Assembly: GCA_002067795.1 (NCBI GenBank)
Contig: MVQI01000029.1
Coordinates: forward strand, 1-64,000
Reading direction: 5' to 3'
Origin: Methanosaeta sp. PtaB.Bin039
GTDB lineage: Archaea > Halobacteriota > Methanosarcinia > Methanotrichales > Methanotrichaceae
DNA: 64,000 nt
In this document: piece after piece, positions 1 through 64,000 of the stretch
How the letters are laid out: each line of letters begins with the position of its first letter
How positions within the stretch are numbered: position 1 is the stretch's first letter
Made by a program: the position numbers and the translations under genes
The notes under the pieces: generated by a model
What the model was told of the DNA's origin: nothing
The model's database searches: none
What the model saw: only the letters and a program-made list of their open reading frames with translations

Positions 1-4
1 GCAT

Positions 5-24
5 CCCGCCAATGAATTGGCGGG
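5..24. repeat. Perfect 9-bp inverted repeat
   Basis: CCCGCCAAT is followed by a 2-nt spacer and its exact reverse complement ATTGGCGGG. It can form a strong stem. It lies at the window edge, so it may be the terminator hairpin of a gene outside the window or an operator; nothing further can be decided from here. Confidence 0.6.
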
Positions 25-135
25 GATTAGCCATGAGTTCGTCCTAAAGACAAACGCGCCGCCAATTCCGCTGCAAGCCTCGTGAAAACTTTTTAGGATC
101 AGTATGGCGATCCATCGGCTTTGCCGGAAAAGCCG

Positions 136-159
136 CTGAGAGGAATGCGGATTCCTCAG
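136..159 (-). terminator. Hairpin at the end of the GbsR-like gene
   Basis: AGGAAT and ATTCCT flank a GCGG loop, and the stem is extended by CTG/CAG with a 2-nt bulge. On the minus strand it overlaps the stop codon of the regulator gene and is followed by a short T-rich stretch (GGCTTTT). It is a plausible transcription-end hairpin; archaeal termination often needs only the T stretch. Confidence 0.45.
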
Positions 160-683
160 TCGTTACAACTGCCTTTCAAAAGGGCAATAAGTTGATCCGT
201 GTCGTAACGCTCCATTAGGTCTATGGCCTGTTCTGCTTTTCGGTAGAAGGTTTCCATGCGAACGATTCTATCTTGCAGTGCCTCAAGCTCTGGGAAATTC
301 GCATCGACCAGGGTCTTCTCAGAGATCTCCAGAGCCTGTAACAGGAGATGGATCTCCACCTTGACCCGGTTCATTATGGCCCGTCTCAGAGTATCAGCAT
401 CGGTAACCGGCAGATATCGATACTTCTTATCCCCGGGAGTCACAATCCTCATGACCAGGCCCAGCGTCTCAAGAAGGTTCATGTTGGAGCTTATGGTGGA
501 CTTGCTGTAGCCTGTGGTCTCCACAAGATCGTCCATGGATATCGGTTCGAGGGCAAGCATGATAACACCTCGCAGGACACCCACTGCATCGCTATACCCA
601 GCAATGCGAGCCGATTGCACGCATGCATTTATCATATACTCCCTAACCTGCTCCTCAGCAAAGACCTCGTGATCCCTCATCAC
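156..683 (-). CDS. GbsR/MarR-type winged-helix transcriptional regulator
   Basis: A cytoplasmic 175-residue DNA-binding protein. Residues about 40-105 form a winged helix: a predicted helix-turn-helix around DLVETTGYSKSTISSNMNLLE, then a wing with GDKKYRYLPV. The C-terminal 70 residues are helical and charged, as in the dimerisation helices of the GbsR family (COG1510). Two Met codons lie back to back at the start (683 and 680). It is divergent from the RND transporter at 988, and in methanogens such regulators commonly sit beside HAE3 transporters, so it probably controls that gene and itself. The ligand is unknown. Confidence 0.8.
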   Translation of the reverse strand: MMRDHEVFAEEQVREYMINACVQSARIAGYSDAVGVLRGVIMLALEPISMDDLVETTGYSKSTISSNMNLLETLGLVMRIVTPGDKKYRYLPVTDADTLRRAIMNRVKVEIHLLLQALEISEKTLVDANFPELEALQDRIVRMETFYRKAEQAIDLMERYDTDQLIALLKGSCND

Positions 684-702
684 ATCCTACATACACCATA
701 AG

Positions 703-740
703 TTTTAAATATCTTTCGTAAAACCAGTACGTTCGGTAAA
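703..740 (-). promoter_or_regulatory. Promoter and possible operator of the GbsR-like gene
   Basis: On the minus strand a TATA box (ATATTTAAAA, 712-703) lies about 25 nt before the start codon at 683, which predicts a leaderless or nearly leaderless transcript. Immediately upstream of the box are two direct repeats, TTCGTAAA (715-722) and TTCGGTAAA (732-740), spaced 17 bp apart. These are candidate regulator-binding sites; that role is inferred. Confidence 0.45.
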
Positions 741-987
741 TACAGAATTAAATGGACGACCCGGGCGTTCCCCCCTTAGCAGCGCAGAATCCTGGGAAGA
801 TTTTCAGATGGGAGCTTCACAGCCACAGATACGAGGGTGCTGAGAAGAGGAGACCTTGGGGGGGACACGGGAAAATCATGTTTAAGTATATCGCGGTGGT
901 GAGATATTGAGCCTCCCAGAGGCGGCCGGAAAATCCGGGAAATCTCAGATGGATCCCGAGGGGATGTCTGAAAATAGAACTGGATAG

Positions 988-3381
988 GTGATGGTCATAG
1001 GCGGGAAGAATAGGTTTGGGATCTGGATTGAGAGGCATCCGCTTCTGATCATAGCCGCGGCGGTTCTTCTTACTGCTGCATCAATTCACTATGCTCAGTT
1101 CATAGAGATGCAGGGGATGCAAACCGAGAACTTCGTGGGCAAGGACTCAGACCTATACCAGAAGTACGATCACCTGTTCATGGAGAAATTCGGTACCCAG
1201 TCTTTGATGGTGATCATCGAAGGGGACGACGTAACAACACCATCCGTATTGAAGGCAATGGACCGCCTCATCCAAAGGATGGAAGAAGCTCCAAGCGTCC
1301 TGGGCGTTGATGGAATCTCCCAGATAGTGGCCCGAGCTGAGGAAAATGCCTCCGGCATCCGCGGAATACCGGATGACCAGGCCAGCATCGATCGCTATCT
1401 TGAGGACCATGGCCCAGCCCTTTCCTTTATACTTCCTGATAAGCGGCATACGATAGTGGCTATCGAGACCCCGCTGACCCTCACTGAGCGAGAAGGGGAG
1501 GTGCTGCTCCAGGAGACTGAGAAGGTGGCCGAGATCGCCAGCTTTCCGCCCGGAATCGAGGTAATAGTAACGGGCGATGCCGCGCTTGGATTGGCAATAA
1601 AGACTGAGATGGCAACCAGCAACGGCATCCTGATGGGTCTGGCCGGCTTGCTGATGATCCTGGCTCTGCTATTGGTCTTCAGGCACGTCAACTGGCCTAT
1701 CCTGCCCCTGCCCACCGTCTTTTTGGGCATCATCTGGACATTTGGGATCATGGGGCTCGCCCATATCCCGATGACGATGATCTCTGTATCCGCTTTTCCA
1801 ATACTGATTGGAATAGGAATAGATTACGCAATCCAGTTCCACAGCCGTATCGAGGAGGAGTTCAGCCGGGGGGGGACCATGCTGGACGCAGTGGTCCAGA
1901 CCGTATCCCATACGGCGCCTGCAGTGCTAATCGCCCTCCTGATAACGGCAGCCGGATTCTTCTCCCTGTTTTCGTCCACCGTGCCAATGATCCAGCAGTT
2001 CGGCCTGCTGTGTCTGATCGGCCTCATCATGTGCTATCTCTCAGGCCTGTTTGTCGAGATATCCTTGCTGTACCTGGCGGAGAGGCGACGCAGCCTCCGA
2101 GACCCTCAACGCCGGTCTGAGAGGGATGAAGAGGGCGGACAAGACGAGACGGCAAATTCCAGCTTTGTCGGTGAGATGGTCAACAGGGCAGTACAGATTT
2201 CCCTGAAGAGGCAAAGAGCCATCCTGGTTTTGGCTCTGGTACTCTCTCTGGCCGGGACCTATGCCGACACGCAGGTCCCCGTGGATACGGACTTCAAGAA
2301 CTATATCCCTCAGGACCTGCCCCCCCTCGTCGAGTTTCGGCATCTGAACGACATTTTCGGGGGCAGTGACGAGATCAATATCGTGGTTCAGGGTGCGGAT
2401 ATGACCGACCCCAAAGCCATGAGATGGGTGGACGAGTTCGGCTCCTACCTGAAGAGCTCACGCCAGCAGATATACGATACCACCAGCATTGCCACAATGG
2501 TCAGGGCTGCAAACGGGGGTTTCATTCCGGAAACACCTGCCGGAATTAAGGAGGTTCTCGACTCTCTGCCGCCTGCTCAGCGCGACAAGTACATAGACGG
2601 ACACGACACAGCTCTCATCGACCTGAACATAGGCCAGGCCGTACGAGACCTGGGAGAGGAGGGGATCGACCGGCTGCTGGTGGAGGTGAAAAAGGACGGC
2701 ATCTGGTTTGGACCACATCCAGGCATGTCCATAACCATCACAGGCGACCTGGTGGTGATGACCACCGTGATCGATGCCCTGACCACCGGGCGGACCGAGA
2801 TGACCCTGATTGGCCTTTTATTGATCTTCCTGATACTTCTGGCAGTCTATCGTGACCTGATAAAAGCCCTGGTGCCGGTGCTGCCAATGATGGTGGTCAT
2901 CGGCTGGATGGGAGGCGTCATGTACGTGGCCGGCATGAGCTACACTCCTCTTACCGCCACCCTGGGAGCGCTGATCCTCGGGGTTGGATCGGAGTACTCG
3001 ATACTCATGATGGAACGATTCTATGAAGAGCTTGACCGTCTGGGAGATGAGGGGCTGGCAATAGCCGCGACATCGAAGAGCATAGGAGCTGCCCTTATGG
3101 CCTCCGGGCTCACCACCGTCTTCGGATTTGCGGCGCTTATGGCCTCGCCGTTCCTCATTACAAGCAACTTCGGAATACTGACCGTCCTGGCCGTGATTTT
3201 CGCGCTGGCCACCACGTTTACCGTTTTTCCGGTTCTTCTGCTTGGGATGGAGAAGGAGCGGACAAGGATACAGCAGCTGGGCCAGAAGGTACTTGTGACA
3301 GCAAGGGAGATCAAAATGGCTGCTTGCCGACGACAGCAAGCTACTTTGGCATCTCAGAGAGGGGGCAGAGCCGTTAGATGA
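988..3381 (+). CDS. RND superfamily (HAE3/MMPL) exporter
   Basis: A 797-residue integral membrane protein with the duplicated RND layout: TM1 near residues 15-30, an extracytoplasmic loop to about 205, five TM helices at 215-360, then a second half with TM at about 405-420, a loop to about 605, and five more TM helices to about 760. Motifs such as GIGIDYAIQFHSRIEEE and GVGSEYSILMMERFYEE carry the acidic residues typical of HAE3 proton relays. HAE3 members move hydrophobic or amphiphilic molecules (hopanoids, lipids) using the proton gradient; the cargo here is unknown. GTG at 988 is followed directly by ATG at 991, and either may be the start. A TATA-like TTTAAGTATA lies at 881-890. The partner surface protein follows 105 nt downstream. 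Confidence 0.9.
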   Translation: MMVIGGKNRFGIWIERHPLLIIAAAVLLTAASIHYAQFIEMQGMQTENFVGKDSDLYQKYDHLFMEKFGTQSLMVIIEGDDVTTPSVLKAMDRLIQRMEEAPSVLGVDGISQIVARAEENASGIRGIPDDQASIDRYLEDHGPALSFILPDKRHTIVAIETPLTLTEREGEVLLQETEKVAEIASFPPGIEVIVTGDAALGLAIKTEMATSNGILMGLAGLLMILALLLVFRHVNWPILPLPTVFLGIIWTFGIMGLAHIPMTMISVSAFPILIGIGIDYAIQFHSRIEEEFSRGGTMLDAVVQTVSHTAPAVLIALLITAAGFFSLFSSTVPMIQQFGLLCLIGLIMCYLSGLFVEISLLYLAERRRSLRDPQRRSERDEEGGQDETANSSFVGEMVNRAVQISLKRQRAILVLALVLSLAGTYADTQVPVDTDFKNYIPQDLPPLVEFRHLNDIFGGSDEINIVVQGADMTDPKAMRWVDEFGSYLKSSRQQIYDTTSIATMVRAANGGFIPETPAGIKEVLDSLPPAQRDKYIDGHDTALIDLNIGQAVRDLGEEGIDRLLVEVKKDGIWFGPHPGMSITITGDLVVMTTVIDALTTGRTEMTLIGLLLIFLILLAVYRDLIKALVPVLPMMVVIGWMGGVMYVAGMSYTPLTATLGALILGVGSEYSILMMERFYEELDRLGDEGLAIAATSKSIGAALMASGLTTVFGFAALMASPFLITSNFGILTVLAVIFALATTFTVFPVLLLGMEKERTRIQQLGQKVLVTAREIKMAACRRQQATLASQRGGRAVR

Positions 3382-3486
3382 CTGCCAGAACAAGGTCTCA
3401 ACGCATAGGAAAAGCGTCATAATAGAAGATATTTCGCACTCATGATCCGATAAGATAGAAGGCTGTCTTTCAAAGGAGCACTCAAG

Positions 3487-4524
3487 ATGAAAGCAAGATT
3501 GGCTGTTCTGGGCTTAATCGCCCTTATATCTCTGGCATCGTCCCAGGACAATTACATACCGCTGGTCTCTGGCGATAACTTCTGGACCATGGAGGGATCG
3601 CCAAGCCTGACCGCTACCGTGACCGGAACCAACGAGTTCGACCGGGGCGACACTGTCACCCTGTACCTTGACCTGATAAACTATGGCCGTTTTATGGGCT
3701 TTAAGAAGGATAAGACGCCAGATGGGGCACTTGACCAGGCACTGGCAGGCGAGGAGCAGAAGCTGGAGCAGGCGAAGACCACTGCCATAGGCATAAAGGC
3801 TACCCTGAACTCGGATAACGACCAGATCGAGGTACAGTCAGGTGATCAGGTTGTAGAGGCTTTGAAGTCCGGCGCGAAGACCGCCAATCCCATCAAGTTC
3901 TCGATCAAGATCGCCAAGCACGCCCCGGCCGGCCGGTACAACCTCACACTGGATCTGAGATACGATTACCAGTATAATGTGGAGGTCGATGCCAGCAGCT
4001 TTAACAGGGAGACCAACAGCCTGGTGGGGTTCCGCACCTCCTACTGGTATCAGAAGAAGAATGAGACCGTCGCCATTCCCATCATCGTAAAGAGAAAAGC
4101 CGATTTCCAGATCACAGATGTGGAGAGCCGGCTCTCTGTCGGACAGAAGAAGGGCCAGATCGAGGTTATTTACCAGAACATCGGAGAGGATCCGGTGCAG
4201 GATGGAATCGCACGCTTGAGCATCTTCAAGCCCTTCACCTCCACCGACGACCAGGCCTACCTGGGAGAGCTCAAACCCGGAGAGGCCAAAAAGGTCGTCT
4301 TCAGGGTGGATGTGGACACAGACGCCACCCCCAAAGAGTATGGGATCAATAGCGAGATCAAGTACACCGATGTCCGTGGAGATACGATAATCTCAGAGAG
4401 CATGAAGATACCGGTGACGGTTTACCCAGCCCAGCGTTCCATGCTGATCCCGGCACTGGCAGTACTGGCTGTGATTGCCCTTTCCGGGGGCTATATCTAC
4501 CGGAGAAATAAGAAGAAGGCATGA
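3487..4524 (+). CDS. COG1361-type membrane-anchored surface protein
   Basis: A 345-residue exported protein. A signal peptide covers residues 1-19 (cleavage near ASS-QD). The ectodomain has Ig/CARDB-like beta segments (for example the stretch around GDTVTLYLDLINYGRF and AKKVVFRVDVDTDATPKEYGI). One C-terminal TM helix (about 321-339) ends in RRNKKKA. The Shine-Dalgarno sequence AAAGGAG lies at 3472-3478. COG1361 proteins are regularly encoded next to archaeal HAE3 exporters, so this is probably a partner of the transporter at 988, perhaps as an extracytoplasmic adaptor. It has no catalytic motif. Confidence 0.8.
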   Translation: MKARLAVLGLIALISLASSQDNYIPLVSGDNFWTMEGSPSLTATVTGTNEFDRGDTVTLYLDLINYGRFMGFKKDKTPDGALDQALAGEEQKLEQAKTTAIGIKATLNSDNDQIEVQSGDQVVEALKSGAKTANPIKFSIKIAKHAPAGRYNLTLDLRYDYQYNVEVDASSFNRETNSLVGFRTSYWYQKKNETVAIPIIVKRKADFQITDVESRLSVGQKKGQIEVIYQNIGEDPVQDGIARLSIFKPFTSTDDQAYLGELKPGEAKKVVFRVDVDTDATPKEYGINSEIKYTDVRGDTIISESMKIPVTVYPAQRSMLIPALAVLAVIALSGGYIYRRNKKKA

Positions 4525-4579
4525 GGGAATCGCCTGCAGGGAGCTTGTGGCGCGCAAGCATCGAAGATATCATCGAATT

Positions 4580-4622
4580 GCCCGGCTGCATATCGTTCGC
4601 AGAGGCGTTTTTTTAGCCGGGC
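4580..4622 (+). terminator. Stem with T7 tract after the surface-protein gene
   Basis: GCCCGGCT (4580-4587) and AGCCGGGC (4615-4622) form an 8-bp stem around a 27-nt loop that contains a T7 run. A T-run inside the loop is compatible with archaeal termination. It lies 55 nt after the stop codon at 4524. Confidence 0.4.
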
Positions 4623-4864
4623 AGGCATTCTTCGGAACCGATGGTGTGATCTGATCAGGGTCCTGCCCTGATCCGATCGGACCTGAATCTGCTGAGATGC
4701 CCAAAAAAAAGCCATCTTCAGCTCGTCTCCGACCTCTCAAATCCCATCATAGCAGCACCAATCCCATGAGGATCGAGAAGGTGCGTAAAAGATCGGTGCC
4801 CTTCGGACTGTGCCGAAAAATCACATGAAACTTTTTTGCAGCCTACAGGCATGCCACTCTTCAA

Positions 4865-4892
4865 CGATCTCCCTCAGGCGATCTCCCTCAGG
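4865..4892. repeat. 14-bp tandem duplication upstream of corA
   Basis: CGATCTCCCTCAGG occurs twice head to tail without a mismatch. It sits in a 544-nt gap (4525-5068) that otherwise holds the terminator-like stem above and no coding signal. The role is unknown; a recent slippage duplication is the simplest reading. Confidence 0.7.
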
Positions 4893-5068
4893 GCACCTTG
4901 AGGAGATACGAATTTGCGAAAATTCACATCATAGCCCCGATTCAGCAGGCGGAACGAAACCTATTTGTTATTTGAGGACGAACTTTTTTTTGTATCCGCT
5001 TCGACCTGTCCTCTCGGTCTGAAATCAGCTGGACACCTCGAAACGGCCTGGTTTGGGGGGTCCAGTCT

Positions 5069-6133
5069 ATGCAGGAGCTGATGAGGAACAAAGAGGGAAA
5101 GCCCGATATCCAGCCCGCCCGGATGGAGAAGGAGAGGATACTGCCAAGAGTGGAGCAATCCAGGGTCACCATAATAGATTACGATGAGGCCCAATTCCAG
5201 GAGGAGGAGGCCCATTCGATCGAGGATTGCGCTCCGTTTCGCTACAAGCCCACAGTCACCTGGATCAAGGTGGACGGAATCCATGCCGATACGGTGGAGA
5301 AGCTGGGCAAGATATTCGATATCCATCCGCTCATCGTGGAGGATATCGTCAGCTCGCAGCAACGGCCGAAGATGGAGGATTTTGGGGACTACATATTCAT
5401 AGTACTCAAGATGTTTTATTTCGACGAGGCCAATAACGAGGTTACTGCAGAGCAGTTCAGCCTGATATTCAGCCAGAACTTCGTGATAACATTCGAGGAG
5501 AGCGGAGGAGATGTATTCAGGCTTGTTCGAGAGAGGATCAAGAACGAGAAAGGCCGCATCCGCAGGATGGGCACAGATTACCTGGCATACGTACTCTTGG
5601 ACGCTATCGTGGACAACTACTACATAATCCTCGAGAACCTTGGAGAAAAAATTGAGGACCTGGAAGCTGAGCTTGTATCGGATCCCTCCACCGAGAACCT
5701 GCGGGATATCTACGAACTCAAGAGCTCCATGATATTCCTGCGCAAATCGGTCTGGCCGCTTCGTGAGGTGATCAGCCGTCTGGAGCGAGGCGAGTCGCCA
5801 CTCTTGCATGAGACTACAAGCATCTACCTGAGGGACGTGTACGATCATACTATCCAGGTAATAGACAACATAGAGATCTTCCGGGATATGCTATCTGAGA
5901 TGCTGAGCATACATCTATCCAGCACCAGCAACAAGCTCAACGAGATAATGAAGGTGCTGACAATCATCACGACGATCTTCATACCCCTCTCATTCATATC
6001 CAGTGTATTCAGCATGAATTTCAGGTACATGCCGGAGCTCGAGTGGGAGTACGGCTATATGGCCAGCCTGGTGCTCATGGGCATTGTTGGCGTGGCCATG
6101 GTGGTCTACTTCATGAGGAAGAACTGGCTTTAG
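5069..6133 (+). CDS. corA: CorA-family divalent cation transporter with an SMN signature
   Basis: A 354-residue inner-membrane channel subunit. The N-terminal 290 residues are a soluble alpha/beta plus long-helix domain (HPLIVEDIVSSQQRPKMEDFGDYIFIVLKM is the family hallmark region). Two TM helices follow at about 294-314 and 330-348, and the protein ends KNWL. The loop between the helices normally carries GMN (YGMNF), which selects hydrated Mg2+ in CorA pentamers; here residues 315-317 read SMN, followed by FRYMPEL. The rest of the loop is conserved, so this is not an obvious reading error. Relatives with a changed first residue include ZntB-type zinc transporters, so the ion is uncertain. 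ATG at 5069 follows a GGGGGGT stretch. Confidence 0.88.
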   Translation: MQELMRNKEGKPDIQPARMEKERILPRVEQSRVTIIDYDEAQFQEEEAHSIEDCAPFRYKPTVTWIKVDGIHADTVEKLGKIFDIHPLIVEDIVSSQQRPKMEDFGDYIFIVLKMFYFDEANNEVTAEQFSLIFSQNFVITFEESGGDVFRLVRERIKNEKGRIRRMGTDYLAYVLLDAIVDNYYIILENLGEKIEDLEAELVSDPSTENLRDIYELKSSMIFLRKSVWPLREVISRLERGESPLLHETTSIYLRDVYDHTIQVIDNIEIFRDMLSEMLSIHLSSTSNKLNEIMKVLTIITTIFIPLSFISSVFSMNFRYMPELEWEYGYMASLVLMGIVGVAMVVYFMRKNWL

Positions 6134-6394
6134 GCCTGAGCATCCTCATATTTTCAGCCGCCGCATATGAAGTGAAGTGGACCACACTTGGCAAATAGGT
6201 CGCTCTGATTTTCTAGGATGGCCTTTGTTCAGCTGGGACCGATAATCCAAAAAGAGATCTGACGGCTCATACTCTGCCGCCCGAATCGACCGCATGAACT
6301 CCAGGAGCGGCCCAATCGGATTCCGTGGTCACAACATCATGCGATAACCTTTTGTTCGTTGAGGACTAATAATTATGCTGGAGGATTGAATCAA

Positions 6395-7069
6395 ATGTGT
6401 TGTAGCTCTGAAGATATGGTGGATTTCAATGGCATGCCCTTGCTGGGCGATAAGATGCCAAACCTGGAAGTGCGGACCACGCACGGTCCGATGAAGCTGC
6501 CGGATGACTTTGCTGGCAAGTGGTTCGTCCTGTTCAGCCATCCGGCCGATTTCACCCCGGTCTGCACAACCGAGTTCATCGCCTTTCAGAAGAGAATGGG
6601 CGAGTTCAAGAAGCTAAACTGCGAGCTGATCGGTCTCTCTATCGACCAGGTATTCTCCCATATGAAGTGGACGGAGTGGATAAAAGAGAAGATGGGCGTG
6701 GAGATCAAATTCCCGATCATAGCTGATACAGGAGCAGTGGCAAGCCTGCTCGGGATGGTCCACCCGGGAAAAGGCTCAAACACCGTGCGGGCGGTGTTCG
6801 TGGTCGATCCCAGCGGTATCCTGCGCCTGATGGTCTATTATCCTCAGGAAGTAGGCCGAAACATGGATGAGATCCTGAGAGTCGTCGAGGCACTGCAGGT
6901 TGCGGACAAGAACAAAGTTGCAATGCCAGCCAACTGGCCAAAGAACGATCTTATAGGCGATGAGGTCATAATACCGCCACCTGGAGACGAGAAGACCGCC
7001 AAAGAGCGTTCGAAAATGTATGAGTGCTACGACTGGTGGTTCTGCCATAAGAAGCTGACCAAGAGCTAA
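6395..7069 (+). CDS. Peroxiredoxin (archaeal Prx6/AhpC2 type)
   Basis: A cytoplasmic thiol peroxidase of 224 residues that reduces H2O2 and organic peroxides. The peroxidatic Cys is C57 in [13 protein letters not shown], and the supporting Arg lies in [15 protein letters not shown]. The C-terminal arm ends [12 protein letters not shown] with two Cys residues spaced as in archaeal decameric enzymes, where they form resolving disulfides. The start at 6395 is chosen because GGAGG lies 10 nt upstream (6380-6384); the frame is open further, to 6359, without a ribosome site. The N-terminal MCCSS is unusual. It stands alone and is probably part of the oxidative-stress response, as are the rubredoxin and ferritin at 15.9-16.7 kb. 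Confidence 0.93.
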
Positions 7070-7104
7070 AAAAAAACATCTAAGCGCTCTATACAGCTCT
7101 TTTT
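7061..7104 (+). terminator. Terminator hairpin of the peroxiredoxin gene
   Basis: AAGAGCT at the end of the coding region (7061-7067) pairs with AGCTCTT at 7095-7101, and a T-run completes the signal (TTTTT, 7100-7104). An A9 tract lies in the loop. Confidence 0.5.
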
Positions 7105-7222
7105 CGGCCTTGACCGTATTTGCTCGGAAAAAGCCCTGCGCTTCGAGCAAATTACGGCTCTTTCTTCCGATCCTGCGACTGCAACAGCCCGAAGTCCGTC
7201 TGCAACATTCGTATAACCTTCA

Positions 7223-7337
7223 TATCCATATCCGAATACCTGTCATATCAATATCCGCATACATATCATATCAATATCCGAATACCTGTCGTATCCATAT
7301 ACGCATATCTGTCGTATCCATATACGCATACCTGTCA
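7223..7337. repeat. Five tandem copies of a 23-bp repeat
   Basis: Copies start at 7223, 7246, 7269, 7292 and 7315, with no spacer. Each copy has the pattern TATC-A/C-ATAT-A/C-CG-A/C-ATA followed by a variable CTGTC or similar end. They are AT-rich and CG-free except for the fixed CG in the middle. The array begins 154 nt after the peroxiredoxin stop and ends 102 nt before the MFS start. The period of 23 bp is close to two helical turns, which would place a bound protein on one face of the DNA. Confidence 0.9.
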
Positions 7338-7439
7338 TAACATGCATGTCCTCTACGCTGTGCATCGAAGGGCAATCTCAACGGGCGGCATGTCGAGGAG
7401 AAAGACTATATGCGCCTGATTTCATCATTGACATGATAG

Positions 7440-8684
7440 ATGGTACCAGATATCATAGAGAGGCATGCCGATCAGGGCGGGCGTCTTGACGGAGCTCTTG
7501 CAGTGGCAGGCTGCTGTCTGGCCTTATTCTGGCCGGGGGCTATGAACTTCGGTTTTCCGGGAGTAATGGCTCCGGTGTGGCAGGATATGTACCATATTGG
7601 GCGCGGGGCCACAGGCAATACAGTATTCGTCCTTCTGGCGACGGTTGGCATCTTCATGTTCCTGGTCGGGCGCTGGCAGGAGCGTTATGGTACAAGGGCT
7701 CTGATCGCAGCAGGGATTGTGATTTGTTCCTTTGGCTCCATACTTGTCGCCTTTGCGTCCGGAATGGCCATGGTCTATGCCTGGGCGTTCATAACCGGCC
7801 TGGCTTCTTGCTTTGTGTACATTCCTGCTCTGACCACAGTTCAGCGTTGGTATCCAAACCGAAAAGGCCTGGTTGCCGGGGTGGCCAGCATGGTCTTCGG
7901 CATCTCGGCTGCCCTGACTGCCCCCTTATTTGATGAGCTCTTGACCACCCTTGGATACCAGACCATGAACATCTACGTGGCCGTGCTAATCCTTATCACA
8001 GGGCTTGTCGGAGCCTATATGGCCAGATCGCCGGAAGGCCGAAATTGCGGCGAAGCAAAGGCATCGTTCGAGTCGGAAACCTCAGGCCGTTGCATCTCTT
8101 CCCTTACCGTGCAGGAAGCTGCAAGGCTCTCAAGCTTCTGGTTTCTCTGGATTATCTGGGCACTGCAAGGGGCTGCAGGAATAGCAATGGTTACCCTCTC
8201 CACTGGCTACGGCCTGGCCAGGGGATTTGAGATGGGATCCGCGGTGTTCATCCTGATGGCCTTTAACGCCACCAACGGTATGGGTCGGCTTATCAGCGGT
8301 CTGCTCTCCGATATCTTGGGACGAAACCTCATCATGTGCCTGACGTTCACCGGGGCAGGTCTGGCTTACATCCTGCTTCCTTTGGCCAGTAGCCTTTGGC
8401 TCTGCGCTCTGCTGGCCGGCGTTATCGGGCTTGCCTTCGGCACTCTCTTCTCGGTCTCGGCGCCGCTTGTTGCTGACTGCTTCGGCCTTGGCCACTTCGG
8501 ATCTGTATTCGGGCTGGTATTCACCGGCTATGGCCTGGTTGCAGGATTTTTGGGACCTGCTCTCAGCGGCCATATCCTTGATGCAACAGGGGGCGATTTC
8601 TCCCTGGTCTTCCTGTATCTGGGAGCGTTCTGCCTGCTGTCTGGAGCCCTGATCTGGAGGGTGCAACCGCCAGTCCGGCTGTGA
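7440..8684 (+). CDS. MFS transporter, OFA (oxalate/formate antiporter-like) family
   Basis: A 414-residue membrane protein with 12 predicted TM helices in two bundles joined by a cytoplasmic loop at about 195-220. The motif RWYPNRKGLVAGVASMVFG in TM4-5 is diagnostic of the OFA branch, and the second half has NGMGRLISGLLSDILGRN. OFA proteins exchange or take up small carboxylates such as oxalate, formate or lactate; the substrate is not determined by sequence. ATG at 7440 is the only good Met before the first helix. The tandem array just upstream may control it. Confidence 0.87.
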   Translation: MVPDIIERHADQGGRLDGALAVAGCCLALFWPGAMNFGFPGVMAPVWQDMYHIGRGATGNTVFVLLATVGIFMFLVGRWQERYGTRALIAAGIVICSFGSILVAFASGMAMVYAWAFITGLASCFVYIPALTTVQRWYPNRKGLVAGVASMVFGISAALTAPLFDELLTTLGYQTMNIYVAVLILITGLVGAYMARSPEGRNCGEAKASFESETSGRCISSLTVQEAARLSSFWFLWIIWALQGAAGIAMVTLSTGYGLARGFEMGSAVFILMAFNATNGMGRLISGLLSDILGRNLIMCLTFTGAGLAYILLPLASSLWLCALLAGVIGLAFGTLFSVSAPLVADCFGLGHFGSVFGLVFTGYGLVAGFLGPALSGHILDATGGDFSLVFLYLGAFCLLSGALIWRVQPPVRL

Positions 8685-8898
8685 CCCGGTATCAAAAAGA
8701 CGCCCAGGCAGAACTGGTTGGGATGCGAGAAACGACATGCTCCTGGCCAGAGCCGATCGCGGATCTCGAAGGAAAAAGAGGCTATGCCAAGGGGGCCTTT
8801 GGGCCGCTGGGAGAGGTTTTCTGCCCCTCCAGAGGCCCGGGGAAGTAGGAGACGTCCCCCCTTGAATCAGAAGATTATGCTGTAAGCGCGCTTCGGAC

Positions 8899-9516
8899 CT
8901 ACTGCCCGCCTCTGGGGCAGTTTCGGCCGGCCTGGTCATTTCCGTCGCCCTGCATGCACTGGCCCGGGATTCCCATGCACTGCTGTCCCATTCCCTTCAT
9001 GCACTGACCTGGCATGCCCATGTCTTGATGCGGGCCGCGCATGCCCATGCCCATCCCCTTCTCATCCATATGTCCGACCATCTCAAGGATGCGGCAGACC
9101 TCTCTCTGCTCCTGGATCTGGGCCAGGGTCATCGACTCAATCTCGGTCTTCTTCTGCTCCCCGAGATTCTGGATTTCGGCCATGGTCATGTTGTTCATCC
9201 TGTCGTTCAGCTCCTGCCACTTGGCCTTGATCTCGGCAAGGGTCATGCCCTCCAGGGTCTCCTTGGTGATATCCGAAGCAAGCAGCATGCAGGCGCCTCC
9301 TGCGAACATGGGGCGGCCATCGGGTGCCCGGGCGTTCTCCTGCTGGAGCGATTTCAGCTCAGCAAGGGTCATGTTGTTCATCTCTTCTTGGGTCAGGTTC
9401 CCAAATGCAGCACAAGCCCGCGGACCCATGCCGCCGGCACCCCAGGGCATGGAGAAGGCCGGGGCCGCCAGAAGGCAGACCGCGGCCAGAGTCATCAAGA
9501 GTTTGGCAAATCTCAT
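8899..9516 (-). CDS. Secreted Met/Cys/Gly-rich protein with MTLAEI repeats
   Basis: An exported protein of 205 residues of unknown function. The start at 9516 follows GGCGAGGTT; the open frame begins 7 codons earlier. The signal peptide is MRFAKLLMTLAAVCLLAAPAFS. The mature part contains four copies of a short helical repeat, NMTLAELKSLQQE, GMTLAEIKAKWQE, NMTMAEIQNLGEQ and SMTLAQIQEQREV, at roughly 24-residue then 16-24-residue spacing. The last 50 residues are rich in Met, Cys, Gly and Gln (GMGMGMRGPHQDMGMPGQCM, then repeated GQCM). Met/Cys/His clusters suggest soft-metal binding (Cu, Ag), but this is inference. There is no partner gene. Confidence 0.75.
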   Translation of the reverse strand: MRFAKLLMTLAAVCLLAAPAFSMPWGAGGMGPRACAAFGNLTQEEMNNMTLAELKSLQQENARAPDGRPMFAGGACMLLASDITKETLEGMTLAEIKAKWQELNDRMNNMTMAEIQNLGEQKKTEIESMTLAQIQEQREVCRILEMVGHMDEKGMGMGMRGPHQDMGMPGQCMKGMGQQCMGIPGQCMQGDGNDQAGRNCPRGGQ

Positions 9517-10896
9517 ATTCTTAACCTCGCCTTTCATCGCTTGTTATGAGGGCGGACTGAAAGCTCGGCCCGCCTTCCTGGCGGGCGCAGTTGTGCCGAC
9601 CTCACAGCAATCCCATCGCCATGAACGATAGATAAAGTTAGGATCGTACGAACCTCCGGATGAAGCGGCCAAATGCCCGAACACGAACGTTTGATGGCGG
9701 ATTTCCACCGGCCATTTCCGTTCCGTCATCGTAAAAAGGGCAAAGGATCGTTCAGTAATTGCATTGGACTTGATCCGATGCATCCTTCATAGAAAATGCC
9801 TGTTCTAGTAGTTTTTTTTAATATTAAGACGCCCAAATAGATTTTGAGACCATTTTATTTAAAAATATCAACTGAGATCCGCTTTTCAGCGATCGGGGAT
9901 CTCGGATCGACTTTGCCGTACATTTTTTGCCATATATATTCGTGAGGCCGCCTCTGCGGTTCGTCGCTTTTTTCCGCGGGAGCATTAACAGACTGAGTCC
10001 AAGTAATGAAAAGTGGCCCACCCAATCGGCGGGGCCATTTCATTTCTCAATCGCTTTAGCGCAGCGCTTATGCCTCCCGTAACCTCGATCTCTCCCAGCC
10101 TGCCGAAAAGACTAGGAACAGCTATATCCAAAAGGAGCCGTGGGCATCGGGGAAAGCCTCTACGAATCTCACGTCCCGTCAGATGCGGATTTCCAATAGC
10201 GTTACATGCAGGGCAGCCAATCGATGCTGATCGCACCGAAGGTTGAGCTGCTCCGGAAAATGGGTGAACATCTCAATCGAAAATACACAAGTCAGGTCCT
10301 CAACGACATGTCGTGCTCGATACGCCGTCCTTTGGTCAGGGCTCGGCAGGCTTTGGTTCCGGGACATCCACACGATGTCTGCGACGCCGATGGCCCAGGC
10401 GTTCGGGTATGTCCTCAAGGACGCCGGTGCAGCAAGGCTCAGGAAGCGGGCTTGAAAGCAATTCTATTGCCATCTATCCGTCCAATCGCTGCACCCCATC
10501 AGGCTGAAAGCAGCACTATGGCAATCACGACTCGTTTTTCCGCACGCGAAAGAGTCGCGTTCATGGTGCCGGATTTGTGGAACTGAACAATGGGTACAGA
10601 TGGGAGCAGAAAAGAGTACCAAGCTGAAGGAGACGTGAATTTGTCCATTGCGCAAAGCTTTTTTCCTGAAAAGAGATACATGCTACGCGAGCAAACCTCC
10701 GTCGTGAGAAAGTCCATGTCCCATGAATCAAGCTCGTTGCAGCCAGCAGGATTTCCAATTCCCGGGCTGGACAAGAGATATGCCTGGGACAATCTGGCCT
10801 GTGCACCAACCTTGCTCATGCCAGGCCCAGATGACAATAGAGAGAATATCCATGAACGTCTGCCATGGATAGGGCAGCAGATCCCCTGGTGGTCAT
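9517..10896. other. 1.4-kb stretch with no recognisable gene
   Basis: Only short random-looking frames are present on both strands. An AT-rich block lies at 9805-9870, and GC-rich sequence follows. I see no tRNA, no rRNA and no reliable coding signal. A structured RNA or a decayed gene is possible but not supported. Confidence 0.5.
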
Positions 10897-12063
10897 GTGG
10901 CCTTTAGGCTTGTGGAGTTGATTGTCCCCGGCCGGGAGCGAGAGACCATCGAGGAAGCCTTGAAGGACGACTCGCTCAAAGGCCACGGCATATGGGTGCA
11001 GGGAATAGAGGGGATCTGGGAATATCCTGTACAGGGTATGTGGGAGAAACGCTTCTACCAAGACCATATTCTAGTCAGGGTTCTATTGAAGGCCGAAGAG
11101 ACCGAAGCCTGGGTCGATGCCTTTTCACAGAGGCTCTCAGGAGTGGAGGGGTTTAGGCTATTCATTCTGCCTGTGGAGGCAAGCCTTCCGAGGCCCGCAA
11201 CAGAAAACGACGGAAAGCATATATCCGCTTCGCCCACTAATGCGGCAAGCTCTGCCCTGTCCAGGATCAGAGCACGTTGGGGCAATGGGACCGAGTCTCA
11301 ACAGGCAGATGGCGGTGCGAGGTCCGGAAGGCTGCCGTCCCGGCCCCGCCTCAGCCGAGAGGAGCTCTACTTCGCCGTGCAGGAGAGCACCCACTTGGAC
11401 CAGATATATCTGCTGACCGTATTCCTCTCATCGATAGTGGCTGCCATTGGCCTTCTGAGCAATAACGTGGCTGTGGTGATAGGGGCTATGGTGATAGCTC
11501 CACTGCTGGGCCCAAATGTGGCCATGTCGCTGGCCACGACACTGGGTGACAAGGAACTGGCCTTTCGTGCCGCCAGGACAAACCTGTTCGGCCTAGCATT
11601 CGTCATGATGCTCTCCGTGCTGCTGGGCATGGTCCTTAACGTGGACCCGTCTACAACAGAACTGGCTTCCCGAACCAGGGTAGGCATGGCGGATGTGGTC
11701 CTGGCCCTGGCCTCCGGATCTGCTGGCGCCCTGGCGTTCACCGCCGGGGTCTCAGCCACACTTATAGGCGTGATGGTAGCAGTGGCTCTGCTGCCACCTC
11801 TGGTCAGCGCAGGGCTGCTCTATGGGTCCGGAAACAGCACACTGGCAGCAGGAGCCGTTGTGCTGTTCCTTGTAAACCTGATCTGCATCAACCTGGCTGG
11901 TGTGGCCACGTTTCTGTATCAGGGCATCCGCCCAAGCGACTGGCAGCAGAAGCAGTTGGCCACCAAAGCCTCCTGGACCGCCATTTTGCTGTGGCTGCTC
12001 CTTTTGTCAATGCTCATTGCCCTTATCATCTACTCAGAGGGTTTTATGGGCCAGGGCCAATAG
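10897..12063 (+). CDS. DUF389 / TIGR00341 family membrane protein
   Basis: A 388-residue protein of unknown function, start GTG at 10897. Residues 1-95 are a soluble domain (RLVELIVPGRERETIEEALK), then a linker to about 160 with PRLSREELYFAVQES, then the DUF389 membrane part with six TM helices. Family signatures are visible: HLDQIYLLTVFLSSIVAAIGLLSNNVAVVIGAMVIAPLLGPN and the GVSATLIGVMVAVALLPPLVSAG segment. The family is widespread in archaea and bacteria without an assigned substrate. It is monocistronic here. Confidence 0.88.
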   Translation: MAFRLVELIVPGRERETIEEALKDDSLKGHGIWVQGIEGIWEYPVQGMWEKRFYQDHILVRVLLKAEETEAWVDAFSQRLSGVEGFRLFILPVEASLPRPATENDGKHISASPTNAASSALSRIRARWGNGTESQQADGGARSGRLPSRPRLSREELYFAVQESTHLDQIYLLTVFLSSIVAAIGLLSNNVAVVIGAMVIAPLLGPNVAMSLATTLGDKELAFRAARTNLFGLAFVMMLSVLLGMVLNVDPSTTELASRTRVGMADVVLALASGSAGALAFTAGVSATLIGVMVAVALLPPLVSAGLLYGSGNSTLAAGAVVLFLVNLICINLAGVATFLYQGIRPSDWQQKQLATKASWTAILLWLLLLSMLIALIIYSEGFMGQGQ

Positions 12064-12373
12064 ATCAGAAGAGAACTGCTATCGAGGAGCATCAATTCTG
12101 AGACCCTGGAAGAGACTGAACCAGGCGCTACGAACAAGGAGGCAATCACGTACGACAGATACCGCTGGATTTCTTTTGGGTCTGTAGGTCTCATTTTCCG
12201 AAGTCCATGAACCATGGCAATGTCCGCCTGTCTCTGTGGTTGGCGATAATCTCCATCGCCACCCGTCATCAACGAATTTGCGCCACATTTGAGCGCCTAC
12301 TTCTGTCCGTAGGCTCGAAACGCTGCTCTAGGTGTCTTGTTTCTGATCGTCTTCACCAGCCGTTTCGCTGCCA

Positions 12374-12865
12374 TCATAACAGGCCTATCAATCGCAGTCC
12401 TGCCAGCATGTTGAGGGCCATCAGGACTATCGTCAGCCGGCCGGACCATCGATGAATCGGGCGGATCCGCGACGCCCAGTGGCGGAAATGGAATTGGGCA
12501 AGCCCAAGAGAAGGTGTCAGAACCAGCATTGCAGCGACCAGGAGCCCAATCCAGGAATGGGGGTAAGCCATGTGCTTGCCGGAACTGGCTGATACCATGT
12601 AGCCGGCAACCACCGCTCCAAGAAGCGCCAGGCCAGCCCCCGATAGGCCCATCATCCGGTGCCACCGGAGCCAGTACCTGCGAGGCCGGAAAACAGCCAG
12701 ATAAGCTGCCGAAAGCAGGCAAAGAAAGGCCAGGATCATCATAGAAGCATGATACTGCCAGATCGGCCTTCCTGCCAGATCGGCTCCCGCTCCTGAGCCA
12801 GTTCCGATAAAAGCCGCTGTGACGAAAGCTGCTGACAGTAGCCTGCCAGCTGTGCTCATCCGCAT
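12374..12865 (-). CDS. Four-helix cytochrome b561-like membrane protein
   Basis: A 163-residue membrane protein. The start at 12865 has AAGGAGG seven nt upstream; the frame is open 10 codons further. Predicted helices lie at about 7-25, 38-58, 72-92 and 105-130, plus a last one at about 143-162. His residues lie at helix ends in the patterns WQYHASMM, RWHRMMG, YPHSWIG and PIHRWSGRL, which is the spacing expected for two b-type haems bridging helices, as in cytochrome b561/DUF4079-like proteins. It may move electrons across the membrane. The haem assignment is inferred from His placement. Confidence 0.6.
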   Translation of the reverse strand: MRMSTAGRLLSAAFVTAAFIGTGSGAGADLAGRPIWQYHASMMILAFLCLLSAAYLAVFRPRRYWLRWHRMMGLSGAGLALLGAVVAGYMVSASSGKHMAYPHSWIGLLVAAMLVLTPSLGLAQFHFRHWASRIRPIHRWSGRLTIVLMALNMLAGLRLIGLL

Positions 12866-13306
12866 CTCAGCCCTCCTTTTTATCGCCAGAATCATAGATC
12901 CTCACAGAACATCTATCGATGACTGCATATTTCAAACTCGCCATCCCCAATGAGCCGGATGTCCGTCCTTTCGGGATCGATGGACGGAAACCGCTATGGA
13001 GAATGGAACGATAACATGCATGATCGTGTTCGCCGTCGTCGCGATCAATTGCGCGCTGGACAAAAGGTAAGCTGCATTTCCGGCCGAGAAGATCCTGCGC
13101 AACGACGCAGTCTTCAGCTTGTCCGGGATATTTAGCGATCCAATGGTATGGCTCACCCGTCTGAGAAGCCGCAGGTCTATCGCATGTTCATATATCGGGA
13201 GGTCCAAATTAGCTTTCTGAAAAGTCCTGTTAAGGGGATGGACTGGGCGAGGTGGTTTTTTCAGCCGGATTGCTGTCCCAGCCTGCAGGACCGGGGGGCG
13301 AATAGG
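12866..13306. other. Intergenic region before the 2-oxoacid oxidoreductase
   Basis: The region lies between the divergent cytochrome b561-like gene and korA. The korA frame extends back to 13148, but that part lacks family similarity and the ribosome site is at 13293-13297. No other gene is seen. Confidence 0.5.
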
Positions 13307-14956
13307 ATGGACTCTCTCTCAGTTTTAATAGGCGGAAAAGCCGGAGACGGCATCAACGAGGCCGGCATGCTGATCTCCAGGACTTTGAACCAGATGGGCT
13401 ACCGAGTCTACCAGTACTACGATTACCCATCTCTGATCCGGGGGGGGCACAACTTCTCCCTTGTCCGGGCAGAGAGGTACCCGATTGCTTCTCATAAGGA
13501 CTCGGTGGACATCCTCCTTGCACTCAACCAGGAGACCGTACAGCTGCACCAGAGCCGGTTGAATAAGGAATCGGCAATTATCTTCGATGATAGCCAGGTC
13601 CAGGCCGAGGGGATGGCCATTCCGGTTGGACGGATAATCAAGGAGGAGGCTGCTGCCCCTATAATGAGGAACACCTGCATGGTCGGTGCCCTTTGCCGGG
13701 CAGCGTCCATACCCTTGGAGGTTCTTGAGGGTGCCGTGGTCCGCCATGTGAAGAAGAAGACCGAGCTGAACCTGCGAGTAGCTGGCAGAGCGTACAAATC
13801 CGCAGTGGAGAGGTTCTCGCTTGAGCGACTGGATCAGGAACCTATGCCGATAATAACCGGCAACGAGGCCATTGGGCTCGGGCTTCTGAGATCAGGTCTT
13901 GGAGCATATGTGTCGTACCCTATGACCCCATCCTCCAGCCTGCTGCACTTCCTGGCCAATGCTGGCCCGGACTTCGGAGTCAAGGTGGTTCATCCGGAAA
14001 ACGAGATCGCCGTTGTGCTGATGGCGCTGGGATTTGCATATGCAGGCGTCCGGTCGGCTGTGGGCACCTCAGGAGGCGGTTTCTGCCTTATGAACGAGGG
14101 GCTCAGCCTGGCCGGGCAGTCTGAGATCCCTCTCACACTGCTGGTTTCCCAGAGGGCAGGTCCAAGCACCGGTGGGCCCACCTATACCGCTCAATCCGAT
14201 CTTCATTTCGTGATAAATGCCGGCCAGGGGGAGTTCGTCCGCCTGGTTGTGGCCCCGGGGGACGCCGAAGAGGCTTACTTCTGGTCAGGACTTGCCCTGG
14301 ACCTCTCATGGCGTCTGCAGATCCCAGCCTTCATACTCTCTGATAAGACACTCAGCGAGAGCGCTTACTGCTTCTCCCTGTCCCGTGCTGGGGAGCCGCC
14401 GGAGCAGCCACCTGAACGGTGGGATTTCCAGATCCCGTACCAGCGCTACCTCCGCACCCCCTCCGGAGTCTCTCCACTGGCTTTCCCGGGACAGAAAGGG
14501 GCGCAGATCAAGGTCAACAGCTATGCTCACGACCAGTCCGGCCTGACCACCGAGGACGCTTTTGAACTGGCGTCGATGCAGGACAAGAGGATGCGCAAGG
14601 AGGCGGCGCTAAATGAGGCTTTGGCAGAACAGATGACCGTAAAATCCATGGGCCATCTGGATTCGCCGACCGCCCTGATATGCTGGGGTTCGAACAAAGG
14701 GGTCTGCCAGGAGGTGGGGGCGTCTTTTGGCCTGCGTGTAGTGCAACCGGTGGTGCTGTGGCCGTTTCCGGCATCCCAAATGGGCGCAGCCCTTGAGGGC
14801 GTTGAGGATCTGATATGCGTGGAGTGCAACTCCACCGGCCAGCTGGCCCGCCTAATGGAGTGCCAGGGACTGGAACCGGGAAGGCGCATACTCAAGTACG
14901 ACGGCCGGCCGTTCTCAACCGAGGAGCTTGCTGCCAGGCTAAAGGAGGTGGTATAG
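13307..14956 (+). CDS. korA: 2-oxoacid:ferredoxin oxidoreductase, fused gamma-alpha subunit
   Basis: A 549-residue cytoplasmic subunit of a CoA-acylating 2-oxoacid oxidoreductase, which converts a 2-oxo acid, CoA and ferredoxin to acyl-CoA and CO2. Residues 1-175 are the gamma domain (GGKAGDGINEAGMLISRTLN, DYPSLIRGGHNFSLVRA). Residues about 180-400 are the alpha domain I with YPMTPSS, HPENEIAVVLMALG and GGGFCLMNEGLSLAG. The C-terminal transketolase-like domain II ends near 545. The start at 13307 is preceded by a GGGGGG run, and 53 upstream codons are rejected. The beta subunit follows with its ribosome site inside this gene. Whether the substrate is 2-oxoglutarate, pyruvate or a branched-chain acid is not decided. 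Confidence 0.9.
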   Translation: MDSLSVLIGGKAGDGINEAGMLISRTLNQMGYRVYQYYDYPSLIRGGHNFSLVRAERYPIASHKDSVDILLALNQETVQLHQSRLNKESAIIFDDSQVQAEGMAIPVGRIIKEEAAAPIMRNTCMVGALCRAASIPLEVLEGAVVRHVKKKTELNLRVAGRAYKSAVERFSLERLDQEPMPIITGNEAIGLGLLRSGLGAYVSYPMTPSSSLLHFLANAGPDFGVKVVHPENEIAVVLMALGFAYAGVRSAVGTSGGGFCLMNEGLSLAGQSEIPLTLLVSQRAGPSTGGPTYTAQSDLHFVINAGQGEFVRLVVAPGDAEEAYFWSGLALDLSWRLQIPAFILSDKTLSESAYCFSLSRAGEPPEQPPERWDFQIPYQRYLRTPSGVSPLAFPGQKGAQIKVNSYAHDQSGLTTEDAFELASMQDKRMRKEAALNEALAEQMTVKSMGHLDSPTALICWGSNKGVCQEVGASFGLRVVQPVVLWPFPASQMGAALEGVEDLICVECNSTGQLARLMECQGLEPGRRILKYDGRPFSTEELAARLKEVV

Positions 14957-15805
14957 TTGAGGTCCCTATCCGCCCCAGCCAAGAACACATGGTGTCCGGG
15001 ATGCGGGAACTTCGCCATATTAAGCGCCATCAAGCCTGCCTTAAACGCTCTTGAGGAGGAGGGGCTGGACCTGGACCGCGTCGTTGTCGTGTCAGGAATA
15101 GGCTGCCATGCCAAGATCGCCGACTACCTGAACGTAAACAGCTTCTACTCGATTCACGGGCGCGTGCTGCCGGTAGCCACCGGGATCAAGCTGGCCAACC
15201 CCGATCTGACCGTAATAGGATTTGCCGGAGACGGGGACTGCTATGCAGAGGGGCTGGACCACCTGATATTCGCAGCCAAGCGAAACGTTGACATAACCCT
15301 CATCGTCCACAACAACCGGGTCTATGGCCTGACGACGGGACAGTATACGCCAACATCACCATACGGGTTCAAGGGCAGGTCCACGCCAGGGGGCACGGTT
15401 GAGAGGCCGCTAAATCCGCTAGAGATTGTGCTTTCCTCAGGCGGAAGCTTTCTCGGACGGGGGTACTCCCATGGGATCGAGCTCTTGAAGACGCTATTCC
15501 GCCAGGCTATTCTGCACAAAGGCTTTGCCTTTCTGGATGTGCTGCAGGTCTGCGCTACGTTCTACAATATGTACAACTATTACAATCAGAGGGTCTATGA
15601 GCTTAAGGATCACGACGCATCAAGCTACTCTGCGGCCTTGAAGAAGATCCGCGAATGGGATTACAACTCCGAGGCCCAGATCGCCCTTGGCCTATTCTAC
15701 CAGAGGGTGCTGCCCACATACGAGCAGTCCTTCTCTCACCTAAGCCCACTGGTATCGCCGGAGCGTGAGGAGGCGATAAGGTCGACGCTGGAAAGCTACA
15801 TTTAA
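14957..15805 (+). CDS. korB: 2-oxoacid:ferredoxin oxidoreductase, TPP-binding beta subunit
   Basis: A 282-residue partner of the preceding gene. CPGCGNFAI near residues 14-22 and the thiamine-diphosphate/Mg motif GDGDCYAEGLDHLIFAAKRN with HNNRVYGLTTGQ are plain. The start is TTG at 14957, directly after the alpha stop (TAG, 14954-14956), with AAAGGAGGT inside the alpha 3' end, so the two are translationally coupled. There is no separate ferredoxin-like delta subunit, consistent with KorAB-type two-subunit enzymes that reduce free ferredoxin. Rubredoxin follows 49 nt downstream. Confidence 0.93.
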   Translation: MRSLSAPAKNTWCPGCGNFAILSAIKPALNALEEEGLDLDRVVVVSGIGCHAKIADYLNVNSFYSIHGRVLPVATGIKLANPDLTVIGFAGDGDCYAEGLDHLIFAAKRNVDITLIVHNNRVYGLTTGQYTPTSPYGFKGRSTPGGTVERPLNPLEIVLSSGGSFLGRGYSHGIELLKTLFRQAILHKGFAFLDVLQVCATFYNMYNYYNQRVYELKDHDASSYSAALKKIREWDYNSEAQIALGLFYQRVLPTYEQSFSHLSPLVSPEREEAIRSTLESYI

Positions 15806-15854
15806 TTGAAATGTCATATCCGTGAAGGTCGAAATAAGAACGGAGGTCGAGATA

Positions 15855-16016
15855 TTGGACAAATACGTATGCAAGGTATGCGGCTACATATACGATCCGG
15901 CCAAAGGGGATCCGGACAACGGAGTAGCTCCAGGGACAGCCTTTGAGAACCTGCCGGAAGACTGGGTATGCCCGGAGTGCGGAGTATCAAAGGATATGTT
16001 TGAGAAGATGGCCTGA
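15855..16016 (+). CDS. Rubredoxin
   Basis: A 53-residue iron-sulfur-free redox protein with a single Fe(Cys)4 site. CKVCGY and CPECGV are the two knuckles, separated by the usual 29 residues, with [22 protein letters not shown] as in typical rubredoxins. The TTG at 15855 is preceded by GGAGGT with 7-nt spacing and gives the family length; an in-frame GTG at 15822 would add 11 residues. Lying between a ferredoxin-reducing enzyme and a ferritin, it probably passes electrons to an oxygen- or peroxide-reducing partner. Confidence 0.95.
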
Positions 16017-16191
16017 AGTGGCGGAAAAGCCGGTCCGGCCTTCGGGATAGCCGCCATGCAGGAGGCCGGAAATCCCGACGAACCGGGCCGACGCCCCATG
16101 CTCGTGGTCCTGCCGCCTTGCAGCGCCCGGCGGGGCTCAAATATTTGAAAAGATCCGTGTCCAACTACCGAAAATTGGGGGTTTAAAAGAA

Positions 16192-16710
16192 ATGCTCAGC
16201 GCAAAGATGCTTGAGGCACTGAACAAACAGGTGAACTGGGAGCTGTACTCGTCCTACTTCTATCTATCGATGTCCAGCTACTTCGAGTCAGCCAACCTGA
16301 AGGGCTTCGCCAGATGGATGAACGCCCAGGCAAAGGAGGAGCTCTTCCACGCTATGAAATTCTACGATTACATCGTTAGCCGTGGAGGGAGGGTGATACT
16401 GGCACAGATCGACACACCTCCAGCCGAATGGCCCTCCGCCCTGAAGGTCTTTGAGGACGTGTACGCACATGAGAAGAAGGTGACCGGCCTGATCCACGGC
16501 CTGATGGATATGGCCAAGGAGGAGAAGGACCATCCCACCGAGATCATGCTGCAATGGTTCGTCAACGAGCAGGTCGAGGAGGAGGAGAACGCCGAAGCTG
16601 CAGTGTCCAAACTGAAGATGGTAAGCGGAGACAAGGGCCTGGGACTCATGTACATGCTGGACCAGGAGATGGGTCAGCGGGTATTTACCCCTCCGTCAAG
16701 CAAGAAATAA
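16192..16710 (+). CDS. ftn: Ferritin (non-haem, FtnA type)
   Basis: A 172-residue four-helix iron-storage protein. Ferroxidase ligands appear in order: Glu in NWELYSSYFYLSM, Glu-x-x-His in AKEELFHAMKFYDYI, Glu in YAHEKKVTGLIHGL, and Gln/Glu in WFVNEQVEEEENAE. It oxidises Fe2+ and stores it as a mineral in a 24-mer shell. The start at 16192 follows a short AT-rich leader (GGGGGTTTAAAAGAA). The neighbouring rubredoxin fits an iron/oxygen-protection unit. Confidence 0.95.
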   Translation: MLSAKMLEALNKQVNWELYSSYFYLSMSSYFESANLKGFARWMNAQAKEELFHAMKFYDYIVSRGGRVILAQIDTPPAEWPSALKVFEDVYAHEKKVTGLIHGLMDMAKEEKDHPTEIMLQWFVNEQVEEEENAEAAVSKLKMVSGDKGLGLMYMLDQEMGQRVFTPPSSKK

Positions 16711-17137
16711 AGCGGGGACCAGAAAGAGTCTTTTCCGCAGGATTTTTCATTTTTTTAGCGGCGCGCAATCAGTCCTGTGATCTACGGAGGGGGCCCAGAT
16801 ATTTCCAGGAAAGACCGGGAAGACCGATGGCACGTCGATGTCCTCTCGCAGCCTAACCCCGGACAGAACGGATGGAGATCGGATTAGTATAATTTAATAT
16901 ATATTATAAAGATAAGCAGCCTTAGAGATTAAGACGTGGACAAACAGAAGGCCGCATGAGTGTCGATGTCCCAGAGGCTTCCAGATCATTATCAACTCAG
17001 ACAGCAACAGAAAATCGGCCGTATGGCTTCAGATAAGCCCCCGCTCAAAAGCCCAAGTCCGCAAGATCCCTGCCCAATATGTGGCAGTCACCTTCTGTGG
17101 AAAATATATATCAGGTATCCGGTTCTGGACATCTCTG
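16711..17137 (+). other. Intergenic region with AT-rich promoters
   Basis: A strongly AT-rich block with TTTAATATATATTATAAAG lies at 16891-16912, and a second TATA box at 17101-17110 is about 30 nt before the start of the EEP gene. No gene is seen between them. Confidence 0.5.
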
Positions 17138-18196
17138 ATGCCTGTCAACCTGCGCATAGCCACATTCAATCTCTGGAACTTCGATGACCGGTACAAATCG
17201 CGCCCGTCAATCGAGGAACGCATCGCCGTAATGCGTCCGCAGTTCGTCAGGCTCAATGCCGACATAGTCTGCCTCCAGGAGGTGAACGGGCAGAGGCAAC
17301 ACCAGACATGCATCCTCAGGGCTCTGAACCGACTTCTCGAGGGTACACCATATGCCGGATACCATCGCATCTTTACAACCGATCCTTCCGGGCAGGTTTA
17401 CGACGAACGCAATCTTGTGATCCTGAGCCGTTTTGAGATCCTGGAGCATCACCAGTACATGAATGATTATGCACCGGCACCCCGCTACCAGAAGGTGACT
17501 GCCGAACCGAAGGAGACTGAGGCGTTGGCAGTCTCCTGGGAGAGGCCGATCCTGCATGCCAGGATAAAGATCGGCGGCCAGGTGGTCAACGTGGTCAACC
17601 TGCATCTGAAGTCCCGCCGTCCCACAGGCATCCCCGGCCAGCGACTGGATGAGCGCATCTGGAAGACAGCATCCGGCTGGGCCGAGGGCTTCTTCCTCTC
17701 CTCGCTCAAGCAGCTTGGCCAGGCCCTCGAGACACGCATGCTCATCGACAACCTATTCGACCAGGACCCCAACTGCCTCATTGCAGTATGCGGCGATTTC
17801 AACTCCGAAGTGGAAGAGGTCCCGGTGGAGGCCATCTTGGGGGAAGTGGAGAACACCGGGAATACCGAGCTGGCCACCAGGGTCATGATTCCCTGCGAGC
17901 GGAACATACCAGAGCCTGCGAGGTTCTCCCTGCTGCATAACGGCAGAGGAAAGATGCTGGACCACATACTGGTTTCCCGGACCATGCTCGCTTACTTCCG
18001 TGGCTCTGAGATCCACAACGAGCTTCTCCACGACCAATCCCTGCTATTCACACGCAGGGTCCTGTATCCGGAGTCTGACCACGCCCCTGTTATAGCCGAG
18101 TTCGAGCTGCCTGACACGCAGGCAAAATGGCCAGCCGCCCACCAGGGCAACTGGGACCGGCGCCGTCGGGACCCTCGCCGGGCCAGGTATAAATAG
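17138..18196 (+). CDS. Endonuclease/exonuclease/phosphatase (EEP) family protein
   Basis: A 352-residue protein of the DNase I-like fold that cleaves phosphodiester bonds in nucleic acids or lipids. Core motifs are in order: IATFNLWNFDDR, DIVCLQEVNG (metal-binding Glu), VVNLHLKSRRP, CGDFNSEVEEVPVEAI (Asp/Asn), MLDHILVSR and SDHAPVIAEF (catalytic Asp-His). ATG at 17138 is chosen because AAATATATA at 17102 fits a leaderless promoter and the first 19 codons of the longer frame have no family similarity. The C-terminus is basic (DRRRRDPRRARYK). It has no signal peptide, so it probably acts in the cytoplasm. The specific substrate is unknown. Confidence 0.85.
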   Translation: MPVNLRIATFNLWNFDDRYKSRPSIEERIAVMRPQFVRLNADIVCLQEVNGQRQHQTCILRALNRLLEGTPYAGYHRIFTTDPSGQVYDERNLVILSRFEILEHHQYMNDYAPAPRYQKVTAEPKETEALAVSWERPILHARIKIGGQVVNVVNLHLKSRRPTGIPGQRLDERIWKTASGWAEGFFLSSLKQLGQALETRMLIDNLFDQDPNCLIAVCGDFNSEVEEVPVEAILGEVENTGNTELATRVMIPCERNIPEPARFSLLHNGRGKMLDHILVSRTMLAYFRGSEIHNELLHDQSLLFTRRVLYPESDHAPVIAEFELPDTQAKWPAAHQGNWDRRRRDPRRARYK

Positions 18197-18263
18197 GCTG
18201 AAATTATATGAAGCTTATATCATTGGTTTTTGCCGAGATACTGAAATTCCAATCCCGATGTCT

Positions 18264-18527
18264 TCAAGCTCGCCGCAACTCAAGCCGGGGAGCGTCCCTT
18301 CCAGCCTCGGCGGCAGATCTGGCAGCAGCCTCTTTGGCAGCGGCTTCCTGCGCCTTCTGGATCTCTGTCTTGGTCTGGGCTTCGTACTGGTCGAGCTTGT
18401 TGGCCTTGGCTTTCAGCTCGGCCTCTCTCGCCTGCCAGGCTCGCTTCTCGTCTGCAAGAAATCTGTTCACTTCATCCTGAGTGAAGGTCCTGGTCTGGTT
18501 CTGGTTGGTGGATTGGTCGTTTTCCAT
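18264..18527 (-). CDS. Truncated virus scaffold-like protein
   Basis: An 87-residue, highly charged protein with a long predicted coiled coil from about residue 15 to 75 (FTQDEVNRFLADEKRAWQAR, then repeated KA, EA and AA heptads). The N-terminal pattern TFTQDEVNRFLADE resembles the start of capsid scaffold proteins, which have FTQEEVN and are normally near 200 residues. The end (DAPRLELRRA) looks out of frame. GGGGAGT stands before the ATG. It is downstream of the tRNA-Gln and in the same direction as the other virus genes. Confidence 0.55.
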   Translation of the reverse strand: MENDQSTNQNQTRTFTQDEVNRFLADEKRAWQAREAELKAKANKLDQYEAQTKTEIQKAQEAAAKEAAARSAAEAGRDAPRLELRRA

Positions 18528-18572
18528 AGTAACTCCCCGTCAAAAAATCGAATCCGGCGACGGTTGCCGTAA

Positions 18573-18645
18573 AGGTCCTGCTGGGAGTCGAACCCAGGTC
18601 TGGGGATCCAAAGTCCCCTGTGATTGACCGCTACACTACAGGACT
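18573..18645 (-). tRNA. tRNA-Gln (anticodon TTG)
   Basis: Minus-strand cloverleaf of 73 nt: acceptor AGTCCTG/CAGGACC, D arm with GTGTAGCGGTCAATCAC, anticodon stem GGGGA/TCCCC around loop CTTTGGA, and T arm CTGGG/CCCAG around TTCGACT. CCA is not encoded. Position 1 is A and position 72 is C, so the first acceptor pair is an A-C mismatch, where archaeal tRNA-Gln normally has A1-U72; base 73 is U. It lies between two virus-type genes. Confidence 0.9.
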
Positions 18646-18741
18646 AAGCATGATGATAAGTGCCCAGCTGGGAGCTGGGGCATGACCGAAAGAGGAATTT
18701 ATGAGGATGGGCTGCAAATTGCGAAAAAGGAGGGCTGCGGC

Positions 18742-18972
18742 TTAATCTTCTGGATCGAACTGGATCCCGTGATCCCCTGGGTAGGGATCTTTATGGAGGT
18801 TCCTTCCGAAGAAGATCTCCTCGGGGATGTCTATATCAGTGAACGCCCTGCAATGAACGCCTTCCGCGTACACGTCTTTAATGAAGTTTCTGCAATGCAG
18901 GCATGGAGAGTAGCCAAATAGCTCCTCAGCGGCATCCCTGAGGTTCCGATCCTGTTCCTTGGTAGTAGCCAT
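18742..18972 (-). CDS. Small Cys-containing virus-type protein
   Basis: A 76-residue protein with CLHCRNFI, GVHCRAF, IPEEIFFG and HKDPYPGDHGIQFDPED. This Cys-x2-Cys ... Cys-x-AF ... PEEI ... PYPGDxGIxF layout is one seen in short proteins encoded after minor head genes in tailed phages and their remnants. The three or four Cys residues may bind a metal. ATG at 18972 has GGAGAG upstream. The frame is intact. It is 96 nt upstream of the tRNA-Gln. Confidence 0.6.
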   Translation of the reverse strand: MATTKEQDRNLRDAAEELFGYSPCLHCRNFIKDVYAEGVHCRAFTDIDIPEEIFFGRNLHKDPYPGDHGIQFDPED

Positions 18973-19064
18973 TTATCTCTCCATGTAATAAAGATCAGGC
19001 CTTCCGAATCTCGAATAATTCCAGCCATCCGGAGCGTATCTTTCATCCCACTTATCTGTCTTAA

Positions 19065-20156
19065 TTACTTAAAACCATTACGCTTATAGAGATTTACCAA
19101 GTCCTCTCCTAGACAATCTAGCCGCTTGGCACCATTCGCCACGGCATCCTTGACCAACGAATCTCCCAAGTGCGCACCGGGCAGCGAGAAGACAGAAATC
19201 AATTCATTGCCCTTCAGACCATATCCACCGGTCCCGCTTTCGTGCATCCGGAGCCTGACGTTAGCAGCTTTGTAATCTTCGGCGGTATAAGGACTAAGAA
19301 AGGACCAGAGATCTGCGGGTAGCTTATCCCTGTTCCGGATGAACTCTTCCGGCTCGGCATCGCGTATCTTCTGGCTTACTGCTTTGGCGATCTCGCCCTC
19401 AAACGTCATCGCTGTAGCGATATTGTGCGTGCAGTTCGGGTGCATAAAGCCCTCGGCCCTGGCGTCGTCAAGCGTCGGGTAGCCCTGAGTCTTTCCAGTG
19501 AGGCTCACCGTCCGACCGACCCAGGCTTTGCACACCTCGCAGGTGTTTGACCCTACGCCGCCTATGATCACCGCTAGGTCGTGGCCGTGCTCCAGGAGCC
19601 GGTTCGCTGTCCCCTGGATCATCACTTCCCGGGTGGTGGTTCGGGCGACCATCTCGGTGTACCGTCTCAGATCCCAGTCCCGGCCGGCAGCGTCCTTGAA
19701 TCCAGTGACGCCCTTCTCGGCCAGCTTCTCCCGGTAGGCTTTTGCCACCTGTTTCCAGGTCTGGAATCCGACGATGTCGCCCCGGATGGTTTCAAGCGCA
19801 ACGATCGCAGGACATGCGCCCCTTTGTGGATGTCCAACCGGCACCATCCCAGAATGCCGATCTCGAAGGCAATCTACTGCAAGCCATCCCGGGCCAGGAG
19901 CTACGGGCTTTCTGCAGCCTTCATCTCCCAGCACGCTTCCTGGAGTGCCACTGAGATGCCCAACGCAGTCTGGCACCATGGCATAGGCCAAGGCGTACAA
20001 TGTCTGTGGATCCTGGCGGTCGATGTGGCAGGATAGTCGCAGGTACAGTGCCAGAAGGCCGTCGCCCTCCCGGCCCCAGTATGACTCCGATGTTCTTGAG
20101 GGCGGCCCGATCTTAGGAACCGGAAGCCAGAGACTGCATGATGCGCTTTTTTGCAC
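19065..20156 (-). pseudogene. Minor head (Mu F/SPP1 gp7-like) protein, 5' part frameshifted
   Basis: The last 240 residues are convincing: WKQVAKAYREKL, a long helical core with RYTEMVARTTTREVMIQGT, a Cys pair in GSNTCEVCKAWVGRTVSL, and the family signature GFMHPNCTHNIA. A C-terminal extension (GDSLVKDAVANGAKRLDC to LYKRNGFK) resembles a domain found at the end of polyvalent virus proteins. The first 120 residues do not look like a protein of this family, whereas another frame at 19901-20215 reads TALGISVALQEACWEMKAAE, as expected of the head protein. This indicates at least one frameshift near 19930-20000. Function in a virion: head assembly and DNA packaging. Confidence 0.65.
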
Positions 20157-20298
20157 GCTGGAGACGTTTTAAAATATATCAACAAGCACAGAAAATGGTC
20201 GCCATGAAGAATCATCTAATATTTTTGACCGCAAAATACTTATTAAGTTATGTATAATAACCTAACGGATACGAATCAGTGGTGAAGGGGTGCTCTTG

Positions 20299-20724
20299 AT
20301 GGACAGCGTAATGATCGCATTGATTCCGGTCATCGTGGCCTGTGTTGCCATTCAGCAGCTTTTGGAGGTCGCAGACCCGGTGATCAGCCGGATAGTTGGG
20401 GAGAAGGACAAGAAGCTGGCCCTGGGACTGCTCTCCATGCTGGCCGGCCTGGTGCTGGCCTTCGTTGGCGGCCTTCGAATACTGCGGCCAATATGGTCGG
20501 CCAACGGCCTCGACATACCCATGGGGGCGGCGGACAGCGGCGATGCCCTTGTCACAGCCCTCATCGTCAGCGCAGGGACGGAAGGGTTCAACTCGGTCTT
20601 GAAGTTCCTTGGCTATGCGAAGGAGAGCAAGAAGAGCGATGCTGCCGCGCTTTCGGCCTGGGTCAGCCGTGATCCTGAGGCAAAGGACGTGCTCTCCCGA
20701 ATGGACCGCAGAAAGTCCAGCTGA
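20299..20724 (+). CDS. Small membrane protein, possibly virus-linked
   Basis: A 141-residue protein of unknown function with three predicted TM segments (about 3-22, 43-65, 88-105) and a charged C-terminus (KESKKSDAAALSAWVSRDPEAK). The stretch SGDALVTALIVSAGTEGFNSVLKFLGYAKE is the most distinctive part. ATG at 20299 is favoured because GGGGTG lies 6 nt upstream; a GTG three codons earlier is also open. A TATA-like region lies at 20230-20265. It is divergent from the virus remnant, and similar proteins near phage genes suggest holin-like or membrane roles, but this is not established. Confidence 0.6.
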   Translation: MDSVMIALIPVIVACVAIQQLLEVADPVISRIVGEKDKKLALGLLSMLAGLVLAFVGGLRILRPIWSANGLDIPMGAADSGDALVTALIVSAGTEGFNSVLKFLGYAKESKKSDAAALSAWVSRDPEAKDVLSRMDRRKSS

Positions 20725-20806
20725 CGCTGGATCGTATCCCTTCGTACAGAAACGAGGGGATTTGCGATTCCAACAGTCCGATGCCTGACCGAAAAAGTGT
20801 GGCAGA

Positions 20807-21676
20807 TCAGCTGTTGCTGACCATTGTGCCGATGCCAGCGTCGGTGAGCAGCTCGAGGATTATTGCATGCGGTATGCGGCCGTCGATTATGTGGGCCTTC
20901 TCAACTCCACCCTCAACAGCTTTTACGCAGGCTTCCACTTTTGGGATCATGCCGCCCTTTATCACCCCTTCAGCCACCAGCCTTCTGAAATCCTGCGCAG
21001 GGAATCGGGTGATAACTGTGCTGGGGTCCTTCGCATCCCTCATCACGCCTTCCACATCGGTAATGGAGATCAATTTCTTGGCCCGAAGGGCATTGGCTAT
21101 AGCACCGGCAGCGGTGTCAGCATTCACGTTGAAGCTATGGCCCTCGGAATCGACTGCGATTGGAGATATGACCGGTATGTAACCCTTACCGGCAGTTATC
21201 ATCAGGATCTCCGGATTGATCCTGTCAACCTCTCCTACAAACCCCAGGTCAACGATTTCTCCACCTACCTGAACAGGGGCCTTCTTCCTGGCCATGATGA
21301 GCTGGCCGTCCTTTCCGGAGAGGCCGACGCCCTTGCCTCCGTACTTGCCGATCAGGGATACCATCTCGGCATTGACCTTGCCAACCAGCACCATACGTGC
21401 TATCTCGAGGGTCTCCTGGTCGGTGATCCGCAGCCCTCCAATGAACTCTGCCTTTTTGCCGAACCTTTCCATGGCCTCGTTGATCTCCGGGCCGCCGCCA
21501 TGCACGACCACCGGATGAATCCCTATGTAGCGCAGCAGGATCATATCCTGGATGAAGTCCTCCAAAATCTCCCTATTGGACATGATGGAGCCGCCAATCT
21601 TGAAGACCATGATGGAGTCGTGAAACTCCCTGATATAAGGAAGGGCCTCGATCAGCACCTGTTCTCTCTTTATCAT
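20807..21676 (-). CDS. argB: Acetylglutamate kinase
   Basis: Second step of arginine biosynthesis: ATP plus N-acetylglutamate gives N-acetylglutamyl-5-phosphate, in the cytoplasm. It is 289 residues from ATG 21676, preceded by GAGGGTGAC; the longer frame adds 11 residues. Motifs: VFKIGGSIMSN (phosphate loop Lys), VVVHGGGPEINEAMERFG, FNVNADTAAGAIANALRAKK, and KGGMIPKVEACVKAVEGGVEKAHIIDGR (C-terminal active site and arginine-sensitive region). It is not linked to other arg genes here. Confidence 0.96.
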   Translation of the reverse strand: MIKREQVLIEALPYIREFHDSIMVFKIGGSIMSNREILEDFIQDMILLRYIGIHPVVVHGGGPEINEAMERFGKKAEFIGGLRITDQETLEIARMVLVGKVNAEMVSLIGKYGGKGVGLSGKDGQLIMARKKAPVQVGGEIVDLGFVGEVDRINPEILMITAGKGYIPVISPIAVDSEGHSFNVNADTAAGAIANALRAKKLISITDVEGVMRDAKDPSTVITRFPAQDFRRLVAEGVIKGGMIPKVEACVKAVEGGVEKAHIIDGRIPHAIILELLTDAGIGTMVSNS

Positions 21677-22092
21677 CCCAGTCACCCTCAAATTCGCTCT
21701 TTCAACCACTGCACCATTGTCGCTCTCTTATGTCTTTCCCTCCGCGTGCCCAATCCGTGTCAATAAGCACCATTTCTGATGCCGGCCAGAGGAAAGGGGG
21801 TGAGCATGAGAAGATCACGCTCGTCCGCCCCTACAGCGAAGGGTCCGGAAGATATTGCATGTGACCAAGCAGCAGGGTGGGGTCAAAGGAGCAAGCTGTA
21901 TCGCCACAGAGCCAAAGACATTTGACCAATTGCAAAGCGGCATGACGGGCCACATTTTTCAAGATCGGGGATATACGAAGAAGCCCAAAGAAAGCAGGTG
22001 ATTTTGGCCTTTTAGAAAAAGAGAATGGATGGGGGATACACCCCTCATCTTGCAGTCAGGACGCACTGCCCTGAACAATTCTTCCAGGCCTT
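21677..22092. other. Intergenic region between argB and pycB
   Basis: I see no gene or RNA in these 416 nt. Only short frames are present on either strand. Confidence 0.5.
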
Positions 22093-23802
22093 TTAGCTGA
22101 TGGACATCAGTACGTCGCCTGGTGACACCGTTGTCCCGGGCTCAATGAAGATCTCCTGCACAACCCCGGACTTGTTGGCATAGATCTGGTTCTCCATCTT
22201 CATCGCCTCGAGGATCGCCACTGTGTCGCCCTTGTTCACAGTATCCCCCTTCCTGACCTTATAGCGGATCACGACACCCTGCATGGGAACGGTGACGCCG
22301 TCTCGAGGAGCTTTCGGCTGAGCCTCCTGAATTGTTACGCCTGCTGGGGCCACCTTGACCAGGAAGGACTCCCCTTCGACCTCCACATTGAAGGCCAGCG
22401 GACCGCCGTGATGATCGTGGTGGGACGGGGCGCCGGGCTGCTTCTTCTTGACGAGGGGCTCCTCCTCGGCCTGGCCCTTCAGGAACTTGAGCGCAACCTG
22501 GGGGTAAAGTGCGTAGGTAAGGTAGTCCTCTTCCTTCTTGGCCAGGTTGAGCCCATCCACCTCTCGGACCGCGGCAGCGTACTCAGGTGGCAGCAGATCG
22601 GCTGGGCGGACGGTGATGGGCTCCTCGTCCTCCAGGATCTTGACACGCACCTTGGGATCTATCTCGGCAGGGGAGCGGCCGTAGAGGCCTTTGACGTAGT
22701 CGCGGACCTCTTTTGGCACCATCTTGTAGCGCTCTCCGGTGATGACGTTTAGGACCGCCTGAGTCCCCACAATCTGGCTTGTGGGAGTTACCAATGGCGG
22801 ATATCCCAGGTCCTTCCTTACCCTGGGGATCTCTGCTAAAACCTCTTCGTACTTATCAAGGGCGTTCTGCTCGATGAGCTGGGAGACCAGGTTTGAGAGC
22901 ATTCCTCCAGGAACCTGATACACAAGCACGTTGGTATCCAGCTTGGCGGAGATGGGATTGAATACCGGGGAGTATACCTCCATGAGCTTCTCGAAATAGC
23001 GTTTGATCTCGGTAAGAAGACCGATATCAAGTCCGGTATCGAAGCCGGTTCCCGAGAGGGCCGCGACCATGCTCTCAGTTGGGGGCTGGGAGGTGCCTCC
23101 GGATAGTGGGGATATGGCGGTATCCAGTATGTCAGCCCCGGCCTGGGCAGCGAACAGATAGCTCATGGGAGCCAGTCCAGCGGTACAGTGCGAATGCAGG
23201 CAGAGGGGCAGGCCGACCTGCTTCTTGATTGCCCGGACAAGCTGCTCGGCATCATGAGGGTTGATCAGGCCGGCCATGTCCTTTATGCATATGGAGTCGC
23301 ACTCCAGCTCCGATAGCTTTACCACGAAATCGGTGAACTGCTCGATCGTATGAACCGGGCTGATCGTGTAGGATACGGCCACCTGAACATGGGCTCCGGT
23401 CTTCTTTGCGGCGGATATTGATTTTTCCATGTTGCGGATATCGTTTACCGCATCGAAGATCCGGAATATATCCACGCCGTTTTTCGCGGCCTTCTCCACG
23501 AATCTCTCCACCACATCATCGGCGTAATGGCGATAGCCTACCAGGTTCTGTCCTCGCAAGAGCATCTGCATGGGCGTATTTGGCATGGCCTGTTTGAGGG
23601 CTCGAAGCCTCTCCCAAGGATCCTCGTTGAGGTATCGAATGCAAGAGTCGAATGTTGCCCCACCCCAGACCTCCATGGAGAAATAACCCACCTGGTCCAA
23701 GAGCTCTGCGATGGGCAACATGTCCCTAGTCCTCATTCTGGTCGCCAGAAGCGATTGATGAGCATCTCTGAAAACCGTCTCGGTAAGCTTTACCCTGCCC
23801 AT
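22093..23802 (-). CDS. pycB: Pyruvate carboxylase subunit B (biotin-carrier/carboxyltransferase)
   Basis: A 569-residue protein that transfers CO2 from carboxybiotin to pyruvate, giving oxaloacetate. Residues 1-260 are the HMGL-like carboxyltransferase barrel (ETVFRDAHQSLLATRMRTRDM, SMEVWGGATFDSCIRYLNEDPWERLR with the metal-binding Asp and His region SHCTAGLAP). A PYC/OAD domain runs to about 460. The C-terminal 75 residues are a biotinyl domain with EAMKMEN, where the Lys is biotinylated. Archaeal methanogens make this as a two-gene enzyme; the biotin carboxylase pycA is not in the window. It feeds the oxaloacetate/2-oxoglutarate branch used in biosynthesis. Confidence 0.95.
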   Translation of the reverse strand: MGRVKLTETVFRDAHQSLLATRMRTRDMLPIAELLDQVGYFSMEVWGGATFDSCIRYLNEDPWERLRALKQAMPNTPMQMLLRGQNLVGYRHYADDVVERFVEKAAKNGVDIFRIFDAVNDIRNMEKSISAAKKTGAHVQVAVSYTISPVHTIEQFTDFVVKLSELECDSICIKDMAGLINPHDAEQLVRAIKKQVGLPLCLHSHCTAGLAPMSYLFAAQAGADILDTAISPLSGGTSQPPTESMVAALSGTGFDTGLDIGLLTEIKRYFEKLMEVYSPVFNPISAKLDTNVLVYQVPGGMLSNLVSQLIEQNALDKYEEVLAEIPRVRKDLGYPPLVTPTSQIVGTQAVLNVITGERYKMVPKEVRDYVKGLYGRSPAEIDPKVRVKILEDEEPITVRPADLLPPEYAAAVREVDGLNLAKKEEDYLTYALYPQVALKFLKGQAEEEPLVKKKQPGAPSHHDHHGGPLAFNVEVEGESFLVKVAPAGVTIQEAQPKAPRDGVTVPMQGVVIRYKVRKGDTVNKGDTVAILEAMKMENQIYANKSGVVQEIFIEPGTTVSPGDVLMSIS

Positions 23803-24572
23803 ATAGATCCTCCGTAGGTTGACACTTATCCCTTAAAGCTCCTTCGATTCGCGCCCGGCTGACGATGCCGGTTGATCTGAATTCCTGAGTCTTATGGCGG
23901 ATTTTATTGGAGCAGACACCTGGCAGGGGATTTCCGGGTCTCTTAAGGCAGGCGGATCACCCAGCCAATGCCGCCCTGCGACCTCAAAGTGGCGGTCGAT
24001 CCGGGTCGGTCCCCCGAAACGATGAGATCTCATTGGGCGTGTTTTTTCGCCTTTTTTAGAGAGCCGAAATCCTCGCAGGAGTTGCCGGTTTCTTTGTAGA
24101 CGTCTCAGCGTGAATTCGACCTGGCAGCCGGTTCCCTCACCAAATCATGGTATCTTATTTAAATCTGGTGGAGAAATGGGGTACAGCCCAGACGGAGGAG
24201 AAGACCGAGTCGAGTTACAGCATCTCGTTTTTCCATGCCAGCAGAAGGCTTAAGCAGTTTCTTCAGCCCAAATCGACCTTGATCACACATGGCAGGGCAG
24301 CTTTTAAGCCCCACGGCACCTACAGCCGGCTGAAGAAGCCTCGATGATGCCGAAAACAGGGTACACACATTCGCTTTGCCAGAGCCTCTTAAAGTCTTGG
24401 CTGGCAGCATACCGGAACCAACTGCTTGCGAGACGGGATCTGAAGGCATTAACTTGATAAGTGTCAAAGGCCCCAACCGTGGCATGACGATTTGGATTGT
24501 CATGATCTTTCCCCTAATCCAAACCGCCTGAGGTCCCGATGCAATGAGGCTTGCATAATCATCCGGAATTCA

Positions 24573-24602
24573 GATATCATCGATCTCGATATCATCGATC
24601 TC
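24573..24602. repeat. 15-bp tandem duplication
   Basis: GATATCATCGATCTC occurs twice with no spacer and no mismatch. Each copy contains the palindromes GATATC and ATCGAT. It may be an operator or a slippage product. Confidence 0.7.
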
Positions 24603-24861
24603 ACGTATAGGAGCGCAGACTCTCTTTGACTTGTCTGCCAGGTTCTGGCCGCAATGTCTGTGATGATACATTTGAATGCCTTTTGTTCTGATGAATGCAT
24701 CTTTGCCTGGTAAAGTAGTCTGATGCCCGTATCTGGCGCGCCCAAATCCGACAAGAGAATAGCTTAAATTCGCTTCTGGTTTTAGCGACATAGATTACAG
24801 ATTGAATTTTTACCATATGAAAGTGCTCTGTAGATGCTTATGTGTACAGTAGTGTTTGCCT

Positions 24862-24878
24862 CAATTGTCTATTAATAA
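24862..24878 (+). promoter_or_regulatory. Promoter element of the first DUF1699 gene
   Basis: CAATTGTCTATTAATAA, containing the TATA-like TATTAATAA, ends 31 nt before the ATG. The identical 17 bp precede the second copy at 25621, while the surrounding DNA has diverged, so it has been kept by selection or recent duplication. Confidence 0.65.
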
Positions 24879-24909
24879 GATGTTGGAGTGCTGAGTATTG
24901 TGAGTGTTC

Positions 24910-25317
24910 ATGAGACTTAGAGTAGTCAGCTCCAAGAGCGAGATCCCTCAGCTCAGTCCGAACGAGAAGATGGTACACCTGGCCTTCCGCGCCTCGAACG
25001 TCGATTTCCTGAACCTGATGCAGAAGTGTCCCAGGCTGCGGGTGATACAGGTTCCGCCCTCCTACCGCAAGACCATGTCAGACGCCATCCAGGTATTCCT
25101 GGAGATGCAGGGCATCGAACTCCTGGAGGGGGACGTCTGGGGCCACCGCAAAGACCTTGACGAGTACTTCACAGTCACCGACAGCACCATGGAAGAGATA
25201 AAGTCCATGATCAACAAGGGTGTCAGCTTCGACGAGATGTCTGAGCAGATCCAGAAGAAGGCCCGCATAGGACCGGACCTGATAAAATATATAGCCCGGA
25301 CAAAGATCACCGCCTGA
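24910..25317 (+). CDS. DUF1699 family protein, copy 1
   Basis: A 135-residue soluble protein from ATG 24910 (GTG at 24904 is also in frame). DUF1699 is a family known from methanogens and has no assigned function. Conserved features are LRVVSSKSEI, LAFRASNVDFLNLMQKCPRL, VPPSYRKTMSDA and GIELLEGDVWGHRKDLDEYF. The C-terminal tail (about 90-135) is helical and charged with KARIGPDLIKYIAR. It is followed 345 nt later by a close paralogue with the same promoter element. Confidence 0.9.
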   Translation: MRLRVVSSKSEIPQLSPNEKMVHLAFRASNVDFLNLMQKCPRLRVIQVPPSYRKTMSDAIQVFLEMQGIELLEGDVWGHRKDLDEYFTVTDSTMEEIKSMINKGVSFDEMSEQIQKKARIGPDLIKYIARTKITA

Positions 25318-25669
25318 TCTATGATGATCAGGCCCCCCATATTTTCTTCTCGCCCAAGTCGTCGTCTATTTGAAAAGGCCGTCTCTTCCACAACCTGCCT
25401 GTGCCCATAACATGCCGATCTTGACTTTACTGTTCGGTCACGAAGGGCCAAAAGTCCAAGTAAGCGTCTTTTCCGCATCTGTAGATCGAGATTCGAGATG
25501 TTGTCTCAGCAGATTCGTGGCTTACTTATTGCATATATCTCGTCGCTTATCAAGGCATTAATTAATATAATTTCGATGATAATTGGACGAACATACTGTT
25601 TTATACGGATGTGTTCACCGCAATTGTCTATTAATAACATGCGATAGTGGTAGATGACGGGGAGTGTTT
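25318..25669 (+). other. Spacer between DUF1699 copies
   Basis: There is no gene. The right end has AT-rich sequence (TTAATATAATTT, 25561-25572) and the second copy of the promoter element at 25621. Confidence 0.5.
25621..25637 (+). promoter_or_regulatory. Promoter element of the second DUF1699 gene
   Basis: An exact 17-bp copy of the element at 24862-24878 (CAATTGTCTATTAATAA). It ends 32 nt before the ATG at 25670. Between it and the start is GGGGAGTG, a Shine-Dalgarno-like site that copy 1 has in a weaker form. Confidence 0.65.
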
Positions 25670-26077
25670 ATGAGACTTAGAGTAGTCAGCTCCAAGAGCG
25701 AGATAAACCAGTTGAGCCCAAATGAGAAGATGATCCATCTGGCCTTCCGAGCCTCAAACGTCGATTTCCTGAACCTTATGCAGAAGTGCCCACGCCTCCG
25801 CATGATCCAGGTCCCTCCATCCTACCGCAAGACCATGTCAAACGCCATCTCGGTCTTCCTGGAGATGCAGGGCATCGAACTCCTGGAGGGGGATGTCTGG
25901 GGCCATCGAAAGGATCTGGACGAGTACTTCACAGTAGCCGACAGCACCATGGAAGAGATAAAGTCCATGATCAGCAAGGGCGTCAGCTTCGACGAGATGT
26001 CTGAAGAGATCCAGAAGAAGGCCCGCATAGGACCGGATCTGATAAGATATATCGCCAAGTCTAAGATAACCGCTTAG
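25670..26077 (+). CDS. DUF1699 family protein, copy 2
   Basis: A 135-residue paralogue of the gene at 24910. Most differences are single changes, such as IPQLSPNEKMVH to INQLSPNEKMIH, RVIQV to RMIQV and SDAIQVF to SNAISVF. The many silent differences in the coding DNA show the duplication is not very recent although the proteins stay close. Both promoters carry the same 17-bp element. The function is unknown; the pair may form a heterodimer or be expressed at different levels. Confidence 0.9.
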   Translation: MRLRVVSSKSEINQLSPNEKMIHLAFRASNVDFLNLMQKCPRLRMIQVPPSYRKTMSNAISVFLEMQGIELLEGDVWGHRKDLDEYFTVADSTMEEIKSMISKGVSFDEMSEEIQKKARIGPDLIRYIAKSKITA

Positions 26078-26232
26078 ACCGACATCTCAGATCAGCTCCC
26101 CGAGGGAGACGACGCGGCCGACATTCCAGATCAGGCGAAAGGTCATCGTTCTTCGCATTTTGGATTTGGCAGCATCGCCTCCATTCACCGATCCAAAAAT
26201 TCATCTGTCTTCCCAGCATCCAGCCAGAACTG

Positions 26233-27393
26233 ATGCCGATAAGCGAGGCGGATATTACAGTAATTGGGGCCTCTTTGGCCGGGATAATGGCTGCAATATC
26301 GGCGGCGAAGGCCGGAGTTGATACGGTCCTTGTGGAGAGGCGCCCGGGTAAAGACCGTCCCGCGAACACTGTCTTTTTGGGAATGGCCCGCGGCCTGGAG
26401 ATCGATCTGGCAGGATTTGCCAGGCACAGGCTTCGCGGAATGCGCATAATCTCCCCTGCGGGACATGCTCTGGAGGTGCTGACCGAAGGATACTTCCTGG
26501 ACCGCGAATCACTGGACAGGCATCTCCTGGACCGCGCCTTGGACCTGGGAGCGGAGGTGGTCGAGGGGGAAGCTTCTGCAGCCCGGAGCAATGACGGTTG
26601 GACCGTTCGGGCTGGCGGGCGCAATATCGAGAGCCGGATTGTGATCGATGCCGGCGGAGTGGATTCAGCAATCGCCATAAGAGAGGGGCTAAAGACCATG
26701 CTCCATCCCGAGGACGTGGCCTGGGCCATGGATGCCCTGGTGGAGCATCCCGGCATTGGAGAAGAGGACCTGTTCGAGTACTGGGTAGGCTCCCTGGCCC
26801 CCGGATGGAAGGCCACCTTCTCTCCAGGTGGCGGCAACCTGGCAACCCTAGGTGTCTTTGTGAGGGGCAGAGGAAGAGATGTGAGGCCATATCTGGACCG
26901 TTTTGTGGAGATCTTCAAGCGGCATAAGGCCTTCAGATACGACCGCATCCGTGATCTTCGTATCCTGGATATCAGAAGCGGAGGAGATCCAATAGCTGCG
27001 CTGCCCGGCCAGATGGTGGCAGACGGATTGATGGTGACTGGAGGCGCTGCTGCCCAAAGCGGCCTTGCCTACTCCATGCGGGCCGGGCTGATATGCGGCA
27101 ATGTCGCTGCCTCTGCCGTCAGGTCAGGCGACACCTCTAAAGAAGCCCTCCTCCCCTACCCAAGACTATGGCATAAAGAGCTGGGCATGGAGTACCGGCT
27201 CGGGCGTGCAGCGCTGCAAACCCTGAGCCAGATGTCGGACCAGGAGATAGACCGTATGGCGATGGCGCTTGGAGGAAAGGACCTCTTGGCTGGCGGATCG
27301 CTTTACGGAAGAACATTTCGAGCCGGGCTCTCGGTGGCCTTGGCCAATCCTGGTGCAGCCGCTCGCCTGATCGGGAACCTGTTGAGGGATTGA
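26233..27393 (+). CDS. FAD-dependent oxidoreductase, geranylgeranyl reductase-like
   Basis: A 386-residue flavoprotein with an N-terminal Rossmann motif ADITVIGASLAGIMAAISAAKAGVDTVLVERR, which has G-x-S-x-x-G where G-x-G-x-x-G is usual. An FAD-binding GG-type segment follows (VADGLMVTGGAAAQSGLAYSMRAGLICG), typical of the geranylgeranyl reductase/PHBH-like group that saturates archaeal lipid or quinone side chains. The C-terminal 80 residues are helical. Start ATG 26233. The change in the first motif still fits FAD binding. Substrate: isoprenoid lipid or another hydrophobic compound, inferred from family only. Confidence 0.75.
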   Translation: MPISEADITVIGASLAGIMAAISAAKAGVDTVLVERRPGKDRPANTVFLGMARGLEIDLAGFARHRLRGMRIISPAGHALEVLTEGYFLDRESLDRHLLDRALDLGAEVVEGEASAARSNDGWTVRAGGRNIESRIVIDAGGVDSAIAIREGLKTMLHPEDVAWAMDALVEHPGIGEEDLFEYWVGSLAPGWKATFSPGGGNLATLGVFVRGRGRDVRPYLDRFVEIFKRHKAFRYDRIRDLRILDIRSGGDPIAALPGQMVADGLMVTGGAAAQSGLAYSMRAGLICGNVAASAVRSGDTSKEALLPYPRLWHKELGMEYRLGRAALQTLSQMSDQEIDRMAMALGGKDLLAGGSLYGRTFRAGLSVALANPGAAARLIGNLLRD

Positions 27394-27445
27394 ATATCCC
27401 TGAATCAGGCACCATGCGCCTCGATGTCCCCTACAAGCAGACCGT

Positions 27446-27751
27446 TTAAGCTACCTCCACATTGTTGTCCTCTTTGGGCATTACAGGGGCCTCTGGCAGC
27501 TTTATCTCGCCGTAAACGCTCTCATATCTCTGGATATTGACCTTGAGCGCGTTGAGCAGCCTTTTTGCATGTTGGGGGGTTATGGCCACGATCGCCCTGC
27601 CCACGGCCATGTTGGTCTCGGGTATCTTATGCAGGAAGGTCAGGGTTACCTCGTCGTCACTGTGCCTGATGCTGATCAGATTGGAGTAAACCGGCTCTAG
27701 GCCTTCCGGGATCTTCACGCTCAGCTGGGTCGATTTTGCCTGTTCGGTCAT
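27446..27751 (-). CDS. DUF3467 family protein
   Basis: A 101-residue soluble protein; the family function is unknown. Matches are PEGLEPVYSNLISIRHSDDEVTLTFLHKIP and AIVAITPQHAKRLLNALKVNIQRYESVYGEI. It runs convergently with the FAD oxidoreductase and divergently from the gene at 27844, with 92 nt between their starts. Confidence 0.85.
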   Translation of the reverse strand: MTEQAKSTQLSVKIPEGLEPVYSNLISIRHSDDEVTLTFLHKIPETNMAVGRAIVAITPQHAKRLLNALKVNIQRYESVYGEIKLPEAPVMPKEDNNVEVA

Positions 27752-27843
27752 GTTATCTCCAGTTCAGGCACGCCCCGAGGTGCTTATCTATCTGTCGTCG
27801 GCCCAGACAACGATATATTATAGAGACGGGTAGATCTGCGGGT

Positions 27844-28368
27844 ATGATCGAGCTGAGGAGCGACCCCTACGTGCTGAAGCCCCGGGTCAGCCCGGACACA
27901 GAGACCGACTTTCGCATACACCTCAACATCGGCTGGTGTCGTGGTGTCCTCTTCAACGTGGTTGCCCTGAAGAACTCAATCGCCATGGTTGAGTACGACG
28001 CAATCCTATGGTCAGAGGACTCCGTAATGTTTGTGGAGTACAAGGACTCGGTCGCCGCCTACAAGAACCTCTCCTCGCGAAGGATTCAGCAGATGGCCGG
28101 CCTCGCCAAGAACATCGGTCGTGGGCTGGGATATCGAAAATACAACTTCCTTGTTGTGGTGAAGGACCTGGAGGAAAAGACCTGCAAAGGAGGTGTAGAG
28201 GTGCTGCCACTCTATCTCCTGGGGAGCTACGAACCGGTATTCGTTTCCACCATAACCGAGCTTGATTTCTTAACCAAGCTGCAGGCCAAGTATTCCCGTG
28301 AAGGCAAACTGGATGCAGTAAAGGAGCTGGAGACGCTGCGCAAGATAATAGAGATGGAGCTTCCCTAA
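27844..28368 (+). CDS. Uncharacterised protein with a possible PD-(D/E)XK nuclease core
   Basis: A 174-residue soluble protein; I do not recognise the family. MVEYDAILWSEDSVMFVEYKDSVAAYKN has the order E-x-D ... (D/E)-x-K (EYDA, then VEYKD) seen in PD-(D/E)XK nucleases and NERD domains, followed by a helix (LSSRRIQQMAGLAKNIGRGLGYRKYN) and a strand (FLVVVKD). This suggests but does not prove nucleic acid cleavage. ATG 27844 is chosen; the longer frame is not supported. Its stop lies 9 nt before the aroK start, so they share a transcript. Confidence 0.5.
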   Translation: MIELRSDPYVLKPRVSPDTETDFRIHLNIGWCRGVLFNVVALKNSIAMVEYDAILWSEDSVMFVEYKDSVAAYKNLSSRRIQQMAGLAKNIGRGLGYRKYNFLVVVKDLEEKTCKGGVEVLPLYLLGSYEPVFVSTITELDFLTKLQAKYSREGKLDAVKELETLRKIIEMELP

Positions 28369-28377
28369 AGGAGGATC

Positions 28378-29232
28378 ATGAAGGGTAAAGGATCTGGCCA
28401 GGCGTGGGGGGCAGCCACGATATTAAACGCGGTGGCCTCCTGGAAGGGCTCAGCATTCGCAGTTGGCCTGCGCACCTGGGCCCAGGTCGATATTGGAGGA
28501 GACGAGGTCATGGGGGACATCCCGGGGGTGGATGCATCCCTCGTCGTCAGATCGGCAGAGCTGGTGCTGGAAAGGTTTGGCCTGGACGCTGGGGCGACGG
28601 TAAAGACCTGGAGCGAGATCCCGGTGGCCAGCGGCCTGAAATCCAGCAGCGCGGCTGCAAACGCTGTTGTCTTGGCTGCACTTGACGCCATTGGGGAATC
28701 CATGGAGCCGCTGGAGGCCATTTCCCTTGGAGTGAGAGCGGCCATGGATGTGAAGGTGACCATAACAGGCGCATTCGACGATGCCTGCGCTTCCTTTCTG
28801 GGAGGCGTGGTTGTAACGGACAACCGCGCCCTAAAGCTCCTCCGTCATGAGGATATGCACTCGTCAGTCGTCCTGCTAGTGCCAAACGAACGTCTTTACT
28901 CCAGCCGTACCGACGTGACGCGATCCCGCCTCATGGCTGATCTGGCAGACCTGGCGTTCGAGCAGGCAATGAGTGGAGACTTCTGCCGGGCCATGACCCT
29001 AAACGGGCTTTTGTATTGCGCTGCATTGAACCGGCCATCAGAACCCATCCTGGCGGCCCTGGCTGCCGGGGCAAGGGCAGCCAGCCTCTCAGGCACCGGT
29101 CCATCATATGCGGCGCTCGTCGATGATCGGTCTGCCGATCAGGTGGTTCAGGCCTGGCAGGGCTTTGGCGGAAGGGTGATAAAGACAGAGGTAATGAATG
29201 TCAGAGCTGGGCAATTCTCGCCTTCAGCATGA
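28378..29232 (+). CDS. aroK: Shikimate kinase, archaeal GHMP type
   Basis: Fifth step of the shikimate pathway: ATP plus shikimate gives shikimate 3-phosphate. It is a 284-residue GHMP-superfamily kinase, unrelated to bacterial AroK. The ATP motif is PVASGLKSSSAAANAVVLAAL (about 82-102), with the active-site loop TITGAFDDACASFLGGVVVTDN and C-terminal SLSGTGPSYAAL. ATG 28378 has AAAGGAGGATC in front. The chorismate mutase gene follows 39 nt downstream, so the two pathway steps are linked. Confidence 0.95.
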   Translation: MKGKGSGQAWGAATILNAVASWKGSAFAVGLRTWAQVDIGGDEVMGDIPGVDASLVVRSAELVLERFGLDAGATVKTWSEIPVASGLKSSSAAANAVVLAALDAIGESMEPLEAISLGVRAAMDVKVTITGAFDDACASFLGGVVVTDNRALKLLRHEDMHSSVVLLVPNERLYSSRTDVTRSRLMADLADLAFEQAMSGDFCRAMTLNGLLYCAALNRPSEPILAALAAGARAASLSGTGPSYAALVDDRSADQVVQAWQGFGGRVIKTEVMNVRAGQFSPSA

Positions 29233-29271
29233 ATCTCGTGCAAGCATACAGGCCATGGGGGAAATGAGATC

Positions 29272-29556
29272 TTGGATCTGGCAGAAAGTCGCATAGAGGT
29301 AGCAAAGATTGATAAGGAGATAATCCGGCTCATCGGCCGGCGTCTGGATCTGGCCAGGGAAATCTACCTTGCGAAGGTCAATATCAGAGCTCCGATCGAG
29401 GACCCGGTCCAGGAGAAAGTCGTGGTGGATCGCGCCATCGACCTGGCCACTGAGGAGGGAATAGACGCCGGGGACGTGAAGGAGATCTTCCGCATATTGA
29501 TCAGGATGAACCTGGCCAAGCAGCATGCTATGCGGGGCGACGAGGATTCCTCCTGA
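29272..29556 (+). CDS. Chorismate mutase (AroQ class)
   Basis: A 94-residue all-helical enzyme converting chorismate to prephenate for phenylalanine and tyrosine. RIEVAKIDKEIIRLIGRRLDLAREIYLAKVN has the active-site Arg and Lys of the first helix. REIYLAKVNIRAPIEDPVQEK and the later helix with RILIRMNLAKQHAM fit the family. Start TTG 29272, with an AG-rich GGGGGAAATGAG upstream. It is encoded directly after aroK. Confidence 0.9.
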   Translation: MDLAESRIEVAKIDKEIIRLIGRRLDLAREIYLAKVNIRAPIEDPVQEKVVVDRAIDLATEEGIDAGDVKEIFRILIRMNLAKQHAMRGDEDSS

Positions 29557-30029
29557 GGCAATGCAGGCGCTCGCTTGCCGAGACGCCCGGCCCGTCACGG
29601 CGTGATTTAAATAGGCAAGTCCAGATCCACTGCCGATGCGTTATGATCCAATGCCAGGCGGCGTTAGGTTTTGCCGAGGCGGGATAGGGACATGATTTCC
29701 TGTCCATATCGTATCCATCGGCGAGGCAAGCCTGCCTGATTTGAGCCGGTGGTCATGGGCCAAGATAGAGATCCCAAAGATGCAGCCCGATCTTACTCAT
29801 TGGGCGACTTCGCGAATTATTTTGCTACAGATTATTTCGTAACATAGATACGGCAAAAAAGTATATTATTAATATTTTAATTTATTTGTCAGGCGATCGG
29901 GCAGTGCACTCCGGCATTGATACAGCGACCTGGAGGCATATCCATCCTATGAAGGCCATCGATCTGTGTAGCCGCAGCGACGCATCTTCCGCCAGGATTA
30001 ATAGCCAGTTGCGAATAAGAGGCTCCGCT
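29557..30029 (+). other. Intergenic region before purE
   Basis: There are two possible promoters: GATTTAAATAG at 29603-29613 and a long AT-rich tract with TATATTATTAATATTTTAATTT at 29862-29883. No gene is evident. The purE frame is open back to 29886 but that part lacks similarity. Confidence 0.5.
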
Positions 30030-30419
30030 ATGCCAGATGTTGCCGTCATCTCCGGGTCCAGGTCGGACCAGCCAGTGGTGGATAAGGTGCTGGACAGGCT
30101 GAAAAAGGGAGGGGCCAGCTTCGAACACCGTGTGCTCTCCGCTCACAGGGACCCTGCCGAGCTGGACCGATACGTTGCCGAGAGCGATGCCCGGGTCTTC
30201 ATAGCCATTGCAGGCATGGCTGCCGCCCTTCCAGGCGTTGTGGCTGCCCGCACTCAGAGGCCGGTGATCGGGGTGCCGGTGAGCGGCAAGCTGCTGGGCC
30301 TGGATGCGCTCCTATCAATAGTGCAGATGCCCCCGGGAATCCCCGTGGCCTGCGTCTCCATCGACGGAGGAGAAAATGCAGGCGCGTTAGCCCTGCGGAT
30401 ACTAGAATCAGGAAGATAG
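30030..30419 (+). CDS. purE: Phosphoribosylaminoimidazole carboxylase catalytic subunit PurE
   Basis: Purine synthesis: works on 5-aminoimidazole ribonucleotide (or its N5-carboxy form) to make the 4-carboxy compound. It is 129 residues from ATG 30030, shorter than the usual 150-170. The signature [34 protein letters not shown] (conserved His) and the C-terminal [23 protein letters not shown] are present. The last helix is shorter than in bacterial proteins. There is no purK nearby. The upstream 48 open codons are excluded as they do not match. Confidence 0.88.
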
Positions 30420-30467
30420 CTATTTATACCAAGTCATCATGATAGAAGCTCCAAAGGTGGGATTAGG

Positions 30468-30899
30468 ATGTACAAGCGGATCATGATAGCCACTGATGGC
30501 TCTGATAAATCCAAGCTTGCGGCCAAGGAGGGCGTGGAACTGGCCAAGGCTCTGGGTGCTGAGGTAGTGGCCCTCTACGTTGTCAACGAGGTCGTGGTTG
30601 CCGGTGCCGTCAGACAGCTTGGTGCCGACCGGAAGGAGGTAGAGGCCAGGCTTCAGTCTCAGGGCGCCAAGGCGGTTGCCGAGATCAAGCAGATGGGCGA
30701 CGACATGGGGGTTAAGGTCGAGCCTCTGGTCAGGATCGGTGCCCCTGCCAACGTCATCATCGATGTGGGACGGGCGGAGAATGTTGAATGTATAGTTATG
30801 GGCAGCCACGGTGAGAGCGGCGTATCCAAGCTCCTCATCGGCAGCGTTGTTCAGAAAGTCCTTTATTGGGCCGCAGTTCCCGTGCTGGTAGTGAGATAA
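30468..30899 (+). CDS. Universal stress protein (UspA family)
   Basis: A 143-residue cytoplasmic ATP-binding protein. The N-terminal strand IMIATDGSDKSKLAAKEG carries the Asp, and the ATP loop is near the C-terminus: VMGSHGESGVSKLLIGSVVQKVLYWAAVPVLVVR (G-x2-G-x9-G-S). Preceded by GGATT. The role is stress signalling or chaperoning, not defined. It is followed at once by a small membrane peptide gene (TAA-ATG). Confidence 0.93.
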   Translation: MYKRIMIATDGSDKSKLAAKEGVELAKALGAEVVALYVVNEVVVAGAVRQLGADRKEVEARLQSQGAKAVAEIKQMGDDMGVKVEPLVRIGAPANVIIDVGRAENVECIVMGSHGESGVSKLLIGSVVQKVLYWAAVPVLVVR

Positions 30900-31016
30900 A
30901 TGTCCGGTGGAGAATTCGTCATCGCTGATTCGCTGGTCTATGCATCCTTTGCCGTTGTATTTGTGGTTGGTTCTGCTCTGGCATACCTGGTGATCAGCCT
31001 AATCGGCGGCAGTTAA
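30900..31016 (+). CDS. 38-residue single-pass membrane peptide coupled to uspA
   Basis: A short gene not obvious by length. The uspA stop TAA (30897-30899) is immediately followed by ATG at 30900, and the frame runs 38 codons to TAA at 31014-31016. The peptide starts MSGGEFVIADSLVYASFAVV and has one strong hydrophobic helix (about 13-36) ending GGS. Exact stop-start contact and the terminator hairpin right after it suggest that it is a real gene co-translated with uspA. Function unknown; perhaps a membrane anchor or partner for UspA. Confidence 0.6.
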   Translation: MSGGEFVIADSLVYASFAVVFVVGSALAYLVISLIGGS

Positions 31017-31027
31017 TTAAGTTATAA

Positions 31028-31075
31028 GAGGGCCCGTTACAGGTCGGCTTGAGCCGTCGGAAAAAAACGGGCCTC
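31028..31075 (+). terminator. Hairpin terminator after uspA and the small peptide
   Basis: GGCCCGTT (31031-31038) pairs with AACGGGCC (31066-31073), flanked by GAG/CTC. An internal stem CGGCT/AGCCG lies at 31045-31056. An A7 tract on the 3' side of the loop gives T7 on the minus strand, so the structure could also end the minus-strand transcript coming from 31517. Confidence 0.55.
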
Positions 31076-31516
31076 TCATGTCTCTTTTGATCTGATCCCC
31101 ACAGGACCCCGGGCTTGGCAATCCCATCCTATTCGTGTTTGAATGAGACTTCTGCATCTGCAGGATGAAATGCACTCCTCAAACTGCATTTCCGATCTCT
31201 GTAAAAGCGGCCCGCTCAAAGCTCCGAGAGGATATATCACCGAAGATGGCAAAATACAATTCCATAAATATAAAGATTGTTCCAATCGATACAGGAAATA
31301 CTCCTTCGATAGCGATTGACGGCTCCAAAAGGATCGATCTGGCCTGCTGCTCAGGATGGCGTGTAACATGAATCGCCATCAGATGATCTTAAGAACAGCG
31401 CCCAAGTCAATTGCGAAAATGCGGCTCTTTGGAATAATCCCTGAGCAGGTGACCGAAAGAGTCATAAAATTAAAAAAGGGGGACACCAAAAAGAAGCTCC
31501 CCCCAAGCCATGAGTG
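31076..31516. other. Intergenic, convergent region
   Basis: It lies between the plus-strand uspA unit and the minus-strand large secreted protein. A 66-codon minus-strand frame at 31179-31379 has a hydrophobic stretch (FPVSIGTIFIFMELYFAIFG) but no ribosome site, so I do not call it. Otherwise nothing is seen. Confidence 0.45.
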
Positions 31517-34500
31517 TCAGCCGTCCAGCTCTGCGCCTTCAGTCCGGAACTCAAGACGGCACTCTTTCAGCACCTCGACCAGGTAAGCCTGCCCAGGAAT
31601 CAGGCTCTCGTTTTGCCCAAGGTGCACCCATCCGCCGTCCGGATCGAGCTTCCATATGAAGGCAGAGACCAGGCCCTTCTCCACAGCCTCCGAAAACTGG
31701 TAGCGACGATGCTCGGAATTCACCGTTATGTTCTCGGCCGTCAGACTGGCGTTCATGGGAAGCCCTACCAGGTTCCAGCCCTGGTGCAGCTTCAGCCGAT
31801 AGGGGCTCTCGACAGGCTTGCCCTTGATCTTCACTGTGAAATTCTCGGCACTATCCACCAGGTACCCGGCACCTGCTTCCAAGGATGTGACATTGGTTAA
31901 GCCAAGATCCCGCAGAGAATAGGTCCAGCCATCGGAGGCAGCCGTGAATATCCCACGATATGGCTTATCCTTGAAGTAGCGGCTCACCGAAGGATCGGTT
32001 GGACTTAGGTAGAGAGAGACCGAATTCCAGCCAGACGTTATGTTTATCGTCTGGGTTAAACCGGGGATCAGCTTGTATTCCACCACAAACGTGCGATTCT
32101 CACCAAGTCGAGGCCGGACGACCGGCCATAGGACCAGCCGGCTCGAACCAAAGACGTCTTCATCGTGCCAGACCGCCCGGCCGTTCTCCTTCACCGTGAT
32201 CTGGTCGGCATCCACCGGCAGTTCGACCTGGCCAATGATGGCGGGAGGCGCGTTGAGCATGAGCTTGCCGTCTGCGGCCTCGGTCTGTACCCAGTACAGC
32301 CAGTCCGTTGAGGCCTCCTTTTGCGGGGAGATCGTTACCTGTTCTTCGGTCCGGTTCTCGCCCGCCGGCTCTGTCGATATAGAATAGGGCAATTTTGGCG
32401 TCCTCGGCATATACGGACGAAGTGCCGGGTCTCCGATCAGCACATGGGTCGTTGCTGTCTGATTGAACATCTCCTCCATGGAGTAGGGGAAATCCACAAT
32501 CATCTGCTCGTCCAGATCCTTGTAATCAACCATTCCTTTGGCAGCGTCCATCTTCATCTGGTAAAGCTGCTCTGCCTTGAGCATTGCCTGGCCGATCGTT
32601 GCATTCTCATAGACCAGCGATTGGAAGAAACGCTTGCTGTAATCCTCGGAGACGAATATCCAGGAGAGTATGCTGTACCCGATATAGTCAACCGCCCCTG
32701 CATGGATGAAAGCCATAGCTATGGAATCCTCCAGTTCCATGGGGACATACATATCGGTATTGCCCACCCGCACGGTCTGGCCCTTGAGGCGGGCAGAGAG
32801 GCAGGCCTGGCTTGAGGTCACCTGGGGAGCCAGCACCAGCTGCTTGACCTGGGTAGCCTCCAGGTACGAGTCGGGAAGCGACCAGTAGGAGAGCTGCCAT
32901 ACGGCCTCGTTTCCATGGTGAGAGAAGAACACCATTGACAGGCCGTTGTTCATCAGCGAAGCAACCTTCTGGCTCGTGGTCTCCTCCCAGCGCAGATCCC
33001 GGGAGTCCAGGCCGGCATCAGCCAGGTATTCCTGCACACGCAATGGGATGGGGGTCCATGGCCACTCAACTGGATTTGTCACCACCAGGGTCTGGTTCTT
33101 CCAGGCTCCATCAAGCCTGTCATAGCTCAGGCTGCGGACAACCATCTGGGACGCATCGTAAAGGCTGAGTCCCATGATCCGGCCAGCCGCAACCTCGGTG
33201 AAGTTATCGTCGTCCATCTCCAGGCGCAGTTCTCTGTAGACGTCAAAGCCGAGGATGTCGGTCTCGTTCTGTTTCGTGCCTGTGGAGACGAATGGAACCG
33301 ATCCTGGATCGCCCACCACTATGATATACTTGGGCTTAAGCCCAAGGGCCTCAGCCCGCTCCTTAAGCCTGGTCTCCAGCTCGGCAGGCTCAAGGCTCTG
33401 CGGAGCTTCCGCTATATCATACACCAGGCCTTTTCGCCCGGCTGCCATCTGAGATGCAACCTGCGATAAACGTGGAACCATTGTATGGCCAAACGCGGTT
33501 ATGTTCGCGGGACGAAGCGTTGAGGTTACGTTGATGGTGTAGTTGTCGGTAGTGTGTATGTACCCGTTTCCAGACTCCACCTGGAACTTCCAGGACCCGG
33601 GGACTATCATGGGCACCTTTGCACGGTAGGTCTTGCCCGGAGCGGTCACATCCACGATGGCCTGGCCCATCCGTCCGTCAGGCGCAAGAACCCTCAAGGC
33701 CGTATACCTGGGGATTCCGTCCACGTTCCAGGTTATGTTGGCCACCCCCATGGGCATCTCCTTAGGGAATGTGATATTGGTTATCGGCCAGGAGTCCTCC
33801 ACCCGAGCCGATACGTTGAACTTCAGCAGGCTGTGGCTGATTGTCATGCCATAGTCCAGGCTCTGCTTCCACCCGGCGTCCATGGGATGAAGCATCTCCA
33901 CCTCAAGCGGCAGTGATGCTGACTCGCCAGGCTGCAGCTCATCAATCTCCCATATCAGCAAAGTCCCGTTCCAGAAAGCCCCGTCCCGGGAGATTAGCCG
34001 GCTGGATGAGGGATCTATCAGCCTGGCCTGGCCCTTGTAGCTGCTGGGCAGGCGGACCATTCTTCCGTTATAAAATGTATCTGCCAGGCTTACCTCCTTT
34101 GCTGCCTCGTCCTTGTGATTGGTGACGGTTATGTTCATCCGGACGATCTGCCCGGCCTCGTCTGACGGTATCCGGCTGGGGCTCAACTCGACGCTCAACA
34201 GCACGCCGCCGGCCAGGGCCCGTTTGGACTCCCTCTCCGGGCGTGGCGGAATCAGGCTCAAGTCCTGGGAGTTGGTCACCACGATGGACTCGACCGTCTC
34301 GTTGCGGCCAGCCATCTCCTCCAGCAGGAACTCCATCCCACCATCCATGAGCGTGAGGTTTCTCTGCTTCAGATCAGCCCTGATATTGGGCGAGACCGGG
34401 CCGGCCAGGACAACCTGGGTTGCTCCCAGGCGGTTTAGAGCCGAGATGGTCTCATTGGGCAGGACGTCACCTCCGGCCGTGAACAGCACCGGCCAGTTCA

Positions 34501-35929
34501 GGTAGGCGCCTATCGAAGCTGCCTGAAGCCCAGCCGTGTAGTTCTCGGGACAGAGGACCGCTCCTGGCGAAGAGGCCCATCTCCGACTGATCTGATCAGC
34601 CATCTCCGTGCTGTTGTTGGCTCTTATTCCGTTCGTGCAGTTCCAATAGACCTCTCCGATGCCAAGTGTGCTCCCACCCAACATGCCGATCGTCCACGCC
34701 ATTGAGGGGGAGGGCGGTTCCAGCTCCGACCAGAGAGGGCTGTGGGTCACATCATACTCGAAGGCCATCCCAGCACCGCCGCGGGACACAAGGTCCTCGA
34801 TGTACTTGACTGTGCCCTCAACGTTTTGGGTGGATATCGTGTACTCCACGTAATCGTCGCTCAGACGCACGTAGACAGGAGTGGATGTGATCTTGGCTGC
34901 CAGTGACATATCACCAGCCTGGATCGGATTTATTATGGTCAGGTCGCTGACCTCTGCCAGCTTCTCAAAGTTGTAGCCCTGGCTGCGATCAAGCGGGCTT
35001 CTTATGGCTACCCCCATCCTGACAGGTCCCAGGTCGGATGTGATGTTTCTAACCTCCCTGGCCAGGTCCAGCACTTTCTGCTCCCGCCAGGCCTGCCATT
35101 TCTGGTAATTGTAGCTGCTGGTGCCTACCTTGGTCAGCTCAAGCCCGGTATCCTTGTAGAACTCCTCTTTGCAGACATCACAGAAGCAGAAGCCCTCATC
35201 CTGGAAGCCGAACTCATAGAGTATCACTCCGCTGACCTCGTATTCATCGATGAGCTGTTCGACCTGGTTGAACAGGCCCTCCCTCACATCCGGATCGACC
35301 GGGCAGAAGAGGTCGCCAAGAGATCCGGAGGCTGTCCTGGCCAGGCCATCTTGCTGCGGTCTCTCGACCTGGACTGCGGCCTCTGCCGTCGGCGAAGGGA
35401 TTGACCAGAGGTCGTCGACCATGAGGTTGGGCGATCGCCCCTGCCTGAACCCCTCCTCGATCAGGGACTGGACAGTGGTTATCTGCTGTCCATCAGATCC
35501 GGCAGCCCTAAGGGTGACGGTGACGTAGGCTGCTATCCCCTCTTTCTTGGCCACATCCACAGCCTCCTTCACAATATCGCCGGTACCGTTGATCACCACT
35601 GCCGAGATCCCGACCGATGTCAGGCTGTGCAGGATTGCCCGAACCCCATACCGTTCAATGTCGCTCTGCTCCAACCATCCTATCCTGTCACCAGCCTGGA
35701 CCTTTCTGGGCAGTATCATCATCGGCTTTTGAGTAGCGTCATCGTCCTGCTGGCCCATGGCCAGTGGGGTGGCAGCCACGACATTATGCCAGTCGGTGCC
35801 TCCCACGAGAATCACGTCTTCCATATTCCCGGCCTTGACCCCACGCTCGAGCGGCTGGGAAACGGCGGTCGAACAGAGGAGCAGCGCAATCAGCGCTACA
35901 GTCGTTGAAATGATCTTGAAGCTGGGCAT
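31517..35929 (-). CDS. Large secreted multidomain protein with a C25 (gingipain-like) peptidase domain
   Basis: A 1470-residue exported protein. Signal peptide 1-25 (ending AVSQ). Residues about 34-105 resemble a CW_binding_2-like Rossmann unit (VILVGGTDWHNVVAATPLA). Residues 105-430 look like a TIM-barrel of the glycosidase-like type (GVILYEFGFQDEGFCFCDVC). Residues 445-570 are a second CW_binding_2 unit (LGATQVVLAGPVSPNI). Ig-like domains follow to about 820. A caspase-fold domain follows with His1004-His1005 in FFSHHGNEAVW and Cys1043 in TSSQACLSA, the His/Cys pair of C25 peptidases. The C-terminal 300 residues have two GWN-starting beta modules. Many N-x-S/T sites are present. It begins in contact with the upstream gene's stop (TAA-ATG). 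The target is unknown. Confidence 0.7.
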   Translation of the reverse strand: MPSFKIISTTVALIALLLCSTAVSQPLERGVKAGNMEDVILVGGTDWHNVVAATPLAMGQQDDDATQKPMMILPRKVQAGDRIGWLEQSDIERYGVRAILHSLTSVGISAVVINGTGDIVKEAVDVAKKEGIAAYVTVTLRAAGSDGQQITTVQSLIEEGFRQGRSPNLMVDDLWSIPSPTAEAAVQVERPQQDGLARTASGSLGDLFCPVDPDVREGLFNQVEQLIDEYEVSGVILYEFGFQDEGFCFCDVCKEEFYKDTGLELTKVGTSSYNYQKWQAWREQKVLDLAREVRNITSDLGPVRMGVAIRSPLDRSQGYNFEKLAEVSDLTIINPIQAGDMSLAAKITSTPVYVRLSDDYVEYTISTQNVEGTVKYIEDLVSRGGAGMAFEYDVTHSPLWSELEPPSPSMAWTIGMLGGSTLGIGEVYWNCTNGIRANNSTEMADQISRRWASSPGAVLCPENYTAGLQAASIGAYLNWPVLFTAGGDVLPNETISALNRLGATQVVLAGPVSPNIRADLKQRNLTLMDGGMEFLLEEMAGRNETVESIVVTNSQDLSLIPPRPERESKRALAGGVLLSVELSPSRIPSDEAGQIVRMNITVTNHKDEAAKEVSLADTFYNGRMVRLPSSYKGQARLIDPSSSRLISRDGAFWNGTLLIWEIDELQPGESASLPLEVEMLHPMDAGWKQSLDYGMTISHSLLKFNVSARVEDSWPITNITFPKEMPMGVANITWNVDGIPRYTALRVLAPDGRMGQAIVDVTAPGKTYRAKVPMIVPGSWKFQVESGNGYIHTTDNYTINVTSTLRPANITAFGHTMVPRLSQVASQMAAGRKGLVYDIAEAPQSLEPAELETRLKERAEALGLKPKYIIVVGDPGSVPFVSTGTKQNETDILGFDVYRELRLEMDDDNFTEVAAGRIMGLSLYDASQMVVRSLSYDRLDGAWKNQTLVVTNPVEWPWTPIPLRVQEYLADAGLDSRDLRWEETTSQKVASLMNNGLSMVFFSHHGNEAVWQLSYWSLPDSYLEATQVKQLVLAPQVTSSQACLSARLKGQTVRVGNTDMYVPMELEDSIAMAFIHAGAVDYIGYSILSWIFVSEDYSKRFFQSLVYENATIGQAMLKAEQLYQMKMDAAKGMVDYKDLDEQMIVDFPYSMEEMFNQTATTHVLIGDPALRPYMPRTPKLPYSISTEPAGENRTEEQVTISPQKEASTDWLYWVQTEAADGKLMLNAPPAIIGQVELPVDADQITVKENGRAVWHDEDVFGSSRLVLWPVVRPRLGENRTFVVEYKLIPGLTQTINITSGWNSVSLYLSPTDPSVSRYFKDKPYRGIFTAASDGWTYSLRDLGLTNVTSLEAGAGYLVDSAENFTVKIKGKPVESPYRLKLHQGWNLVGLPMNASLTAENITVNSEHRRYQFSEAVEKGLVSAFIWKLDPDGGWVHLGQNESLIPGQAYLVEVLKECRLEFRTEGAELDG

Positions 35930-37507
35930 TTAGGCTGCCTCCGTCTCCACTCCCAGGTCTCTGAGGGCCCTGGCAGCATTATCGTCCACCCCTCCAGCCA
36001 ATACGGCTTTGGAGAGGCCCTGAGCCTTCATCTCCTGTACAATTGCGAGCACTCTTTCGGAGATCTCCTGGTCGAGCAATACCAGCGGAGCCTCCAGGCC
36101 CTTTGCCACCTGGTAACCCTTCAGAATATCCATCTGAGAAGGCCCGCTGACCACCACCTGATCGGTTCCGTTGCCGCCCCATCCTTCGGATGCGAATACC
36201 CAGGATGTCTCCACCAGGTCAGCTCCGGCCAAGCGGGTGACGTTCATGGTTGCTGCCAGATCCCCTTCTGTGGCATTGGGAACAACCGTTGCGTCTCCAA
36301 GGATTATGGCATCGGAGTAGGGGTAAAGGTCTCTGCGAGACCCCTGGTTGAGCAATCCATCCTCCAGAGTGACCACAGGCACAACTATGTCGCCCCTGGT
36401 CGCTAAAGACGCCAGAGCGTTGTACTCTATGCGGGAGCTGGTGACGATCACCGCCCCCTCGGGTGGCATGGCCCGGATGATCACAAGCTCAGGCGGGAAA
36501 GGCACGCCCATGGAGTCGATCATCTGGACTACCAGCACGTAGCTGGCCGCCTCTGTGGCAGTGACTGAGAAATTGGACGTCTTCGGCTCCTTCTCGTTAA
36601 GCGGCAGAAATAGGGTGGAAGGCACCACAAGGAGGCTGGGGTCGGTGACCATCTCGACCCGTATCCTCTCGTCCCTCTCCAATAGCACGGTGATGGAGCT
36701 GTCGTAGGTCCTGTTGATCGCCACCACCTTCGGAACGTCTATGACAACATCGTAGGAGCGGACAGAGATTCCCACTTTCAGCCGGGCTTCTACCGAGGAG
36801 TTCTGGGACTGGTTTCCAAGCGATGTGGCAGTCACCGTCATCGTCCCCGAACCCGCAGACTCGGAGACCTCTATCTTCAATGATAGGGTACGACTGGAGC
36901 CTGATGAGAGGGGGATTTTGTATGGCAGCTCAACCTCCTCCTCATCGTCAAGGACCGTAGCCGACCACCCGCCCGGCAGATCCAGGACGTCTATAGCGAT
37001 CACATCTCTGAAACGTCCGGTGTTCTTGACCTGCAACTCAAACTCGGCATCCTTATCCGGATTGGCTTTCTTAGAAGCGGATCTGGCGTCGTCAATTGTA
37101 AGGCTGACCCCGTAGCTGTCCTGCTCGGTTACAGTTATGCGGAAGTCTATAACCTGCGGCATTGATGGCGGGATATCGTCCATGAGATAGAAGAAACCGT
37201 TGTAGATACCGGGCTTTATCTCTGGAGGAACCAGGAAGAAGACTGCCATCTCCGTGTCCTCCCCAGGCTCCAGCCCCCCTTTGAGTTTGGGCTTCTCGAT
37301 GATTATGAACTCCTTTGCATCGCCGCTCACCGTCGTGGTGGTGATCTCGGATATGGGCAGGTCCCCGGTATTGGTCAGGGTCAGCACTTTCTGCTCCACC
37401 TCCCCCGGATGCAGCATGATATCGAAGTTGGATCTATCAGGCTCAAGCTGGGCGCCGGTTGCGCCGGTCAGAAGAATCAAAATCAATAGGAGGCGTGCAG
37501 GCTTCAT
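35930..37507 (-). CDS. Secreted NEW3/COG1470-type protein with a CW-binding-like end
   Basis: A 525-residue exported protein. Signal peptide 1-19 (ATGAQ). Four beta-sandwich repeats follow: LEPDRSNFDIMLHPGEVEQK, GVSLTIDDARSASKKANPD, YDVVIDVPKVVAINRTYDSS and so on; these fit NPCBM-associated NEW3-like alpha-galactosidase-type domains (COG1470). The C-terminal 150 residues repeat the Rossmann-like pattern of CW_binding_2 (DAIILGDATVVPNATEGDLAATMNVTRLAG, SKAVLAGGVDDNAARALRDLG) also found in the next gene. It lacks a TM anchor. It forms a two-gene unit with the 1470-residue protein and may be its surface partner. Confidence 0.75.
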   Translation of the reverse strand: MKPARLLLILILLTGATGAQLEPDRSNFDIMLHPGEVEQKVLTLTNTGDLPISEITTTTVSGDAKEFIIIEKPKLKGGLEPGEDTEMAVFFLVPPEIKPGIYNGFFYLMDDIPPSMPQVIDFRITVTEQDSYGVSLTIDDARSASKKANPDKDAEFELQVKNTGRFRDVIAIDVLDLPGGWSATVLDDEEEVELPYKIPLSSGSSRTLSLKIEVSESAGSGTMTVTATSLGNQSQNSSVEARLKVGISVRSYDVVIDVPKVVAINRTYDSSITVLLERDERIRVEMVTDPSLLVVPSTLFLPLNEKEPKTSNFSVTATEAASYVLVVQMIDSMGVPFPPELVIIRAMPPEGAVIVTSSRIEYNALASLATRGDIVVPVVTLEDGLLNQGSRRDLYPYSDAIILGDATVVPNATEGDLAATMNVTRLAGADLVETSWVFASEGWGGNGTDQVVVSGPSQMDILKGYQVAKGLEAPLVLLDQEISERVLAIVQEMKAQGLSKAVLAGGVDDNAARALRDLGVETEAA

Positions 37508-37924
37508 CTAACACCCCGGGAATGTTGGACCAGCATAAAGGACGGGTCTACTGACTATCAGTTCTCTGATCCTAGTATAAAATCCTATCTCCAATAATAA
37601 ACCCATTTTGAAGGCCCAGTTCCATGTTTAATGCGAGAATATTGGCTAATTGCGCCAATTTAATGCCCAAAACCCTACTTTTTCCTGGACTGCTATTCCA
37701 GATGGCTCAAACGATCGAATCAGGCCTGCTGCATGGAAGGCTGAAGACAAGTTTTTCCGGCCCGGATCCCCCAGCCGGCAGGGGGACCCTTGACCGGATC
37801 GAGTCTGCTTTCGTGCGGCCTCGAATTTGTTCTGATGTCAACGCTATCCCCAGACCTCAGACAACACCTGGCCGAAATAGTGCATGTGAACCGGCCTTTG
37901 CAGCCTCATGACCACCTCATAGGC
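37508..37924. other. Intergenic region upstream of the surface-protein operon
   Basis: An AT-rich stretch TAGTATAAAATCC lies at 37574-37586, near the start of the operon at 37507. No gene is seen. Confidence 0.45.
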
Positions 37925-38467
37925 TCAGGTGATCTCTCCTGTCTTTGTGTAGTAATCCAGTCCTGCCTGAGCATAATACTTCTTCATATCCCGCCACTGC
38001 GTGTCGAAGAGATCGATCAGGTCTTCCTCAGCCATTCCATCGCATAGGGTGACGTAGGAGTTCACCTTGAGCGATGTACCATCCTTGTTGAGGGCATAGG
38101 TATTGTACCATGAGACGGTGTTGGCCTTCTCCAGGGAGATGAGCAGGCCGGAGTCATCTGACCTGATGTCGTCCTTGAGGACCCAAAAGGAGATCATCAA
38201 TATCAGCTTCATATCCCTGGCCAGCTCGAACCTGACTATGTATCCATCGGGGTTCCTGCAGTCTATATATTCATGGCCGTTGGATCCCATAGATCGGTTC
38301 AGGACCTCGTAGCCATTCCTCTCAAGTACGCTTGAAAGCTGATCTGCGGTGATAACAGATCCAAAATCTGCGTAAATATCCTCGCTCCCCGCCCCAATCT
38401 GAGCGGCAGCTGGCAAGCACGCGCCGGCCAATAGCAGCACAATTGCCATTATGTATGAAGTGCTCAT
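37925..38467 (-). CDS. Secreted YbjN-like protein
   Basis: A 180-residue exported protein. ATG 38467 is chosen, with GAGGATGGTGG upstream; an earlier in-frame start at 38509 adds 14 residues before the signal peptide. Signal peptide MSTSYIMAIVLLLAGACLPAAAQ. The mature domain (SVITADQLSSVLERNGYEV ... VRFELARDMKLILMISFW ... LKVNSYVTLCDGMAEEDLIDLFDTQWRDMKKYY) has the alternating helix and sheet pattern of YbjN/type III secretion chaperone-like folds. The match is by pattern only. Function unknown. It stands alone, with a promoter-like AT-rich region upstream (TTAAATATTTGC at 38554-38565). Confidence 0.55.
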   Translation of the reverse strand: MSTSYIMAIVLLLAGACLPAAAQIGAGSEDIYADFGSVITADQLSSVLERNGYEVLNRSMGSNGHEYIDCRNPDGYIVRFELARDMKLILMISFWVLKDDIRSDDSGLLISLEKANTVSWYNTYALNKDGTSLKVNSYVTLCDGMAEEDLIDLFDTQWRDMKKYYAQAGLDYYTKTGEIT

Positions 38468-38639
38468 GTATCCACCATCCTCACTGAGACCGAAACGGCA
38501 AATTGACAAGATGCCATGCGATCTCTTCCCACCATCAATGATAATAGAACAGACTTAAATATTTGCGAATATAACCTCAGAAGCCTTCGACCGCCCCGTT
38601 AGATCCGATTCCGGCTGGAGCCGAAACAGAAATGGTTTG

Positions 38640-39218
38640 GCCGACATGATCGCTCGGGTCTGATCCGTCGTCCTCAAACGGCCTCGTCGAACTCAGCCCT
38701 GTATCTGGCCAATTCCCAATACGCCCTTCACTTGCCACCTGGTCGAGGATCAGGATCATGGAGGCATCGTCTGGCACCCCATCCCACTGGCAGGCGATGC
38801 CGCAGCGATGGGCTGGCTCAGTCGAACCGGGGTTAGTAGCCAAAACGTCTAATGACCAAAATGTCTATTCATTATGACAAATGGACAGCCCATCTCCGGG
38901 AGCGTCCCAAGCCCAGTCTCTATCAGGAGGAAGCCAACACCCTGCAGCTGATGCTCGGGCAGAACAGCCATCGGCGCCAGCCCCATACCCTCTCGACGCC
39001 GATTGCCCTCGACAGCGGCGGGACTGAAAAATAGGATGTGCCCGATCACAAGATCCCCCTCTGCGGCCACCAGAGATAGAGCAGACCTGGGGAAGCTCTC
39101 CCTTATGAGGTCCACGATATCCGCCTCCGGCGCCTGGCCAAAGGCCTTCGCTAAAAGATTCCCTGTTCACTCGCCTGAGAGACTCGATATCGCCCGCGCT
39201 CTCATCTCGGATATGCAA
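38640..39218 (-). pseudogene. Broken GNAT N-acetyltransferase gene
   Basis: Three frames carry successive parts of one GNAT protein. The first (39218 to about 39155) starts MHIRDESAGDIESLRRVNRES. The second (about 39150 to 38849) continues AKAFGQAPEADIVDLIRESF, then LVIGHILFFSPAAVEG, GLAPMAVLPEHQLQGVG and LGTLPEMGCPFVIMNRH, which is the acetyl-CoA motif A region. The third (about 38810 to 38640) has CQWDGVPDDASMILILDQVASEGRIG, matching the usual C-terminus. At least two frameshifts separate them. Each part on its own is too short to be an enzyme. Confidence 0.75.
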
Positions 39219-39313
39219 CTATACCCCCCCAGTTTACACTATCCGCCAGTTCCTATAACCTGGTATTCCCCCTCCGGAAAAGCGCCTGCAGCAGCTGTGA
39301 GCTAGCCCTGTCT

Positions 39314-39745
39314 TTATGGCATCGGGATTATCCCCAGCTGCATCATCAATCCCATAAGGTTGGCTTCTCCCCACAGCTCCGCTATCTTTCCATTGCTGAT
39401 CCGGAAGATCTCGATACCCGTCATGGTTATCGGCTTTCCCGTAGGATCCAGGCCCATGAATTCCCCTCTATGAATCCCGCTGGCGGTGAAGCGAGCTGCC
39501 ACCCTGTCGCCCTCTGCCACCATATCCTCCACATCGACGTTCAGATGCTCGAAAGCGGCCCGGCAGGTGGTTATCACATCACATATTCCCTGGACGCCTG
39601 GCGCAGCCGGCAGAGGGACGTGCAACGTGAAATCCGGTGCCAGAAGCTCCCTGGCAGCGCTTATGTTTCCGCTGGATGGGCCAAGCTCGAAGAACCGGCG
39701 GACGATCTCCTTGTTATCTTCTATCGACATTTTCTTTGCCCCCAT
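39314..39745 (-). CDS. SnoaL-like (NTF2-fold) ester-cyclase family protein
   Basis: A 143-residue single-domain protein with the cone-shaped NTF2 fold. MSIEDNKEIVRRFFELGPSSGNISAARELLAPDFTLHVP and VAARFTASGIHRGEFMGLDPTGKPITMTGIEIFRISNGKIAELWGEAN are the typical SnoaL signatures. Such proteins cyclise or bind small molecules or have lost activity; the ligand is unknown. The start may be 39745 or 39730 (MSIED, with GGGGG nine nt upstream). It lies just left of the BREX island. Confidence 0.82.
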   Translation of the reverse strand: MGAKKMSIEDNKEIVRRFFELGPSSGNISAARELLAPDFTLHVPLPAAPGVQGICDVITTCRAAFEHLNVDVEDMVAEGDRVAARFTASGIHRGEFMGLDPTGKPITMTGIEIFRISNGKIAELWGEANLMGLMMQLGIIPMP

Positions 39746-40084
39746 TTACCCGGCATTCAGTACATAAATAGCTGAGGGGCCCAACGCAGATCCATAAGAG
39801 CTGTCACGAAGTCCCCGCTGCCCTCTATCGCCCGACACCAAGACCTGCCCCACCGAGCCCGTATGAGGGATTTTGCATCGCAAAGATATGCTGCGCGGGT
39901 CTGCCAGGACATCCCCTTCGAAATAAAGAGGTAATTGGAGCCTATGGCAGAAATTCAATTGGAGTTAGTAACCGCTCATCATCATAAATCCAAGACAACA
40001 TATAATCTGTTGTATATCGTAAAGAGGGCCCTAGAAAGCAAACCATTTAATTTGGAGAACGGATTATTCAAGAGGAGGTTTCTC
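39746..40084 (+). promoter_or_regulatory. Promoter region of the BREX cassette
   Basis: Candidate TATA boxes are ACATATAAT (39998-40006) and CCATTTAATTT (40043-40053), and GAGGAGGT (40073-40080) is a strong ribosome site for the first gene. The frame is open upstream to 39935, but that part is AT-rich and unlike BrxF. A run of CATCATCAT lies at 39977-39985. No gene is seen between the SnoaL-like gene and brxF. Confidence 0.5.
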
Positions 40085-40561
40085 ATGGTGAAGCCAATAG
40101 CTGATAAAGTTATACAAAGAATCGATCAGGCGTTAGTGCTTTACCACCGTCTTATCGTGCTAGTGGCCCCACCCTGTGGAGGCAAGACCGCTGCGCTCCA
40201 GGAGGTTCATGCGCGCACATCAGCACCGCTGATCAATGTTAATCTTGAACTGTGTAGGCGAATGCTAAACCTAGCCGAACGCCAGCGAGCTTTGCATTTG
40301 CCCCGACTACTTGGAGCACTTGTAGACGATTATGCATGCGATGTAGTTTTGCTGGACAATATCGAGGTACTCTTTGAGGTTTCGCTCATGCTAGATCCGC
40401 TACGACTGCTGCAGGGACTTTCGAGAAATAAGACTGTTGTTGTTGCATGGAGTGGCTCAATAGAAGACAATTGCTTGGTCTATGGGATCCCATGCCATCC
40501 AGAATACAAACGATATCCTTTAAGTGATTTCCTGGTAGTAAACCATAAAACCCTTGCATGA
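40085..40561 (+). CDS. brxF: BREX-3 P-loop protein BrxF
   Basis: A 158-residue NTPase-like protein specific to BREX type 3 anti-phage systems. Walker A is [12 protein letters not shown] (residues about 27-38) and a Walker B-like [12 protein letters not shown] lies near 85. The end is [23 protein letters not shown] 40085 follows GAGGAGGT and gives the usual length near 150; the longer frame adds 50 non-family residues. It is the first gene of the cassette; brxC begins 35 nt after its stop. Confidence 0.85.
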
Positions 40562-40595
40562 AGACCATTACCACAGAAAACGAGGTATTAATGCT

Positions 40596-43500
40596 ATGAA
40601 ATATGGAGATTTGATCCAATTTGAGCCAATTGAATCCGTTGTCCAGTTACGAGACGCCGACGAGGTAACGGCTGCCCGCCAACTTGTCAAAACCTACGTT
40701 GTCTCCGAAGAGATGGCTGATAAGCTGGTCAACCTCGTAATTTCTCAACTTCAGTTCGACAAACCCAGGGATAATAAGGGGCTGCTTGTTGTCGGCAACT
40801 ACGGAACGGGTAAATCGCATCTCTTGTCCGTTATCTCTGCATTGGCCGAGAATGATGATCTCGCTACTTATCTGAGCAACACAAAAGTTGCAGCCGCAGC
40901 CGTCATGATTAGTGGCCGCTTTAAGGTAGTCCGAACCGAGATCGGTGCTACGACAATGTCTCTGCGTGACATCATTGTAGCCGAACTCGAAGAACACTTA
41001 GCGGCCATGGGTGTGAGCTATTCCTTCCCTTCAGCGGATAAAGCTCCTAGCAACAAACCAGCCTTTGAAGAGATGATGAGCGCCTTCCACCAGGAATATC
41101 CCGACGATGGATTGCTCCTCGTGCTGGATGAATTGCTCGATTACTTGCGAACGCGCAAAGACCAGGAGCTGATACTTGACCTCAATTTTCTGCGCGAGAT
41201 CGGCGAGGTATGCAAAGACCTGCGATTCCGTTTCATCGCTGGTGTCCAGGAAGCCATCTTCGACAGCCCGCGGTTTGGTTTTGTCGGCGAAGAGTTTCTG
41301 CGAGTCATTAGAGCTCGCTTCGAACAGGTTCACATTGCCAAAACAGACATTAAATTCGTAGTGTCAGAGAGATTGCTTAAGAAGACTGCCGACCAGCAGG
41401 GGAAGATCAAGGATTACTTGACCCCCTTTTCTAGGTTCTACGGTCATATGAATGAGCGCATGGATGAGTTCGTGCGCCTCTTCCCTGTGCATCCCGACTA
41501 CATCGACACCTTTGAGCGAGTAACTGCAGTGGAAAAGCGTGAAGCGCTCAAGACGGTGTCGCTGGCCATGAAGAAGCTGATGGATCAAGATGTGCCTGAT
41601 GACCGGCCAGGAGTCATTGCATATGACAGCTATTGGACAATTCTGCAAGAGAATCCGTCATTCCGCGCAGTCCCAGCCATCAAGGCAGTCATCGATTGCA
41701 GCCAAGTACTTGAATCACGCATACAGCAAGTTTTCACCCGCCCAGCTTACAGACCCATGGCCCTGCGGATCATCCGCGCGCTTTCTGTTCACCGGCTCAC
41801 GACTGGGGATATCAATGCTCCACTCGGTGCAACTGCAGAGGAACTGCGCGACAGTCTATGCCTCTTTCAGCCAGGTATTGAGGGATTGGGTGGCGATCCG
41901 GCCGATGACCTTCTCTCTCAGGTCGAGACGGTTCTGCGGGAAATCCACAAAACAGTAAGCGGCCAGTTTATCTCCATAAATCTTGAAAACCGTCAGTTCT
42001 ACCTGGACCTAAAGAAGACCGAAGATTTCGATGCACTGATCGAGAAGAGAGCCGAAAGTCTTGATCTATCTCAGCTCGACCGCTACTACTACGAGGCGCT
42101 CAAGCGGCTCATGGAATGCACCGACCAGACTTATAAGACCGGGTACAATATATGGCAACGAGAGCTTGAATGGGTGGAGCGCAAAGCTATGCGCCAAGGG
42201 TACCTATTCTTCGGCTCGGCCAATGAACGTTGCACAGCGATACCGCCACGTGAGTTCTATCTTTACTTCATTCAACCCTTCGACCCACCTCGTTTCACAG
42301 ACGAGAAAAAGCCAGACGAGGTGTTCCTGCGTTTGACAAATAAAGACGATGAATTCCGCTCGTCACTTCGAAATTACGCTGCAGCCTTGGATCTCACATC
42401 CACTGCCTCAGGTCATGCCAAATCTACCTACGAATCCAAAGCATCATACTTCCTTCGTGACCTTGTTCAATGGCTTCAGAAGAACATGACCAACGCCTTC
42501 GAAGTTACCTACCAGGGGCGTTCTAAGTCCATGATTGACTGGGCTAAAGGCAGGTCAATTCGTGAACTTTCAGCCTCTAGCCCTCACGAGCGCATCAACT
42601 TCCGTGACATGGTATACACCATCGCCGGTATCTGCCTAAGCACACACTTTCAGGATCAGGCTCCAGAATATCCATACTTCTCAGTGCTCATCACTGGAAA
42701 GAACCGGCCACTAGTTGCCCAAGACGCTTTACGCGCTATCGCTGGACCGAATCGCACAAAGCAGGCCACTGCGGTGTTGGATGCCCTGGAGCTTCTTGAC
42801 GGAGATAGGCTTGATCCATCTCAATCCAGGTACGCTAAGTACATACTCTCAATGCTCAAGAAGAAAGGCCAAGGCCAAGTAATCAACCGATCCGAGGTGA
42901 TCCAGAATATCCTGGGCGTGGAGTATCTGGCACCAGAGAGCTTCCGGCTTGAGCCTGAATGGGCCGTGGTGGTGTTGGCAGCACTGGTCTACTCTGGCGA
43001 GGTGGTTCTCTCCATTCCGGGCAAGAAATTCAGCGCCACAGAGCTTCCACAACTGGCCGGCACTAGCATCGACGAACTGTTGCAGTTCAAACACATCGAG
43101 AGGCCTAAGGATTGGAACCTTCCGGCCCTCAAGGCGCTCTTCGAACTGCTCGGACTTCCGCCAGGCTTTGCCCAACAAATTACCCTGGGTAAGGACGAGC
43201 CTGTGCAGGAACTTCAGAAGTATGTCACAAGGACCGTTGAACAGGTAGTGCTTGTTCAGCAGAGCTTGCAATCAGGCCTGTTCTTCTGGGGTCGAAATCT
43301 TCTGACTGAGGATGAGGCAAAGATGCTTTACTCCAAACTGGATGCGACCAAAAACTTCCTCGAATCTCTACAGGCTTACACAACGACCGGCAAACTGAAG
43401 AATTTTCGCTACGATGCTTCAGAAGTCTCTGCCCATCGGGATGGACTTGCCTCCCTGGCTGAGATTAAAGCGCTTGAGGATCTTATAGCAGACCTCGGAT

Positions 43501-44327
43501 CGACCGCCTCGTACTTGTCCACCGCTGAGGCTGTCCTGCCTGCAAACCACGAATGGATTGAAAAGATGAAGGCGACTCGAAATGAGGTCTTGGCATCGAT
43601 CAGCGATCCCGTAAAGCGGAGTGCGGCCAATTTCCGTCAGCTGACTCAGTTCAAGCTCAGAGAACTAAAGAAAGCTTACTTGCTTTCATACCTCTCCATG
43701 CATGCCAAGGCGCGTCTGGGTGTGAATGAGGATAAGCGCAAGACCCAGCTCATGAGCGACGATAGGCTCAAGAAATTTCAGAAGCTCTCCGACATTGAAC
43801 TGATGCCGCGCCAGCAACTCTCGGACTTCCAAAAACGACTTGAAGGTTTGAAGAGCTGCGCTGCTCTCATTGAACAGGAACTAGAGGCCTCGCCGGTCTG
43901 CCCGCACTGCAACTTCAGACCAGGAGCTGAAGCTCCCGCCGCACCAGCCGCAACGATTTTGGATCACTTGGACACTGACCTTAATAATCTGGTAGATAGC
44001 TGGACCCAGACACTGCTTGCCAACCTCGAAGACCCAACTATCAAAGAGGACTTGGGCCTCCTCAAACCCGAACCGCGCAAACAGATTGACGACTTCATCA
44101 GAAAGCAGGTCCTACCGGATGACCTGGATCAGGACTTCATTCAGGCATTGAAGGACATTCTCTCGGGACTCACTAAGGTCTCGATAAAAATAGGGGACCT
44201 ACAGGACGCCCTTCTTGCAGGCGGCTCTCCAGCTACCCCAGAAGAGATGAGGAAACGGTTCGAGGGATACCTGAACAGACTTACCAAAGGAAAGGAGCCC
44301 GGCAAAGTGAGAATTGTGCTGGAGTAG
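40596..44327 (+). CDS. brxC: BREX ATPase BrxC/PglY (DUF6079 type)
   Basis: A very large (1243 residues) cytoplasmic P-loop ATPase that is a core BREX protein. Walker [13 protein letters not shown] is at about 68-79 and Walker [21 protein letters not shown] at about 172-191; an arginine-finger-like ESRIQQVF segment lies near 373. Coiled regions fill 950-1100, and one CPHC pair lies near 1108 ([13 protein letters not shown]). ATG 40596 follows GAGGT at 40582-40586. BrxC is thought to organise the complex on DNA. Its 3' end overlaps the ribosome site of the next gene (stop at 44327, ATG at 44332). Confidence 0.9.
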
Positions 44328-44331
44328 CAAA

Positions 44332-46152
44332 ATGAATCAGGAAGATTTGATAGCTCGGCTCAAGAAGTACGAATGGAATGATATCGAATTTAAAAAAGCC
44401 CAGCGTGGTGTACCGAATGACGCATATGAAAGTGTTTCTGCTTTTGCCAATACTGCGGGAGGCTATCTTGTTTTCGGCGTCGAGGACAACAAGGGATCTT
44501 TTAAAATTGTAGGGGTAATCGAGGTAGACAAGGTTCAGAACGATTTCCTGAGTTGTTTGCGGTCCGTTGGTAAGTTTAACCGCCCGATTCCAGTTCAAGA
44601 AAGCACATTAGAGCATGAAGGAAGGACCTTGTTGGTTTTCTATGTACCCGAAGTGCGTCGCATGGACAAACCAATTTACCTGAATGGCGACGTCACCGAA
44701 TCCTACATCCGACGTGGTGGTGGAGATGAGCGATGTACTGGTGATGAAATCAAGCGCTTCCTTCGTGATGCAGGGAGTATCACTTACGACAGCGAGGTAC
44801 TGTCCGATATAGATCCAGAAGATTTTTTTGACCCCTCATCCGTGGCTTGGTATAGGCGCGTACTTCAGGACAAACAAGGAAAACGGCATGCTGAATTGAA
44901 CGATGTTGAATTCCTCTATGAATGGGGATTTGTGGTAGAATCAGATAAAGAGCTTCGACCCACACGCGCTGCAGTATTGCTTTTCGGAAAGACAAGGTTA
45001 TTGCGCCACTTATTGCCGCGTGGCATTGTAGATTACCAGCGCATCGACGCAAGATTCGAAGATTGGTCACCTGAACATCGGTGGAGCGATAGGGTCATCG
45101 TGGAAGACAACATTATCCAGGCCTGGCAAGTGCTCGTCGAGAAATATTTTCGCCTTGCTGACAGACCGTTCTCGGTAGATGTTGTAACCTTGCGTCGCCA
45201 TGATGATCCGCCAGATTACATATCCTTCCGTGAAGCTGCCATTAACCTGCTAATCCATCAGGATTTTGGCGACCAAACTAGAAAGCCGGTTATAAAGATA
45301 TTCTCGGACCGCACGGTTTTTTGGAATCCGGGAGATGCTTTCGCCACCATGGATCAGCTCTTGGACCCGATCGAAAAAGAAGTCCGAAATCCTGCTATTG
45401 TAGCGGCTTTTCGACGCATCGGGCTGAGCGATCAGGCTGGCACGGGCGTTCGTTCAATTTTCGGCAATTGGCAGCAGTTGGGATTTGTCCCTCCGAGCAT
45501 CGTTAATGACAAGGGGGAGAAGACCTTCGAGATCACTTTGCTCAAAGAGATATTGTTAACCGAGGAGCAACGGCTATTTCAAGCCCAGTTGGGCGTTAGG
45601 CTCAGCGAGCAAGAAGCTGCCGTTTTTGCATATGCCTGCCGTGCCGGTGCAGTCAGCGTTACAGATGCAAAGGCAGTGATTGGACGCGGCTCTGGAGAAG
45701 CCGAAAGAATATTGGACCACTTGGTCACCCAAATCCTTCTTGCAGTTGTGGAGCCAAGAATGAGCTGGGAGCTGGCACCTCATCTCCAAGAGAGGTTTGC
45801 TCATGGTGACCAAGTACCTCCCATGGCGAGAGACTTGGTCACTGACCAACCTGAGTCGGAGGCAGTCAGCTTGGTCACTCCAAAACTGACCAAGTTCACC
45901 GAACAGCAGCGAAAGATTCTGGCGCTTTGCGAGGTGCCACGAACCCAGGCTGACCTCATGAAGACACTCGGAGTATCTCATCGCACCTTTTTCCGCCGCA
46001 CGCATTTAGAGCCTTTGATTAAGGCAAATCTGGTGCAAATGACCCATCCTGAAGAGCCCAATCACCCGAACCAGAAATATGTAATCACTGAGGCCGGGCT
46101 TGGCCTTATCTCCTCTTGGAGGGCCAATGCAGAAGGAAGAGGTAATTCATGA
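44332..46152 (+). CDS. AlbA_2/GHKL-ATPase/winged-helix protein inside the BREX cassette
   Basis: A 606-residue protein, start ATG 44332 after GGAG. Order of domains: AlbA_2 (Schlafen-like) nucleic-acid-binding domain at about 15-130 (DIEFKKAQ, AFANTAGGYLVFGVEDNKG), HATPase_c_4 (RecG C-terminal-like) at about 290-350 (FREAAINLLIHQDF, ISFREA), and a C-terminal winged helix at about 520-590 (FTEQQRKILALCEVPRTQADLMKTLGVSHRTFFRR). COG2865-type proteins like this are usually called transcriptional regulators. It is not one of the six standard BREX-3 genes. It could regulate the cassette or act as an additional defence effector. Transcribed with brxC (5-nt gap). Confidence 0.75.
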   Translation: MNQEDLIARLKKYEWNDIEFKKAQRGVPNDAYESVSAFANTAGGYLVFGVEDNKGSFKIVGVIEVDKVQNDFLSCLRSVGKFNRPIPVQESTLEHEGRTLLVFYVPEVRRMDKPIYLNGDVTESYIRRGGGDERCTGDEIKRFLRDAGSITYDSEVLSDIDPEDFFDPSSVAWYRRVLQDKQGKRHAELNDVEFLYEWGFVVESDKELRPTRAAVLLFGKTRLLRHLLPRGIVDYQRIDARFEDWSPEHRWSDRVIVEDNIIQAWQVLVEKYFRLADRPFSVDVVTLRRHDDPPDYISFREAAINLLIHQDFGDQTRKPVIKIFSDRTVFWNPGDAFATMDQLLDPIEKEVRNPAIVAAFRRIGLSDQAGTGVRSIFGNWQQLGFVPPSIVNDKGEKTFEITLLKEILLTEEQRLFQAQLGVRLSEQEAAVFAYACRAGAVSVTDAKAVIGRGSGEAERILDHLVTQILLAVVEPRMSWELAPHLQERFAHGDQVPPMARDLVTDQPESEAVSLVTPKLTKFTEQQRKILALCEVPRTQADLMKTLGVSHRTFFRRTHLEPLIKANLVQMTHPEEPNHPNQKYVITEAGLGLISSWRANAEGRGNS

Positions 46153-46258
46153 GCATTATCATCTGGCAGGACAGACATACTCCATCAACCAGCCGACTTG
46201 TACACTGCACAAGTTCGCTCCCTAGCAGAATGGTTGGTGACTCTTAAGGTCGCTAAGA

Positions 46259-49075
46259 ATGAGGAAACCCATGAAGAAGCATAAACGCATCGAAGGCAAC
46301 AGCAAAATCCAATTGGGGACGGCAAAACCACAAGGGCCGGTAGAATGCCTGGGCATGAGCTTCCCGGACGATAATGCCCGTCGAGAGCATTTCCTTGGCA
46401 TTCTGAGGGAGAAGCTGAAGGATCCGGAATTCCGGAAGATAGAAGGATTCCCCATCGGCTCAGATGAGGATATCCTGGCGCTGTCAGACCCCCCATATTA
46501 TACCGCCTGTCCGAATCCGTTTATTGCTGACTTTATAAAATACTATGGCAAGACATATGACCCGACAAAGCCCTACAGCCGTGAGCCTTTTGCAGCAGAT
46601 GTGAGTGAAGGAAAGAACGACCCAATATATAATGCACATTCTTACCACACCAAGGTTCCGCACAAGGCCATCATGAGGTACATCCTCCATTATACAGAGC
46701 CAGGGGACTTGGTATTTGATGGATTTTGCGGAACAGGGATGACGGGTGTAGCGGCTGCCTTATGCAGAGAATCCCGAAAAGATCAAATGACGTTTGCCCG
46801 AAGAACTTTAGAGGGACAGCGATGGGCAATTCTCGCGGATCTTTCACCTGTTGCAACATTCATCGCAAGTAACCTGCTTAGACCTGTTGATCGGACCGAG
46901 TTTCAAAAGGCATTTAAGGCAGTTTGTGCAGTCGTTGAAAAAGAGTTTGGGTATCTCTATTCAACCCACCATTCAGGATGGAAGGTTCGTGACAGAAAAA
47001 ATGTAGGACACAGACAATATGCAAATAATTATAATACACAAGGTAGCATTGAGTTCACTCTCTATTCTGATGTCGTTAGATGTCCTGAATGTACAACTGA
47101 AATTACGCTTTACGAAGTGCTCGTAGACGAGAAAAGCGACTCTCTCAGGTCAGATATTAAATGTCCTAACTGCAAGGCGGTAGTTCCAGAATCAAAATGG
47201 GAGTCGGTGAATACTGCATTCTACGATACAATTCTTAAAAAGACCATCCAACAACTACGCATTGAACCGGTTCTGATCAACTATAGCGTCGGATCAACAA
47301 GATATGAGAAGTTTCCCGATGAGCAAGATAGAGAGAAATTAGCTACGGCTGAGAGGCTGCTTGCTACTGTAGGGTTACCGGCAATAGCTCTAATCGAGGG
47401 TAAGGAAACACAACGGAATATTCCAATTGGAATAACTCACTTACATCATTTTTTTACCCATCGTGAGCACCTATTTGTGGCAGCTCTATTAAAAGAAGTA
47501 CAGAAATATCCTGACAGTAATATACGTCAGATGCTGCTTTTTGCCCTAACTGCTTCGCTTCCATACGCATCAAGGATGCGTCGGTTTCGTGCAGATCGAA
47601 AAGGAGGCGGTCCGTTGTCTGGCACTCTGTATATAAGCTCATTAATTACGCCTCCACATGTATTGAAGACGTTTCTGAGAAACGCAGCAACTATTGCAGA
47701 TAGCCTGACGCCTCCCGTTGATCCCATAGGTGGCCACATAATCAGTACGCAAGATGCAGGGCACCTAAATCAAATACCAGATTCAACTGTCGATTACATT
47801 TTTACAGATCCTCCGTTTGGTCATAACTTCGATTATTCAGAATTGAATTTCTTTTGGGAGGGATTACTCGGAGTTGTTACTAACCAAGAGCATGAAGCCA
47901 TAGTTAGCGTATCACAGGGGAAGGATATTGATAAGTATCGTGATCTTATGGAAAAGAGCTTTTCGGAATACTACCGCATCTTAAAGCCTGGGCGATGGTT
48001 GACCGTAGAATTTTCCAATACAAAGGCCTCTGTGTGGAATGCAATCCAATCTGCTCTAGAACAAAGCGGTTTTGTTGTAGCCAATGTGGCTTCACTCGAT
48101 AAGAAGCAGCACTCGTTTAAGGCAGTAATGACTCCTACGGCTGTTAAGCAAGACCTCATAATCTCGGCCTACAAGCCCAATGGCGGTCTTGAAGACCGTT
48201 TCAATCTTGAAGCAGGTACCGAAGAAGGTGTCTGGGACTTTATCCGCACTCATTTAAGGCAGCTTCCAGTCTTTGTATCCGATAAAGACGACGTCGAAGT
48301 AATCGCCGAGCGTCAAAATTTCCTGCTCTTCGATTGCATGGTAGCTTTCCACGTTCAGCGCGGTGTAACAGTTCCGCTATCCGCTGCAGAGTTTTACGAA
48401 GGGCTTGTCCAGAGATTCGCTGAACGTGATAATATGTACTTCCTTTCCGAACAGGTGGCTGAGTACGACAAAAAGCGCATGACAACTAAAGATGTTCTAC
48501 AGCTTAAGCTATCAGTTACAGATGAATCCTCGGCCATCCTTTGGCTCAAACAGCAGCTCCTCAAGAAGCCCCAGACCTTTCAGGAACTTCACCCGCAATT
48601 CCTCAAGGAAATTGGTGGAGGCTGGCAAAAAAATGAGAAGCCATTGGAGTTATCCGAACTGCTCGCACAAAACTTCTTGCGCTACGATGGCAAGGGCGAG
48701 GTGCCACACCGCATTCACAGCTACTTATCTACTAACTTCAAGGACCTTCGCAACTTGCCCAAAGATGATGAACGCCTGCGAGCCAAAGGCAAAGATCGCT
48801 GGTATGTGCCCGATCCTAACCAGGCAGGGGATCTGGAGAAGCTGCGGGAGAGGTCGCTGCTCAAGGAGTTTGATGAGTACCGGATGGCAGGCCAGAAGCG
48901 TCTAAAAGTCTTCCGCCTCGAGGCCGTCCGCGCTGGCTTCAAGAAAGCATGGCAGGAGCGAGACTACGATACCATCATCTCTGTGGCCCGCAAGATTCCT
49001 GAGAACGTTCTGCAGGAAGACCCAAAACTCCTCATGTGGTATGACCAGGCGCTCACACGTTCCGGAAAGGAATAA
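46259..49075 (+). CDS. pglX: BREX adenine-specific DNA methyltransferase (PglXI-like, Zn-ribbon)
   Basis: A 938-residue SAM-dependent DNA methylase of the COG1743 group used by BREX-3. Catalytic and SAM motifs: LSDPPYYTACPNPFIADF near 75-92, VFDGFCGTGMTGVAAALC near 154-171 (SAM loop), TDPPFGHNFDYSELNFFWEG near 517-536 (second N6A/N4C motif). A zinc ribbon with CPEC near 277 and CPNC near 303 lies between them. C-terminal about 250 residues are helical. MRKPMKK offers two starts, 46259 or 46271. It probably marks self DNA. The 106-nt gap before it has only short frames. Confidence 0.88.
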   Translation: MRKPMKKHKRIEGNSKIQLGTAKPQGPVECLGMSFPDDNARREHFLGILREKLKDPEFRKIEGFPIGSDEDILALSDPPYYTACPNPFIADFIKYYGKTYDPTKPYSREPFAADVSEGKNDPIYNAHSYHTKVPHKAIMRYILHYTEPGDLVFDGFCGTGMTGVAAALCRESRKDQMTFARRTLEGQRWAILADLSPVATFIASNLLRPVDRTEFQKAFKAVCAVVEKEFGYLYSTHHSGWKVRDRKNVGHRQYANNYNTQGSIEFTLYSDVVRCPECTTEITLYEVLVDEKSDSLRSDIKCPNCKAVVPESKWESVNTAFYDTILKKTIQQLRIEPVLINYSVGSTRYEKFPDEQDREKLATAERLLATVGLPAIALIEGKETQRNIPIGITHLHHFFTHREHLFVAALLKEVQKYPDSNIRQMLLFALTASLPYASRMRRFRADRKGGGPLSGTLYISSLITPPHVLKTFLRNAATIADSLTPPVDPIGGHIISTQDAGHLNQIPDSTVDYIFTDPPFGHNFDYSELNFFWEGLLGVVTNQEHEAIVSVSQGKDIDKYRDLMEKSFSEYYRILKPGRWLTVEFSNTKASVWNAIQSALEQSGFVVANVASLDKKQHSFKAVMTPTAVKQDLIISAYKPNGGLEDRFNLEAGTEEGVWDFIRTHLRQLPVFVSDKDDVEVIAERQNFLLFDCMVAFHVQRGVTVPLSAAEFYEGLVQRFAERDNMYFLSEQVAEYDKKRMTTKDVLQLKLSVTDESSAILWLKQQLLKKPQTFQELHPQFLKEIGGGWQKNEKPLELSELLAQNFLRYDGKGEVPHRIHSYLSTNFKDLRNLPKDDERLRAKGKDRWYVPDPNQAGDLEKLRERSLLKEFDEYRMAGQKRLKVFRLEAVRAGFKKAWQERDYDTIISVARKIPENVLQEDPKLLMWYDQALTRSGKE

Positions 49076-49078
49076 AAA

Positions 49079-50164
49079 ATGCCAAGAGCCAAAAGGGATG
49101 TTGCAGAGCTTAAGAAGCGAGCCGTTAACTCCTTGGTGCTTGGAATCGAACTGTTCAATCGACCACATGAGCAAGGGCGCTCCGAAAGCGTCCTGATCCT
49201 CTTGCATCATGCCTTCGAGATGCTTTTGAAGGCAATTATCAAGGACAAGACGGGAACAGTTCATGCAAAGGGGGAGAAATACTCCTATGGTTTCGATAAG
49301 TGCTTGGAAATCGCCCAGAACGAAATTAAAGTGATCTCTCCTGATGAGCGCGCTACTTTGTCGATTCTTGATGCTCACCGAGACATTGCCATTCACTATT
49401 ATCAAGAGGTATCTGAAGATCTTCTTTATCTACAGGCCCAAGCGGCGGTCACATTATTTGATGATTTGCTGCAATTGGTCTTCACGGAGAGGCTTGCTGA
49501 TTGTATACCGAAACGAGTTCTGCCAATTTCGACGCGACCGCCGAAAGATCTAAAAGTGCTGATAGACAGCGAATTGAGCCAAGTCGACGAACTACTACAG
49601 GCAGGGAGTCGCAAAGGAATCCAAGCAGCAGCCAGATTGAGGCCTATTCTAGCTATGGCAACTGCTACTCGCGAAAACGCGGAGCGAGTAACTGAAAGTG
49701 AATTGCGAAAAGCTATAAGCAGAAGGCGGCAAGGAGATGACTGGAGTATCATACTTCCTGAAGTTGCTCAGCTCAAACTTGATACCCAGGGAGACGGGAT
49801 CCCTATTTTCCTTCGTATCAAGAAAGATGCTGACATTGCTGTTCGTATTGCCAAAGACAACGAGCCAGTCATTGGAACATTGATCAAACAAGAAATCAAC
49901 ATCTGGGACAAGTACAACCTTGGCAGGGATGATATTGCCGAGAAGCTAGGTATATCTGGACCAAGAACAAGCGCTCTGATATTTGAGTTGAATATTCAAA
50001 AAGATCCAGAATGTTTCAAAATATTGCGAAGAAAATCTTCAATATTCAAAGGTTACAGCAAAAAGGCATTGGAGCAGCTCCAGTCAGCCATGCTAGGTGG
50101 AATAGATATAGATGCCATATGGGAAAAGCATAGAGATCGGTTTAGAGCCAAAAAGCGGAAATGA
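49079..50164 (+). CDS. DUF3644 HEPN-domain protein in the BREX cassette
   Basis: A 361-residue protein beginning 3 nt after the methyltransferase stop (TAA then AAA before ATG). The N-terminal 130 residues are helical DUF3644: SVLILLHHAFEMLLKAIIKD, then LDAHRDIAIHYYQE, which contains R101-x4-H106, the R-X4-6-H motif of HEPN ribonucleases. The central 120-250 region has TESELRKAISRR. The C-terminal domain (about 260-350) contains a predicted winged-helix (LGRDDIAEKLGISGPRTSALIFEL). This is a HEPN RNase candidate fused to a DNA-binding domain. It occupies the position where BREX-3 has the helicase BrxHII. Function within BREX is inferred. Confidence 0.75.
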   Translation: MPRAKRDVAELKKRAVNSLVLGIELFNRPHEQGRSESVLILLHHAFEMLLKAIIKDKTGTVHAKGEKYSYGFDKCLEIAQNEIKVISPDERATLSILDAHRDIAIHYYQEVSEDLLYLQAQAAVTLFDDLLQLVFTERLADCIPKRVLPISTRPPKDLKVLIDSELSQVDELLQAGSRKGIQAAARLRPILAMATATRENAERVTESELRKAISRRRQGDDWSIILPEVAQLKLDTQGDGIPIFLRIKKDADIAVRIAKDNEPVIGTLIKQEINIWDKYNLGRDDIAEKLGISGPRTSALIFELNIQKDPECFKILRRKSSIFKGYSKKALEQLQSAMLGGIDIDAIWEKHRDRFRAKKRK

Positions 50165-50224
50165 TGGGTAGTTTAACAGGTATATGGTCCCTATGCACTT
50201 CGAAAAGCTTGTAATAATAGGCGA

Positions 50225-52243
50225 ATGGCGATGGGCATGAATACCTGGCGTGATGAAATCCTGAAGGAGTTCCCCACTGGTATCGCTCGGCTTACTATCG
50301 TAGTTGATCCCGACGCGCTTTTGTTCGAAGAAGGTATTCTTGAAGCGGTCCGTGAAAGGGGATTTGAACTCATACCTTTTGAAGACCATATTGCATTCCG
50401 CTATGCTTATGAATCGAAATTTCGAACTCGCTGGGACCGAGGCGAGCATATCGACCAATGTGCCGTATTGCACTCTCAAACCAACGACCTAAGTGGAGTC
50501 CCCTTCGATTTACTGCAAGCTGGCCGCAGAGTATCGTTCAGTTTGGGCGATATCTTTCCAAACCTCAGCTATCCGGTCGTGTCCGCATTGGATCGAGAAG
50601 ATCTCGATGCTCTATATGAGGCTCAGAGAATGAATGCTCCGGGCCCTTTGGGCGACAATGCCACCAAGGAGTTCATACTTAGGCACGTCTATAAAATCGC
50701 ACCTGAGCTGATCAAGCAGCCATCGGAACTTCTTTTGGTGTTGCTGCGACGCCACTATGCAGGCCAGAATATCCCTGAGGTGCTGGATGAACGATTCATC
50801 CAGCTCCTGCATCAATGCGCTCAATTCGACGACTGGCCGCTCGATGCACTGGTTACAGATCGAGAGGCTTTCTTTGCATTCCTGCAAGAGCGATGGCCGA
50901 TCTTCCTCGACCGCGAGGCTGCCGAAAGAACGCCCCTGGTTGGTGAAGACAATACATCCTATAGTTTGGCCTTTGAAGGACCTGCTGATCTGCCCTTCGA
51001 TCACGATGACGTTCGTGTCTACATAGACAACCTCTTTGTAGAAGGACTTATACATCCAGTATCTCATAAGCACTCTGACATATTGTCCAAAACTTGGGCC
51101 GGCATAGGGATTCGAACCTATTCTATCGAAGATAAATCACGTCGCCTGGAAAAACTCATCGAGAGTCTAAAGGCATCCATTCCGGTCGAAGATGCAAAAT
51201 ATAAAGATTGGCTGCACTTTGCACGAGGATGGGCGGAACTGGTTCTGCTTATCAATGAGCAAGCTGAGGGCATTTTTCGAGACCTAATTGAGCAAGCCAG
51301 AAATCTGCAGTCACAGGTAGATGCACGTTTTACAGACTGGCTCCTCAATCGCTACTCCGGGCTGGCCAATCTGCCGCCAATGCCTCCTGTGATGTTACAC
51401 CACGTGCCCCGATTTCTGTCTCGTCAGATGGACGGCGACCGCTATGCTAAGATGGCATTGATCGTGGTGGATGGCCTTTCCATGGATCAATGGCTGGTGG
51501 TCCGAAACTCCATCTCCTCGTGCCATTCAAGCTTTCGTTTCCGAGAACAAGCGGTCTTCGCTTGGATTCCGTCGCTCACATCCGTTTCACGCCAGGCCCT
51601 CTTTGCTGGCAAAGCCCCCATATTTTTCCCAAGCAGCATCCAGACCACGGACAAAGAGGCTTCACTATGGAGGCAGTTCTGGTCGGACTATGGCTTAAAG
51701 TCAAACGAAATCGTGTTCATCAAGGGTCTGGGCGATGGCAGTTTAGATTCCGTATCAGAAGCAGTATCTCATCCTAAGACAAGGATTGCTGGATTGGTCG
51801 TGGACAAAGTCGATAGGATCATGCATGGAATGGAACTGGGCATTGCTGGCATGCACAATCAGGTCGGCCAGTGGGCCAGACAACCAAATTTAAGTAACCT
51901 CTTCAATCTGCTTCTGGATAATGGATTCCAAGTCTATCTGACTTCTGACCACGGCAACATCGAGGCAGAAGGCTGTGGCCGCCCTGCAGAGGGAGCCGTG
52001 GCAGACTTTCGCGGTGAACGAGTACGAATCTACTCTAATCAAGCCCTCCGCAGTAGGGTGAAGGAACACTTTCCTTCCGCATTGGAATGGGACCCCATCG
52101 GCCTCCCGGACGATTACCTAGCACTTATGGCTCCGGCTAGACGAGCATTTGTCCAGGAGAGACAGCATACTGTAAGTCATGGGGGCATATCTATCGAAGA
52201 ACTCATTGTCCCCCTTGTTCGGATAGAGAGGATGGGCCAATGA
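50225..52243 (+). CDS. pglZ: BREX-3 alkaline phosphatase superfamily protein PglZ
   Basis: A 672-residue core BREX protein of the alkaline phosphatase fold. Metal-binding motifs are VVDGLSMDQW (near 413-422; the Asp and Ser), TSDHGNIEAEG (near 573-583) and HTVSHGGISIEELIVPLVRIE at the end (His metal ligand and the PglZ signature). The N-terminal 400 residues are helical. Start ATG 50225, with two further in-frame ATGs at 50231 and 50237. The stop overlaps the next ATG by 4 nt (ATGA). PglZ is the hallmark gene of all BREX systems and is essential in those tested. Confidence 0.93.
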   Translation: MAMGMNTWRDEILKEFPTGIARLTIVVDPDALLFEEGILEAVRERGFELIPFEDHIAFRYAYESKFRTRWDRGEHIDQCAVLHSQTNDLSGVPFDLLQAGRRVSFSLGDIFPNLSYPVVSALDREDLDALYEAQRMNAPGPLGDNATKEFILRHVYKIAPELIKQPSELLLVLLRRHYAGQNIPEVLDERFIQLLHQCAQFDDWPLDALVTDREAFFAFLQERWPIFLDREAAERTPLVGEDNTSYSLAFEGPADLPFDHDDVRVYIDNLFVEGLIHPVSHKHSDILSKTWAGIGIRTYSIEDKSRRLEKLIESLKASIPVEDAKYKDWLHFARGWAELVLLINEQAEGIFRDLIEQARNLQSQVDARFTDWLLNRYSGLANLPPMPPVMLHHVPRFLSRQMDGDRYAKMALIVVDGLSMDQWLVVRNSISSCHSSFRFREQAVFAWIPSLTSVSRQALFAGKAPIFFPSSIQTTDKEASLWRQFWSDYGLKSNEIVFIKGLGDGSLDSVSEAVSHPKTRIAGLVVDKVDRIMHGMELGIAGMHNQVGQWARQPNLSNLFNLLLDNGFQVYLTSDHGNIEAEGCGRPAEGAVADFRGERVRIYSNQALRSRVKEHFPSALEWDPIGLPDDYLALMAPARRAFVQERQHTVSHGGISIEELIVPLVRIERMGQ

Positions 52244-53013
52244 TAAGACGAACAGATCAGATCGGATTCAATCAGCGAGTGCGGATGGAATGGTTTGAAC
52301 AAACCGCCAATTTGGCCCTAGCTGGAAATGACGAAGCTATGGTTAGAGAGGCTTTGCAGGAGCTTCTAAAAGACAAAGTCTCTGTGGGTAGCCAAGCCAA
52401 GCGCAGTAATCGTGAAAAGGTCATCACAATTCTCCTGAAAACGTGGATAACTGTTCCGACCGATCTTGAGGAAATGCGTGACGAAGGGCTTGAATATTTA
52501 AAACGTCTTCCGCGATCAGATCATCTGATCATACATTGGGGCATGGCAATGGCTGTTTATCCGTTCTGGTCTAGTGTAGCTTTTCAGGTGGGTCGACTAT
52601 TGAGACTTCAAGATTGTGCAGCTGCCGCTCATGTGCAGCGCCGTATCCGGGAGCAATATGGCGAGAGGGAGACGGTCTCCCGCTCAGCCCGCCGAGTGTT
52701 ACGTTCTTATCTAGACTGGGGCGTGCTTCAGGAATCCAATTCAAAGGGGATCTACACCGCCGGAAAGACGCTTTACATTGATGACCCCCGCTTGATATCT
52801 TGGCTGATTGAGACTGATCTTCATGCTCGGGTCAGCGGGTCGGCACCATTGAGGGAATTACTTGATAGCCCGAGTTTATTTCCATTTAGGATCAAGCCTA
52901 TATATGCAGAAAACCTTATGACAGTATTGTCCAGAGTCGAGATTTTCCGCCAAGGGTTGGATGAAGATATTGTGATGCTGCGAAAACCAATCACGAAAGA
53001 AGGTGCACCCTGA
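52240..53013 (+). CDS. BrxA-position protein of the BREX cassette
   Basis: A 257-residue helical protein overlapping pglZ by 4 nt. Sequence includes RNSREKVITILLKTWITVP-like helices, LPRSDHLIIHWGMAMAVYPFWSSVAFQVGRLLRLQ, and RRVLRSYLDWGVLQESNSKGIYTAGKTLYID, the last resembling a winged-helix with a dimer wing. The BREX-3 gene order predicts BrxA here (a DNA-binding family), and the length of about 200-260 and the wHTH-like layout fit. I assign it by position and shape, not by a recognised motif. The gene ends at 53013 with TGATG, which overlaps a short decayed frame. Confidence 0.6.
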   Translation: MIRRTDQIGFNQRVRMEWFEQTANLALAGNDEAMVREALQELLKDKVSVGSQAKRSNREKVITILLKTWITVPTDLEEMRDEGLEYLKRLPRSDHLIIHWGMAMAVYPFWSSVAFQVGRLLRLQDCAAAAHVQRRIREQYGERETVSRSARRVLRSYLDWGVLQESNSKGIYTAGKTLYIDDPRLISWLIETDLHARVSGSAPLRELLDSPSLFPFRIKPIYAENLMTVLSRVEIFRQGLDEDIVMLRKPITKEGAP

Positions 53014-53783
53014 TGCTACAGGGTCCTACCTCCGCAGACTTCCGCTTTCCCTCGTACTTATCCTTATCTTCCCGTCTTTATTCCAGTAAAGTGCGAGGAT
53101 GGCGCTCATAACTCGCGCTGGCTCCAGCAGAGCTACAAGTGGCCTTGCTACACCTCATCTTCTGCGGCACGCGGCTGTCCTGCTCTGTGAAGCTCGACCA
53201 CCTGGGCTTGCTCACCCTTCATCTCTGTCTGCTCCTGGGCACCCTGATAAGGTCTTTATGGTAGCTGACAAAAACCGCGGCAAAATAGAGCTGGGCGGAA
53301 AAATAGAGCCAAGACAAGCTGAGGATCGCTGTACCGAATCCCCATTATGAGGACTGATGAGTGAGGTCATATTTCCTTAATGAATTACATGTGACCGATA
53401 ATATAATGATCCTTTTTAAGTTCTAAGCTTTGTAACCTTAACGCCGCATCATGTGGGGAATAGATAGTTGTGACAGCCAATGGGTTTCGATTTGAGAGTC
53501 ACATATTCCCCAAATGTGGGGAATATAGTTCTCAGGTCACCGATAGCATGAGGCTATGTTTGGGATGACTATTCCCCAATCTTGCAGAGTTAAGATTTGT
53601 AAATTGTTATGTCGGAAAATAGTAGCAAATGACCCCTGCACCCCTCATGTTAAGGTTGCGTTCTTGCTCTCCGCCACTTAGGCTCAACTATTTCGCGCAA
53701 TTCCTGACCTCTGATAGAATTGCTATGACCAGACGGTCTTTGCTAGAATCGCAATCTTATACAAAAGATTGCAGGTAAAATTA
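53014..53783. other. Right edge of the BREX island
   Basis: An ATG overlapping the BrxA stop (TGATG, 53011-53015) opens a frame of only 32 codons, ending at 53111. A different frame stays open for a further stretch. This could be the stump of a lost downstream gene. From 53380 on it is AT-rich, with four copies of a GGGGAATA box. No intact gene is seen. Confidence 0.4.
53453..53578. repeat. Four GGGGAATA boxes in alternating orientation
   Basis: Copies: GTGGGGAATAG (53453-53463), TATTCCCC (53504-53511, reverse), GTGGGGAATA (53516-53525), CTATTCCCCA (53569-53578, reverse). Copies 2 and 3 form a palindrome (ATTCCCC-AAATGT-GGGGAAT). Copies 1 and 2 are extended by TGTGAC/GTCACA. The set can fold as two hairpins or bind a dimeric protein at two sites. 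Confidence 0.8.
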
Positions 53784-53880
53784 CGCCGAGGGTGAGATTC
53801 GAACTCACGAGACCCTTTCGAGTCACCAGCTTTCCAGGAGATCTCTCCAGGCTGGCGCCCTACCGCTAGACGACCTCGGC
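53784..53880 (-). tRNA. tRNA-Ser (GGA), with an apparent 13-nt intron
   Basis: Minus-strand cloverleaf: acceptor GCCGAGG/CCTCGGC, T arm GTGAG/CTCAC with TTCGAAT, a type II variable arm GACTC-GAAA-GGGTC (serine type), and anticodon stem CCAGC/GCTGG. Between the stem halves are 20 nt (53831-53850) instead of 7, so 13 nt are extra, consistent with an archaeal intron near position 37/38. The anticodon is GGA whichever exact splice point is used, because CTGGA occurs at both ends. It is the last gene on this strand before the BREX island. Confidence 0.85.
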
Positions 53881-53881
53881 A

Positions 53882-54913
53882 CTATCGCCTGTACTGACCA
53901 GGCTGCATCTTCCAGCGCCTGGGATAGATGCCCGTCTCCATTATGACCCTTTCGGTCGAGACCACCAGCCCTTGTCGGGCCTGATGCATATGACCGCTAT
54001 CCATAGCTGCCTTTCCAACAGCCACAGCCTCACCCTTAAGGGTGTACATGGCCACGACATCGCCCTGATTTATATCTGTTTCCAGGCTCAGCAGGCCTGG
54101 CGCGGCCAGGGGAGAGCCGTGGCATATGGCGTCAACTGCGCTGTCGGCTATGACCAGACGGGGCAGATGGGAGATGGCTCTCTCAACTGGAAATACCGCC
54201 TGGCGCAAAGCGCCCTCATCCCCGCCCTCCCGCCAGGCGAGATAGGCGTCCTTGAGCTGGTGCAGTGTCACCAATCCCTCGTCCTCGCTAAAAGGGCCAG
54301 CCCTCGTCCGGCGCAGCTCCTCCATATTTGCGCCGGTGCCAAAAACCAGACCCATATCGAAACACAGCTTGCGGATGTAGGTCCCTGCCTCGCATCCTAC
54401 CCGCATCAGAACCCTTGGGCCGTCGATCTCCAGCACCTGCAGATAATATATCTTCCTCGTGCGCAAAACCTTCGCCACGCTCGATTTCAGTGGCGGTCTC
54501 TGATATATCTCCCCAGTGAACTGCTGACAGACCTCAAGGACCCTCTTGCGGGGGACGGCCCCGTGCACGCGCATGAGGCAGATGTACTCCTTGCCGGCGG
54601 TAAGCAGTGTATCCATCACGCGCGTGGCATCCCCCAGAAGAACCGGCAGCACACCGGTCACCCGGGGATCGAGCGTTCCGCTGTGCCCGGCTTTCTCCAC
54701 CTCCAGGATGCGCTTGACCCAGGCCACAACCTCATGGCTGGTTGGCCCCGAGGTCTTGTCCAGGTTTATGGCCCCCAGACGCAGATGCCGCTCCATGCTC
54801 CTCTTCTCAGGCTCGGTCCCGTAAGAGGGATCGGTATGGCCCTTCTTGCGGACCAGAACCGACCTGACCCGCTGGGATGGAAGTATGGCCGAAGAACTGT
54901 CATCTGACTTCAT
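53882..54913 (-). CDS. truB: tRNA pseudouridine-55/rRNA pseudouridine synthase Cbf5
   Basis: Archaeal Cbf5/TruB: makes pseudouridine in tRNA and, with Nop10, Gar1 and L7Ae, in rRNA guided by H/ACA RNA. 343 residues from ATG 54913; a GTG 11 codons earlier is also in frame and overlaps cmk. The catalytic motif is KAGHSGTLDPRVTGVLPVLLG (Asp in the middle), then RVGCEAGTYIRKL, and a C-terminal PUA domain with IADSAVDAICHGSPLAAPGLLSLE and GDVVAMYTLKGEAVAVGKA. It is the last protein gene of the operon; stop at 53882 is 2 nt from the tRNA-Ser start. Confidence 0.95.
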   Translation of the reverse strand: MKSDDSSSAILPSQRVRSVLVRKKGHTDPSYGTEPEKRSMERHLRLGAINLDKTSGPTSHEVVAWVKRILEVEKAGHSGTLDPRVTGVLPVLLGDATRVMDTLLTAGKEYICLMRVHGAVPRKRVLEVCQQFTGEIYQRPPLKSSVAKVLRTRKIYYLQVLEIDGPRVLMRVGCEAGTYIRKLCFDMGLVFGTGANMEELRRTRAGPFSEDEGLVTLHQLKDAYLAWREGGDEGALRQAVFPVERAISHLPRLVIADSAVDAICHGSPLAAPGLLSLETDINQGDVVAMYTLKGEAVAVGKAAMDSGHMHQARQGLVVSTERVIMETGIYPRRWKMQPGQYRR

Positions 54914-54936
54914 GCCGCTCTCAGCAATACGGGATC

Positions 54937-55506
54937 TCAGGCCCACTGGGAACTGCTGCTTCGGCGAGCCCCCCGGCTAAGGCCCCCCTCCTCCAAGCAG
55001 CGCACGGCCGAAAGACTGATGGCCAGCGTGCCCTGCTCGTTCCAGCGATCGGTATCTATGACCAGATCGTAAACGGTACAGTCGTCCATATCGATGTTGT
55101 AGTACTTCTTGTACCGGCGGGCCTCGCACTCCTCCCTGGACCGCGACTCTGCGAGCGAATCCTCGAAGAGCTTGTTCTCCCGCCTGGCTATCCGCTCCGC
55201 CCGCACCCGCAGATCGGTCTTGAGCATGATCTTTAAGTCGGCCTCGAGGACGTGGCCGGAGAGCCGGCCTTCGAATATCCCGCCACCCTCCCTCGCCAGC
55301 TCCCTCTGGGCGTCGTCGATGAGATAATCGACCTCCGGCCCCTTCTCGGCAAGTCTGCCAAGCTCCTTTAGGGTGATGCCCTTCTCCGTGGCCATCCGGC
55401 GGAAGATCTCGCCCGAGTTCACGTAGCGAAGGCCCAGCTCTGCCGCAAGCGCCCTGGCGAGAGTGCTGGTCCCGGATCCAGGAGGACCACTGATAGTGAT
55501 TATCAT
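54937..55506 (-). CDS. cmk: Cytidylate kinase (archaeal type)
   Basis: Phosphorylates CMP and dCMP with ATP. It is 189 residues, start ATG 55506 overlapping the EMC3 gene stop as ATGA. P-loop ISGPPGSGTSTLARALAAELG, then the CMP-binding VNSGEIFRRMATEKGITLKELGRLAEKG, and the lid ERIARRENK. The open frame continues 126 codons upstream without similarity. Confidence 0.95.
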   Translation of the reverse strand: MIITISGPPGSGTSTLARALAAELGLRYVNSGEIFRRMATEKGITLKELGRLAEKGPEVDYLIDDAQRELAREGGGIFEGRLSGHVLEADLKIMLKTDLRVRAERIARRENKLFEDSLAESRSREECEARRYKKYYNIDMDDCTVYDLVIDTDRWNEQGTLAISLSAVRCLEEGGLSRGARRSSSSQWA

Positions 55507-56108
55507 TCCATACCGCCGATATCCAGCGCCTTTCTGATGAACTGAGAGACCGGGATTGAGCAGACGAAGTACCAGTAGAACCAGTAGAGAATCGGCCCAA
55601 GCACAACGTTGTTTATGGACTGCTCCCCCCAGAAGGGAAACGTCATCATGATTGTGTTGTTGTGGATGTACAGGTATAGCCACATGAACAGGGGTATCGA
55701 GACGATGCCGATGTAGGCCATCGGCTTGAACTGCATCTTCATCATCTTGCCCTGATCTCCCATCATCTCCAGCTGCTGACGCTGCAGATGCTGAACCCTG
55801 GCCTGGTCTCCGGCAAGCTGAGCTGCCCGCATCTCCCCCTGGAATGACTTCATCCGGACCTGCTGCTCGCGCAGGAACTCCCAATCCATCGTGTACTTCT
55901 GGATCAGGGTGGCGTAGAGGCCGGTTATGGCCGCCAGCACGAAGATCACCATTGAGAAGGGGAGGGTGGCGGGAAGCCAGCCGAGCAGGGGCTCCATAAA
56001 AGCCCCTATGGTGTCCCTGAACTCCGCGCTCACCATTATCCCCACGGTAAGTGCAAGGCCCAATCCCAGTGCCAGGTTCTCCACGGACTCGCTCAGCTTG
56101 GAGTTCAT
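55503..56108 (-). CDS. EMC3/DUF106 membrane-protein insertase
   Basis: A 201-residue member of the Oxa1/YidC superfamily (archaeal Ylp1/DUF106). Three TM regions: about 15-30, 50-70 and 125-190 with two helices. The cytosolic coiled coil between TM1 and TM2 carries EFLREQQVRMKSFQGEMRAAQLAGD, followed by MMGDQGKMMKMQFKPMAY, the Met-rich loop typical of the family. It helps insert membrane proteins beside SecY. It overlaps secY by 4 nt, showing translational coupling. Confidence 0.92.
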   Translation of the reverse strand: MNSKLSESVENLALGLGLALTVGIMVSAEFRDTIGAFMEPLLGWLPATLPFSMVIFVLAAITGLYATLIQKYTMDWEFLREQQVRMKSFQGEMRAAQLAGDQARVQHLQRQQLEMMGDQGKMMKMQFKPMAYIGIVSIPLFMWLYLYIHNNTIMMTFPFWGEQSINNVVLGPILYWFYWYFVCSIPVSQFIRKALDIGGME

Positions 56109-57718
56109 GCGCTCTCTCCGAATATGCGCTGCATCATCGGGTACATCTCCTGTATCTGCTCGCTGGCGATCTGCTCATAGAGCCGATACATGATGGAGAC
56201 TGTAAGCAGCAGACCGGTTCCTCCCGCACCTCCCAGGGTTCCCAGAAGGCTTGCCACGACGGTCAGCAGCCCGATTATGACGCCGCCAATCACCGTCACC
56301 TTCGGGATATACCGATCCATCAGCCGCTCGATGCTTGCCGGATTTCTGCGGTAGCCGGGGATCTGAAGGCCGGATGCATGGATCTTGGCTGCCACAGACT
56401 TGGCTCCCATGCCGGTCGTCTCGATCCAGAATATGGCGAATATTATGCCTCCAACGATCAGAAATGCGGCATCTATCAGCACATGAAGCCCGATCTGCCA
56501 GCCGGCGATCGGACTTAACCCCAGCTCCACCATCCCCGGATTGGATTGGGATACCATGGAAGGTATCCAGTCGCTCGGACCGTTGAGAGGAGAGAGGTAG
56601 TACATCATGCCCGAAATTGGTTGAGGTGAAGTGGCGCTTATGGCTGCTCCAGTGACATCGTTGAACTTGGCCTCGGAGATGAAGGTCCCAAGCCAGGACT
56701 GGTATGCGGTGTAGACCGTCCGCACTCCTTCAACCGTTGTTGTGGCAGTGGTCACCTCGCCCAGTTTTGCAGTCAACAGCGACCCAAGCATCTCGATGTT
56801 GGCCTGAAGCGCCCTGACCAGGATCATTGGAAGGACGCTGGCGTAAACGAGCTTCACTGGGAAGCGCCCCCGAGCTCCCCTCACCCGGCTGTGGGCAAGG
56901 GGGATCTCGATGCGTGTGGACTCAACCAGGACTACCAGCAGTATTATGGCGATCGTTGAGATGAGGGCCAAAACCCCGCCGGTGACTAAGATGAACCTGA
57001 TGCCTTCAGACGTGAATATCGTGTCCAGACCGATCAGGTTCTCCTTGATTATGAAGAACCACTTGGGGATTATGCCTATGGGCAGTCCCTCGTCGCCACG
57101 GGCCCAGTTGAACAGCCCGGTGATCAGTTGCTGGCTGACTCCAGCCACGATGAACAGGCCCACTCCAGATCCGATACCCCATTTGGAGACAACCTCATCC
57201 ATATACAGGATCAGGACGCCGCCCACACAGACCTGAAGGAATATCAGCATGGTAATCATGCCAGGGGAGACGCCCAGCATGTTGGCCAGGTTCAGATCCG
57301 GGAGGAGGTAGCCGCCGAATACCTGGGGAAGGGCCTCGACTGCGATCATCACGAATACCAGGGCTTTTTGCGTCCCCTGAAAGACAGCCTGGTCACGCGG
57401 GTCACGCAGGTTGAGCTTGATTATATCGGCACCCACCAGCAGCTGAAGCACGATGGACGCGGTGACTATAGGGCCGATGCCCAGGAGCACCAAAGAGCCG
57501 AAAGATCCGGCGAAGAATGCCCGGTACATGCCGAAGATATCGATGGATTCCTTCGACAGGCCGAATAGAGGTATGTTGGATAAGACGAAATATAGGAGGA
57601 GGACCCCGAGGGTCCATGTCAACTTCCTCTTGAAGTGGACGTGGCCGGTCGGCCGCACCACTGCGGGAAGCCTCCTCACATAGGGCTCGATGGCGTAGAA
57701 GAAGCTTTGCTGGTTCAT
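56105..57718 (-). CDS. secY: Preprotein translocase subunit SecY
   Basis: A 537-residue central channel of the Sec translocon with ten TM segments. Features: N-terminal YVRRLPAVVRPTGHVHFKRKLTWTLGVLL, plug region GLSKESIDIFGMYRAFF, TM-rich core, and the SecY signature in TM5-6 (KWGIGSGVGLFIVAGVSQQLI). Compared with bacterial SecY it has the long extracellular loop between TM7 and TM8 (about 305-375) typical of archaea. Overlaps uL15 by ATGA. Confidence 0.96.
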   Translation of the reverse strand: MNQQSFFYAIEPYVRRLPAVVRPTGHVHFKRKLTWTLGVLLLYFVLSNIPLFGLSKESIDIFGMYRAFFAGSFGSLVLLGIGPIVTASIVLQLLVGADIIKLNLRDPRDQAVFQGTQKALVFVMIAVEALPQVFGGYLLPDLNLANMLGVSPGMITMLIFLQVCVGGVLILYMDEVVSKWGIGSGVGLFIVAGVSQQLITGLFNWARGDEGLPIGIIPKWFFIIKENLIGLDTIFTSEGIRFILVTGGVLALISTIAIILLVVLVESTRIEIPLAHSRVRGARGRFPVKLVYASVLPMILVRALQANIEMLGSLLTAKLGEVTTATTTVEGVRTVYTAYQSWLGTFISEAKFNDVTGAAISATSPQPISGMMYYLSPLNGPSDWIPSMVSQSNPGMVELGLSPIAGWQIGLHVLIDAAFLIVGGIIFAIFWIETTGMGAKSVAAKIHASGLQIPGYRRNPASIERLMDRYIPKVTVIGGVIIGLLTVVASLLGTLGGAGGTGLLLTVSIMYRLYEQIASEQIQEMYPMMQRIFGESA

Positions 57719-58092
57719 AGTACCACTACTTCACCGCCGGCTGCTTCGATCTTGCTCTTGGCAGAGCCAGAGAAGGCAGAAGCGCTGACAGCGAGCCGGC
57801 GGGTTACCCTGCCCCGCCCCAGAACCTTGACCCCGTTAAGCTCCACCTTGCCTTCAGGGCTGACCATCTGGTCCAGCATGCCGACATTGACGGTATCCAG
57901 CTCCTCACGGCAGCCATGAATCGTGAAACCGTGACTGCCCATCTGGTCTCCGCGCATGATGGAGCGGACCCAGTGATGCTTGCAGTTCCCCGCATTGCCC
58001 CGGCCGCCTCTGGAGCCTCCGCCCCTCTGGTTCTTGTGCTTTCCGTGATAGGTCCTGTGACCACGGCCCTTCTTGGTGTGCTCTTTGACCAT
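57715..58092 (-). CDS. rpl15: 50S ribosomal protein uL15
   Basis: 125 residues. The N-terminal GGGSRGGRGNAGNCKHHW is the glycine-rich RNA-binding stretch. The C-terminal half has VKVLGRGRVTRRLAVSASAFSGSAKSKIEAAGGEVVVL, the conserved fold. Somewhat shorter than typical archaeal uL15. Stop overlaps secY. Confidence 0.93.
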   Translation of the reverse strand: MVKEHTKKGRGHRTYHGKHKNQRGGGSRGGRGNAGNCKHHWVRSIMRGDQMGSHGFTIHGCREELDTVNVGMLDQMVSPEGKVELNGVKVLGRGRVTRRLAVSASAFSGSAKSKIEAAGGEVVVL

Positions 58093-58096
58093 GATA

Positions 58097-58552
58097 CTAC
58101 CTCATCTTGACGATAAGATCGGCTATGGTGTCGTGGTAGCCGAGTTCGCCACCTTCCTTCACGGATTTCTTTATTCCGTCGTGGCCTTTTCTGGGCGGGT
58201 GAAGCCGGAATACCGGCTTGATACCGTAGTCCCTGAGGCTCGCAGCCCCGGATGTGACCGCCGCTGCCAGCTCCTTGATGCTCCTGTATGGGGTGACCTG
58301 GCTGACGACAGAGTCGCTCAGGCGGCGGTTGCCGCTCAGTCTTCCCCGCTTCTCCAGCAGCATGGCCACGAGATCGGCATCCACCTGGCCCCAGGCAACG
58401 AAGTCCTTCACTACCTGGATCATCCCACGGTAGTGTTCGTCCTCCCTCACCACGACGCAGTGATTGATCCTGTCCAGATGCAGCATGCTCAGGGTATCCT
58501 TGATATCCGGCTTGGTGTTTACACCGCCCCGGAGCCTGATTATGGCATACAT
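58097..58552 (-). CDS. rpl30: 50S ribosomal protein uL30
   Basis: 151 residues from ATG 58552; the frame begins TTG 58558, but GAGGTC is 6 nt before the ATG. IIRLRGGVNTKPDIKDTLSML is the uL30 core; the rest (about 65-150) is the archaeal/eukaryal extension with RLHPPRKGHDGIK. Confidence 0.93.
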   Translation of the reverse strand: MYAIIRLRGGVNTKPDIKDTLSMLHLDRINHCVVVREDEHYRGMIQVVKDFVAWGQVDADLVAMLLEKRGRLSGNRRLSDSVVSQVTPYRSIKELAAAVTSGAASLRDYGIKPVFRLHPPRKGHDGIKKSVKEGGELGYHDTIADLIVKMR

Positions 58553-58554
58553 CG

Positions 58555-59169
58555 TCAAGACCTCACAGTGACCGTGCTACATAGAGCGTTATAGGTGGCC
58601 TTGGCGAAATTCAGGGTTGTCCTGGTGGAGCCTTCCGTCCTGGTCCATACGTCCCGGATCCCGGCCATCTCCATTACCTTCCTGGCTGTGTCGCCTGCCG
58701 CCAGGCCGAGTCCCCTGGGCGCCGGGATCAGGAAGATCCGGACCGATCCGGACTCCCCCAGCACCTCGAAGGGAACGGTGTGCACCTGGCCGCAGCCGCA
58801 CTCCCAGCTGCCGCAGCCCCTCTTGATCTTAATCATGTTCAGCTTGGCGTCTTCGATGCCCTTCTTGATGGCTCCGCCAACCTGAACGCCCTTTCCCTGG
58901 CCCAGGCCCAAGTATCCGTCCTTGTTGCCGACAATGACCGTGGTCCTGAACTTGACCCGGCGGCCGGAGTCGGTCATCCTCTGGACCATGTTGATGTCCA
59001 GCACCTCGTCCTCCAGGCCCGGGATGAGCATATCGATGATCTGTGGCTCTTTTATTGGGAGACCAGATCCCATGGCCTCGTCGAAAGTGGTAACCTGCCC
59101 TTCATAGACCAGCTTACCCAGCCTCGTGCGGGGGATCCACTCCTCGGCCTCATACCGCTGCTTCTTCAT
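58555..59169 (-). CDS. rps5: 30S ribosomal protein uS5
   Basis: 204 residues. [16 protein letters not shown] and the S5 core [23 protein letters not shown], then the C-terminal [35 protein letters not shown]. Involved in decoding fidelity on the small subunit. Confidence 0.95.
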
Positions 59170-59173
59170 CCCA

Positions 59174-59683
59174 TCACCTCAATATGTTCTCGCGCGCTGT
59201 CTCGAACTGAGCCACAACATCAGCGCCGGTATACTCCTTGATCTCCTCGCCCCGGATCCTCTCGTCAGAGGGGAATATCTCCGGGTTGTGTGGCACATCT
59301 GCCCCTGCATCCACCACGCCCTTCAAGGCCGAGTAGATCCGCCCGCCCCTCGTGCTGGCGTGAAGTCCGATGTCCAGCACGCCGTTTTCCTGGCCCAGTG
59401 CCAGCATCTTCTTTCCGAAGAGCAGGCCGGTGAGGTAGGCCGCTGGCAGGTTGCCGGTATTGTGGGAGAATCCCAGATCCCGGAGCTCCTGGGAGGTAAC
59501 TGTCAGGAGGGTCTTATCCCCGCCCAGTTCCGCCACGACCAGCTGGATGGTGACGTTTGCGTTGCTCTTCCGGATCACCACCCGGGGCGTCTTGGACAGA
59601 ATAAGCCTGTATCTGACGTGATAGTTGGTCTTGCCCTCTCTCCGCCTTCGGAAGGGCACTTTGTATCTAGGTCCTGTCGCCAT
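59174..59683 (-). CDS. rpl18: 50S ribosomal protein uL18
   Basis: 169 residues. Start [21 protein letters not shown] at 59683, with GGAGTGA upstream; MNES would extend it to 59695. Binds 5S r[27 protein letters not shown] and [20 protein letters not shown] are the core. Confidence 0.94.
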
Positions 59684-59687
59684 GGAC

Positions 59688-60149
59688 TCATTCACTCCTG
59701 ATGAGGCCTTTGGCCTTGACGTACGCGCTCAGATGGGCGGTGCTGCGGTACTCTCCACCCTTGGCTTTGCGGTAAAGCATCCGGTAGGAATGCCGGTCAA
59801 TGGCACCACCATCCCTCATCTCCCGCAGCTTGCGGCGCAAAGCCCTGATCTTGGACATCCATTGATCCTTTCCAGGGTTCCTGGCGCCTTTGCAGCCTTT
59901 CCTGTGACCTGGCCCCTTGCAGTGACCGTAGGCCCGCTTGGCTGCCCGTGCCCGGTATCTGGCCCTGCTGTTGCCTTTCTTTGGCTTTGCCTTGATGTTG
60001 CCGGCTTCGATCTGGGCCCTGATATCGTCCCGGGTTATGGCGTCGGTGAGGTCGCCTGCCACCTCAGGATCGGGATTGACCCAGACCCTGCTCTTGCCCA
60101 CACCAAGCTCGCTGGCAGCGAGCCTTTTCTGAGTGGAGAAGTCAGGCAT
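59688..60149 (-). CDS. rpl19e: 50S ribosomal protein eL19
   Basis: 153 residues. SELGVGKSRVWVNPDPEVAGDLTDAITRDDIRAQIEAGNI and the basic RYRARAAKRAYGHCKGPGHRKG are typical of eL19 in archaea and eukaryotes. Overlaps eL32 by 8 nt. Confidence 0.95.
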   Translation of the reverse strand: MPDFSTQKRLAASELGVGKSRVWVNPDPEVAGDLTDAITRDDIRAQIEAGNIKAKPKKGNSRARYRARAAKRAYGHCKGPGHRKGCKGARNPGKDQWMSKIRALRRKLREMRDGGAIDRHSYRMLYRKAKGGEYRSTAHLSAYVKAKGLIRSE

Positions 60150-60534
60150 TCTTCTTGCCTCCCGTCTTGGCGTTGAGTATCTTCAACTTCATCTCGCGGG
60201 CAGCAGCCTCGATCTTCACCCTCTTTCGCATGCCGACGGTGCCGGCGATGCGAACTGCGTGCCCTTCGGCCCCTTTCAGGTCGCCCAGGCAGTGCACGAG
60301 CAGCTCCGGAAATCCGCTTGGGTGATACCCGCGTACTGCCTGTGGGCTGCCGTAACCCGGCCGCACCAGGGCGCCTTTGGCTGAGACCTGCTGGCGGAGC
60401 TTGTTGTGCAGGCCCCGGGGCTTGCGCCAGCTGTCGCCAAGCCTTGCTTTCTTGTGGGAGTCATGGCGCCGGAAGGCCGGCTTCTTGGCCTTCTGCCTGG
60501 CCCTCACCTTGAGCAATCTCTCCATGATGGTCAC
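60142..60534 (-). CDS. rpl32e: 50S ribosomal protein eL32
   Basis: 130 residues. PAFRRHDSHKKARLGDSWRKPRGLHNKLRQQ is the eL32 signature; end KTGGKKNA. GTG start overlaps the uL6 stop (GTGA). Unique to archaea and eukaryotes. Confidence 0.95.
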   Translation of the reverse strand: MTIMERLLKVRARQKAKKPAFRRHDSHKKARLGDSWRKPRGLHNKLRQQVSAKGALVRPGYGSPQAVRGYHPSGFPELLVHCLGDLKGAEGHAVRIAGTVGMRKRVKIEAAAREMKLKILNAKTGGKKNA

Positions 60535-61061
60535 CTCTTGTCCACCAGGTATATCCCATCCTGGAAGATCCTGACATCGAATCCCCGGACCCTGGTGGCT
60601 TGCTCGATATTGGCCATGGTCTGGCCCACGCTCTCCTTGTCTATCCCCCGGATGAATACCTCGTCCTTGCCCAGCTCCACCTTGGCGCTGCCGTTTATCT
60701 TGGCTGTGCGGGACTTTCTCTCACCCAGGAAGTTGTTGATTATCACTTCTTTATCCGTTGCCTTGAGCTGGATGGGGAAGTGGGAATAGACCACCTTCAT
60801 CCTGTACTCAAAGCCATCGGTGACACCCTTGATCATGTTCTCGACATGCGCAGCCAGCGTACCTATGACGGCCCTCTGCTGCTTTCTGTCTATATGGGAG
60901 GTCACCACCAGCTCGGAGTCCTCTTTTCGGATCTCGACTCCGGGGAAGACCAGGTCTCGGGAGAGCTCGCCCTTGGCACCCTTGACGGTGACCTTTTTGC
61001 CCTCCACCGTGAGGGCGACACCCTCAGGGACCTTGACCCTCCGTTCCACCTCTTTGACCAT
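60531..61061 (-). CDS. rpl6: 50S ribosomal protein uL6
   Basis: 176 residues, two similar alpha/beta domains. VERRVKVPEGVALTVEGKKVTVKGAKGELSRD and the second-domain RVRGFDVRIFQDGIYLVDKR. Sits near the factor-binding site of the large subunit. Confidence 0.96.
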   Translation of the reverse strand: MVKEVERRVKVPEGVALTVEGKKVTVKGAKGELSRDLVFPGVEIRKEDSELVVTSHIDRKQQRAVIGTLAAHVENMIKGVTDGFEYRMKVVYSHFPIQLKATDKEVIINNFLGERKSRTAKINGSAKVELGKDEVFIRGIDKESVGQTMANIEQATRVRGFDVRIFQDGIYLVDKR

Positions 61062-61069
61062 GAGACCAC

Positions 61070-61459
61070 CTAATATACATAGGCCAGCAGATGCCCACCA
61101 ACACCTCGCGCCCTGGCATCGGTGTGTGGGATAACCCCCTGGCTGGTGCTTAGTATCAGCACCCCGAAGTTCCTAGCCGGGAGAAAACGCTTCTCCCACT
61201 TCTCCAGTTCGGCGACCCGAGAGGCAAACCGGGGCTTGATCACACCACAGCGGTTGATCCTGCCCAGGAGCTTGACCCTGAACATTCCGGACTTACCATC
61301 GTCGACGAACTCGAACTCTCCGATGTACCCGAGATCGGCCATGACCTTCAAAGTCATGCCGATGAGCTTGGACGCTGGCTTGATGACGCACTCGGCCTTG
61401 CCGACGTCTTCTGCATTCTTGATCGTGGACATCGCATCAGCGAGCGGATCCAGTAACAT
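61070..61459 (-). CDS. rps8: 30S ribosomal protein uS8
   Basis: 129 residues from ATG 61459, with GGTGAGGT just before it; the GTG at 61468 is in frame. [18 protein letters not shown] and the C-terminal [28 protein letters not shown] match archaeal uS8. Ends 8 nt before the uL6 start. Confidence 0.95.
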
Positions 61460-61468
61460 AAACCTCAC

Positions 61469-61615
61469 CTAAGAGTATTTCTCGAAGCCCATCTCCCGGG
61501 CAATCTCTCTGAAGCACTGCCTGCAGAGGTATATTCCATATTTTCTGATCAGGCCTGGCTTTCTGCCGCAGCGCCTGCACTGGTTGGCGCCTCTACCAAA
61601 GGCTCTCTTCTTCAT
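61469..61615 (-). CDS. rps14: 30S ribosomal protein uS14 (zinc-binding)
   Basis: A 48-residue protein too short to stand out by length. [20 protein letters not shown] begins it, followed by [20 protein letters not shown] and GFEKYS. CRRC and CRQC supply the zinc site. ATG 61615 overlaps the uL5 stop by ATGA, and the gene stops just before the uS8 ribosome site. Its place between uL5 and uS8 is the conserved archaeal order. Confidence 0.96.
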
Positions 61616-62127
61616 GCCGCCTCCACGATCTGGACGCCGAACGTCTTCTGGACGTAAGCTAAAGCCTCATCACGGTCGATCCGCTGAACGGATGGCAGCT
61701 TTCTGCGGGCCACCCTCCTCCTGGATATCCTGTATCCAGGTCGTTTCAGGGATACTGCCACGTCCATCCCGAATATGCCGATGTCCGGCTCATACTTCAT
61801 CCCTGGAAAGTCCGTGTGCTCCTCAATGCCGAAGGCAAAGTTGCCGCTCTGGTCGAACTGGGTCTGCTTGATGACGTTTCCCGCAGCCTTGAAAGCGGTC
61901 TGCAGGAACTCCTCTGCAGTCTTGCCGCGCAGGGTCAGCTTGATGCCAATGGGCTCGCGCTTCTTTATCCCGAAGTTGGGCAGAGTCTTTTTTGCCAGGG
62001 ACCGAACAGGGGTCTGCTTTGTTATCTGGGTGAGGATGGTCTCGGCGTTGACCAGGCGCTGACCGCTCTCTCCCACGCCTATATGGACGACCACCTTGTC
62101 GATCCGGGGCTCCAGCATGGCGTTCAT
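61612..62127 (-). CDS. rpl5: 50S ribosomal protein uL5
   Basis: 171 residues. [43 protein letters not shown] and [21 protein letters not shown] are the 5S rRNA/tRNA-contacting parts. It overlaps eS4 by 4 nt and uS14 by 4 nt. Confidence 0.96.
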
Positions 62128-62828
62128 CTCAGGTCACCCAGGTCGAATATGGGCGACTGCTTGCCCACCATGTAGACGTAGTCGATAATCGTCTCGAAGT
62201 CCTGCTCGCCGGATATTATGACCCGGTTTGGCATGGAGCTCTTGGTCACCAGGATCTCCTTGATCTGGCCCACCTGACCGGTATGAGACCCGCCGACCAC
62301 CATGGCAGTGTGGCCAGGCTGGAGACTGATGACGTCCTCAATCTGAGCCTCGCCCAAGGAGAGGACCAGCGAGTCGCCGGTGTGGTACTCGCCCTCCGCC
62401 AGGAGGTTGGTGCCGTCGCTCAGATTGAGCTGGAGCTTGCCGCCCTTCAGCAGGGTCTTATTATCGATCCGAACCAGCCGGGATGCCTTCTCCCCGCCGA
62501 TGAAGACCATTGTGAACTGGCCACGGGTGTTCTTGAGCATCCGCCACTGCTTGTTCAGAGCAGGCACTGAGATCACGTCGAATATGCCCACCGGGAACTT
62601 CTCGTCCCGTCGGGGCTTTCCGTTCACCAGGACCTGTCCCTCGTACAGGATGCGCTTGACTTCTCTGGCATTGTCTGCCAGCTTGAGCATATCCCTGGCC
62701 ACCAGGAGCAACGGCATGCTCCACTTGGCCGAGTGGGGCCCAGGACTGAGCTTGGCCACCCACTTGGACGTCTTCCTGGCAATAGGCCAGCTCTTGGGGA
62801 TGGTTACCCTCTTTTGATGTCCGCTCAC
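62124..62828 (-). CDS. rps4e: 30S ribosomal protein eS4
   Basis: 234 residues. GTG start at 62828, with GGTGATT upstream. RVTIPKSWPIARKTSKWVAKLSPGPHS, an S4 domain (LLLVARDMLKLADNAREVKRILYEGQVLVNGK), and a KOW-like C-terminal part (GHTAMVVGGSHTGQVGQIKE). Archaeal and eukaryal only. Confidence 0.95.
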   Translation of the reverse strand: MSGHQKRVTIPKSWPIARKTSKWVAKLSPGPHSAKWSMPLLLVARDMLKLADNAREVKRILYEGQVLVNGKPRRDEKFPVGIFDVISVPALNKQWRMLKNTRGQFTMVFIGGEKASRLVRIDNKTLLKGGKLQLNLSDGTNLLAEGEYHTGDSLVLSLGEAQIEDVISLQPGHTAMVVGGSHTGQVGQIKEILVTKSSMPNRVIISGEQDFETIIDYVYMVGKQSPIFDLGDLR

Positions 62829-62834
62829 TGAGAA

Positions 62835-63185
62835 TCACCTGGTGAAGATCTTTTCCCGCTCTGGGTCTTCCAGGTCGAGCTTGGTGATCATGACGTTGGA
62901 CGGATGAATCGGTCTGGGCACCTCTGAGCCGTCAGCCTTGAAATTGCTGACACCGGCCACCTTGATGGTGCACCTCTTCAGGTCCACGTTCTGCACTTCT
63001 CCCTCTACCCCGGCCTGATCTCCGCGCATCACCTTGACGGTGTCGCCGACCTTGACCTGGGCGCTGCGCTTACTGTACTGCTTGCGCAGCTCCTCGCTCA
63101 AATGAGAGTGCATATACTTCTGCCGCTGGTGCAGGGGTGCGGAGAACCGCGCCTTGCGCTGCTTTCGGGGTTGTATGCTGGTCAT
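62835..63185 (-). CDS. rpl24: 50S ribosomal protein uL24
   Basis: 116 residues if it starts at ATG 63185 ([19 protein letters not shown]), which matches archaeal starts; GTG 63194, overlapping the uL14 stop as GTGA, is the alternative. KOW motif [23 protein letters not shown]. Helps start large-subunit assembly. Confidence 0.93.
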
Positions 63186-63190
63186 AGCGA

Positions 63191-63589
63191 TCACACTATC
63201 ATGGCTGCTGCCGAGGCGATCTTCCCGAAGCGCTCTGCCACTTCCCTGGCCACCGGGCCCTTTACCTCAGAGCCCTTGGGCACGCCCTCTTCATCGGTTA
63301 TGACCGCCGCATTATCCTCGAACTTGACCCTCAGGCCATCGGGCCGGCGGAACTCCTTCTTCTGACGGATGATAACCGCGTTGAAGATCTGCTTGCGCAT
63401 CTCAGGCGAACCTTTCTTGACCGAGACCACCACCATATCGCCGATCCCGGCGCATGGCTGACGGTTCTTGACCCCCCGGTACTTCTTCACCGAGACTACG
63501 AACAGGGTCCTGGCACCGGTGTTATCCACGCAGTCCAGGTAAGTGCCGGTATTGATGGAGCGGGGAATCTTGGCCTTGTTGCCCTTCAT
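63191..63589 (-). CDS. rpl14: 50S ribosomal protein uL14
   Basis: 132 residues. [25 protein letters not shown] and [39 protein letters not shown] are the uL14 signature. Overlaps uS17 by ATGA. Confidence 0.96.
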
Positions 63590-63906
63590 CTCCTAACCTC
63601 CACCACTACGAAGGTCTTGGTCTTGCTCAGCGGCCGGCACTCGGCTATCTTGACGTGCTCGCCTGCCTTGGCCGCCAGACAGGGCGGGTTGTGAGCGTGG
63701 ATCTTCGATCTCCTCTTCTCGGAACGCTCATACTTCTGGTTCTTCTTCTCGAACTCTCTCATGACTACCACGGTGCCGGACATCTTGTCGCTGACCACGA
63801 TGCCATCAAGCACCTGGCCGCGGACGGAGAGGCTTCCGTGGAAGGGACACTTGGGGTCGCTGCAGGCCTCGCTCGGCGCGCCAACGTCCAATCCGATATC
63901 CCTCAT
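63586..63906 (-). CDS. rps17: 30S ribosomal protein uS17
   Basis: 106 residues from ATG 63906, with GGTGG upstream. [29 protein letters not shown] has the archaeal N-terminus with two Cys; the OB-fold core [16 protein letters not shown] follows. The stop of rnp1 overlaps its start (ATGA). A GTG at 63915 is also in frame. Confidence 0.95.
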
Positions 63907-64000
63907 AATTTCCACCTCGATCTCTGCATGCGTTTGTTTATTCTGTTCTCGGGTTGTGAGATTAAAATAGAGCCGACTATCCTCACCCTCCGCCCATCGG
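63903..64000 (-). CDS. rnp1: Ribonuclease P protein component 1 (C-terminus, runs off the window)
   Basis: The last 31 codons are seen: [18 protein letters not shown] precedes the terminal QRSRWKL and stop TGA (63905-63903). The V-x-G-x-L-x-x-x-PE-R-I-x-KR pattern is the end of the Rpp29/Rnp1 OB domain, and its place just before rps17 is the archaeal standard. Most of the gene lies outside. Confidence 0.75.

Follow-up and report, generated by a model that had tools for sequence, protein, structure and literature searches.

Two adjoining genes on the reverse strand of the window (the whole 64,000-nucleotide stretch analyzed here), which we named P2 and P1, encode secreted proteins that are kept as a single-copy pair in every genus of the Methanotrichaceae. 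P1 is very probably a surface peptidase of family C25, and we tentatively propose that the pair constitutes an envelope-held C25 complex, catalytically intact by its appearance, that acts on sheath, plug, or surface-layer proteins. We know of no enzymes that assemble, open, or split the archaeal sheath, which is amyloid-like, or its plugs, and a secreted peptidase pair kept in single copy throughout the family is a concrete, testable candidate for the building or remodeling of the sheath. It would also reveal the way in which archaea use C25 peptidases and CWB2 anchors. A literature search on the pair returned nothing: Proteins of the C25 and CWB2 kinds are known, and their combination, the proposed divided anchor, and the distribution appear new to us, none having been found in the literature searched.

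P2 (35930..37507, minus strand; 525 aa) immediately precedes P1 (31517..35929, minus strand; 1470 aa). The junction reads ...GCC TAA ATG CCC, the stop and start codons (TAA-ATG, 35927..35932, minus strand) abutting between two open frames. Both proteins begin with a Sec-type signal peptide, residues 1-19 in P2 (MKPARLLLILILLTGATGA; 37451..37507, minus strand), with a helix at residues 2-15 in the AF2 model, and residues 1-25 in P1 (35855..35929, minus strand). The secreted pair described in the initial annotation, a 525-residue protein followed head-to-tail by a 1470-residue one, is borne out in its frames, its junction, and its signal peptides. No further membrane segment was found in the window's copies of P1 and P2, and the check for C-terminal sorting signals that the annotation had advised, once run, recognized no such motif in either protein. 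P1 carries 30 N-glycosylation sequons (N-X-S/T) versus 7.5 expected from shuffles (maximum of 15 in 500 shuffles) and P2 carries 7 versus 2.2, a surplus that would be expected of exported glycoproteins. Together, the signal peptides and the sequons of P1 lend good support to the cell-surface role suggested at the outset. Directly adjoining stop and start codons in one frame, with no gap, also occur in eight relatives, which led us to consider a readthrough of the P2 stop codon into P1. We rejected it, since in most relatives the two genes are out of frame and separated by 20-60 bases, and P1 begins with a signal peptide of its own.

In the Methanotrichaceae, homologs of the two proteins show 36-55% identity, are full length, and are encoded in the same order by adjacent genes. 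Each gene was found, as a single copy next to the other, in 48 of 50 genomes of the family, including all 33 of good quality, and in 11 of 11 genera; given such full-length, adjacent, and identically ordered homologs, we regard P1 and P2 as real genes. Some of the family matches were marked as having stops inside. We read these as terminal stops and not as the sign of broken genes, because full-length frames of ~1450-1550 aa underlie them. Among 21 neighborhoods (the window and 20 relatives) only the pair is constant, and no conserved neighborhood was seen beyond it. The neighbors in genus g8 include radical-SAM-like, phosphomannomutase-like, and glycosyltransferase-like proteins, as judged by eye. 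The pair was not found in the other families of the Methanosarcinia (192 genomes of the class searched), where only the C-terminal GWN module of P1 gave matches. In a sample of the phylum (392 genomes), full-length barrel matches outside the Methanotrichaceae were confined to a single family, f11.

Two McrA sequences read in family f11 carry a CCX4CX5C patch, which is typical of the methane-consuming ANME-1 archaea. The pair is present in 4 of 51 ANME-1 genomes, three of one genus (G260, G498, and G499) and G511. ANME-1 P1 is 35% identical to the P1 of the window and retains a complete CWB2 unit and a partial second one; in three of the genomes, membrane segments are inserted after the DUF11 region. 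The ANME-1 P2 proteins are homologous to those of the Methanotrichaceae (E = 1e-38 to 1e-45), cover only positions 7-241 of the profile, and have no CWB2 part in any of the four loci.

The peptidase domain occupies residues 850-1171 of P1 (32417..33382, minus strand) and matches Pfam PF01364 with an E value of 1e-33 (117.6 bits versus a cut-off of 23). A profile of 33 relatives aligned with gingipain R (1cvr) over residues ~846-1036 (E = 2.5e-6) and placed H1005 on the HG of gingipain. Both comparisons support the C25 assignment made from the DNA letters. The accompanying His-Cys dyad, given as H1004/H1005 and C1043, stands for two of its residues: H1005, in an invariant HG motif (codon 32915..32917, minus strand), and C1043 (codon 32801..32803, minus strand) are invariant in 37 sequences of the family and are kept in the three full-length ANME-1 P1 copies compared, but H1004 varies. 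To judge from these residues, P1 is probably catalytically active. The AF2 model of the C25 region (pLDDT ~30) was too poor for a reading of the fold. The gingipain S1 residues Asp163 (RgpB) and Glu152 are not kept; Asp163 aligns to a Pro/variable position, so that Arg specificity is not predicted for P1.

Residues 36-420 of P1 (34670..35824, minus strand) form an eight-strand barrel in the AF2 model, a (beta/alpha)8 barrel of GHL10/GHL6/GH42-like type. The GHL10 profile was detected in 21 of 24 relatives (best E = 1.1e-7, the match of the window's own P1 being below the Pfam cut-off) and GHL6 in 12. Four cysteines, C209, C248, C250, and C253, are invariant in 24 sequences and are placed as in the CP...CxCxxC stretch of the GH42 enzyme 3tts; the barrel carries a GH42-type putative metal site. 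The glycosidase-like barrel of the initial annotation therefore holds at the level of the fold, but its acid/base residue is not conserved. At the P1 position that aligns with the acid/base Glu of GH42, where strand 4 ends, Q, E, L, and V are all found (in a weak pairwise alignment, E = 0.29), and in ANME-1 the acidic D358/D359 are not kept and E391 is replaced by D. Because of these changes, we take the barrel as glycan-binding or structural and probably noncatalytic. P1 further contains an Ig-like/DUF11 region (residues 571-810; 33500..34219, minus strand) and, at its C-terminus, a beta module (residues 1285-1463; 31541..32077, minus strand) bearing GWN motifs. This module, the sole part of P1 matching other Methanosarcinia and bacteria, is also found in unrelated bacteria and in other secreted proteins.

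P2 consists in its N-terminal part of beta-sandwich (Ig/NEW3-like) domains (residues 20-345; 36473..37450, minus strand), the stretch ~7-241 being also present in ANME-1 P2. The NEW3 label first given to it corresponds to a weak match (E = 0.04), and the nearest NCBIfam model is choice_anch_T (choice-of-anchor T; E = 1.6e-5), at 24.1 bits versus a cut-off of 70. Tandem CWB2 units follow, which do not occur as three in one chain: One unit and a partial one are found in P1, and a partial one and another unit in P2. In P1, a complete unit (residues 433-524; 34358..34633, minus strand) precedes the start of a second (residues 525-561; 34247..34357, minus strand), a partial repeat at +92 residues. 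In P2, an incomplete unit without the first strand-helix element (residues 352-420; 36248..36454, minus strand) precedes a complete one (residues 424-523; 35939..36238, minus strand). The start of the second unit in P1 and the truncated beginning of the first in P2 were recognized by eye. The P2 of the window alone matches CWB2 (PF04122) with an E value of 9e-4, below the Pfam cut-off, which is exceeded only in some relatives' copies, P1 passing it in several genomes. Joined P1 and P2 segments match PF04122 in 12 of 12 cases (best 9.9e-12), P2 matches the solved Cwp6 protein of Clostridioides difficile (E = 1.3e-6), and residues 433-524 of P1 and 424-523 of P2 match each other in a profile-profile comparison (HH probability 93-94%, E ~1e-7). 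These three results uphold the view that a CW-binding module is common to both proteins, and the CWB2 parts predicted in P1 and P2 are partial and complementary.

The arrangement of P1 and P2 as three units was predicted before the models or the Cwp6 alignment. When P1 (427-550) and P2 (349-525) were joined for 12 genomes, a single match to Cwp6 was obtained (profile 13-258 on chain 139-402), which crosses the junction with a 5-residue gap; in the reversed order, P2 before P1, the match splits into two pieces, of which the one from P1 still comes first. The joined order gains only ~5 bits over the reversed one on Cwp6 and is no better for Cwp8, and within the partial unit the posterior probability of the Cwp6 alignment is low. 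When P1 520-565 was compared directly, profile to profile, with complete CWB2 units, the result was not significant. P1 433-469 recurs at 525-561, a shift of 92 residues that is the best of all offsets for 7 of 8 starting windows in the family average, and this offset ranks 1, 2, and 1 in three ANME-1 P1 copies. In a fused AF2 model (P2 and P1 1-600 with TAA read as a residue; eight naturally paired rows, the rest unpaired), the CWB2 elements reach a pLDDT of ~80-93, the partial P1 unit included, with a pTM of 0.45. We give even chances to a three-unit CWB2 module shared by P1 and P2. Such a module is not required everywhere, since ANME-1 P2 ends before the CWB2 part and P1 keeps there one unit and a partial second; the shared anchor is not universal.

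SH sheath proteins are present in all Methanotrichales and in 40% of ANME-1, and their genes have been exchanged between lineages of the two groups (PMC11576556). In the same 2024 survey, no additional proteins connected with the formation of the sheath or plug emerged from comparative genomics (PMC11576556). We built a profile from a candidate SH protein (243 aa, secreted, clustered, multicopy; G046:C1:703903-704634), which is found in 21 of 21 genomes of the family with 4-19 matches each. This profile, of the Methanothrix type only and thus liable to miss ANME-type SH proteins, matches 5 of the 51 ANME-1 genomes, and these five belong to one genus, the one from which three of the four genomes with the pair come. 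Its matches were not taken as proof of a link to the sheath. The pair is present in three of these five genomes, and G511 has the pair with no SH match. The co-occurrence in ANME-1 gives a hypergeometric P of 0.0019, a value that ignores relatedness and reflects in effect one extra lineage. The only sheath-type gene in the neighborhoods of the pair was an SH-like one close by in genus g7. The neighboring c2 genes, considered as possible sheath proteins, were rejected as not SH-like. No full-length homolog was found in the rest of the phylum sample, in which sheathed Methanomicrobiales should be represented; since the pair occurs in no other family of this sample, a sheath role would not be universal and the pair is not needed for every sheath. 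The sheath remodeling put forward by the initial annotation is backed by this distribution, all Methanotrichaceae and an SH-bearing ANME-1 genus, from which we infer it.

In the explanation that we propose, P2 and P1 would be co-expressed, exported, and combined into one envelope-held complex in which the cysteine peptidase, of clan CD (C25), is active; we consider it rather likely that a P1-P2 complex forms. The P1 units, one and the start of the next, and the P2 units, the rest of it and a third, would pack into a three-unit module like those of Cwp6 and SlpA, by which P1 and P2 would be bound to one another and the complex anchored on a surface glycan or protein layer. The Ig-like domains of P2 may serve as a stalk and the P1 barrel as a glycan-binding, probably noncatalytic part. 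The peptidase would trim or remodel sheath, plug, or surface-layer proteins while filaments grow, divide, or split, and to these inferred substrates we give a little less than even chances. In its fullest form, the proposal would have a three-unit anchor split inside one repeat over the co-translated P1 and P2, a peptidase held only when paired, and a dedicated sheath or plug protease shared with the sheath genes between Methanotrichales and ANME-1, a combination that we judge unlikely.

The CWB2 units could also be assembled without P2, if three P1 chains formed a trimer by exchanging their partial second units, P2 being an accessory protein whose units work separately. ANME-1 P1 keeps its unit and partial unit though P2 has no CWB2 there, and in SlpA strands are exchanged between neighboring units (PMC8881574), but the P2 of the Methanotrichaceae supplies exactly what P1 lacks, ordered as in Cwp6, and the two genes are invariably neighbors in this family; we hold the trimer possible yet doubtful. 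The proposed sheath protease has to be weighed against a general secreted protease, unconnected with the sheath and serving nutrition, defense, or housekeeping, whose distribution would result from common descent and from the exchange of genes between Methanotrichales and ANME-1. The transfer of SH genes between these lineages (PMC11576556) makes a similar transfer of other genes conceivable; moreover, a single genus accounts for essentially all of the co-occurrence in ANME-1, and G511 carries the pair with no SH match. Against this, all 11 genera retain the two genes without exception, together and in one copy each, which is not so of the lineage-specific extra C25 proteins. The organisms are, besides, acetate specialists, which also speaks against a general protease, and we find this explanation unlikely.

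Two further readings concern the activity of P1 itself. It might be a maturation peptidase or transpeptidase similar to PorU, the C25 sortase of type IX secretion, which would cleave and attach exported proteins and take no part in sheath remodeling. P1 belongs to the C25 family, its sole NCBIfam match is to a PorU-type model (E = 0.22), and its C-terminal module recurs in other secreted proteins; however, this match, at 9.6 bits versus a cut-off of 450, is not significant, and to our knowledge archaea have no type IX apparatus, which makes such a function quite improbable. More improbable still is a structural role for P1, as an adhesin or scaffold whose peptidase domain is dead: It has many adhesive-type domains and has not conserved the gingipain Asp163 and Glu152, but its His and Cys are conserved in all 37 sequences of the family and in each of the three full-length copies compared from ANME-1.

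Like the SH proteins of archaea (PMC11576556), the pair is distributed over Methanotrichales and part of ANME-1. No sequence relation is seen between them, and SH proteins are multicopy and structural, whereas the pair is single-copy. The P1 barrel has the strand order of the GHL10/GHL6 and GH42 barrels and its four cysteines placed as in 3tts; it differs from GH42 by the Q/E/L/V variation at the acid/base position and, in ANME-1, by the loss of D358/D359 and the change of E391 to D. With the gingipains RgpA/RgpB and Kgp and with PorU, P1 shares the Pfam C25 domain and the correctly ordered HG and Cys motifs. Unlike gingipains, it lacks the S1 Asp163/Glu152, is fused to an N-terminal barrel and a CWB2 unit, always has an adjoining partner gene, and is archaeal. 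Finally, P1 and P2 together have, like Cwp6, Cwp8, and SlpA of Clostridioides difficile, about three CWB2 units, in the order of Cwp6. Contrary to the C. difficile proteins, those of the pair have no known archaeal ligand and are spread over two polypeptides with the break inside a unit, and in ANME-1 they are carried by P1 only.

Homologues of the secreted C25 peptidase P1 at three ANME-1 loci (L184:6342-11204, L218:4472-9343 and L219:2628-7502) carry two hydrophobic segments inserted C-terminal to the DUF11 region, with the sequence KKGGRGR standing between them. This hydrophobic insert is a predicted alternative mode of cell attachment for the same protein. The homologue of ANME-1 genome G511 (L217:2297-6931) is found in two frames of 533 and 1004 aa, the break falling within the CWB2 region, and may reflect either a real split or an assembly error.

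In genomes of the Methanotrichaceae genus g7, an SH-like sheath gene (L079:15025-15558) lies approximately 2-3 kb from the P2-P1 pair; it is likewise close to the pair in genomes G006 and G009 of this genus. The window also encodes a pyruvate/oxaloacetate carboxylase B-type subunit with a biotinyl domain (22093-23802, minus strand) and a BREX-type phage-defence cluster (39935-53013, plus strand) comprising BrxF, BrxC/PglY (DUF6079), a Schlafen/AlbA ATPase-like protein, the PglXI methylase, DUF3644 (PDC-S19), PglZ, and BrxA.

Several additional C25 proteins were identified in genera g7 and g11, and at G000:C60:13521-13988 the window's own genome matches C25 once more, over part of the domain and with a score of 27 bits. 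The ANME-1 genome G248 encodes a 2851-aa protein (L208:3109-11664) harboring a CWB2-like stretch and a weak C25-like stretch, apart from which it is unlike P1.

Follow-up and report, generated by a model that had tools for sequence, protein, structure and literature searches.

BREX operons have extra genes between pglX and pglZ in roughly 7000 of 9000 genomes, BrxU and PARIS being two of the most frequent known ones (PMC11341690). HEPN and Schlafen proteins have been catalogued as backup effectors of BREX, and the helicase BrxHII occurs in 77% of type-3 BREX systems (PMC12839542). The DUF4145-HEPN protein BxaP occupies the interval between PglXI and BrxHII of type-3 BREX and protects E. coli from T4 abortively, without need of BREX (PMC10799925). 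DUF3644 has been counted among the HEPN families since 2013, with the warning that its Pfam model also takes in unrelated AbiJ-NTD2 sequences (PMC3710099). A HEPN accessory in BREX is thus not new in kind (PMC3710099; PMC12839542; PMC10799925). Our literature search found no RNase or defence test of any DUF3644/PDC-S19 protein.

The window, the whole 64,000-nucleotide stretch of archaeal DNA analysed here, contains an operon at 39935-53013 of the plus strand in the order BrxF, BrxC, Schlafen-HATPase-wHTH, PglXI, DUF3644, PglZ and BrxA (Table 1). By PADLOC profiles, which match all of BrxF, BrxC, PglXI, PglZ and BrxA, the locus is a type-3 BREX lacking BrxHII. G+C content is 42-52% in the BREX region (40000-53999) compared with 57-61% in the ribosomal-protein region to its right, a difference of the kind expected for a transferred island. 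No tRNA genes were found within 30000-64000. The DUF3644 ATG lies 3 nt past the PglXI stop, and the GGAAAGGA stretch within the PglXI 3' end can serve as a candidate ribosome-binding site; a promoter and terminator scan around the gene gave no excess over shuffles. The DUF3644 and Schlafen genes are both still intact reading frames, the latter being a second predicted backup effector of the operon. The listed PglZ start is probably 12 nt too early, ATG 50237 being likelier since relatives begin MSSWRD and the window reads MNTWRD from that position.

Table 1. Operon features in the window, and scars and cargo genes in related type-3 BREX loci (L numbers, with positions in locus coordinates).
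Feature	Position or locus	Strand	Evidence or remark
BrxF (type-3 BREX)	39935..40561	+	PADLOC BrxF, E=3.2e-69
BrxC/DUF6079 ATPase	40554..44327	+	PADLOC BrxC, E=0, full length; Pfam DUF6079, E=0
Schlafen AlbA_2 + HATPase_c_4 + wHTH accessory gene, BrxC-PglXI interval	44314..46152	+	Pfam SLFN_AlbA_2 1.7e-16, Fic-like_C (wHTH) 1.8e-13, HATPase_c_4 1.9e-12
PglXI/BrxXI DNA methyltransferase	46259..49075	+	PADLOC PglXI, E=0
DUF3644/PDC-S19 protein	49079..50164	+	361 aa; predicted HEPN aa 1-156, helical middle, C-terminal winged helix ~275-356
R101-X4-H106 motif (RDIAIH)	49379..49396	+	R and H invariant, 33/33 relatives
Putative BrxHII start remnant, ~10 codons (ATGATGGGTAGTTTAACAGGTATATGGTCC; ATGATGGGTAGTTTAACAGGTATATGG)	50161..50190	+	Overlaps DUF3644 stop as BrxHII does in relatives
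PglZ	50225..52243	+	PADLOC PglZ, 5.6e-294
BrxA	52240..53013	+	PADLOC BrxA, 1.1e-101
Scar	L014:12350-12619		BrxHII aa 6-48 followed by last 50 aa of PglXI; flanked by 506-aa gene and DUF3644
Scar (L022/L023)	L022:5946-6247		First ~60 aa of BrxHII followed by last ~33 aa of PglXI; flanked by PDC-S28 and DUF3644
Scar	L025:11083-11290		Start of BrxHII followed by last 25 aa of PglXI; flanked by DUF3644 and 449-aa gene
Scar	L024:11083-11320		BrxHII first 39 aa, then PglXI-like stretch RIEAACLGLKNAWQEG; before PglZ
IetA+IetS, PglXI-BrxHII slot	L084		IetA in L085; IetS in L091 (partner gene same size); L094 same gene sizes
HamB-like PDC-M23B, PglXI-BrxHII slot	L088		
GajA+GajB (Gabija), PglXI-BrxHII slot	L090		
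PsyrT+PsyrA (PsyrTA) + GmrSD-like, PglXI-BrxHII slot	L092		
AbiU/AIPR, PglXI-BrxHII slot	L093		
PD-T4-6-like kinase, PglXI-BrxHII slot	L095		
HEC-02A, PglXI-BrxHII slot	L097		
PDC-M34A, PglXI-BrxHII slot	L098		
PDC-S28, PglXI-BrxHII slot	L022		

On profile matches the protein belongs to PDC-S19/DUF3644, which is already catalogued and therefore not a new family. Pfam DUF3644 covers residues 12-156 (E=1.5e-16, 61 bits against a curated cut-off of 27.6), a weak Pfam HepT-like match covers residues 82-128 (E=0.035), and the PADLOC PDC-S19 match is full-length (PDLC04951, E=1.9e-115; PDLC04947, E=1.3e-111; 384 bits). The PDB holds no convincing sequence homologue, the best match (E=0.02) being of a C-terminal stretch to an unrelated protein. 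The preliminary description of this DNA had read HRDIAIHYY as a HEPN R-X4-H motif and named conservation in a multiple alignment as one check. Translation gives H100-R101-D-I-A-I-H106, confirming the motif, and the alignment bears out its conservation. This alignment comprises 33 relatives at 28-86% identity, the window protein included, taken from genome contigs and whole archaeal genomes; it leaves out L027, L036 and L038, which look frameshifted, and counts L023, nearly identical to L022, once. R101, H106, K51, C75, E113, Y117 and W348 are invariant in all 33, E47 in the 32 rows that cover it and the F26-N-R-P29 block likewise wherever covered. Invariance of R101 and H106 across this range of identity argues that R-X4-H is not a chance match, and conservation of the motif places the window protein in the HEPN part of DUF3644 rather than with AbiJ-NTD2. 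Y108, the last residue of R-X4-H-X-Y, is present in the window protein and the BREX/BR clade, and is replaced, mainly by L, I or V, in most RM-associated relatives.

An AlphaFold2 model from the 33-sequence alignment (mean pLDDT 83, pTM 0.65) predicts a five-helix N-terminal domain (H3-26, H34-58, H72-82, H88-106, H113-135). After a helical middle and a small beta pair comes a C-terminal HTH (H283-290, H294-303) with a beta-hairpin wing (313-318, 321-326). The motif, earlier placed within a helical bundle, does fall in the predicted helical domain, where it closes helix 88-106, and the C-terminal HTH-like segment AEKLGISGPRTSALIFEL that had been cited is the predicted HTH. The comparison with HEPN structures points the same way, at E-values short of significance: among the Foldseek matches listed for the full model against the PDB, all with a probability of at least 0.9 are HepT/HEPN structures (5yep, 6m6u, 6m6w, 7bxo and 2hsb, the last with TMt 0.79 at 2.9 Å), with E-values of 0.27 or worse and none below 0.1 for the full model. 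Aligned by hhalign, at low probability, the N-terminal profile and archaeal HepT bring RDIAIHYY and RDVLIHQY into register (RD-x3-H). Modelled on their own, residues 205-361 (pLDDT 79) have as their best PDB match the RacA DNA-binding domain (Foldseek probability 0.99, E=0.06); the next matches are mainly winged helices of MarR, ArsR and MerR. These individually weak structural tests combine with the motif and the published placement of the family in HEPN (PMC3710099) to make the predicted HEPN-wHTH architecture a firm reading. The predicted winged helix could serve autoregulation instead of targeting.

The closest relatives (61-86% identity; L014, L020-L026, with L021 and L024 bacterial) belong to type-3 BREX and lie between PglXI and BrxHII. 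Distant relatives (28-45%) adjoin type I RM genes in L034, L012/L042, L019, L044, L030 and L013/L045, most clearly in L034, where the relative lies between HsdS and HsdR. Others adjoin Hma/BREX-related genes (L028, L050, L031) or type IIG methyltransferase and Snf2 helicase genes (L046, L041). Given this spread of restriction settings, the DUF3644 protein is, by genomic context, a portable restriction-associated HEPN module and not a fixed BREX part. Thirteen plasmid records carry distant relatives, all below 60% identity, and phage or viral carriage was discarded, no relative being present in IMG/VR or phage records. Among the close loci the HEPN protein is 79-86% identical compared with 54-58% for PglXI and 63-67% for PglZ; this divergence was dropped as proof of separate HEPN transfer, as the pattern is compatible with slower change too.

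Occupancy of the PglXI-BrxHII slot was counted in 26 loci picked by BrxHII alone, with PglXI and BrxHII on one contig and loci first found via DUF3644 excluded. Extra co-directional genes lie in the slot in 20 of the 26 (14/15 loci of one bacterial phylum, and 6/11 when the window's phylum is taken together with a second bacterial set), and DUF3644 in none. Where DUF3644-chosen loci are included, the PglZ-BrxA interval holds extra genes in 0/21 loci and the BrxHII-PglZ interval in 3/21; a 1616-aa ORF at L097:11659-16509 is a rare insertion of the latter kind. The BrxC-PglXI interval is a second slot, occupied in 11/15, most often by Schlafen-like genes, which also lie there in L021, L025, L093, L095, L099 and L100.

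Four loci carry scars between cargo genes in which a BrxHII 5' fragment is followed by a PglXI 3' fragment; one-sided scars occur in L087, L092 and L097, and breakpoints vary from locus to locus. Such scars between cargo genes suggest that cargo accreted in tandem. They are most simply explained by a junction between two BREX operons carrying different cargo, with one broken in BrxHII and the other in PglXI, so that a single intact copy of each core gene was retained and the cargo stacked. Local duplication with deletion may equally have produced such scars. Evenly poised, in our estimate, is the wider reading that the PglXI-BrxHII interval serves as a dedicated bay for cargo, complete defence systems (IetAS, Gabija, PsyrTA, HamB-like, AbiU, HEPN) having been gained and stacked there by end-to-end joining of two BREX operons, leaving BrxHII 5' fused to PglXI 3' as the scar and one intact PglXI and BrxHII, with DUF3644/HEPN one such cargo. 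Such a bay, with its joining scars, is what this analysis was less expected to yield, and the accessible portions of the literature gave no description of it. Two other gene arrangements were recorded. The archaeal type-3 BREX at L155:1182-6891 has two full-length PglXI genes in tandem, then four cargo genes and BrxHII. At L017:7567-8226 a BrxHII N-terminus continues in frame into the C-terminal half of DUF3644, which holds the winged helix; the HEPN domain is missing, and an intact BrxHII lies downstream.

A BrxHII profile search of the whole 96%-complete window genome returned no match, and a BrxHII protein query nothing but a 29%-identical helicase stretch. The ATGATGGGTAGTTTAACAGGTATATGG remnant looks like the beginning of BrxHII as it stands in L020, L022 and L024, and none of 1500 shuffles and none of 638 other post-TGA sites in the window scores as well. 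With no copy in the genome and a start remnant overlapping the DUF3644 stop, BrxHII was probably deleted from the window operon, which may be impaired without it. L024 likewise lacks BrxHII and keeps its first 39 codons; since the two remnants differ in length, the losses look separate and secondary. The direct placement of DUF3644 between PglXI and PglZ in both loci, in a genome otherwise devoid of BrxHII in the case of the window, would suit a role as dedicated and essential effector of this BREX subtype, in place of the missing helicase. We consider this very improbable given that DUF3644 stands alongside intact BrxHII in L014, L021, L022 and L025, that L020 and L026 run into BrxHII, that unequal remnants mark the loss in the window and L024, and that none of the 26 BrxHII-chosen loci has DUF3644 in the slot. 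A substitute for BrxHII was thus rejected: the two coexist in most close loci, and BrxHII remnants trail DUF3644 where BrxHII is gone. The preliminary description had further proposed the protein as the effector arm of this BREX. The HEPN motif, helical fold, winged helix and BREX location in that proposal all stand; the effector arm itself is not supported, because most sampled type-3 loci lack DUF3644, its relatives accompany type I RM, Hma/BR and type IIG genes, and the slot holds many unrelated defence genes.

Proximity to HepT, the nearest structural family, also raises a toxin-antitoxin arrangement, in which the HEPN toxin is neutralised by an adjacent antitoxin, as in HepT/MntA, or by its own winged helix as repressor. 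In the BREX/BR clade Y108 stands where HepT has its tyrosine, and the wHTH could autoregulate, but such a pairing is unlikely: the window BREX locus has no MNT nucleotidyltransferase antitoxin, no other antitoxin gene adjoins DUF3644 there, Y108 is replaced in most RM-associated relatives and the neighbours are restriction genes. HepT-type TA in particular was not supported, with MNT absent and the tyrosine not conserved. Some HEPN proteins are non-catalytic RNA binders, and with its predicted winged helix the protein might instead be a HEPN/wHTH regulator without catalysis, binding RNA or DNA to govern how the restriction operon is expressed. MtlR is among the families regarded as non-catalytic (PMC3710099); these lack the motif, however, while the R and H of the present family do not vary across relatives of 28-86% identity, and the DUF3644 gene lies mid-operon rather than at the operon head, which makes such a regulator decidedly unlikely.

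Its place in a slot for exchangeable defence genes makes a portable backup effector, rather than a BREX core effector, the most likely identity of the DUF3644 protein. It is rather probable that it acts as a HEPN-wHTH accessory in the PglXI-BrxHII cargo slot, as an abortive-infection RNase tethered to DNA or a complex, a proposal for which we infer catalysis, dimer, trigger, RNA target and abortive outcome. Through dimerisation, the N-terminal HEPN domain would bring R101 and H106 into a metal-independent RNase site; the protein would be held at DNA or the restriction complex by its winged helix and by being co-translated with the methyltransferase. When phage blocks or overwhelms the restriction system, the HEPN site would cut RNA and infection would be aborted. 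The module would move between type 3 BREX, type I RM, Hma/BR and type IIG systems; the window operon has probably lost BrxHII since, leaving a short scar. PDC-S19, an uncharacterised defence candidate linked to at least four kinds of restriction system, thereby gains a concrete predicted active site. A slot with recombination scars makes gene gain inside an operon by defence islands testable through sequence survey.

Among known systems, BrxU and PARIS are likewise defence genes between methyltransferase and PglZ; they differ in belonging to type-1 BREX and to other effector families, and no joining scars are described for them in the accessible parts of the sources (PMC11341690, PMC12373910). 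HepT of MntA-HepT shares the R-X4-H in register and is the nearest solved fold, whereas the window protein lacks an MNT partner, belongs to a family in which the H+2 tyrosine is not conserved, and has extra C-terminal domains. BxaP is closer in setting: it too is a predicted HEPN protein adjoining PglXI and preceding BrxHII in type-3 BREX, with homologues in type I RM (PMC10799925). Set apart by description, BxaP combines DUF4145 with a HEAT-like C-terminus and has been tested, while the window protein has no Pfam match to DUF4145 and instead combines DUF3644 with a predicted winged helix. The window protein is a member of PDC-S19/DUF3644, catalogued without function or mechanism, and its BREX slot and RM partners are worked out here.
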